Below, piece after piece: positions 1-30,738 of a stretch of 30,738 nt of DNA. The notes beneath the pieces were generated by a model that made no database searches, was not told the origin of the DNA, and was given only the letters and a program-made list of their open reading frames with translations. The stretch spans positions 1 through 30,738 of the IMG/VR virus record IMGVR_UViG_3300032308_002388; one strand, 5' to 3'. The stretch's first letter is position 1. Every line of letters begins with the position of its first letter. The DNA is from a virus. Both the position numbers and the translations under genes were made by a program.

Positions 1-1446
1 ACGCCCAAGTTCTGTGATCTCTACTGAGAGATCGTTTTGAAATATGACTTGATGCGGCAATCCAATACGGTCCAGGTAGTGAGTGAGCCGGGCATTCAAG
101 TAACTCAAGTTTTGTTCAATGATCTTCTTGCGGATAAATGAGTCTTTGTTTGTGAGTAGTTTCAACAAGAAATCTTGATGTTCCTGCAATCTTGTAAGTT
201 CGTTGAGAGTGTCATAGGTCATTACTTGCAATGCCTGCCCAGTCATTTCTTCAATTTGTTCACCGTACGGATCTTGCTCAATTGCTTTTTCTGCAATTTG
301 TTTTTCTAAATTAGTCAATGTTGCTTGATGATGTACAGCATCAGCTTCATTGTCATAGAACATCTTGGGCGGTTTACCTAACGTGCCCAAGGATGTGTGG
401 GCAGCCTCCAGCTCTGATAACATGGTGCTGTGTTCCTGGCTTGACGCTCTTGCACTTGCCAAATCTTTCTGTTTCGCTTCCATGACTTGTTGGTGCTTAT
501 TGTCGTGGAACGGTTGACCGCATGTGTGACAGGTATGAGATTCAAGTGTTGCAATCTCTTTGCTAAGTTTTTCAGTGATTTTGTTTTCTCGATCCACGTC
601 AAGTTTCGTGCGGGAGATCTGGCCAGATAAGTCGTTAATATCCTTGCGTTTCTGATCCCAAATTTTGTACGCCTTGTGTGACGCAATTTCCGCTTCAATA
701 TCAATCTTCTTGAGTTCTTCCAGCGCCGTTTGTAACTTTTCAATCTCTTCATCATGTTTTGTTGCCCACATTGTTTGTCGACGACGTAGATTTTCAATTT
801 GTTCTTCGATGCGCTTGTTGGCTTCTTGTACAGCACGAATACGCATTTCTTCTTGTGTGATGCCGTCTTTGGTTTCTCTATTGAGTTCTTTTATGCGTTC
901 AGCACGTTCGCTGAGCAAGGTGATTCCGAGAAGCTGTTCAATAATGGCTCGTTGGTCATTGGCCTTTAAACTCAAAAACGGCTCAGTGTATGTGTTCAAT
1001 GCCAGCACATGCTTGAACATATCGTGAGTCATGCCCATGACTGATTCTATGGCATCTTGTGTTTCACGACTGTCGCCTTGCGAATTGTCATCTGCGGCTT
1101 GTTCTTCTTTGTTGACATAAAACTTTAGCACATTGGGTTTGCGACCGCGTTCAATTTTGTAGTCTCTGCCGTTGATATTAAAGTCCAAGCTGACCAACAT
1201 GTTTTTGCCATTGGTCTTGTTGATTAAGTTGTCTCTGCGAATATTGGTAAGAGCTTGGCCATACAACGCATAACTCAATGCATTGATGATTGTAGTTTTA
1301 CCTGTACCGTTGCGACTACCGTCGCCTCCTAGATCCAAATTTTCTCCCAGTACCAGTGTAAGGTCTCTTCGATCAAAGTTAATGGCCTGTGTGGTATTGC
1401 CCACACTCATAAAGTTTTTAACTGTTAAGTCTTTTATTTGGATCAT
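1..1446 (-). CDS. 46: gp46-like recombination endonuclease subunit (Rad50/SbcC-type ATPase), C-terminus beyond the window
   Basis: This is the ATPase subunit of the phage Mre11/Rad50-type complex, which in T4 resects DNA ends for recombination-dependent replication. Reading the minus strand from the ATG at 1446 gives 482 codons that are still open at base 1, so the C-terminal part is missing (T4 gp46 is about 560 aa). Residues 34-52 form a P-loop ending in NGTGKTT (Walker A). A Q-loop-like stretch containing LALNTYTEPFLSLK follows, then a long charged, Gln/Glu/Lys-rich region typical of a coiled coil. At its apex is a CxxC zinc hook (C306-H-T-C309). The Walker B and signature motifs must lie outside the window. 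The start overlaps the stop of the upstream gene as ATGA (1443-1446), which suggests coupled translation. Identification is by motifs and by the gp47 homologue in the same operon. Confidence 0.93.
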   Translation of the reverse strand, partial: MIQIKDLTVKNFMSVGNTTQAINFDRRDLTLVLGENLDLGGDGSRNGTGKTTIINALSYALYGQALTNIRRDNLINKTNGKNMLVSLDFNINGRDYKIERGRKPNVLKFYVNKEEQAADDNSQGDSRETQDAIESVMGMTHDMFKHVLALNTYTEPFLSLKANDQRAIIEQLLGITLLSERAERIKELNRETKDGITQEEMRIRAVQEANKRIEEQIENLRRRQTMWATKHDEEIEKLQTALEELKKIDIEAEIASHKAYKIWDQKRKDINDLSGQISRTKLDVDRENKITEKLSKEIATLESHTCHTCGQPFHDNKHQQVMEAKQKDLASARASSQEHSTMLSELEAAHTSLGTLGKPPKMFYDNEADAVHHQATLTNLEKQIAEKAIEQDPYGEQIEEMTGQALQVMTYDTLNELTRLQEHQDFLLKLLTNKDSFIRKKIIEQNLSYLNARLTHYLDRIGLPHQVIFQNDLSVEITELGR

Positions 1447-1844
1447 CGTTTGTTGATTTTGTTACCGTATAGTAAATGATATTGTACCCAGTCTTGAGCG
1501 AAAAAGTCAATGAACACAGTGCCCGATTGATTCCAGGATCTAGTAACTGTGATTGTGTCTGAAGAGCCAGTTGGCTGAAAATTACAAATTTGATCTAAAA
1601 TGCGAGCATTCAACTCTAGACCGGATAGTATAATTTGATTTAATCGTATGTTATTGTTTTGCGGTACTGAGAGATCAAAGAACAGTCTGTTAGGAAAGTC
1701 AATGTCAAAAGAAACAGTTTGTGTTTGGCAATGGTCAAACACGATATTGTCGGAAACCACATTTTGTCTATCTCGAATTGATATGCTACACAGCTGACTT
1801 AAGTCAGCACATTCAAAAACAATATGCAGTTTGTTAGTAAGCAT
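1443..1844 (-). CDS. hypothetical 133-aa protein between the radical SAM gene and gp46
   Basis: I do not recognise this protein. It lacks a signal peptide, membrane segment or cysteine cluster of known type. Alternating hydrophobic and polar residues (for example TVSFDIDFPNRLFFDLSVPQ and TITVTRSWNQSGTVFIDFFA) suggest a mostly beta fold, possibly a small beta-sandwich. I chose the ATG at 1844; a TTG at 1847 is the only slightly longer alternative. The start lies inside the last codons of the radical SAM gene (11-base overlap), with a weak GGGG about 9 bases upstream. Its stop overlaps the gp46 start as ATGA. This double overlap and a clean reading frame make it a real gene. The position suggests a partner or substrate of the radical SAM enzyme, but that is inference from gene order only. 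Confidence 0.75.
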   Translation of the reverse strand: MLTNKLHIVFECADLSQLCSISIRDRQNVVSDNIVFDHCQTQTVSFDIDFPNRLFFDLSVPQNNNIRLNQIILSGLELNARILDQICNFQPTGSSDTITVTRSWNQSGTVFIDFFAQDWVQYHLLYGNKINKR

Positions 1845-3228
1845 CAAGATTAAACCCCAGTTCTATACACAAGTTAACTAGATCTTTATGATAAGACTTT
1901 CTTTCTTCAATGCTGATATCCTTGGTTTCCCAGTTAGTAATACTGGATGAATCTTTCAACCAATAGATGCCATGACTTTTGGAATTTCTGCTTAATCCAG
2001 TGCCAGGTAGTATTCCAGCGGGATTTAGGAAAAGACGCGAGATGGTTTTGTTAAACCTTGCTCTCTCTATGAACCAATTTTTTGTAAATTCCCAATCATC
2101 TCTGGTTTCAGTGGGATATCCTGTGATTATCATGAGTATGATTTTTACATTGTACTTCTCGGCCATCTCTAGGTGCCAATCTATATCTTCATTCTCAAAC
2201 ACCTTGCCAAGTCTGTGTCTTACGTGCGGAACAACACTTTCTACGCCTATGCTCAATGTTGCGTATGTTTCTCCCATTTGTTGCCACATCAACTCAGGAT
2301 GTTGACTTTTTTGTCTCACAATAAATGATGCGTTCCAGGAAACTTTTTCAGGACGATATAACTTTTCTTTGTTATAATCATGCATGAGTGTTAATAATTT
2401 TTTAAATTCTTTAAGATTACCATTGGAAAGACTGCTTCTAAAATCAAAGTCACGAGTACCATAAGTTTTGATCTGCGCAAGCATTTCATCAAAAATGTTT
2501 TCTGCTTTTCTTGATTGATATTTTTCCCAAAATTCAATGATGTCACAGAATTCGCAGTTACGAACACAGCCCTTGGCATCTACCACTGGCATGTAGGCCT
2601 GTGAGTACAGAAAGAAATTGTAATCTGACCAATCAGGATATGGCAAACTGTCAAGATCACCAATGGGTTTCCAGTTGTCTGAGCCGATGCCAGGATAATC
2701 ATAGTTGCCATTTACATATTCAATCAAGGCCTGATCTCCGTCACCAGTTATGTAATGATCAATTAAATTGTATTCAACAGCAAAATTTCTAAACGGGTCT
2801 GACTCGTTGCCTACGGTATTTTTTATACCTGGGCCGCCGATTACTATACGGGCAGTGGGACACAGTTGTCTTAATAGCAAACATAGCCATAGAGTAAAAT
2901 TTTGACATTCAAAAGTCAATAAACTCAATGCTATCACTGTGGGATTTTTAGAAGCAATTCGATTTGCACAATATTGAAGTATTGTTGAAATTACCTCAAC
3001 ATTCCAGTCGTCAACAGTCTGACGATCAAAGAACTTTTTTAAGTTCTGATGTTCAGGATGAGATCTAACTTTGGCCAGGACTTCAATGTTTAAATCCATG
3101 GCTGTGCTAGTAATACCTGCACGAGTCAATGATGCCTTGAGAACAGCAGGAGCTGCCATAGGAGCATGCATTGAATCAACCAATGGCATGGAAGCTATTA
3201 CAACATGATGATTTAAAGTGGTGTTCAT
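1834..3228 (-). CDS. radical SAM protein with N-terminal B12-binding-like domain
   Basis: This 464-aa protein has the layout of cobalamin-binding-domain radical SAM enzymes. The N-terminal Rossmann-like region (residues about 8-175) contains IVIGGPG at 128-134 and TGDGDQALIEY at 161-171. The linker DLDSLPYPDWSDY (191-203) is typical of the family. The radical SAM cluster motif follows as C221-VRN-C225-EF-C228 (CX3CX2C), then a GVESV-type strand and a C-terminal TIM-barrel remainder with MIITGYPTET. The classical DxHxxG cobalamin-ligand motif is not visible, so B12 may not be bound in the usual way. Substrate is unknown. The gene begins inside the stop of the gp47-like gene (ATGA, 3225-3228) and overlaps the next gene by 11 bases. 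It therefore sits inside the recombination operon, between genes 47 and 46 that usually sit close together. Confidence 0.9.
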   Translation of the reverse strand: MNTTLNHHVVIASMPLVDSMHAPMAAPAVLKASLTRAGITSTAMDLNIEVLAKVRSHPEHQNLKKFFDRQTVDDWNVEVISTILQYCANRIASKNPTVIALSLLTFECQNFTLWLCLLLRQLCPTARIVIGGPGIKNTVGNESDPFRNFAVEYNLIDHYITGDGDQALIEYVNGNYDYPGIGSDNWKPIGDLDSLPYPDWSDYNFFLYSQAYMPVVDAKGCVRNCEFCDIIEFWEKYQSRKAENIFDEMLAQIKTYGTRDFDFRSSLSNGNLKEFKKLLTLMHDYNKEKLYRPEKVSWNASFIVRQKSQHPELMWQQMGETYATLSIGVESVVPHVRHRLGKVFENEDIDWHLEMAEKYNVKIILMIITGYPTETRDDWEFTKNWFIERARFNKTISRLFLNPAGILPGTGLSRNSKSHGIYWLKDSSSITNWETKDISIEERKSYHKDLVNLCIELGFNLDAY

Positions 3229-4241
3229 AAAGCCTGATAGATTTGTAATAGCAATTTAGGATCGTAAAACTCTGATTCAATCTTGGTGATTTGATCTGTG
3301 ACAATTTGATCAACAGACTCAAATTTGACTTCTCCAGGCGCTAAGTCTTCTTCCAACGCAGATCGCTTGTTGGGCATCAAAGCCATTTCTCTTAGATTGT
3401 GTTTGCTGATAAATGTATCTTTGATAAAACCAGCTTCTTCGTAGGAGATTTCAATGTCCAACTGCACACGCACATGCATGTTGGGTTTGAGCAGTTGATC
3501 TCCGCGGTCAATCAAGGTAGATAGATCAAACACATTGTACAAAGGTTGACCGGGCCAGGCATGATACTCGGGCTCTGCGCCCCACTGTAAAATCATGCAA
3601 CCTCGTTTGTCGTCGCCGGCATCGGCAAAGTTATGCGGGAACGCATTGCCAATGTAGTTGATATTGTTTTTGTGTTGCCGTAGGTGAAAGTGACCAGAGA
3701 ACACCTTGTCATAATGTCCAAAGTGTGCGGCCTGTATCTCACCGTGGTCTGGCATTTCTACCATGGCATTCATTTTGAAATGTGGCAGTTCAAAGTGTCC
3801 AAACATATATTTGCTGGACATTTTTTGTATGCGCCGGTGATCATCTCCGACCAGCCAAGGCGCAATTATAACATCGCCTTCTTCAAACCAGTCGTTGCAC
3901 ACATGTATGTTGGGCAAGTGCCGAGCCCAGGCCGCACCATGAATGTCTCGCTTGTCTCTGTAGTAGAGATCATGATTGCCTGGAATAAAAAAGAATTGAC
4001 TAAATGCTGCCGATAGCTTTTCCAGCGCCTGCAAGCTAAAGTTTAGAGTCTGGAGATTGATTGAAGCTCTGTGGTGATGCCAGTCACCCAGGAACATGCC
4101 AGTTTCACACCCTTGTTCTTTGCCAGTGGCAATGATCCAATCCACAAACTGTTCACAGTCTTGATTGTGCAACAGGCTATTTGATTTCAGTCCAAAATGG
4201 ATGTCAGTGAAAACAATGGCTTTTTTAAATAAGTTGGTCAT
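3225..4241 (-). CDS. 47: gp47-like recombination endonuclease subunit (Mre11/SbcD-type phosphoesterase)
   Basis: This is the nuclease subunit that pairs with the gp46-like ATPase to process DNA ends during recombination-dependent replication. The protein is 338 aa, nearly the same length as T4 gp47. All calcineurin-like phosphoesterase motifs are visible: D13-I-H15, GD53 in LGDWHHH, G-N89-H90-D91, an additional histidine at FGH149, and G-H184-F-H186 in FSGHFHLRQ. These supply the two-metal active site. The C-terminal 100 residues are the variable capping and partner-binding part. The ATG at 4241 lies 14 bases after the end of the gp55-like gene. The stop overlaps the start of the radical SAM gene by four bases. 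Intact motifs suggest an active enzyme. Confidence 0.95.
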   Translation of the reverse strand: MTNLFKKAIVFTDIHFGLKSNSLLHNQDCEQFVDWIIATGKEQGCETGMFLGDWHHHRASINLQTLNFSLQALEKLSAAFSQFFFIPGNHDLYYRDKRDIHGAAWARHLPNIHVCNDWFEEGDVIIAPWLVGDDHRRIQKMSSKYMFGHFELPHFKMNAMVEMPDHGEIQAAHFGHYDKVFSGHFHLRQHKNNINYIGNAFPHNFADAGDDKRGCMILQWGAEPEYHAWPGQPLYNVFDLSTLIDRGDQLLKPNMHVRVQLDIEISYEEAGFIKDTFISKHNLREMALMPNKRSALEEDLAPGEVKFESVDQIVTDQITKIESEFYDPKLLLQIYQAL

Positions 4242-4255
4242 AGAGTAGCAGTATA

Positions 4256-5155
4256 CTACTCTTCCGGAGTATTTGCAACCGCTTCGGCTGCCTTGTTATG
4301 GCTTTCGCTGAACTGGCGTGTCCAACTTGGATTGAGTCCGTTCATTTCCAAAATGTCGTCTCGCATGTTTTGCATTTTCTTTTCAATGTTCAACACACGA
4401 GTAAAGCTGTTAGTGATAGCGGCAGTATAATACGCAAAAGGGTTCTGCGATTTTGACTCGTCAAACTGCAATCCAATTTGGCTGAGCTGTAGCAGGGCTT
4501 GTCCCCGCATTTCTTCGTTGTATGTGTATCCACGCCAGTTACTCCTTGTAGCATATCTTTCGCATAATTTTATAAACATATGGGCCAATTTATTGGTCAT
4601 TTTGCCGTGATCTCTGCAGAACTCGCCACCATCTAAGGTACCACGCCAGTGTGATTTACCTACCAAAAACGGCTGTTTTTCTGTGTCTAATCGATAGTGA
4701 AAAAACGGTGGAAAGTTCAATCTCACGTAGTTCATGTCTAGTACAGGAACTTCTACTAAGTCCTCTAAACCGTCGGATTCCACTGTGTCGTCTTCCAAGG
4801 CCAAGAGCTCTTCCATTTTGCTTTTTTTGGCCTGTGCTTTGGTTTGTTTTTTGGGTGCCATGGGTATGTGATCCCAACAAGTGATACGAAATACTAGATC
4901 TGTGTGCGGAATCTTTTTGTCGTTGACAATTTCTCCTGTTTCGCGCTTGATGCGATCTGCACGAACACGCCGGGCTTCGGCTATGGTGCGTTGATTGATC
5001 TTTTCCAGGCTGGGCAAAATAATATCATACTGATGATCCGTTGCAGGATCCTGGTAAGTACAGTAGGTATTTTTGCTGGCGTGTATTTCTTTTAAAATAT
5101 CTCTGTTGTTGAGATAATTGACTTTTTTTGGTGTGGGCGTAGCTGGTGTGGCCAT
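4256..5155 (-). CDS. 55: gp55-like sigma factor for late transcription, with a large internal insertion
   Basis: This sigma-70-family protein would direct host RNA polymerase to phage late promoters. The N-terminus VNYLNNRDILKEI (residues 12-24) aligns with the T4 gp55 N-terminus as I remember it (YNYVNNKELLQAI). The C-terminal core (about 185-270) matches the conserved region: a helix after KMTNKLAHMF, then GYTYNEEMRGQALLQL, FDESKSQNPFAYYT and a basic helix ending IEKKMQNMRDD. Between them lie about 150 residues absent from T4 gp55 (185 aa total), including a Lys/Gln-rich stretch and an acidic stretch. The T4-type C-terminal hydrophobic clamp-binding motif is not seen; the tail ends AVANTPEE. 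I chose the ATG at 5155 (299 aa). It has an AGGAG 11 bases upstream, whereas the longer frame would start inside the promoter spacer. It is first in the minus-strand operon. Confidence 0.87.
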   Translation of the reverse strand: MATPATPTPKKVNYLNNRDILKEIHASKNTYCTYQDPATDHQYDIILPSLEKINQRTIAEARRVRADRIKRETGEIVNDKKIPHTDLVFRITCWDHIPMAPKKQTKAQAKKSKMEELLALEDDTVESDGLEDLVEVPVLDMNYVRLNFPPFFHYRLDTEKQPFLVGKSHWRGTLDGGEFCRDHGKMTNKLAHMFIKLCERYATRSNWRGYTYNEEMRGQALLQLSQIGLQFDESKSQNPFAYYTAAITNSFTRVLNIEKKMQNMRDDILEMNGLNPSWTRQFSESHNKAAEAVANTPEE

Positions 5156-5166
5156 GAGTTGAACTT

Positions 5167-5171
5167 CTCCT
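5167..5171 (-). promoter_or_regulatory. ribosome binding site fixing the gp55-like start
   Basis: AGGAG on the minus strand lies 11 bases before the ATG at 5155. The only upstream in-frame start, at 5194, falls between the -10 and -35 boxes and so would not be on the transcript. Confidence 0.75.
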
Positions 5172-5182
5172 ATATTGTAGTT

Positions 5183-5210
5183 ATTATACAACACTCTTGC
5201 CCGTTGTCAA
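5183..5210 (-). promoter_or_regulatory. consensus sigma70-type promoter for the gp55-47-46 operon
   Basis: On the minus strand a perfect -35 box TTGACA (5205-5210) is followed by a 16-bp spacer and a perfect -10 box TATAAT (5183-5188). The predicted transcription start is near 5176, leaving a leader of about 20 bases with the AGGAG at 5167-5171. This is the kind of promoter that unmodified host RNA polymerase would use, consistent with early expression of a sigma factor needed later. Confidence 0.88.
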
Positions 5211-5246
5211 ACCTTTTGTTGGATTAACTTAGCCGTTTTTGTCTAC

Positions 5247-5255
5247 GGTAAATAC
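5247..5255 (+). promoter_or_regulatory. late-promoter-like motif ahead of the structural block
   Basis: GGTAAATAC sits 18 bases before the ATG at 5274. T4-type late promoters consist of a single TATAAATA box around -10 with no -35 requirement. Seven of eight bases of the related motif CATAAATA upstream of gp6 are shared here. With a start near 5260, the leader would be about 14 bases and include AGGG (5261-5264). Motif similarity only. Confidence 0.5.
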
Positions 5256-5273
5256 GTTATAGGGAAAAACAAC

Positions 5274-6923
5274 ATGGCCTCACAGGCAGAACTCACAAGA
5301 CAATTTCGCGCATACGATTCTGCATTGACTATTGTGGAACGCCAACTGGCGAGGGCACAGCCAGGGTCAATAGAGCAGGCACAGCTTCAGCAGATTGTGA
5401 GTCAGCTTTCGCAACAATTAAACAGTGTTGAACGACAGCTGGACACTATAACCACGGCCAGTAATCCACCTAATCCTCAGGTTGCTAATCCTATCCCTGT
5501 GCCACCACCACCGCCATTGGTTACAGACCCAGCGCCCGCCAGCAATCCTCCAAACCCGCAAGTTCCTGGTGCCGCAGTGACACCAGTGTCAACTACTGAA
5601 ATAGTTGTTACTCCACGCACAGTCAGCGATGATGCAGTGAGTACAGGACAAGGCAATCCATTGGCTCAACTTGATGATGTGGTTTTTATACAAACCAATA
5701 CAGGTCTAAACGTATTGCCCGAGGATGTAACTGTATCGGACATAACCACAAATCCTCAAGATGGACTTGTAGAATTTGTTGCTGGCGGACAACGACTGGT
5801 TGATCCTGACGCCACAGAATTTGAAATCACCGAAAGCGGCCTAAGAAGATTGCCCGAAGATGTTTCTACCCAAACAGAAGTCGAAGATGGTACACTAGTA
5901 GAATTTACTCAATCCGGCGAGCGTATAGTTGATGCAGACAACCCAAACTTTGTAGTCACCGAAGGTGGACTGCGTGTGGCAGCCGAAGATGTTGAATTAG
6001 AAGAGGACACCGAAGGATCAGCTCTTGTCAGAGTTCCTACAGACGCTGATGTTGAAGAAGCCGCGTTTGCACAAGCCGCGTTGGATCGCGCAAGACAACA
6101 GGCCAGTGTGTCGGCACTGCGCAAGGCCAACGGCAAAGCAGTGGGTGATGGCGACTGGCGTGTGCGACTGAGATTGGCTCCCAATGCCTATTATCTTTAC
6201 AAGAACGACAGTCCAGGCATCATGTTGCCATTGCAAGAAACCGATGGAGTGATATTTCCATATACTCCTCGCATAGACATGACATATTCAGCGGACTACA
6301 ATCCAACAGATCTCTCACATGCAAATTATCGTGCATATTTCTACAGAGGCAGCAAGGTTGGCGAAATTGTAATGAATGCTGACTTCACTGCACAAGACAC
6401 TCAAGAAGCTGACTACTTGTTGGCCACCATACATTTCTTTAGATCCTGTACCAAGATGTTTTACGGCCAGGACACTGATCGTGGAGCACCACCGCCCTTG
6501 GTGTTTCTCAGCGGCCTAGGAGATTTTCAATTCAATGAACATCCTTGTGTGATTTCACAATTCAACTACAATTTGCCCAGTGATGTAGATTACATACGTG
6601 CTCGTGGCCGTCAGTCTACTTCGGCTGGAGTCACACAGGGTGGCAACGGATTGATGTTCCGCCGTACTCTCACAGGATCAGCCACGGCCTCTTATAGTTT
6701 GTCCAGTATATTTTCTAGACTCACCGGAGCCAATCTTCCGCAAGGAGGAGTAAACTATCCTCCGGCTCCGCCAAATCTTGGCCTGAACTCACCTACCTAT
6801 GTGCCTACCAAGATGACCCTGTCATTGACCTTGTTGCCAATGCCAACCCGCAGTCAAGTCAGCCAGCAGTTCAGCTTGGATGCCTATGCCAATGGCAACC
6901 TGTTAAGAGGAGGATTCTGGTAA
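5274..6923 (+). CDS. baseplate/tail-tube cap-like structural protein (gp48/gp54 type suspected)
   Basis: This 549-aa protein is first in the structural block. Residues 1-65 are a Gln-rich amphipathic region likely to form a coiled coil. A Pro/Asn-rich linker follows (SNPPNPQV occurs twice). Residues about 141-266 hold three degenerate 43-45-residue repeats. The C-terminal half (about 290-549) is the structured core. It has WRVRLRLAP, FPYTPRIDMTYSADYNPTD, an ATIHFFRSCTKMFYG helix, PPPLVFLSGLGDFQF and LPSDVDYIRARG, and ends in GGFW. This core resembles tail-tube-like baseplate proteins of T4-like environmental phages, so I suspect a gp48/gp54-type tube cap or hub-proximal component. The assignment rests on pattern memory and on position just before gp53. 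Its stop is one base before the gp53 ATG. Confidence 0.6.
   Translation: MASQAELTRQFRAYDSALTIVERQLARAQPGSIEQAQLQQIVSQLSQQLNSVERQLDTITTASNPPNPQVANPIPVPPPPPLVTDPAPASNPPNPQVPGAAVTPVSTTEIVVTPRTVSDDAVSTGQGNPLAQLDDVVFIQTNTGLNVLPEDVTVSDITTNPQDGLVEFVAGGQRLVDPDATEFEITESGLRRLPEDVSTQTEVEDGTLVEFTQSGERIVDADNPNFVVTEGGLRVAAEDVELEEDTEGSALVRVPTDADVEEAAFAQAALDRARQQASVSALRKANGKAVGDGDWRVRLRLAPNAYYLYKNDSPGIMLPLQETDGVIFPYTPRIDMTYSADYNPTDLSHANYRAYFYRGSKVGEIVMNADFTAQDTQEADYLLATIHFFRSCTKMFYGQDTDRGAPPPLVFLSGLGDFQFNEHPCVISQFNYNLPSDVDYIRARGRQSTSAGVTQGGNGLMFRRTLTGSATASYSLSSIFSRLTGANLPQGGVNYPPAPPNLGLNSPTYVPTKMTLSLTLLPMPTRSQVSQQFSLDAYANGNLLRGGFW
5694..6070 (+). repeat. three degenerate 43-45-residue protein repeats
   Basis: Units begin at 5694, 5829 and 5958 (residues 141, 186 and 229). 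Each has the pattern T-x-x-G-L-x-x-x-x-E-D-V followed by an acidic segment, then LVEF and a G-x-R-(I/L)-V-D turn; the third unit is shorter and more diverged. Repetition is clear at protein level but not as DNA identity, so the duplications are old. Confidence 0.75.
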
Positions 6924-6924
6924 A

Positions 6925-7227
6925 ATGTCTATATATGTTCCTACCAGCTCGTATTTTGCTACACCCACAATCAACAACATTTATCTTGGCTTCATGACCA
7001 ATCGTCCAATACCGCGACAGGTAGACGACATATTGTTCAAGATCAACACCACATACAATCTACGACCAGATTTGTTGGCCTATGACCTGTATGGCGACGC
7101 TGGACTGTGGTGGGTGTTTGCCCAGCGCAATCCCAACACATTGCCAGATCCTCTGGGAGATTTTCGAGAAGGTGTGCAAATCTATGTTCCAAAGATTGAC
7201 ACATTAAAAGCCGCGTTGGGATTCTAA
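6925..7227 (+). CDS. 53: gp53-like baseplate wedge protein
   Basis: This 100-aa protein has the conserved LysM-like core of gp53: YNLRPDLLAYDLYGD, then LWWVFAQRNPN, DPLGDF and a C-terminal IYVPK strand. In T4, gp53 joins neighbouring baseplate wedges and is essential for closing the six-fold baseplate. T4 gp53 is about 196 aa, so this is a minimal version close to those of marine T4-like phages. The ATG follows the previous stop by one base, with AAGAGGAGG about 11 bases upstream inside the preceding gene. Identification is firm from the motif string. Confidence 0.9.
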   Translation: MSIYVPTSSYFATPTINNIYLGFMTNRPIPRQVDDILFKINTTYNLRPDLLAYDLYGDAGLWWVFAQRNPNTLPDPLGDFREGVQIYVPKIDTLKAALGF

Positions 7228-7230
7228 CGC

Positions 7231-10161
7231 ATGGCAGCTACCTTCGTACAAAGTCAGAGTCAGGCACTGACATTTCTCAACCAAGCAGACAAGCAGTTAG
7301 ACACTGCCAACAGATTGATTGGCACCCTGGGCGCGGCAGTGGCCACACAGCAAGTTGCCCGAGCAGAAAATCTCTACGGACAGGCCAACACATACCTAGG
7401 TCTGGCCACAACCAGTAATTCAAACGCACAAACACAGATCAACGACATGGCCACACAGTCAGTGGTGCCACCAGAAGCAGATGCCACACGTTCTTTGAGT
7501 GCTAGATCGCAGGATATAACTCGCGGAATTGATGCGGCTCGTGCATCATCAAATGCATTGCTTCGCACACTGGACACTGTACGATACAACGAACGATTCA
7601 ACGTAGCTGTTCCGGCAGCATCATCCTCGGGTGAAGAAGTTATACAAGCACAACAGGCCAGAGATGAGAATGCATTGGTTGAAAATCCACCAGAGCCTTT
7701 GCAAACTTTCAACGATGCTGGTGAACTGGTCACAGTCAATGATCAAGTTTCGTCAGACACCAATGCAATTGAACCACGACTACTGAACACAGAAGACCTT
7801 GGGGTGGTAGACGGTTCATCCACAGTGGGCGGTGGCAGAGTCACTAGAAGTCTTGTGGCCACACAAGGCCCCACAGTGTCGCCATCAGATGACAACACAC
7901 AAACAGCCACAGCTGACACCAACGGTGGCGGTATAGCCGACGGGCAACGTCCGGCAATTGCACCAGAATTTTTGTCAAGGATCATACCCACAGAAAACAA
8001 ACTGTCCAAGCTGGCATCAATGAATTATACCATCAGCATCTACATCATGAATGATGATGAATTCAAAACCATGCTGGCTTCGCAGAAAAAAGTATTGCCC
8101 ACACAGCAGTTGATCATGCAAAGCGGCGGCATTGACAAAGGGCTGGGGTTTGGCGTGGGTCAACGCAACAAGTATTTTGATGTTGATTTTTATATAGAAA
8201 ATTTAGAAATAGTAAGCACCGTGGGCACACAAGGTGGCGCCCGAGCACACAACGCACAGAACATAACTTTCAATGTGATTGAACCCAATGGCATCACATT
8301 CATCAATCGATTGAGATTTGCAGTAAAAGAACATCTTGCTCGTACCAGTCAAACCACAGTGAGCGAAGCAGTGGCCAACTATCTCATGGTCATACGTTTT
8401 TATGGCTATGATGCGCAAGGCAACCTGGTCAACGGCAGCGAGCTGGGCATCAAGGAAGTTGGCAGCGACACCAACAGCGTGGTTGAAAAATTCTTTCCAT
8501 TTCAGATCAACAACATTGACTACAAGATCACCAACAGAACCACAGAATATCGTGTGACAGCCCAGGTGAGTCATAGCAATATTGCTTTCAATCAGATCAT
8601 GGCCACTATACCCTTTGACTTTGAGCTCAATGCGCCGGATGTGCAGACCTTGCTCAACGGCAAAGCAGTGTTGGGCAATACCAACGCACAACAACTTCAA
8701 AACGAGCAAGACCGAATACGAGACCTAGAATCATCCAGCCAAGCTCCAGCCAAGGCATCAGAGCTATCCATTAGAAAAACATACACACAGGGCTTGTGCG
8801 AAGCACTGAATCAGTGGCAACTGGAACTGCAACAAAAAGAAGGCTACGAAATTGCTGACCAGTTTGAAATCATATTGGAAAATGTATCAGGTTTGAAAGA
8901 CGCCAAGATATCTAGACCAGGCAAACAAGACAAAGGTCGAGCAACCATGCCAATTGCCACCACAGCCGCAGAGGCCCTGTTGCCAGGAAGAACACGATAT
9001 GACAACGAAAGCAAAAATTGGTCAGTCACACGCGGCACACAAATAGTGCAACTGATTGATCTTGTGATGCGCAACAGCAGTTATATTACCAGTCAACAAA
9101 ATGTGGTATTTGATGAAGTCACTAAAAAACCCACAGCACAGACTCCAGTGAGCACAGTGCAATGGTTTAAAATACGCAGTAGAGTTTCTCCTCTGGGCTA
9201 CGACAAAAAACGTCGAGCCATTGCCTACAAAACAACCTACACAGTCAGTAGATATCAAATCAACACACCGCTGGTGCCCACATTCCCCAATGCTAGATAT
9301 CGTGGCACACACAAACTCTACAACTATTGGTTTACAGGACTGAATTCAGAAGTATTGGATTTTGATATCAATGTCAATTATCAATACGTCACCACCTTTG
9401 GTAGTGGGCAAGGCAATCAGTTGGAACCACCAAATCAGTTGTCCAGCGGTCGTTTATACGAAAGATTTTATTTTCAAAACAAACCCAATGCAGAAGGCAC
9501 AGGCGGAACAGGCAATACCACATCTCCAGCGGCACAACTGTCTGAACGACTGTACAGTGACGGAGACGTTGAAAAATCTGTGTTGACCATCATAGGTGAT
9601 CCTGATTGGTTGCAACAAACTGAAGCGTTTTATAACCTAGAGGTTGACTTAAAACCGTTCATGCCCGACGGATCAGTCAACACTGATGCCAGTGAAGTGC
9701 TGTATGAAGTTCGATTCAACCCAGTGGCCGATTACAACATAACCACAGGCTTGGCCGAAGTCAATGCCAACAACACTGCATACAGCCAGGCCACCGGCGA
9801 AAACAACTTGGCATCACAGAGCATTGTGTATGCCGCTCAAACAGTGACCAGTAATTTTAAAGGTGGACGATTTACTCAACGCATTGCAGGCACACTGAGA
9901 CCGTTGATTGATCCTGTGGATATCACTAGATCTGTATCAAACAATGCAACTGACCGCGGAGCAAAACAAGCTACAGCTACGGTGGAAGCACTTCCTTATA
10001 CTGACCCACAATCCATTATAGATTTTTCTGCCAGTGGCTCGCCGGGCAACCCAACCAGCATAGGATTTGGCCAGGCCAGTACGCCCACAGCAAAACCGGG
10101 CACCAGAGTGGTCAGCGATGATGCTGCCGAAGAAATTAGTCCTTTCCAGGTAGGAGCCTAA
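7231..10161 (+). CDS. large virion structural protein, candidate baseplate hub component
   Basis: This 976-aa protein has no named domain that I can assign with certainty. Residues 1-210 are Ala/Gln/Ser/Thr-rich with heptad-like spacing, probably helical or disordered. A folded core begins near residue 258 (LASMNYTISIYIMNDDEF), continues through FDVDFYIENLEIVS and NITFNVIEPNG, then GTQIVQLIDLVMRNSSYI and YNYWFTGLNSEVLDFDINVN. Near 785 IIGDPDWLQQ resembles a tail-tube or hub strand pattern. Comparable proteins occur in T4-like cyanophages and pelagiphages as virion structural proteins, from memory. It lies directly upstream of the gp5-like spike gene, where a gp27-like hub would be useful, and no other hub candidate is visible here. 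Cysteine is nearly absent, as is common in virion proteins. The C-terminus is low-complexity. Confidence 0.6.
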   Translation: MAATFVQSQSQALTFLNQADKQLDTANRLIGTLGAAVATQQVARAENLYGQANTYLGLATTSNSNAQTQINDMATQSVVPPEADATRSLSARSQDITRGIDAARASSNALLRTLDTVRYNERFNVAVPAASSSGEEVIQAQQARDENALVENPPEPLQTFNDAGELVTVNDQVSSDTNAIEPRLLNTEDLGVVDGSSTVGGGRVTRSLVATQGPTVSPSDDNTQTATADTNGGGIADGQRPAIAPEFLSRIIPTENKLSKLASMNYTISIYIMNDDEFKTMLASQKKVLPTQQLIMQSGGIDKGLGFGVGQRNKYFDVDFYIENLEIVSTVGTQGGARAHNAQNITFNVIEPNGITFINRLRFAVKEHLARTSQTTVSEAVANYLMVIRFYGYDAQGNLVNGSELGIKEVGSDTNSVVEKFFPFQINNIDYKITNRTTEYRVTAQVSHSNIAFNQIMATIPFDFELNAPDVQTLLNGKAVLGNTNAQQLQNEQDRIRDLESSSQAPAKASELSIRKTYTQGLCEALNQWQLELQQKEGYEIADQFEIILENVSGLKDAKISRPGKQDKGRATMPIATTAAEALLPGRTRYDNESKNWSVTRGTQIVQLIDLVMRNSSYITSQQNVVFDEVTKKPTAQTPVSTVQWFKIRSRVSPLGYDKKRRAIAYKTTYTVSRYQINTPLVPTFPNARYRGTHKLYNYWFTGLNSEVLDFDINVNYQYVTTFGSGQGNQLEPPNQLSSGRLYERFYFQNKPNAEGTGGTGNTTSPAAQLSERLYSDGDVEKSVLTIIGDPDWLQQTEAFYNLEVDLKPFMPDGSVNTDASEVLYEVRFNPVADYNITTGLAEVNANNTAYSQATGENNLASQSIVYAAQTVTSNFKGGRFTQRIAGTLRPLIDPVDITRSVSNNATDRGAKQATATVEALPYTDPQSIIDFSASGSPGNPTSIGFGQASTPTAKPGTRVVSDDAAEEISPFQVGA

Positions 10162-10174
10162 TAAGTAGACAACT

Positions 10175-12508
10175 ATGGCAGAATTCAATCAACGAACATC
10201 GGGCATACCTGGTGCCTATAAACTAGACAGAGGCGGTGCTCCTACCCAGGTAGGCATGTATGTGGGCGAAGTTCGCCAAGTAGTAGACAACACACGTGGC
10301 GGGCGAGTCAAGGTCTGGATCGAAGACTTTGCTGGCCCAGACAAAACCAATCCAGATTTATGGCGCACAGTTTCACTGGTATCGCCGTTTTATGGAACCA
10401 CAAATCCTCCAGTGGATCAGCAAACTGGCGAAGGTGGCTATGTCATAAACAAACAAAGTTATGGCATGTGGTTTACACCGCCGGACATTGGTACCAATCT
10501 CATTTGCTTTTTTGCATCTGGAGATTCAAATTATGGTTATTACTTAGGAGCAATAGTCGAGCCCGGGCTCAATCACATGTTGCCAGCCATTGGCGCCAGC
10601 AGAAAATTTAAACTGGACAACAACAGCCAAAGCGGTTATTTTCAAAACAGCACTCAGTTGCCAGTGGTTGAGATCAACGTCAACAACAAAGCACTGGACG
10701 AAAATCCTCAATTTTACAATCAACCCAAACCAGTACACAGTGTGGTGTCTGCGATATTGTTGCAACAAGGTCTGATCAATGATACCATTCGTGGACCCAT
10801 TGGATCAAATGCTCAACGAGAAAGTCCCAGCGGAGTGTATGGCATCAGCACACCGGGCCGGCCTATCTATCTTGGTGGACTCAGCGAGGAAGACATCAAA
10901 CAGCGACTGGAAGCAGGTGCAGTACTGCCACAAGATGCCACAGTGATAGCTCGCAGAGGCGGACACAGCTTTGTCATGGACGACGGAGATCTTGTGGGAT
11001 CGGATCAGCTGGTACGGTTACGCACAGCCAAAGGTCATCAAATAACCATGAGCGATTCAGGCGATTGTTTTTACATCACTCATGCCAATGGACAGACTTG
11101 GTTGGAATTTGGCAGTCAAGGCACAGTGGATGTTTACAGCTCTAATTCCATCAATCTACGCAGTCAAGGTGACATCAACTTGCATGCAGATCGCAACATC
11201 AACATGAATGCTCGCGGAGTGATCAACATGCGAGGAGAGCAGGCAGTGGCCATAGAAGGCAATCTCATACAGGCCAATGCCAAAAAAGCCATGTTGTTAT
11301 ACAGTGACAGTTTTGTAGGAATCAAAAGTGATGGATCGCTGAGTCTCAAAGCCAGCAAGAGTGGCACATTCAATGGCGGCAGCAACATGAGTCTGTCGGC
11401 CGGCTGTATCGCACTAAACAGCGGAGATGCCCCAGATGTACCAAAACCGTCTGACATTGTCAAACAAAATTTACCTGATACCAAATTTGAACAAAATCGA
11501 GGTTGGGTATCACAGAGTGGAGCACTGCAAACCATTGTGACTCGAGCTCCCACACACGAACCATATCCATTCCACGGACGTGGTACATCGGCTACCACAG
11601 ACCTACAGGCTGGTGGAGAACAAGTACCAACCTCAGACCAAATCACAGCCAAACTGGATTCAATACAAGACACTGAGTTTAATGCAATTTCCGTGGAAAA
11701 TTACGAAAATCAAGCTCCAGCCACAATCAGTGTTGGCAGCATTGAATCAGACCAAGTCACTGGTATGTTGGCACAAGCCAGTCAAGATGTACCACAACGA
11801 TCCATCGAACTCAGCAATGAGTACGGAGTAGGAAAATATGGATTCAGTGCAGAACAGCTAGAGGCAGCAGGTTATCTCAAGCCAGGCACTGTGGGATTCT
11901 ATCTGTCAGATGGCACATCCACACCAGTTGAGATATTGTCAAGCCCCAACGTGTGGACAGGCAAAGCCGGAGTTAACAACGTGGGCGCCTTGTTAATTGA
12001 TCCAAATCTACAGGATGCCGTGCAATCCGACCTGTATCAAGCATCCTTGCAAAATCTTCGATCTGCTGGGATTGTCACTGGGCAAGAAGATCCAGTAAAG
12101 TTGGCTGGATTGGTACAAGCAGGATCAAAATACCCTGCAAACACAGTTAAAGCCTGGATCAACGGCACCATTGGTGATGCGCCATTGGTAGACAATATCA
12201 ACAAAATAGTTCGTGGCGGACAGTTTGCAGTTAGTTTGGCCAATCAAAAAATCAGCGAAGCTATCAAAGGGTACAGCACAGTGCCACTGGGTTCAACCAA
12301 CACTGTTAACCGAACCATAGTAGACGATGCTGTGGCTGCGATCATTGGCAATGCCAAGGTTCCTACACCAAGTTTTTCCAATGAATCCAGTTTGTATGCT
12401 GGAGTATCAGACGAGGGTCTTACATACACCGGCACAGACGAAATAGTATTGGCTCGTGTAAATGCTGAGCGCCAACGTCGTGGCCTGCCGCCGATAACAA
12501 CGGCTTAA
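10175..12508 (+). CDS. 5: gp5-like baseplate hub spike (OB-fold plus beta-helix needle) with C-terminal extension
   Basis: This 777-aa protein forms the membrane-puncturing spike at the tip of the tail tube. Residues about 25-140 are a gp5/VgrG OB-fold (VGMYVGEVRQVVDNTRGGRV, WRTVSLVSPFYG, MWFTPPDIGTNLICFF). Residues about 313-419 are the repetitive needle, with short periodic strands such as SINLRSQGDINLHADRNI. No T4-type lysozyme domain appears between them; the 140-310 stretch is linker-like but includes a GGHSFVMDDGD strand typical of VgrG. After the needle, about residues 545-700 form an extra domain starting YGVGKYGFSAEQLEAAGYL. Similar motifs occur in tail-associated proteins thought to act on or bind peptidoglycan, but I see no certain catalytic residue. 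The gene follows the hub candidate and precedes gp25. Confidence 0.87.
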   Translation: MAEFNQRTSGIPGAYKLDRGGAPTQVGMYVGEVRQVVDNTRGGRVKVWIEDFAGPDKTNPDLWRTVSLVSPFYGTTNPPVDQQTGEGGYVINKQSYGMWFTPPDIGTNLICFFASGDSNYGYYLGAIVEPGLNHMLPAIGASRKFKLDNNSQSGYFQNSTQLPVVEINVNNKALDENPQFYNQPKPVHSVVSAILLQQGLINDTIRGPIGSNAQRESPSGVYGISTPGRPIYLGGLSEEDIKQRLEAGAVLPQDATVIARRGGHSFVMDDGDLVGSDQLVRLRTAKGHQITMSDSGDCFYITHANGQTWLEFGSQGTVDVYSSNSINLRSQGDINLHADRNINMNARGVINMRGEQAVAIEGNLIQANAKKAMLLYSDSFVGIKSDGSLSLKASKSGTFNGGSNMSLSAGCIALNSGDAPDVPKPSDIVKQNLPDTKFEQNRGWVSQSGALQTIVTRAPTHEPYPFHGRGTSATTDLQAGGEQVPTSDQITAKLDSIQDTEFNAISVENYENQAPATISVGSIESDQVTGMLAQASQDVPQRSIELSNEYGVGKYGFSAEQLEAAGYLKPGTVGFYLSDGTSTPVEILSSPNVWTGKAGVNNVGALLIDPNLQDAVQSDLYQASLQNLRSAGIVTGQEDPVKLAGLVQAGSKYPANTVKAWINGTIGDAPLVDNINKIVRGGQFAVSLANQKISEAIKGYSTVPLGSTNTVNRTIVDDAVAAIIGNAKVPTPSFSNESSLYAGVSDEGLTYTGTDEIVLARVNAERQRRGLPPITTA

Positions 12509-12511
12509 ATA
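12504..12511 (+). promoter_or_regulatory. weak late-promoter-like motif before gp25
   Basis: CTTAAATA overlaps the stop codon of the gp5-like gene and lies 8-15 bases before the gp25 ATG. It shares TAAATA with the two better candidates, but the implied leader would be almost absent, so it may be chance. Confidence 0.2.
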
Positions 12512-12518
12512 ACATATC

Positions 12519-12893
12519 ATGCCTACATTCATTGGATTTAACACAATCAATCAGTACAAAAAATTTGTTCTCACAGATTTTGAGTTGATCAAACGAGATC
12601 TCCTGAATTATTTCAATATACGCCAGGGAGAAAAAGTTGGCCGACCAGATGTGGGAACCACGATGTGGAATTTGATTTTTGAACCGCAAACAGAACAAAC
12701 AGCAGATCTCATCATACAGGAAATGCAACGCATTGTTGGGCAAGATCCAAGGATTTATTTGTCCGATGCCACAGCATATCCACAAATCAACGGTATCTTG
12801 GTTGAACTAGAAATACAAACAGTACAAGGCACTAATGCTGAGCGACTGAGTGTGTTTTTTGATCAACAGACTCGATCAGCGTCCTACGTATAA
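12519..12893 (+). CDS. 25: gp25-like baseplate wedge protein
   Basis: This 124-aa protein belongs to the gp25/GPW family, the conserved core wedge protein of contractile-tail baseplates (also in type VI secretion). It shows the family pattern: an early helix with DLLNYFNIRQGEKVGRP, then VGTTMWNLIFEPQTEQT with the invariant Glu-Pro pair at 55-56, then a basic helix and closing beta strands with LVELEIQTVQ. In T4 the residue after Glu-Pro is reported as Arg; here it is Gln, although the helix before GRP is intact. Length is close to T4 gp25 (132 aa). It is encoded just before gp6, its direct partner in the wedge core. Confidence 0.93.
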   Translation: MPTFIGFNTINQYKKFVLTDFELIKRDLLNYFNIRQGEKVGRPDVGTTMWNLIFEPQTEQTADLIIQEMQRIVGQDPRIYLSDATAYPQINGILVELEIQTVQGTNAERLSVFFDQQTRSASYV

Positions 12894-12913
12894 ACTGACC
12901 AGTTTATTCAAAC

Positions 12914-12922
12914 CATAAATAC
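12914..12922 (+). promoter_or_regulatory. late-promoter-like motif upstream of gp6
   Basis: CATAAATAC in the 44-base gap between gp25 and gp6 matches the T4 late consensus TATAAATA at seven of eight positions. A start near 12927 would place GGAAGG (12928-12933) at the very 5' end of the transcript, 4 bases before the gp6 ATG. This is the best late-promoter candidate in the window. Confidence 0.6.
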
Positions 12923-12937
12923 TTTACGGAAGGTATT

Positions 12938-15900
12938 ATGGCTAAGACAACACGACAAACAGCGATATTCGGAGTAGAAGATTGGAAACGCATCTACACG
13001 ACATATCGTGAAGCGGATTTCCAAAGTTACGATTTTGAAACTCTACGCAAGAGTTTCATTGATTACATTCGTCTATATTATCCAGAAAATTTCAATGACT
13101 ATATTGAATCTTCTGAATTTGTTGCCTTGTTGGATGTCATGGCCTTTATGGGTCAAGCACTGGCATTTCGTAACGATTTAAATATCCGTGAAAATTTCAT
13201 AGACACTGCCGAACGTCGAGACTCAGTGGTCAAACTGGCCAACTTGATCAGTTATACAGCCAAGCGCAATCAAGAAGCGCAAGGCTATCTCAAAGTATAC
13301 AACGTATCCACCACAGAAAATGTCATTGACTTCAATGGTGTGAATCTCAGTGGCGTGACAGTGAACTGGAACGACACTACCAATGCCAATTGGCAAGAGC
13401 AATTTACTGTGATTGTTAACTCTGCCTTGGTTGACAGCCAGCGATTTGGCAGACCTGGATCTTCAAAGAATATTCTAGGTATCGAAACACAAGAATACAG
13501 CATCAACTTGGTACCTGGCTTTTTACCAGTGGTTCCATTCACTGCCACTGTAGACGGCAACTCAATGACCTTTGAAGCAGTGAGTTCTACCACACAAAAT
13601 GCAGATTTTGTTTATGAGCCTGCACCAAGACCGTCGGGCATATTCAATGTGATGTTCCGCAACGATCGTTTGGGATTTGCCAGTCCCAACACAGGATTCT
13701 TCTTTTATTTCAAACAAGGCAGTCTACAAAACTTAGATTTTAATCTTGGAGAACGTATTTCCAATCGAGTGGTCAATGTCAACATCGAAGGCATCAACGA
13801 AGATGACGTGTGGTTATATCAGCTGGACGATGTAGGCAACATTCAATTTGAGTGGGACAAGGTACCCAACCTGTATTCGGCTGCGGCAGAACAATTGGCA
13901 CCCGACGCTAGAAAATTTTTCAGCGTGACCAGCCGTACCAATGATCAAATCAATTTAAACTTTGGCGATGGTGTGTTTACAGAGATTCCAGTGGGCACAT
14001 TCCGTACCTATGTTCGCGCTTCCAACGGATTACAATACATCATCAATCCAGAAGAAATGCAGGCCATACAGATTTCCATTGGTTATATCAGCCGCACAGG
14101 AAAACTAGAAACCATTACGTTTACTTGTGGACTAAGTCAGCCAGTGTCAAATGCGGCCAGCAGAGAAAACATTGCTGACATCAAGCAACGTGCTCCTGCT
14201 CGTTACTACACACAGAATCGCATGGTCAATGGCGAAGACTACAACAACTTTCCATACACCTTGTTTGGTACTATTATCAAATCCAAAGCAGTAAACCGTA
14301 GTTCTATTGGTACCAGCAGATATCTTGATCTAGTAGATATCACCGGAAAATATTCATCCACAAATATATTTGGCAGTGATGGATTGATCTATGAAAACAA
14401 CGCATCACCAAGTTTTACATTCACATTCATTGACAAAAATGACATTGCCAATGCCATAGTCAACGAAATTGAACCAGTGCTGTCCAGTCGTGGTATGTTG
14501 GAATTTTATTATCAAAATTTTCTAAGACCAGACTTGAATCCTCCCATTGGCATTGAGTGGGTACAAAGCACCACTGCTGCCAATGAAACCACAGGATATT
14601 TTCAATTCATTGCATCGCAGGCACCTGCGCCAATTGGCCCCAACACCAGCGACAACAAGAAATACATGACTGAAGGATCATTGATCAAGTTTGTTCCGCC
14701 AACAGGCTATTATTTTGATCAAAACAACAGATTAAAACTGGGATTACCTGCACTGCCCAACGACAAAGTTGTGTTGTGGGCCACAATCAGCAATCTGATT
14801 CTAGATGGCACTAACTTTGGCAACGGAAACTTTGCCGACGGAATTGGTCCGGTCACGCTGAACAATTTCATCCCCACAGATGCTATACCATCTCAAGTAA
14901 TTCCAACATTTATAACAGATTTGCCTTCATCGGTTGAACAGTCAATGACCGAACAAATTGAACTGTATAGAAATTTTGGACTGGGATTCAACAATCTCAC
15001 CGGTGAGTGGTATGTGATCACTGCACAGAATCTCAATCCTGCAATCACTTTCAGTCTAGCCAATCAGCAAAATCAAAGTGGGCAAGGTCTTGACAATTCC
15101 TGGTTGGTAGCGTTTGAAACCGATGGTGTAACATACACTGTCACATACCGAGCACTACAACGATTTTGGGCCAGCATACTTCAAACTCGATTCTTCTACG
15201 ACGGATCGCAAGCAGTGTATGATCCACGCACAGGCACGGTGATCAATGATTTTATCAATTGCTTGAAAACAAACAACTTGCCAGACACATCATTGCCACA
15301 AAACAGCGATATCATCATGGACATCATTGGTCAGCCCATTCAAAGCGATGGATTTGTTGACGATTTTCAAGTACAGATCAGCTTCAAAGATTTTGACAAT
15401 GATGGTGTAGCAGATGATCCTGACTATTTTGAAACCATTGTGGCTCCAGACGTCAATCCAACCAGCAAGTTTGTTTTCTTCCAACAAACCGTGGACTTTG
15501 ACAATCTTGAACGCTTTCTGCCACTGGCTGAAGGAGCAGTGATCAGCGAGTACGCTACCAAAGATCAAATAGAACTGATCAAGGCCGAATACGGTGACGG
15601 TCAATATTTTTATGCCTACAACGAGTTGGTATTTTACGAACTAACCGTTGCCTACAACGGTGTAAGAACACTTAATCAAGTCACAGGTCTGTTGGCCAGA
15701 ACTGGTCGCCAAGATTTGTTTTTCCAATACCGACACAATGCACCACTGAGCCGCAGAATTGATCCGGGCTCGTCCAACATCATTGACTTGTACTTGGTGA
15801 CCACAGCGTATTACAATTCTTATCAAAACTATATCAAGGATTCCACAGGAACTGTGCCAGAGCCAAGTCCTCCAACCATTGATGAACTTACCACATCCTA

Positions 15901-16348
15901 CAACAGTTTACAACAATACAAAATGATCAGCGACAACGTTATTTTAAATTCCGTGGTATTCAAGCCCTTGTTTGGAAACAAAGCCACTCCTGAATTGCGA
16001 GCCACATTGAAAGTGGTACGTAGCAATAATTCTGTGGTCAGTGTCAGCGAAATCAAGAGTAGCATGGTCGCTGCCGTTAATGAATATTTTACCATTGATA
16101 AATGGGATTTTGGCTTGACATTTTATTTCTCTGAGTTGGCAGCATATCTCCACCGAGAACTTGGTGACATTATTTCAACCGTGGTATTGGTACCACAAGA
16201 CCCGCTTAAGAGTTTTGGTGACTTGTACGAAATACGTTGCGCGGCAGATGAGATATTTGTCAATGCTGCCACTGTCAACGACATTGAAGTGATAGATGCC
16301 TTGACTGCCAGTGAGTTGCGCACAGCACCCAACAGCGGAGTAGTGTGA
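12938..16348 (+). CDS. 6: gp6-like baseplate wedge protein (baseplate J-like), oversized
   Basis: This 1,136-aa protein is the wedge subunit that forms the inner ring of the contractile-tail baseplate with gp25 and gp53. The N-terminus (DWKRIYTTYREADFQSYDFE, then YIESSEFVALLDVMAFMGQAL) is typical of gp6 in T4-like phages. The baseplate-J-like core includes NLNFGDGVFTEIPVGTFRTY near residue 341 and NRMVNGEDYNNFPYTLFGTI near 428. A conserved-looking C-terminal region follows LKVVRSNNSVVSVSEIKSSM and YLHRELGDIISTVVLVP. T4 gp6 is 660 aa, so about 450 residues are extra. These fall mainly between 500 and 900, where acidic and beta-rich segments such as FKDFDNDGVADDPDY (a DxDxDG-like calcium-loop pattern) appear. 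GGAAGG precedes the ATG. Confidence 0.92.
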   Translation: MAKTTRQTAIFGVEDWKRIYTTYREADFQSYDFETLRKSFIDYIRLYYPENFNDYIESSEFVALLDVMAFMGQALAFRNDLNIRENFIDTAERRDSVVKLANLISYTAKRNQEAQGYLKVYNVSTTENVIDFNGVNLSGVTVNWNDTTNANWQEQFTVIVNSALVDSQRFGRPGSSKNILGIETQEYSINLVPGFLPVVPFTATVDGNSMTFEAVSSTTQNADFVYEPAPRPSGIFNVMFRNDRLGFASPNTGFFFYFKQGSLQNLDFNLGERISNRVVNVNIEGINEDDVWLYQLDDVGNIQFEWDKVPNLYSAAAEQLAPDARKFFSVTSRTNDQINLNFGDGVFTEIPVGTFRTYVRASNGLQYIINPEEMQAIQISIGYISRTGKLETITFTCGLSQPVSNAASRENIADIKQRAPARYYTQNRMVNGEDYNNFPYTLFGTIIKSKAVNRSSIGTSRYLDLVDITGKYSSTNIFGSDGLIYENNASPSFTFTFIDKNDIANAIVNEIEPVLSSRGMLEFYYQNFLRPDLNPPIGIEWVQSTTAANETTGYFQFIASQAPAPIGPNTSDNKKYMTEGSLIKFVPPTGYYFDQNNRLKLGLPALPNDKVVLWATISNLILDGTNFGNGNFADGIGPVTLNNFIPTDAIPSQVIPTFITDLPSSVEQSMTEQIELYRNFGLGFNNLTGEWYVITAQNLNPAITFSLANQQNQSGQGLDNSWLVAFETDGVTYTVTYRALQRFWASILQTRFFYDGSQAVYDPRTGTVINDFINCLKTNNLPDTSLPQNSDIIMDIIGQPIQSDGFVDDFQVQISFKDFDNDGVADDPDYFETIVAPDVNPTSKFVFFQQTVDFDNLERFLPLAEGAVISEYATKDQIELIKAEYGDGQYFYAYNELVFYELTVAYNGVRTLNQVTGLLARTGRQDLFFQYRHNAPLSRRIDPGSSNIIDLYLVTTAYYNSYQNYIKDSTGTVPEPSPPTIDELTTSYNSLQQYKMISDNVILNSVVFKPLFGNKATPELRATLKVVRSNNSVVSVSEIKSSMVAAVNEYFTIDKWDFGLTFYFSELAAYLHRELGDIISTVVLVPQDPLKSFGDLYEIRCAADEIFVNAATVNDIEVIDALTASELRTAPNSGVV

Positions 16349-16349
16349 T

Positions 16350-19300
16350 ATGGCCAATACAAGAATACGCACAGTAGATTTCTTACCAGAAATTTTCCGC
16401 ACACCAACCAACAGACAATTTTTGTCTGCAACGTTGGATCAGTTGGTCCAAGACCCAAAACTCAAGCCCACACAGGGATTTATTGGACGTCGTGTTGGCC
16501 CCGGAGTCAATCCACAAGACAACTATGTTCTTGAACCAACAAGATCACGCACCGACTATCAGTTGGAACCAGGCACTTGTTTTTTAACGCCAAACACCAA
16601 CACAGTAGCAGATGCACTGACTTATCCTGGACTGGTTGACTCTATTGGAGTCAAGGGCGGCAACACCACACGAGCAGACAGACTGTTTGCCAGTCAGTAT
16701 TATTCTTGGGATCCGTTTGTTGATCTTGACAAATTTGTAAACTTCAGTCAATACTATTGGCTTCCTGGCGGTCCAGATTCAGTGGATGTGTTTGCCAATC
16801 CAATCCCGCTGGAAGATGACTTTACAGTCACAAGGAATCCCAGCAACTACACATTCAGCGGAGTGCCCGGCACTAACCCCACTCTTACCCTGGTACGTCA
16901 AGGAAGCTACGAGTTCAATGTTCAACAAACTGGACATCGTTTTTGGATACAATCAGTGCCTGGCACATCTGGAACACTGCCACAGACCCCAAATCAAAGC
17001 AGTAGAGAGGTCCTGGGAGTAATTAACAATGGCGACGACAATGGTACAATAACATTCAATGTTCCGTCCAAGTCAGCACAAAATTTCTACTATCAGTTGG
17101 ACGATGCAGGGGTTGTGGACTTTGCAACCAACATTGAATTTGATGAAATCAACAATATCTATCTTGACGATTTTATCAAGAAATACGGCGGCATCGACGG
17201 AGTCACCGACATTGGTGGCCGAACCATAATTTTTCTCAACGATGCTGGATGGTTTTACACAGGACTATTTGACAGTGCCGGTCAGCCCTATGACAGTGTT
17301 CCCTTCGACGAAACCATAGAAATCACACTGGACAGCCAAAAATACAGTGTGTGGCGCATCAATTTAGTATATGATGACACACTAAATCCCTACATTAGAC
17401 TCACTGTAGAACAGCCAGTAAACAATTTAAGTAAACTGTTGGTTGAATACGGAGACCAGTATTCAAATATCTATTTTTATAAAACAGCATCTGGAACATT
17501 TGAACGTATTCCACTGATCACTGCTGACCTTGACTATCTGTATTATCAAGATGCTGACAATCCAGAATTGTTTGGTATCATCAGATTGGTAGACAACGCA
17601 CAAGAAGTTCCAATTGTCATTGATGATGCGGCCACTCCTATTGTGACACTGATTGGATCGGTCATAGTAGGTAATACACTGACTTTTAGTACCTCTGTGG
17701 GCGGAGCTCCGCTGCCGGGTATGGTACTCAGTGGCGGTGGTGTCACAGAAGGAACATACCTTGTCAGCGGTACAGGAAATACCTGGGTGTTGAATCAACA
17801 AGCCACAGGTACACCTACCACAGCGAGACTGGTCAATATCATTGGATCCAGTGAATATACCAGCCCTAACGGCGTGGTATTCTCCAATGGACTCAAAGTA
17901 CAGTTCCAAGGTCCAACTATACCCGAATCGTATTCTGGAAATGAGTACTACGTTGAAGGTGTAGGTGAATCAATTACCTTGTTGCCAGTCACTAGATTTA
18001 TCACTCCAGAGACTTACACTAGATCAACTACAGTTCCCTACGATTCCACACCCTACGATTCCACACCCTATGATGAGTCGTTGAATGCTCCACTGGATCA
18101 AGATTACATCACAATCAACCGAGCCAGTCTTGACTTCAACGCCTGGAGCCGTAGCAATCGTTGGTTCCACATTGACATCATAAATGCCACAGCAGAGTAC
18201 AACGGATCAGTGCCTGTACTAGACAATAATTTCCGTGCCAAGCGTCCAATTTTGGAATTTGTTCCTAGCCTAAAATTATTTGATTTTGGAACCGAAGGGT
18301 TACCACCCATAAACATCATTGATTTTAGAGCCACCGACGCCATGAGCGATATCAATGGTACCATTGGCTACAGCATTGATGGGTATGCGTTTCAAACTGG
18401 CACAAGAGTAATTTTTGCAGCCGACCGAGATCCGGAAGTAAGAAATAAAATTTTCCAAGTCACATTTATTACACCGTCAGGGTCTGGGGTCCCAATTATT
18501 GACCTACAACCAGCCGATCTTAATGCACCCGACCAACTGCGTGATCAGAGCGTGTTAGTCACCAGCGGTATTACTCAGCAAGGAACCACTTACTGGTACA
18601 ACGGCGAAGTGTGGGTTCCAGCACAACAAAAAAGCAACATAAATCAGCCGCCTCTGTTTGATGTATTTGATGAAAATGGAGTAAGCTATGGCGACCGAAT
18701 AGTGTATCCCAGCACATCATTCGCAGGAACCAAACTGTTTAGTTATGCACCCGGCGAAGGTGTAACTGATTCAATCATTGACCAGCCACTGAAATATCTC
18801 ACAATCAACAATGTAGGAGACATTGTATTTGACAACAATCTCAACGTTGATACATTTGTGTATGTTGAAGATACCATCAGTGTTGAAGTTCCCATCAATG
18901 ATGGCATAGTTCGACAATATCAAAATCGTACAGAGTTTGCCAAATTACTGGGTTGGAAAACAGCAGAAACACAAGTAGTTTCTCGACAAAGTTTTAGTTT
19001 CAATTACACCACAGGCCAAGACCTTGTGATTGATATTCCAGTTGATACTGACTCTTCAGCGATTCCAGTTAAAGTATTTGTAAATGCCTTGTTTGTCAAC
19101 CCAGACGAGTATACCTATGTTGTAAACGCAAATAACTCGACTACAATTTCTTTTATCAATGAACCGCCCAGTGGCGTTTCAGTAGAAGTCAGTGTAATCA
19201 GCAATGTGGCAAGTCCTACTGGTTTTTATTCTGTACCGTTGAATCTTGAAAACAATGCAGTGAATGCCACAGTGCCCGACCTCACACTGGGAACCATACG

Positions 19301-22300
19301 AAATCATTATGGTACAATCTGTCAGAACTTGGCAGACTTCCAGGGCGATATAAATGGTCCTAACAATTCTAGAGACCTTGGTGACATAATTCCGTTTGGT
19401 CAGATCATAATGCAACAAAGTGCTCCATTGACCATGGCCAGTACTTTCATCAACAATCCAGGCTATGATTTTTTCCGATCATTGGAGTATTCTTCAACTC
19501 AATACGAAAAATTTAAAAATGTCCTAATGGACACAGTGGTCAAAAACAATTTTCAAAACATGACCGTTGCTGAGATTTTAGATGAGTGCATGATACTGAT
19601 CAATCTTGGCAAAAACGAACTCACTCCATTTTACTGGACTGATACTATTCCCACAGGTGAAACATACGAACAAACAGTGTATACAGTGACACCAATCACT
19701 GGCACCACGTTTGACACACTGTACACTTATAATTTTGACGAAGCCAACTATCGAGCTATTCTAGTATATCTCAATGATGAAATATTGTTAGGTGACGACA
19801 TTGAATACAGTGTGGCTGCCGACGGACCTCGATTGACTGTGCTGGTACCACTCACTGTTGGAGACGTGTTGACCATTCGTGAGTATGCTACCACGTTTGC
19901 AAATTATGTGCCATCAACTCCTACCAAGTTAGGACTGTATCCTTCCTATGTTCCAGAGTTATTTTTAGACGACACCTATGTACAGCCAACCTTTGTTATC
20001 CGTGGGCATGATGGATCAATCACTGTGGCCTATAACGACATACGAGATCAGATACTGCTGGAATTTGAAAAACGTATCTACAACAATCTCAAAGTTGAAA
20101 AAAATCCTATTCCGTTGGTACTGGATGATGTGGCTCCGGGTCAGTTCCGTACCACAGATTATACTCAAGGTGAAATCACACAGATTCTAGGAACCAGTTT
20201 CCTGGCCTGGGTTGGTGCAAACAAATTGCCCTACCGAGAACAAGACTACATTGAAGACAATGAGTTCACCTGGAACTATAGTGCCAGCCAAAACAAATTA
20301 AACAATCAACCATTGCTGGGCGCATGGAGAGGAATTTATAACTATTTCTACGACACAGATGCACCCAACACTCGTCCCTGGGAAATGCTAGGGTTCAGTG
20401 AACGACCGACCTGGTGGGAAGAAGAATACGGTCCTGCGCCATATACCTCGGGCAACTTGGTTCTTTGGGAAGATCTTGAAGCAGGTCGTGTAATGGATCC
20501 AGCAGGATCCTATGTGCTGAACAAATACAAACGTCCTGGACTAACATCAGTGATACCATCGGGCACTGAAGGACAACTACTGTCGCCATTTGAAGTCATG
20601 GTGGGAGAATACGATCAAGGCAGTTTCCGTAAGAGTTGGACAGTGGGAGATGATGGGTCAGTTGAAGCATCATGGAGAAAATCCAGCGCCTGGCCGTTTG
20701 CAGTTCAAAGATTGTTGGCACTGACAAGACCTGCTGATTATTTTGCATTGTTTGCCGACAGAGACCTCTACAGATACAACAACGAGTTTGGCCAGTATTT
20801 GTACAACAATCGATTCCGTTTACAACCAGAAAACATTGAAATCTATGGCAATGGAGTTATCAAGAACAGTTATATCAACTGGATAGTTGACTACAATCGT
20901 CAAACCGGTCTTGACAGCACAGCTGATCTCAAAGTAGTATTAGAAAACATAGATGTAAGACTTTGCTATCGTCTGGCTGCTTTCTCTGACAAACAATACA
21001 CCAAAATTTACACAGAAAAATCCAGCCCCAACAGTTTGAACACCAGTTTGTTGTTGCCCGACGAAAGCTATCAATACCTGCTGTACAAGAATCCTACAAT
21101 ATCAACCTTGACATGGAGTTCGGTGATCATACAACGAACTGAACTAGGGTATGCAGTGTATGGATACAGCACCACAACACCTTACTTTGAAATCCTAGTC
21201 AGCGTACCCAATGGAAATTATCGTACTATCAAAGTGGCCGACACTGTGGTACGTGCCCCCAACGATTTTAGCAACACTGTGGTTCAAGTTCCATATGGAT
21301 TTGAATTTACCACAGTGAACTCAGTGGTGGACTTCTTGCTCAGCTACGGTGCGTTCCAGGAACGTCAAGGCATGACCTTTGAAGATAAAGACAACGCTAG
21401 AATACTGAACTGGAGTCAAATGGCTCAAGAGTTCATTTATTGGAGTCGTCAGGGCTGGGGCCCCGGCAGTCTTATCAACATCAACCCAGTGGCCAACACA
21501 CTGAATGTGATGAGACCCAATCAGATCGCCGAGTCACTGAGTATCACTGCACCAGAAGACATATTACTGAATCAAAACAAACAAGCTCTGCAAGGGCAAG
21601 ATTATGTAGTAGAAAGATTTGAAAACGACCTTGTGTTACGTGCAGTCAACAACAACACGTTCAGCTACCTCAACGCCAAGTTCACAGCCTACGAACACAT
21701 GATTGTGTTGGACAACATCAGTATTTTTAATGATTTGATTTACAATCCAGCCACGGGCGCCCGCCAGAGTCGTTTGCTGTTTATAGGCTACACTACCTAT
21801 GACTGGAACGGCAGTCTAGATGCACAAGGATTCATACTGAACCAGGACAATGTGGAACCATGGTCTCCAAACCGTGCTTATTCTAAAGGACAAATTGTCA
21901 AGTACAAAGATGCTTATTGGTCAGCAGTAAAAATTATTCCTCCCACTGACAAATTTGATTTCAATGTATGGATTAAGAGTGATTACAATCTCATACAAAA
22001 AGGCCTGTTGCCCAATGCCGCAACCAATTCCGAACAGGTACGAAATTTCTACAACACCACGCAGGCAAACTTTGAGCGTGATGCTGATTTGTTTGCATTT
22101 GGATTGATTGGTTTCCGTCCTCGACGTTACATGCAGAATTTAAATCTTGACGACATCAGTCAGGTCAACATCTACAGTCAGTTCTTGGGTACCAAAGGAA
22201 CCACACAGGCCACAGACATATTCACCAAGGCCAATCTTGGAAAAGAAGTTGCCGAGTATAATATTTTTGAAAACTGGGCAATCCAGCGAGCAATCTATGG

Positions 22301-25300
22301 TGCCAATGCCAACCGCAGTTATTTTGAACTACGACTCAACGAAGCACTGCTGTTGGCCAACCCGTCAACAGTGGAAATCATCAACCCACAACAGTTCAGC
22401 GAAGCAGATCAAACTGTGTTGGTCAGCAATATCTGGAAAGAAAGTTATCCAATCACATCACCGGACATCTTGCCAACCACGGATCTCAGTGCCACAGACA
22501 GTCAGTTGCCCAGTGCCGGATATGTAAATTGGGATGATGCAGATATCAAACTGTTTAATTTTTCTGATCTCACTGCAATCATCAATGACATTGAGAACAT
22601 TGCAGTAGGCACCAGCGTTTGGGTGGCCAAAGACAATGCCTATGATTGGAACATTTATCGCAACAATCTGGTGATCTACAACATGACCCAGGTTCGTGAC
22701 AATCTCAACGGAACCTGCACATTTACATTTGCAGGACAGCACGGATTATTGGTTAATTCACAAATTGTGATCAAGTATTTTGACCAAGGCATTGATGGTG
22801 CATATCGAGTGCTCAGTGTACCCAGCCTCAAAACAGTCACAGTGGAGTTAAGTCTGGGTGGTGCAGTCACACAAGTCACTGGCATTGGTGTTTGTTTTGT
22901 ACTTGAAACCATGCGTGTGGCCCAGGCCAGCGATGTTTCAAACTTGGTTTATTCCAACAGCTTGTTGCCAGGCAACAAGGCCTGGGTAGACGACGATGGC
23001 ACAGGCCACTGGATTGTGTACGAAAAAATTGATCCGTTTACCAATGGTACCGAACTGGTTCCTCTTGAACCTGTGATCAGTTCTAGATTTGGAACATCCA
23101 TAGCACAAGGCTTTGGCGGGTTGGCAGCCATTGTTGGTGCACCGGGCTACGGCAATGAAGTAGGCGCAGTATATGGGTACACCAAAGGTGGAACCACATC
23201 CTATGTTGAAAGTGTAGTGTTGACCATGGGAGCCAACAATTTTGTTGGCTACGGCGATTCTGCTGCCTGTGGCAACAACAGTTGGGGTATAGCCGGCGCT
23301 CCTAGAAGCTGGGCCAATCAAGGCTATGCTGTAGCGATCTATCGCAATCCTGATTCAGGCAACTTCATACAAAGTCAACTACTGACTGAAGTACCTTACA
23401 GATTATATCAAGCCACAGGCAATGGTGTGACTACTAGTTATAACCCATCAGCTTCTATCACCATCACTGATCCTACCAAGGTTGGTGTGGTCATCAATGA
23501 TGTGGTACAAGTATATGGAACCAACTGGACTTATTCAGCTCCCAATGTTGTGTTTACATCAGTGGCCACCAACAGCACTCCAGTGGCAGCACCGCCCAAC
23601 GGATCGCAAATTAACATTTTCTTGTACGATGAGTATTCATACAGCGTAGCTATCAGCCCAGACGAACGTTGGATGTATGTTGGAGCTCCAGCTGGCAATC
23701 GTGTGTATGCCTACAACAAAGTTGATGTACAGCTACAAGCCAAAAACTTTGTTGGCGATGGGTCAACAACTACATTCTTTATTGCAGATACCATAGTGGT
23801 AGACAATGATTCTGCAACTGGCGGTATTGGATCGCAACAGCTTGGAGTCACAGTCAATGATCTACCAAAAACAGCCAATGTGGACTGGACCTATGACGGT
23901 GAAAATGTTGTGTTTGAAATACCACCAAACACCGGTGACGAAATACGTATAATACGTTTGCAGAGCAAGACATTCTTTCCAACTTTGCCTGTGACCACCT
24001 TCAACATTGAAGAAATCTACACAGCAACAAACATCTACAGTTTCAGCATGTATGTCAATGACGTACTACAACGTCCCAACATGGACTACACGTTTAATAC
24101 AACAACTAAAACTGTGACCTTCTTGCAAGGAGTCACAGGAACCATTCTAGCAACCAGCATTTCATATTGGGAATACGTTGATTATCTAACAGTGGCCGGA
24201 TTGCCAACTACTGCAAGATTTGGGCATTCGCTGACAACCACAACAGATGGTCGTCAAATTGTAATAGGCACCCCTAACGACACAGTTGATGGAAAATTGT
24301 TGGCAGGACAAGTGTATGTGATTGATCGCTGTGTGGAAAGATTCACAGTAACAAATCCATCCATCACTACTTACAGCACACTGAGAAACTTCAGCGGCCC
24401 TGCCACAGTCAAAGTCAATGCTACATATTTGATCCCTGATGGATCCAACAATAACGGCCAATTTACCGAAGACAATGCCAACACTGTGACCATTGATTAC
24501 CCATTGAATGTGGGTGACATCATCGAAATTGAAACCAATCAATTTGAACTCATGCAGGCAGTGGCTTCAAATGCACCGCAAGCTGGCGCTGTATTTGGCA
24601 GAGCAGTTGACCAGTGTCCTACCAATTGTAGTTTATACATTGGTCAACCCAACGATTCCTCTGTGTTACCAGAAGCAGGCAGTGTAGAAAGATTTGTAAA
24701 TCAAAACAGATTATATGGAATAATCACAGGCGTTGAACAAAATCCTACATTAACGCCCGGTGATACTGTGCGAATCAACAACGTTGACATTGAAGTGTCT
24801 ACCCCAACAGCATGGAACAGTGCCATTGCCTGGGCCGCAAATACATTTGTGATCGACGGAGCAACCATCTATCGTTCTATCAGAACAGTGCCATCGTCAG
24901 TGAGTATTGATGATACCACTTACTGGAAAGAGTCTAGTTGGGTAGAACTCTACGCCAACGATATCAATGTGGCTGCCGCTCCTGTGCAGTCAGGGCCAAC
25001 TGCTGGCTTGGTATTGATACCCAATGTTAGTGCATCAGTCAACAATGGATACCTGACCATCAGCATTGCCAACTCAAACGCAGTCGTACCATTTACACAG
25101 TTGTTGGTATTGCCAGGAATTGGCAATGCTTATAACGACCTTGGCATGGAACCCATGTATTACACACAAACAGTGGAAGCGCCAAATCAGATTGCGTTTG
25201 CGCACTTTGGTGAGTCTGTGGCGATCAGTGATGATTCTCTCACACTGGTAGTAGGATCACCACAAGGCACAGCAGCCAAGCCCACTACGTTTGACAATGG

Positions 25301-28300
25301 AACAACATACTTTGACAGCAAGGCCACAGAATTTTTTGATCTGTTATCAGAGAGCGGAGTTGTTTACACCTATGACTTGTTGTCAGCGGCCAATGGATCC
25401 ATAAGAAACCCAAGTAAGTTTGTGTTTGGTCAACAAATTTACGATGAAACATTGCAGTCATTGGATGAGTTTGGCACAGCAGTCAGCTATGTCAATGGCA
25501 TATTACTGGTTGGATCACCACAGGATGACCTAGGCGACAGCATAGGCGACTATGGTCGTATCACACAGCTGAACAACATAGATAGACTAGCGGCCTGGAA
25601 TCCAATCTACAGAGAAACACCAATTGTAGATGTTAAACTGCTCAATTCTGTGTTTGCATACGACAAACTGGAATCAAAAGTCACACAATACTTTGATTTT
25701 ATTGATCCATTGCAGGGCAAAATACTAGGATCGGCCAGACAAAACATTGATTACATTGGAGCTCTTGATCCAGCCAACTACAATTTTGGAGTGGTAAACA
25801 ACTTTGGCGACACATGGAATGAAAGCTATCTTGGTCAAATGTGGTGGGATCTCAGCACAGTAAGATTTATTGATTATCATCAAGGCAGTATTGAGTACGA
25901 AAGCCGACGTTGGGGACAGTTGTTTCCAGGCAGCTCAGTAGATGTATATCAGTGGATTGAAAGCACAGTTCCACCAGCTTCGTATGATGGGCCAGGCACA
26001 GTTTACAGCACCACAAGTTACGTGGTCACTAGCAAGCTCAACAATGATGGCTTGTTTGCTACACGTTATTTCTACTGGGTCAAAGGCATACGAGAAGTGA
26101 TCAGTCGTGCCAAAAAAACACTCAGTGCCGAGGCAGTGGCGCAATACATTGAAAATCCACGCGGTTCGGGTATTCCTTACATCGCGGCGTTGTCACCCAG
26201 TGCTGTGGCCTTGTACAATGCGCGGCCTTACATATCTGCACAAGACACCATCTTGCATGTTGAATTTGATAAAATAGCCAACAGCGACAACGTTCACGTG
26301 GAATATGATCTTATTCCATCAGGTGATCCTGATGGATTCCTGGGCGCTGGCCTGTATCGTAAAATGCTGGATTCATTCTGCGGTGAAGATACTCTGGGCA
26401 ACAAGGTACCTGATCCACTGTTGAGTCCGGCCGAATTGTATGGTGTACAGTTCCGCCCACGTCAGAGCTTTTTTGCAGATCGATTCTTGGCCCTGCAAAA
26501 CTATCTTGAGCGAGCCAACAACATACTGTTGCAGTTTCCAATCAGTGACAGTCGTCCTTTCAACTTGCTCAACAGCGAAGAGCCGGAACCAACATCTGCA
26601 TCTGGTGAATGGAACAAGCGTGTGGCAACATACACTGAATTGACATATCAGGATCTTGGCGAAGTACCAGTTGGCTACAAATATCTTGTGGTCACAGACA
26701 GCACCAACAAAGGATTGTGGACCATATACACTGTGACTCCTACCATTGATGGAATATCCAAGTACCTGTTGTTGAGTCGTGTTCAAAACTACGACACCAA
26801 ACAGTATTGGGAATATGTTGATTGGATTCAACCAGGATACAATGCCAGCATCAAGCCTGTGGCTGAAGTTGCTACATTCAATGATCTGCAAAGACTCACA
26901 GTACCCGAAGGCGCCAGCGCCAAGGTCACACGCAACAGTTTTGCCAAGTTTGAGATTTATCAATATCTCGACGGCGAGTGGATTCGTGTAGTTCTTGAAG
27001 ATGGTACTATACAAATTAAAAACACCATTTGGGACTACACAGCAGGAAAATTTGGATTTGACGTGGAAACCTACGACAGTCAATACTTTGACCAATACCC
27101 TGCAATCGAAACACGACAAATAATAAAAGCCATCAATGAAGAATTGTTAGTAGATGAACTACAAATATTCCGTAATCAACTGTTGATGCTGGTATTTGAG
27201 TATGTGTTGACAGAGTTCAATGCGCCAGACTGGTTGTTCAAGACCAGTCTCATAGATGTTGACCACAAGATACGAGAACTGTTGCCTTACCAAATTTTCC
27301 GTCAAGACAATCAAGACTTTGTGTTGCAGTACATCCAGGAAGTCAAGCCTTACCACGTGAAGATCAAAGAATTCAATCTCAAGTACTACGGCTTGGATAC
27401 CTACGATGGCACAGTCACAGACTTTGACTGCCCAGCATATTTTAACAGCAACATTGATGGATTTGAAGCGCCAGCTCTAGACGACACAAATCCGCCAAAG
27501 TACAGCAACAGCGTGCCGTCATCATCAGGACTGTGGCAAGAGCTACCGTGGAGTCAGTGGTATCAAAATTACACATTAACACTGCAAGGAGTTGATGTCA
27601 TCGAGTCAGGTGCTGGATACACAGTGCCTCCTGTTGTGACCGTTGGCGACGAATGGCAAGCCAACACAGCATACTCAACTGATCAGCAGATTTATTATCT
27701 AGGAAATCTTTACACAGTACAAGACGGTGGAACCACCGGCGACAAAGCCCCAACGTTTACTAGTGGAGTACAACTCAATGGCACAGCCACCCTGGCCTAT
27801 GCAGGATCAACTGCATTTGCTGTGGCTCGAGTTAATACTGCAGGACAAGTGGTTGAGATAATTGTAATTGAAACAGGTTCAGGATACACTGTTACTCCTA
27901 CAATCACCATCAGCGGCGGCAACGGGCTGGGTGCTCGCGCAGTTCCTGTGTTGGGTAACGAGCTGGTTAGAAATTTCTTGACCACACTCAAATACGATCG
28001 ATACAACTACAACAGTCAAGTGGTTGATTGGCAAACCAACACTGAGTATCTTGAAGGACAGTTGGTACGATTCCAAGATCAAGTTTACAGTGTTGACGCT
28101 GATGTCAATAGCGGTTCTATCTTTGATCCTGAGCAATACACTCTAGTAGATCAAAGCACACTTGATGCCGCGGATCGTGTGATTGGTCTTTACACTCCTA
28201 CTCCCAACGAGCCTGGACGCGAATTGGCTCAAGTCATGTTGGGCATTGATTATCCAGGTGTGCAAGTCATGGGGCCTGACTTCAGTCAAAACACAGGCTA

Positions 28301-30738
28301 TGACGTAGGCAACTTTGATGTCAACCCGTATGATAATATTGACTATGGTCCTGAAGGTCGTCCAACCTATGATCCTGCTATTCTTGACGCAATTTTTGAA
28401 AGCAGTTTCTTGGACCCATACCTTGGAACACGTGCCACAGATATCAACATTGATGGCGGCGCATTCATTGACACATACTCAAGTCATGCTCCTGAAGAAC
28501 TGGTGCCTGGATCAACCTTTGATACCCTAGATTTCCGTGTGTACACACGTCCGGGTGCTGACTGGGAAGGCAACGGTCACGGATTCAACATCAAATCTAT
28601 CAGTCTTGGATATACCACAGTAGACAATGCCGTGAGCTTTGCCAACGTAATGGCACATGCAGTGGCAGTGAGAGCTGTCAACGTCAGCAACAGAGTATCG
28701 CTGATTCCTGTAGAACAATACATCGTGGACTGGGCAACTCAGACTTTGACTGTCATCGACGGCGCAGCCCCAGGGGACATAATAAATGTAGAAGTGTATG
28801 GAATTGGTGGTGGAAGTCAGCTCTACAAAGAAAGTTATCCAGGCCAATTTGTGGGCAACAGCTTGACTATTCCAGTGATCACAGCAGTGAATTGGACAAC
28901 ATTCACAGTGTATGCTCAAGGCGATTATGTTCGATACAATAATGATGTATACCGAGTCAACCAAACGATTAGTAGCGGCTCATCATTCAACTTCATATTT
29001 TACACACTGGTAGATTCGGAAAGTGTGTTGGATGACATTTTGATTCTGGTCAATGGTGAAATCATCACCAACTATACCTATGCACCGACCAATGGATACG
29101 AAACTCGCATAAGTTTTGACGACACTTATGATTCCACTGACTGGGTGGTGATCACAGTGCTAGGTGCCACCGCACCCGAGCGTAGTTGGAGCTTCCCACA
29201 AACTGAGTATTTTGTGTATGACGGCAGTACCGCTACCTATACACTGGACAACAGTTTACAAGGTACCAACGAAATCAATGTCATAGTTGAGCGTGACGGA
29301 CAACGATTACGTCCTTCAGAAAGCGTGGAATATTTTGGCGATGGCAGTAGCATGGGACCATACTACCTACCAACTCGAGGCAAGGTAGTGGGCGGCTTGA
29401 TTTCTCCCACAGATGTACGAGTGTATGTGGACCAAGAATTGGCAGTGCAGAACATTGACTACACAATCAGTGCATGGGATGGCAGCAGTGATTTATATGT
29501 GGAATTTTTTACACCACCACCAGTGGGCGCCCAAATTATCATTGCATTATCCACAGATGCTGACTATACCATCAATGGCAATCAACTCACACTAAGAGTT
29601 GGTGCATCGTTTGATGCTGTGATAGCTGTCACCACCTGGAATGACACCAGCGAACAAGGATTACTAACACAGGTATTTGTAGGTCCAACTCAAACTGGAA
29701 CCACAATAGGACAAGCCTATGATACCACAGATTTCGATCAGGGTAACGTCACAGGAGCTCCGGGCAGTTTTGACTACAGTACAGGTACTGTGGTAGCAAC
29801 CAATACATTTGATACAGGACGACCAATACTCAATGACGAACGTCTATGGGTCACCATCAACGGTTGGAGATTGATTGCCGGTGAAGACTTTACTGTAGAC
29901 GGAACCAATGTGATATTGGGCGGCAGTATCATTGGACCAGCTGATGTGGTTGCGATCACCAACTTTACACAAACTGTGACTCCGGAAGCCATTAGCTTTA
30001 GAATATTCCAGGACATGTTGGGAATACAGCGCATGTATCGTATTCTTCCTAGAGATACCACAGTATTGACACAGCCATTGTCCAGCACTGCTGACATCAT
30101 CTATGTACAAGATGCTGGCAGTCTCAGTCAACCCAACCCTGCCAACAATATTTTTGGTCAGTTGACAATCAATGGCGAACGCATCACTTATCGCACTCGA
30201 AATGTAGTTGACAACACTGTTTCTGGACTGCGCCGAGGAGTTGCAGGCACAGCTATAACTTCTCACTCAGTAGACAGCTTTGTATATGACATTGGACCAG
30301 GCGAGGCATTACCACAACGCTATCAACAAAATTTACTGTCAAATGTTTTCCTTGGCAATGGCTCCACACAAACCTACACCACAGACATTGGATTTGTCAA
30401 CGAAATTGATGTCTACTTGGGCGGTTCAGTAAGATGCTTTGTGGGAGATACAGTGGGAACGCTGATTGAAGTACCACAAGATGACTTTACCATTGTCAGT
30501 GTTAATCCAATCACTGTGCAATTGAATTTTGTTCCAAACGCTGGGCAGATATTCCGATTGACGTACACTCCAATTGTTGGTGCAACATTGTCACTCACAG
30601 TGCCCGCCAGCGGTGCAACCAGCCTTTGGGCCGCAGAATTTTCTGCAACTGATTTGATATTGCAATCCACAGATACTTACGAAATAACCGACTTGAATCC
30701 AATTGTTGTGGAGTTTGACACACCTGTTCCTGTAAAAC
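16350..30738 (+). CDS. giant modular virion/baseplate adhesin, C-terminus beyond the window
   Basis: The frame from the ATG at 16350 was read to the window end without a stop, giving at least 4,796 residues. The ATG is one base after the gp6 stop, with GGAG (16337-16340) 9 bases upstream. The N-terminus (RIRTVDFLPEIFRTPTNRQF, then FVDLDKFVNFSQYYWLPGGP) recalls giant structural proteins of environmental T4-like phages. Landmarks: a PWEMLGF...PTWW...YG block near residue 1343, a CBM5/12-like module near 1838, seven FG-GAP-like repeats at 2246-3077, a helical block with DWLFKTS and EVKPYHVKIKEF at about 3600-3680, and repeated tail-fibre-like beta modules to the end. There is no signal peptide or membrane segment, and cysteines are few. 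Position after gp6 is where T4 has gp7, so the N-terminal part might serve as a wedge component while the rest is an adhesin. Function is inferred, not shown. Confidence 0.88.
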   Translation, partial: MANTRIRTVDFLPEIFRTPTNRQFLSATLDQLVQDPKLKPTQGFIGRRVGPGVNPQDNYVLEPTRSRTDYQLEPGTCFLTPNTNTVADALTYPGLVDSIGVKGGNTTRADRLFASQYYSWDPFVDLDKFVNFSQYYWLPGGPDSVDVFANPIPLEDDFTVTRNPSNYTFSGVPGTNPTLTLVRQGSYEFNVQQTGHRFWIQSVPGTSGTLPQTPNQSSREVLGVINNGDDNGTITFNVPSKSAQNFYYQLDDAGVVDFATNIEFDEINNIYLDDFIKKYGGIDGVTDIGGRTIIFLNDAGWFYTGLFDSAGQPYDSVPFDETIEITLDSQKYSVWRINLVYDDTLNPYIRLTVEQPVNNLSKLLVEYGDQYSNIYFYKTASGTFERIPLITADLDYLYYQDADNPELFGIIRLVDNAQEVPIVIDDAATPIVTLIGSVIVGNTLTFSTSVGGAPLPGMVLSGGGVTEGTYLVSGTGNTWVLNQQATGTPTTARLVNIIGSSEYTSPNGVVFSNGLKVQFQGPTIPESYSGNEYYVEGVGESITLLPVTRFITPETYTRSTTVPYDSTPYDSTPYDESLNAPLDQDYITINRASLDFNAWSRSNRWFHIDIINATAEYNGSVPVLDNNFRAKRPILEFVPSLKLFDFGTEGLPPINIIDFRATDAMSDINGTIGYSIDGYAFQTGTRVIFAADRDPEVRNKIFQVTFITPSGSGVPIIDLQPADLNAPDQLRDQSVLVTSGITQQGTTYWYNGEVWVPAQQKSNINQPPLFDVFDENGVSYGDRIVYPSTSFAGTKLFSYAPGEGVTDSIIDQPLKYLTINNVGDIVFDNNLNVDTFVYVEDTISVEVPINDGIVRQYQNRTEFAKLLGWKTAETQVVSRQSFSFNYTTGQDLVIDIPVDTDSSAIPVKVFVNALFVNPDEYTYVVNANNSTTISFINEPPSGVSVEVSVISNVASPTGFYSVPLNLENNAVNATVPDLTLGTIRNHYGTICQNLADFQGDINGPNNSRDLGDIIPFGQIIMQQSAPLTMASTFINNPGYDFFRSLEYSSTQYEKFKNVLMDTVVKNNFQNMTVAEILDECMILINLGKNELTPFYWTDTIPTGETYEQTVYTVTPITGTTFDTLYTYNFDEANYRAILVYLNDEILLGDDIEYSVAADGPRLTVLVPLTVGDVLTIREYATTFANYVPSTPTKLGLYPSYVPELFLDDTYVQPTFVIRGHDGSITVAYNDIRDQILLEFEKRIYNNLKVEKNPIPLVLDDVAPGQFRTTDYTQGEITQILGTSFLAWVGANKLPYREQDYIEDNEFTWNYSASQNKLNNQPLLGAWRGIYNYFYDTDAPNTRPWEMLGFSERPTWWEEEYGPAPYTSGNLVLWEDLEAGRVMDPAGSYVLNKYKRPGLTSVIPSGTEGQLLSPFEVMVGEYDQGSFRKSWTVGDDGSVEASWRKSSAWPFAVQRLLALTRPADYFALFADRDLYRYNNEFGQYLYNNRFRLQPENIEIYGNGVIKNSYINWIVDYNRQTGLDSTADLKVVLENIDVRLCYRLAAFSDKQYTKIYTEKSSPNSLNTSLLLPDESYQYLLYKNPTISTLTWSSVIIQRTELGYAVYGYSTTTPYFEILVSVPNGNYRTIKVADTVVRAPNDFSNTVVQVPYGFEFTTVNSVVDFLLSYGAFQERQGMTFEDKDNARILNWSQMAQEFIYWSRQGWGPGSLININPVANTLNVMRPNQIAESLSITAPEDILLNQNKQALQGQDYVVERFENDLVLRAVNNNTFSYLNAKFTAYEHMIVLDNISIFNDLIYNPATGARQSRLLFIGYTTYDWNGSLDAQGFILNQDNVEPWSPNRAYSKGQIVKYKDAYWSAVKIIPPTDKFDFNVWIKSDYNLIQKGLLPNAATNSEQVRNFYNTTQANFERDADLFAFGLIGFRPRRYMQNLNLDDISQVNIYSQFLGTKGTTQATDIFTKANLGKEVAEYNIFENWAIQRAIYGANANRSYFELRLNEALLLANPSTVEIINPQQFSEADQTVLVSNIWKESYPITSPDILPTTDLSATDSQLPSAGYVNWDDADIKLFNFSDLTAIINDIENIAVGTSVWVAKDNAYDWNIYRNNLVIYNMTQVRDNLNGTCTFTFAGQHGLLVNSQIVIKYFDQGIDGAYRVLSVPSLKTVTVELSLGGAVTQVTGIGVCFVLETMRVAQASDVSNLVYSNSLLPGNKAWVDDDGTGHWIVYEKIDPFTNGTELVPLEPVISSRFGTSIAQGFGGLAAIVGAPGYGNEVGAVYGYTKGGTTSYVESVVLTMGANNFVGYGDSAACGNNSWGIAGAPRSWANQGYAVAIYRNPDSGNFIQSQLLTEVPYRLYQATGNGVTTSYNPSASITITDPTKVGVVINDVVQVYGTNWTYSAPNVVFTSVATNSTPVAAPPNGSQINIFLYDEYSYSVAISPDERWMYVGAPAGNRVYAYNKVDVQLQAKNFVGDGSTTTFFIADTIVVDNDSATGGIGSQQLGVTVNDLPKTANVDWTYDGENVVFEIPPNTGDEIRIIRLQSKTFFPTLPVTTFNIEEIYTATNIYSFSMYVNDVLQRPNMDYTFNTTTKTVTFLQGVTGTILATSISYWEYVDYLTVAGLPTTARFGHSLTTTTDGRQIVIGTPNDTVDGKLLAGQVYVIDRCVERFTVTNPSITTYSTLRNFSGPATVKVNATYLIPDGSNNNGQFTEDNANTVTIDYPLNVGDIIEIETNQFELMQAVASNAPQAGAVFGRAVDQCPTNCSLYIGQPNDSSVLPEAGSVERFVNQNRLYGIITGVEQNPTLTPGDTVRINNVDIEVSTPTAWNSAIAWAANTFVIDGATIYRSIRTVPSSVSIDDTTYWKESSWVELYANDINVAAAPVQSGPTAGLVLIPNVSASVNNGYLTISIANSNAVVPFTQLLVLPGIGNAYNDLGMEPMYYTQTVEAPNQIAFAHFGESVAISDDSLTLVVGSPQGTAAKPTTFDNGTTYFDSKATEFFDLLSESGVVYTYDLLSAANGSIRNPSKFVFGQQIYDETLQSLDEFGTAVSYVNGILLVGSPQDDLGDSIGDYGRITQLNNIDRLAAWNPIYRETPIVDVKLLNSVFAYDKLESKVTQYFDFIDPLQGKILGSARQNIDYIGALDPANYNFGVVNNFGDTWNESYLGQMWWDLSTVRFIDYHQGSIEYESRRWGQLFPGSSVDVYQWIESTVPPASYDGPGTVYSTTSYVVTSKLNNDGLFATRYFYWVKGIREVISRAKKTLSAEAVAQYIENPRGSGIPYIAALSPSAVALYNARPYISAQDTILHVEFDKIANSDNVHVEYDLIPSGDPDGFLGAGLYRKMLDSFCGEDTLGNKVPDPLLSPAELYGVQFRPRQSFFADRFLALQNYLERANNILLQFPISDSRPFNLLNSEEPEPTSASGEWNKRVATYTELTYQDLGEVPVGYKYLVVTDSTNKGLWTIYTVTPTIDGISKYLLLSRVQNYDTKQYWEYVDWIQPGYNASIKPVAEVATFNDLQRLTVPEGASAKVTRNSFAKFEIYQYLDGEWIRVVLEDGTIQIKNTIWDYTAGKFGFDVETYDSQYFDQYPAIETRQIIKAINEELLVDELQIFRNQLLMLVFEYVLTEFNAPDWLFKTSLIDVDHKIRELLPYQIFRQDNQDFVLQYIQEVKPYHVKIKEFNLKYYGLDTYDGTVTDFDCPAYFNSNIDGFEAPALDDTNPPKYSNSVPSSSGLWQELPWSQWYQNYTLTLQGVDVIESGAGYTVPPVVTVGDEWQANTAYSTDQQIYYLGNLYTVQDGGTTGDKAPTFTSGVQLNGTATLAYAGSTAFAVARVNTAGQVVEIIVIETGSGYTVTPTITISGGNGLGARAVPVLGNELVRNFLTTLKYDRYNYNSQVVDWQTNTEYLEGQLVRFQDQVYSVDADVNSGSIFDPEQYTLVDQSTLDAADRVIGLYTPTPNEPGRELAQVMLGIDYPGVQVMGPDFSQNTGYDVGNFDVNPYDNIDYGPEGRPTYDPAILDAIFESSFLDPYLGTRATDINIDGGAFIDTYSSHAPEELVPGSTFDTLDFRVYTRPGADWEGNGHGFNIKSISLGYTTVDNAVSFANVMAHAVAVRAVNVSNRVSLIPVEQYIVDWATQTLTVIDGAAPGDIINVEVYGIGGGSQLYKESYPGQFVGNSLTIPVITAVNWTTFTVYAQGDYVRYNNDVYRVNQTISSGSSFNFIFYTLVDSESVLDDILILVNGEIITNYTYAPTNGYETRISFDDTYDSTDWVVITVLGATAPERSWSFPQTEYFVYDGSTATYTLDNSLQGTNEINVIVERDGQRLRPSESVEYFGDGSSMGPYYLPTRGKVVGGLISPTDVRVYVDQELAVQNIDYTISAWDGSSDLYVEFFTPPPVGAQIIIALSTDADYTINGNQLTLRVGASFDAVIAVTTWNDTSEQGLLTQVFVGPTQTGTTIGQAYDTTDFDQGNVTGAPGSFDYSTGTVVATNTFDTGRPILNDERLWVTINGWRLIAGEDFTVDGTNVILGGSIIGPADVVAITNFTQTVTPEAISFRIFQDMLGIQRMYRILPRDTTVLTQPLSSTADIIYVQDAGSLSQPNPANNIFGQLTINGERITYRTRNVVDNTVSGLRRGVAGTAITSHSVDSFVYDIGPGEALPQRYQQNLLSNVFLGNGSTQTYTTDIGFVNEIDVYLGGSVRCFVGDTVGTLIEVPQDDFTIVSVNPITVQLNFVPNAGQIFRLTYTPIVGATLSLTVPASGATSLWAAEFSATDLILQSTDTYEITDLNPIVVEFDTPVPVK
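18036..18065 (+). repeat. perfect 15-bp tandem duplication inside the giant gene
   Basis: CCCTACGATTCCACA occurs twice in tandem (18036-18050 and 18051-18065). A diverged partial third copy follows (18066-18077). It encodes PYDST-PYDST-PYDE and preserves frame. Exact DNA identity suggests a recent slippage event. Confidence 0.9.
20376..20470 (+). other. conserved-looking PWEMLGF / WW / PYTS block of the giant protein
   Basis: Residues about 1343-1374 contain PWEMLGFSERPTWWEEEYG followed by PYTSGNLVLWEDL. The density of Trp, Tyr and Pro and the turn-like spacing suggest a conserved folded motif or ligand-binding surface. From memory it recurs in giant structural proteins of marine phages; I cannot assign a named family. 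Confidence 0.45.
21861..21977 (+). other. CBM5/12-like carbohydrate-binding module 1 in the giant protein
   Basis: From residue 1838 the pattern is W-(x)5-AYSKGQIVKYKDAYWSAV, then a proline-containing loop and a closing W. This is the aromatic signature of chitinase-type CBM5/12 modules (W...Y..G..V.Y....Y.a...P....W). Binding of a glycan is inferred. Confidence 0.6.
23085..25578 (+). other. seven FG-GAP-like repeats: predicted seven-bladed beta-propeller with inserts
   Basis: Repeats begin at 23085 (RFGTSIAQG, IVGAPGYG), 23250 (YGDSAACG, IAGAP), 23637 (SYSVAIS, YVGAP), 24216 (RFGHSLTTT, VIGTP), 24594 (FGRAVDQ, YIGQP), 25206 (FGESVAIS, VVGSP) and 25470 (FGTAVSY, LVGSP). Each has the FG-x-(S/A)-V start, a (V/I)G-(A/S/T/Q)-P turn and usually a closing G-x-V-Y-x-Y strand, as in the FG-GAP_2 family. 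Seven is the blade number of integrin-alpha propellers. Spacing is irregular (55-204 residues) because other modules sit between blades. Clear DxDxDG calcium loops are not present. Confidence 0.78.
24813..24950 (+). other. CBM5/12-like module 2, inserted between propeller repeats 5 and 6
   Basis: From residue 2822 the pattern is W-NSAIAWAANTFVIDGATIYRS, then a loop and DDTTYWKES before a W. It is weaker than module 1 but keeps the aromatic spacing. Confidence 0.45.
27654..27809 (+). other. CBM5/12-like module 3, flanked by GxGYT segments
   Basis: From residue 3769 the pattern is W-QANTAYSTDQQIYYLGNLYTV, a DGGTTGDKAPTF loop and LAYAG. It lies between two similar GxGYT-V-x-P segments (GAGYTVPPVVTV before, GSGYTVTPTITI after), which suggests insertion into, or linkage of, a repeated beta module. 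Confidence 0.55.
28029..28154 (+). other. CBM5/12-like module 4
   Basis: From residue 3894 the pattern is W-QTNTEYLEGQLVRFQDQVYSV, then an SGSIFDPEQYTLVD ending. It closely parallels module 5 (ending FIFYTLVD), so the two are probably duplicates. Confidence 0.55.
28893..29016 (+). other. CBM5/12-like module 5
   Basis: From residue 4182 the pattern is W-TTFTVYAQGDYVRYNNDVYRV, SGSSFNF and FYTLVD. It has the same start, spacing and ending as module 4. Confidence 0.55.
29031..30581 (+). repeat. C-terminal run of tail-fibre-like beta modules
   Basis: Modules start near 29031 (ILVNGEIITNYTY), 29268 (IVERDGQRL, weak), 29409 (VYVDQELAVQNIDYTI), 29829 (VTINGWRLIAGEDFTV) and 30396 (VYLGG, diverged). 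The shared pattern is a V-x-(V/I)-(N/D)-G-like turn, 6-9 residues, (D/E)-(Y/F)-T, a second strand, a P-x-G-x-x-I turn and a final strand. This pattern is common in phage tail-fibre stalk or adaptor regions. The run continues past the window edge. Confidence 0.6.

Follow-up and report, generated by a model that had tools for sequence, protein, structure and literature searches.

A cobalamin-type radical SAM gene and its linked gene for a predicted beta-sandwich protein as a cargo pair in phage genomes

A gene for a cobalamin-type radical SAM enzyme (rSAM) and a small gene for a predicted beta-sandwich protein lie side by side among core phage genes in the stretch of DNA analysed here (the window, a single 30,738-base record in IMG/VR from an uncultured aquatic phage), whose minus strand carries the order gp55-gp47-rSAM-small-gp46. 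There is good support for this enzyme having a dedicated beta-sandwich partner, and on balance the two genes probably form a self-contained two-component modification module in which the partner would be engaged through its C-terminal tail. Since the pair stays together at other sites, it is probably one unit and has nothing special to do with gp46/gp47.

All of the genes concerned are encoded on the minus strand. The gp55 gene (4256-5194; phrog_12791, 3e-74) is followed by gp47, an SbcD-like nuclease subunit (3225-4241; phrog_100, 2.3e-58) that forms the left edge of the insertion site, while the right edge is formed by gp46, an SbcC-like subunit (1-1446; phrog_77, 1.3e-73) whose 3′ part is missing, cut by the contig end. 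Between them, the rSAM gene (1834-3228, 464 aa; Pfam Radical_SAM) and the small gene (1443-1844, 133 aa from its ATG, or 134 aa from an alternative upstream TTG) are joined to their neighbours and to each other by an ATGA overlap of 4 nt (gp47/rSAM, 3225-3228), an 11-nt overlap (rSAM/small, 1834-1844), in which the end of rSAM (...DAY*) includes the ATG of the small gene, and a second 4-nt ATGA overlap (small/gp46, 1443-1446); the coordinates thus bear out this part of the original prediction. Both genes are under purifying selection, with pN/pS of 0.26 for rSAM and 0.62 for the small gene (gp47, 0.23). Baseplate and virion genes occupy the diverging strand, as they do in the jumbo phages PA5oct, RaK2, PBECO4 and Vibrio 2.275, in which gp55, gp47 and gp46 are contiguous; Atu_ph07 has one small gene between 47 and 46, and Phosso two. 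On the plus strand of the window, a frame of 4796 aa or more (16350-30737) stays open up to the contig end.

The rSAM protein passes the Pfam Radical_SAM model (PF04055) with 33.9 bits against a cut-off of 29.5. Its CxxxCxxC 4Fe-4S/SAM motif (C221/C225/C228; 2545-2568, minus strand) is invariant in nine aligned close relatives, and the form C-VRx-C-xx-C is also present in distant phage and bacterial relatives. The N-terminal part (residues ~7-180; 2689-3210, minus strand) is predicted to be a B12-binding-like Rossmann domain that resembles the cobalamin domains of mutases (Z ~10), with a Pfam B12-binding score of 17.1 bits, below the cut-off of 32.1. Full-length structural matches to the model are AprD4 (the top match), OxsB, TsrM, CysS and MgmA (Z 13.8-11.9), and they point to the class B domain order of a B12-binding-like Rossmann domain followed by a radical SAM barrel; the model is poor (pTM 0.54), so that these matches depend mainly on overall architecture. 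The protein has no DxHxxG motif, which is often missing among cobalamin-dependent (class B) radical SAM enzymes. As judged from sequence and fold, rSAM has a cobalamin-type radical SAM architecture, and cobalamin binding is putative.

Among the NCBIfam models, rSAM misses every curated family cut-off. The closest matches are TIGR03975 (RiPP C-methyltransferases), of which it is not a member (59.2 bits, cut-off 281.85), PhpK, ApyD and the MCR glutamine methylase MgmA, all of which share the order of B12-binding-like domain and radical SAM barrel; these nearest families have peptides, proteins, lipids or small molecules as their substrates rather than DNA. Compared with known cobalamin-type enzymes, rSAM belongs to a separate phage clade that is linked to a folded CBM60-like protein and not to a peptide precursor. 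Specifically, the locus does not have the make-up of RiPP biosynthesis: the partner is a folded 133-aa beta-sandwich according to its model, not a short leader-core precursor, and no peptidase or exporter was recognised beside the pair in the loci read.

For the small protein, an AlphaFold2 model from eight sequences (pLDDT 84, pTM 0.78) indicates a CBM60-like beta-sandwich, with pLDDT falling below 50 from residue 127, i.e. over the final 7 residues. Its best matches among PDB folds are the vCBM60 structures 2xfd (Z 9.7) and 2xhh (Z 9.2), against 5.3 for the next best, and Foldseek gives E 2.5e-4 to CBM60. The small protein has no match in Pfam or PHROGs, the beta-proteins have no Pfam CBM match, and a PDB sequence search with beta profiles returned chance-level matches only, with no CBM60 chain among them. 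The vCBM60 proteins are calcium-dependent carbohydrate-binding modules that share the predicted fold at 7-8% identity; unlike them, the small protein is encoded by a stand-alone phage gene, has a conserved C-terminal tail and is missing the Asp-rich loop of its relatives. A deletion has removed this loop (GKTxxDTxVDxxGxIxxD in family members that are not paired with an enzyme) from the window subfamily, and the other rSAM-paired class has a shorter version of it; the ability to bind metal or sugar may thus have been lost.

The C-terminus is the best-conserved part of the small protein, yet it is largely disordered in the model. The conserved segment FAQDWVQYHLLYGNKI (1455-1502, minus strand) has pN 0.09 and pS 0.61, against pN 0.47 and pS 0.71 for the remainder of the protein, and the tail includes DWVQYHLLYGNKI. 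Across the relatives' contigs, identity to the window is 24-46% for the small proteins and 66-78% for the rSAMs, i.e. the partner evolves faster, its C-terminus excepted.

Ten IMG/VR contigs contain a close relative of rSAM (65-78% identity). Seven independent contigs (L001, L007, L008, L009, L010, which starts within gp47, L014 and L015) have the order gp55-gp47-rSAM-small-gp46, with an optional 289-aa gene before gp46, and an order from gp55 to gp46 that recurs with the pair in seven independent contigs is no assembly accident. In L011, L012 and L013 the rSAM gene lies at a second junction, in another replication operon. The small gene follows directly in all nine close relatives whose contig extends that far (the L013 contig stops within rSAM and is left out of this count). 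The 11-nt spacing is the same in nearly all of them, with L011 differing at the ATG-bearing codon, and it recurs because the codons for the C-terminal ...DAY of rSAM include the start of the small gene.

Adjacency extends to remoter enzymes. Profile searches of 20 further large contigs yielded six distant rSAM relatives (E 1e-58 to 1e-111), and all six touch a beta gene of 143-184 aa, which follows rSAM in L227-L230 and precedes it in L231 and L232. These distant beta-proteins match the window family in hhalign with probability 90.9 and E 1.1e-6 (L227 alone, 82.7). Across 23 large contigs, 9/9 B12-type rSAM genes at E <1e-55 abut a gene of the beta family, although for most of the distant beta-proteins the search had started from a neighbouring rSAM, so that their detection is not independent. 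The suggestion that enzyme and small protein belong together has therefore held up, at two unrelated loci and in distant rSAM relatives. No beta gene adjoins the still remoter rSAMs L233 and L234 (E 1e-21 to 1e-31), or the bacterial relative L054 (E 7e-73), which is the sole cellular relative found in a motif scan of genome contigs and belongs to a MAG, where it lies within an island with abundant radical SAM genes. This bacterial island, read in L055 and L056 (MAG contig G006:C34), houses many radical SAM genes besides that relative, and one of its genes resembles, by eye, the phage gene L048:18117-19040.

Other searches added no further pairs. In INPHARED, no phage with the rSAM or beta-proteins was found, rSAM matches being weak only (E 0.1 or worse), and a search of genome contigs with the family alignment gave no match. 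Five extra contigs picked up by a scan for the motif W[IV]QYHLLY were rejected as chance matches in short or unrelated frames. Literature searches for cobalamin-type radical SAM enzymes in phages turned up no account of an rSAM-small pair.

Genes of the beta family also occur beside other enzymes. A beta-profile scan of the 23 large contigs gave 22 genes, of which 21 were inspected: nine adjoin a cobalamin-type rSAM, five adjoin a ~430-aa radical SAM gene of another class with an overlap of ~30 nt, one adjoins two genes whose products appear by eye to be PLP-dependent, and the other six share a cluster with a cytidylyltransferase. Because the profiles had been made from most of the nine B12-paired genes, finding these again is not independent, whereas the five next to the other radical SAM class were recovered independently. 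L153 and L143 contain one further beta-family case each, and in L105 a beta gene lies beside a Pfam sulfotransferase; the L105 and L215 proteins have no similarity to A3 by hhalign, and L105 joins the family only in an iterated HMM, while L215 does not. In the alignment, the proteins from the six loci without a paired enzyme stop at the helix ...YLWLLENM, and those on the enzyme side extend past it into tails that are alike within each class (YHLLYGNKI, (G/Q)GW[LI] or RHEKNNND), with L227 as the exception, an enzyme-side protein that has no tail beyond the helix. One beta-protein, L281:2944-3366, matches phrog_81 (2OG-Fe(II) oxygenase; E 3e-4).

The insertion site itself was surveyed in 80 IMG/VR relatives of gp47 among the matches listed (61-88% identity). 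The two genes abut in 35 of these 80 (25 with a 4-nt overlap and five with 1 nt), and the other 45 among the matches listed have an insert of 190-2537 bp. The inserts are varied, including a 289-aa-type gene (MIYCxWYPSGGFGH), radical SAM genes and multi-gene inserts as well as, by eye, SGNH, methyltransferase and adenylate-forming genes. The window's pair is absent from all 80 relatives among the matches listed. A 4-nt overlap is possible at both insert edges in 25 of the 45 among the matches listed, the downstream ATGA being partly intrinsic to the gp46 start. In T4 itself, genes 46.1 and 46.2 (207 and 264 nt) separate 47 from 46, again with a 4-nt overlap at either edge; the likeness is one of position and overlaps, and these genes are far smaller than those of the window. 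The second junction, between genes for 224 aa and 187 aa of the replication operon, is empty in 35/80, contains inserts in 38 and is cut off in 7. The gp47/gp46 junction is a cargo hot spot; indeed, core-gene junctions in these phages serve as slots for cargo, often with the 4-nt stop/start coupling preserved, and position in a core operon therefore says little about function in them.

Several other features of these loci were recorded. Proteins encoded in two of the gp47/gp46 inserts (L149:7476-8429 and L189:6030-6974) resemble periplasmic solute receptors (Bug family, by eye), and each gene adjoins an adenylate-forming-like gene. A 299-aa SGNH-like gene (by eye; L014:8077-8976) between gp55 and gp47 marks a further cargo slot in the same operon. 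The gp46 of L008/L003 (L003:9762-11843) has 693 aa, compared with 587 aa in most relatives, apparently through a duplication within its coiled-coil region.

The original prediction had read the position of the pair as a sign of joint function with gp46/gp47, perhaps in the modification of DNA, and neither part is supported by these data. As to the former, a subunit or regulator of the nuclease complex would account for overlapping genes in one operon, but the same junction holds unrelated cargo with the same ATGA overlaps (46.1/46.2 in the case of T4), the pair is missing in 80/80 gp47 relatives among the matches listed, and it is not obligately linked to gp46/gp47, being found elsewhere in L011-L013 and, in L011 and L012, without gp46/gp47 adjoining it. 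This explanation is largely refuted and hardly credible. The occurrence of the pair at unrelated loci (L011, L012, L013), one of the outcomes named beforehand as counting against a link to position, also speaks against reading DNA modification from position. A role in modifying phage DNA or nucleotides within the recombination operon seems very unlikely: replication or recombination operons do house the pair in both settings, but unrelated cargo occupies the same junctions in these phages, the nearest curated rSAM families do not act on DNA, and no nucleic-acid-binding fold is among the leading matches of the beta-sandwich partner. Since the junction is a general insertion spot that accepts multi-gene inserts, the two genes might also be independent cargo, neighbours by chance with separate functions; adjacency that is kept at different loci, in both gene orders and across rSAMs of which some are recognisable only by profile makes this very improbable.

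A more serious contender, though still a doubtful one, is that the beta-protein, as a split carbohydrate-binding subunit, directs rSAM to a glycan, in which case the tail would only dock and the glycan would be modified. The CBM60 fold predicted for the small protein is in line with this, as are the phage cargo (which includes a sulfotransferase by Pfam as well as what look by eye like glycosyltransferases and SGNH hydrolases) and the setting of the sole cellular relative found, an island where radical SAM genes are accompanied by genes that resemble glycosyltransferases by eye. It is weakened by the changes to the Asp-rich loop, which the window subfamily lacks and the other rSAM-paired class has in shortened form, and by the lack of any Pfam CBM match among the beta-proteins.

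According to the explanation favoured here, the two-component module, the two genes would be a cassette carried as cargo at a point where core phage genes adjoin and are translationally coupled, with the beta-protein acting as dedicated partner of rSAM and presumably bound via its C-terminal tail. Three properties of the tail favour its engagement by the enzyme: no other part of the protein is as well conserved, it extends past the folded domain, and it is specific to the enzyme class. The modified target would most likely be a residue of the tail, or else a ligand held by the beta-sandwich, and the product would probably alter a component of the virion or cell surface rather than DNA recombination. 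The chemistry would be C-methylation if cobalamin is bound; against this step stands AprD4, the top fold match, which functions without cobalamin. Similarly, the tail could be merely a docking peptide, and a dedicated partnership has to be set against the bacterial relative L054, without a beta gene alongside, and L227, without a tail.

Cassettes of radical SAM genes have been reported in pelagimyophages (PMC7029224), and the 183-kb T4-like marine genome TARA_ERS488813_N000010 has 12 radical SAM genes (PMC5332604). Contig G002 is like it in combining many such genes in one T4-superfamily genome, whereas the passage on that genome mentions no cobalamin class paired with a beta-sandwich protein (PMC5332604). 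Pfam radical SAM hits number 13 in G002 (the L014 contig, 209 kb), 8 in G003 (L015, 95 kb) and 3 in G001 (L011, 85 kb), and many of these genes are clustered, by eye, with glycosyltransferase-like genes. A 513-aa frame, L045:15409-16947, which looks like a tRNA-guanine transglycosylase/DpdA by eye (DSGGFQIAKG), was set aside, as it has no Pfam or PHROG match.

A wider reading, put forward tentatively, is that aquatic T4-superfamily phages may practise modular protein modification, in which a CBM60-like carrier has a class-specific tail modified by its own tailoring enzyme; these enzymes would comprise the cobalamin-type radical SAM, the second radical SAM class and possibly the PLP-like enzymes and the sulfotransferase. 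Some phage genomes from lakes and seas contain a dozen or more radical SAM genes, and for one class of them a gene-linked dedicated partner with a short conserved tail now provides an enzyme-partner pair that is directly testable.

Follow-up and report, generated by a model that had tools for sequence, protein, structure and literature searches.

A predicted calcium-loop-free FG-GAP propeller inserted into a giant baseplate-linked protein of one jumbo-phage lineage

Residues 2243-3091 of a giant virion protein are shown, by sequence and structure prediction, to make up a seven-bladed FG-GAP_2 beta-propeller of the integrin-alpha type that is free of calcium loops. The protein is encoded in the window, i.e. 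the whole analysed stretch of 30,738 nucleotides of the viral record IMGVR_UViG_3300032308_002388. The propeller splits a backbone common to RaK2-like jumbo phages, whose homologues do not contain it, and it appears to be a constant component of the particle, acquired a single time in evolution, and not an exchangeable host-recognition tip. The lineage that bears it consists of uncultivated giant contractile-tail phages. For a family of virion proteins of very large size, otherwise labelled uncharacterised, a fold can now be annotated and an insertion point defined, and in one jumbo-phage lineage an integrin-type FG-GAP propeller turns out to be a fixed, integral domain of a baseplate protein of the contractile tail. 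No paper describing such a propeller came up in a literature search that paired FG-GAP with tail fibers, baseplates or jumbo phages.

The open reading frame of the giant protein exceeds 4,796 aa and is stopped by the contig end (a baseplate protein of roughly 4,900 residues); intact homologues measure 4796-5117 aa. Upstream lie T4-like genes for gp53, hub, gp25 and gp6:

6925-7227 (+): gp53-like baseplate wedge protein (phrog_7145, E 6.6e-21)
10175-12508 (+): gp5-like baseplate hub protein (phrog_13211, E 1.7e-30)
12519-12893 (+): gp25-like baseplate wedge protein (PF04965, E 7e-7; phrog_43/261)
12938-16348 (+): gp6-like baseplate wedge protein (phrog_10646, E 2e-282; phrog_219, E 1.6e-20)
16350-30737 (+): giant virion protein (phrog_10938 virion structural protein, E 3.2e-294), directly 3' of gp6
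19230-23054 (+): its backbone before the propeller, residues 961-2235, common to the RaK2, PBECO4, PA5oct and Atu_ph07 homologues (tblastn E down to 8e-101, alignment)
25623-27569 (+): its backbone after the propeller, residues 3092-3740, common to RaK2-like homologues (tblastn matches)
21861-21923 (+): weak CBM5/12-like stretch, residues 1838-1858 (E 0.0031, under the cut-off)
28029-28091 (+): CBM5/12-like stretch, residues 3894-3914 (E 2.7e-6, over the cut-off for the segment)
28890-28976 (+): CBM5/12-like stretch, residues 4181-4209 (E 7.7e-6)

The order hub-gp25-gp6-giant is common to the window and its relatives, and the giant gene directly follows gp6 in the window, Atu_ph07, Phosso, PA5oct, PBECO4, Vibrio 2.275 and RaK2. 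Given the T4 order 6-7-8, this position is that of T4 gp7; homology to gp7 was not found, as three backbone segments compared with one T4 gp7 sequence reached hhalign probabilities of 1.3% or less. Sequence searches of the PDB with three backbone segments gave no convincing match, and no homologue structure was found. A search of bacterial and archaeal genomes yielded no relatives and hence no hint of a host. The PA5oct homologue, gp355, is a virion protein according to mass spectrometry. The same probably holds for phAPEC6 gp245 (382 kDa), listed next to the wedge protein gp244 (PMC7247149), and for CBB_236, listed next to the wedge protein CBB_237 (PMC5259590).

Of the seven FG-GAP-like repeats recognized in the propeller region, five are strict and two are degenerate. 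Their FG, YG or YS motifs at residues 2247, 2301, 2429-2431, 2624, 2749, 2953 and 3041 coincide within one or two residues with the positions assigned in an earlier, sequence-only reading. The strict pattern, FGx[SA][VIL]...[VI]GxP, occurs nowhere else in the 4,796-aa protein; against the five occurrences observed, 2,000 whole-protein shuffles gave a mean of 0.004 and a maximum of 1. Repeat 2 (YGDSA...IAGAP) and repeat 3 (YSYSV...VGAP) deviate from it. Against the profile PF14312 (FG-GAP_2; gathering cut-off 23 bits), the whole protein reaches 38.2 bits and the region by itself 46.9 bits, with blade 6 as the best stretch; 15 out of 15 relatives scanned match as well. In blade-against-blade hhalign comparisons with profiles of 78 homologues, blades 1, 3, 4, 5 and 6 mostly match well (best probabilities 50-96%), blade 5 less so in some directions, while the similarity of blades 2 and 7 to the other blades is weak. 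DxDxDG calcium loops, already suspected to be missing, are indeed absent from the window protein; two of the 78 sequences carry one, in blade 4 only. Near-invariant residues of the propeller are mostly structural glycines, prolines and aromatics. The blades and inserts are arranged as follows:

23076-23225 (+): blade 1, residues 2243-2292, FGTSIAQGFGGLAAIVGAP (motif, hhalign, model)
23238-23384 (+): blade 2, residues 2297-2345, YGDSAACGNNSWGIAGAP, degenerate motif (motif, hhalign, model)
23385-23624 (+): insert between blades 2 and 3, residues 2346-2425, beta module
23625-23729 (+): blade 3 strands A-C, residues 2426-2460, YSYSVAISPDERWMYVGAP (motif, hhalign, model)
23730-24158 (+): blade 3 C-D hairpin insert, residues 2461-2603, two related beta modules (DSSP)
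24159-24194 (+): blade 3 strand D, residues 2604-2615 (model)
24207-24332 (+): blade 4 strands A-C, residues 2620-2661, FGHSLTTTTDGRQIVIGTP (motif, hhalign, model)
24333-24515 (+): blade 4 C-D hairpin insert, residues 2662-2722, beta module
24516-24566 (+): blade 4 strand D, residues 2723-2739 (model)
24582-24704 (+): blade 5 strands A-C, residues 2745-2785, FGRAVDQCPTNCSLYIGQP (model, conservation)
24705-25148 (+): blade 5 C-D hairpin insert, residues 2786-2933 (model)
25149-25184 (+): blade 5 strand D, residues 2934-2945 (model)
25194-25442 (+): blade 6, residues 2949-3031, FGESVAISDDSLTLVVGSP, long B-C loop (PF14312, model)
25458-25622 (+): blade 7, residues 3037-3091, FGTAVSYVNGILLVGSP (motif, model)

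Extra beta domains sit in the C-D hairpins of blades 3-5; the two modules of the blade 3 insert are related to each other (hhalign Ig1-Ig2 98%), and the insert between blades 2 and 3 has a mean column occupancy of 19% among 71 homologues. The A-B loop of blade 5 contains an invariant CxxxC.

An AlphaFold model of the propeller built from 71 sequences reaches a pLDDT of 90.5 and a pTM of 0.90; it supersedes a first model from 15 sequences (pLDDT 69.7), which was too poor for clean matching to the PDB. Four strands are predicted in each of blades 1-6 and three in blade 7, whose fourth strand is present in the first model. The top PDB matches in Foldseek are integrin alpha heads, aligned over the whole propeller (E 1.7e-9, target TM 0.54-0.60); these TM values are moderate only, which is not surprising given the large inserts. 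Among viral models, FG-GAP-type propellers match with a target TM of up to 0.79. The weak matches of a PDB sequence search are nearly all to integrin alpha-IIb (E 0.05-0.9). Model, PF14312 and Foldseek together uphold what the sequence-only reading had proposed, a seven-repeat propeller of the integrin-alpha type inside a baseplate-linked giant protein. The second profile it had named, PF01839 (FG-GAP), was not listed against the whole protein at E up to 10. As to the closed ring it had expected, we infer that the seven predicted blades do close, because the Foldseek alignment to the seven-bladed integrin heads is full-length.

The insertion point is set by the propeller-free homologues of RaK2, PBECO4, PA5oct and Atu_ph07, to which similarity restarts at the blade 7 strand AWNPIYRE; when the flanked region of cultured jumbo phages was searched with blade profiles, no hidden propeller came to light. 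In the backbone tree, the propeller carriers are monophyletic (47/47, support 0.996): every member of the clade has the propeller, no homolog outside does, and no descendant examined has lost it. Propeller and backbone phylogenies agree closely: their distances correlate with r = 0.945, and 20 of the 22 supported splits are common to both, with one possible exchange around L047. The dN/dS ratio is about 0.09 for the blades, 0.05 for the core and 0.10 for the inserts, and segment-wide it does not exceed 0.165 in any pair, which indicates purifying selection at that scale; single sites may nonetheless diversify. Save for the L047 case, neither the dN/dS pairs nor the trees give any sign of diversifying selection or modular exchange. 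Blades and inserts diverge at 1.2-1.5 times the rate of the backbone.

On these grounds, we are inclined to regard the propeller, inserted between conserved backbone segments of the wedge-linked giant protein of this RaK2-related clade, as a permanent platform of the baseplate wedge. Such a disc-shaped platform would pack its decorated hairpins against other baseplate or fibre components, or dock them, and any direct binding of receptors would be no more than a secondary function. Both chain ends are predicted to exit the disc near the same blade; therefore, insertion would be possible without disturbing the backbone. A precedent is the nozzle of SU10, a propeller of seven blades that has Ig-like domains inserted between blades 2 and 3 and docks a fibre on blade 1 (PMC9509320). 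The faster divergence of blades and inserts and the CBM5/12-like modules also fit a surface-binding role.

It is conceivable, if unlikely, that the propeller is instead a host-recognition head, whose top face (B-C and D-A loops) would bind a host surface protein or glycan and trigger or stabilise adsorption, helped by the CBM5/12-like modules. That face is the ligand face in integrins, and adhesion proteins often contain FG-GAP domains. Mean conservation is lower in the B-C loops (about 0.58) than in the A-B loops (about 0.67), the chain also includes CBM5/12-like modules, and propellers are known from the receptor-binding proteins phi11 gp45 and phiKZ gp131C, although the role of the latter, seven-bladed and located at the baseplate periphery, is unproven (PMC4901313). 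Against this stand the purifying selection in all pairs, the vertical co-inheritance with the backbone without loss in any descendant examined, and the lack of integrin metal loops. Moreover, no part of a phage is, as a rule, exchanged more readily than its receptor-binding tip. The host-recognition head put forward in the sequence-only reading is only partly supported: the CBM5/12-like modules and the somewhat faster evolution of propeller and inserts speak for it, and clade-fixed presence, backbone congruence and purifying selection speak against it. With these three features, a domain that has a fixed structural or docking role fits better than a receptor-binding tip that varies. Also unlikely is a further interpretation, according to which the calcium-loop-free propeller built into the wedge serves as the clade's main adhesive or trigger surface. 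In that case the inserts would bind carbohydrate or protein, and an adhesion head analogous to that of integrins would have evolved within the core baseplate and not on a fibre.

A catalytic propeller, active on glycan or peptidoglycan and thinning the cell envelope, is highly improbable. Many propellers outside the FG-GAP type are glycan-active enzymes (PMC4901313), and the poorer first model gave weak fold matches to lactonase-type propellers; the better model, however, has non-enzymatic integrin heads as top matches, the near-invariant residues of the region are mostly structural, and no enzyme family convincingly matches there. That the repeats arise by chance, or from a low-complexity beta-rich region without a toroid, has next to no probability: blades 2 and 7 resemble the others weakly and closure was inferred from the fold alignment, but the shuffles, PF14312 in all relatives scanned, the pLDDT and pTM of the model and the fold matches contradict this explanation, which we consider refuted for practical purposes.

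Because the propeller-free relatives RaK2, PBECO4 and PA5oct are cultured, isolating a propeller-bearing phage would allow a clean comparison to address what the insertion does.

Among known systems, the heads of integrin alpha-V, alpha-5 and alpha-IIb likewise have seven FG-GAP repeats and match the full propeller length in fold. They differ in that several of their blades carry a DxDxDG calcium loop in the A-B turn, whereas the phage propeller has none, is located inside a virion protein, bears beta modules in its hairpins and is unmatched by PF01839. PF14312 propellers also occur in giant viruses, in uncultured phages and in the Atu_ph07 'hemagglutinin' (AUZ95081); the repeat family is the same in Atu_ph07 and Phosso, where PF14312 scores above the cut-off, and the fold is the same in viral models. 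Yet AUZ95081 and several viral matches are small stand-alone proteins, while the propeller in the window forms part of a giant protein linked to the baseplate.

Propellers in phage tails have precedents. The SU10 and T7 nozzles include one, seven-bladed in SU10 with Ig-like inserts and a fibre-docking loop, but they occupy the nozzle position of short-tailed phages, and the excerpt of PMC9509320 does not mention FG-GAP repeats; their architecture resembles that predicted for the window, but the cyanophage A4 portal-tail protein 9k09_U is among our fold matches only at a low TM (0.15-0.19). The baseplate propellers phiKZ gp131C (seven-bladed, in a jumbo myophage) and phi11 gp45 (five-bladed) are separate proteins for which FG-GAP homology is not described (PMC4901313). 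The closest counterparts of the giant protein are RaK2 gp465, PBECO4 gp538, PA5oct gp355 and Atu_ph07 AUZ94962 (phrog_10938), which have a homologous backbone on both flanks and the same position after gp6 but no FG-GAP repeats. Only a short stretch separates the conserved flanks in RaK2, PBECO4 and PA5oct; in Atu_ph07 and Phosso, unrelated sequence fills this region.

All seven FG-GAP-like repeats proposed by the sequence-only reading are present in the giant baseplate-linked virion protein (blades 1-7, residues 2243-3091), displaced by one or two residues at most from the positions named there. Five repeats obey the strict FG...GxP pattern, against a mean of 0.004 matches after shuffling, and two are degenerate (YG, YS); no strict match was found in the rest of the giant protein. 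The protein exceeds the profile cut-off of PF14312 (FG-GAP_2), and a match to this family occurs in 15 out of 15 relatives scanned. Profile comparisons between blades, based on 78 homologues, show the best likeness for blades 1, 3, 4, 5 and 6, and a weak one for blades 2 and 7. The calcium motif is absent, as had been suspected. An invariant CxxxC (C2756, C2760; window 24615-24629) is located in the A-B loop of blade 5, which is the calcium-loop position in some integrin blades.

A first AlphaFold model, from 15 sequences, reached a mediocre pLDDT of 69.7; a second, from 71 sequences, was good (pLDDT 90.5, pTM 0.90). The second has four strands in each of blades 1-6 and three in blade 7; only the first contains a fourth blade-7 strand (3083-3089) and a strand at 2221-2226, candidate velcro partners of blade 7. 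The modelled ring is probably closed. In Foldseek searches of the PDB, ranks 1-3 and most of the top 50 are integrin alpha heads (440-452 residues; E from 1.7e-9, probability 1.00, target TM 0.54-0.60). Among viral models, the Atu_ph07 'hemagglutinin' is matched with a target TM of 0.65, and propellers of FG-GAP type from giant viruses with values up to 0.79, the highest being for a fragment of 279 residues. The repeats are thus confirmed and the fold is supported; 'integrin-like' holds for fold and repeat family, but not for integrin membership, because the calcium loops are absent. In the limited literature covered, we found no phage baseplate protein described as having an FG-GAP propeller. 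Profile and fold matches both identify the Atu_ph07 protein (AUZ95081; locus L125, 9019-10200), annotated as a streptococcal hemagglutinin, as an FG-GAP_2 propeller. In the related Sinorhizobium phage Phosso (locus L124), the giant hypothetical proteins gp107 and gp108 (4339-13827 and 13901-24979; ~3,160 and ~3,690 aa) hold most of the genome's 55 FG-GAP_2 matches and may be strings of propellers; gp129 and gp130 are smaller FG-GAP_2 proteins.

The giant gene is the last ORF of the window, a virus record of 30,738 nt, starting at 16350 and running open for 4,796 aa to the contig end. Intact relatives measure only 4,796-5,117 aa, so the truncation costs little of the protein. The ORF is preceded on its own strand by gp53-like, hub, gp25-like and gp6-like genes, a T4-type baseplate cluster, which places the giant ORF after gp6, the position of T4 gp7. 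The label 'gp7 analogue' is positional only, since homology to T4 gp7 was looked for and none detected. Farther upstream, on the opposite strand (1-5194, minus), are SbcC-like and SbcD-like genes, a radical-SAM protein and a late sigma factor. In the related viral locus L016 the giant ORF is broken in the contig at ~10279; the cause is a genuine frameshift or else an error in sequencing.

Set against the homologue alignment, the model strands reveal additional domains at the junction of blades 2 and 3 (mean occupancy 19%), and others within the C-D hairpin of each of blades 3, 4 and 5. Four inserted modules form a single family (hhalign up to 98.5%):

residues ~2346-2425, insert module of the hhalign family
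residues ~2461-2536, insert module of the hhalign family
residues ~2537-2603, insert module of the hhalign family
residues ~2662-2722, insert module of the hhalign family, by a weaker link

Stretches of this family recur elsewhere in the giant protein, e.g. at 4324-4398 and, more weakly, at 1107-1176 and 4474-4536. The propeller-insert region matches the T7 tail-fibre N-terminal family in three relatives. In integrin propellers, one face bears the A-B and C-D loops, the opposite face the B-C and D-A loops; by analogy, the three decorated C-D hairpins would share one face.

The propeller is bounded by WVDDDGTGHWIVYEK and AWNPIYRE, the latter similar to DWNTIREETPMVD of Atu_ph07. On both sides the backbone is common to RaK2, PBECO4/121Q, PA5oct, Atu_ph07, Phosso, SCTP-2 and Vibrio 2.275. 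The stretch corresponding to residues 2035-3095 spans 193-487 residues in most of these relatives, and is taken up by unrelated sequence of 1,420-1,427 residues in the two rhizobial phages, Atu_ph07 and Phosso; no convincing blade matches were found in it. Scanning viral contigs with the backbone alignment yielded 63 usable loci. In the backbone tree, calculated without Atu_ph07, SCTP-2 and Vibrio 2.275, the 47 sequences that carry the propeller all fall into a single group (support 0.996) that includes no propeller-free member; all 16 sequences scored as propeller-free are placed outside it. Even divergent members of the group retain recognizable repeats. The simplest reading is that the propeller was gained once and then kept; as the tree root is uncertain, one loss outside the group may have occurred instead of a gain. 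A search of cellular genomes yielded no relatives.

In cultured relatives, mass spectrometry identifies the homologue PA5oct gp355 as a virion protein, as it does phAPEC6 gp245 (382 kDa; PMC7247149) and CBB_236 (PMC5259590). The latter two are probably homologues too, because they are listed beside a gp6-like wedge protein and, for gp245, also because of its size. Median dN/dS in twelve close pairs is ~0.05 for the core, ~0.09 for blades and ~0.10 for inserts, with no pair above 0.165. Distances among blades track those of the core (correlation 0.945), and of the 22 supported splits in the blade tree, 20 recur in the core tree. The viral locus L047 groups with loci L058, L096 and L106 in the blade tree, against the backbone tree, and propeller exchange by recombination around it is possible.

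The propeller had been proposed to act as a host-recognition head. This role is possible: the chain carries CBM5/12-like stretches, blades and inserts evolve faster than the backbone, and baseplate proteins of phi11 and phiKZ contain propellers (PMC4901313). It is, however, less well supported than a fixed structural or docking domain, for which the low dN/dS and the blade/core congruence argue. For a fixed domain of this kind, the SU10 nozzle, a seven-bladed propeller that has Ig-like insertions and a dock for fibres (PMC9509320), is a close precedent.
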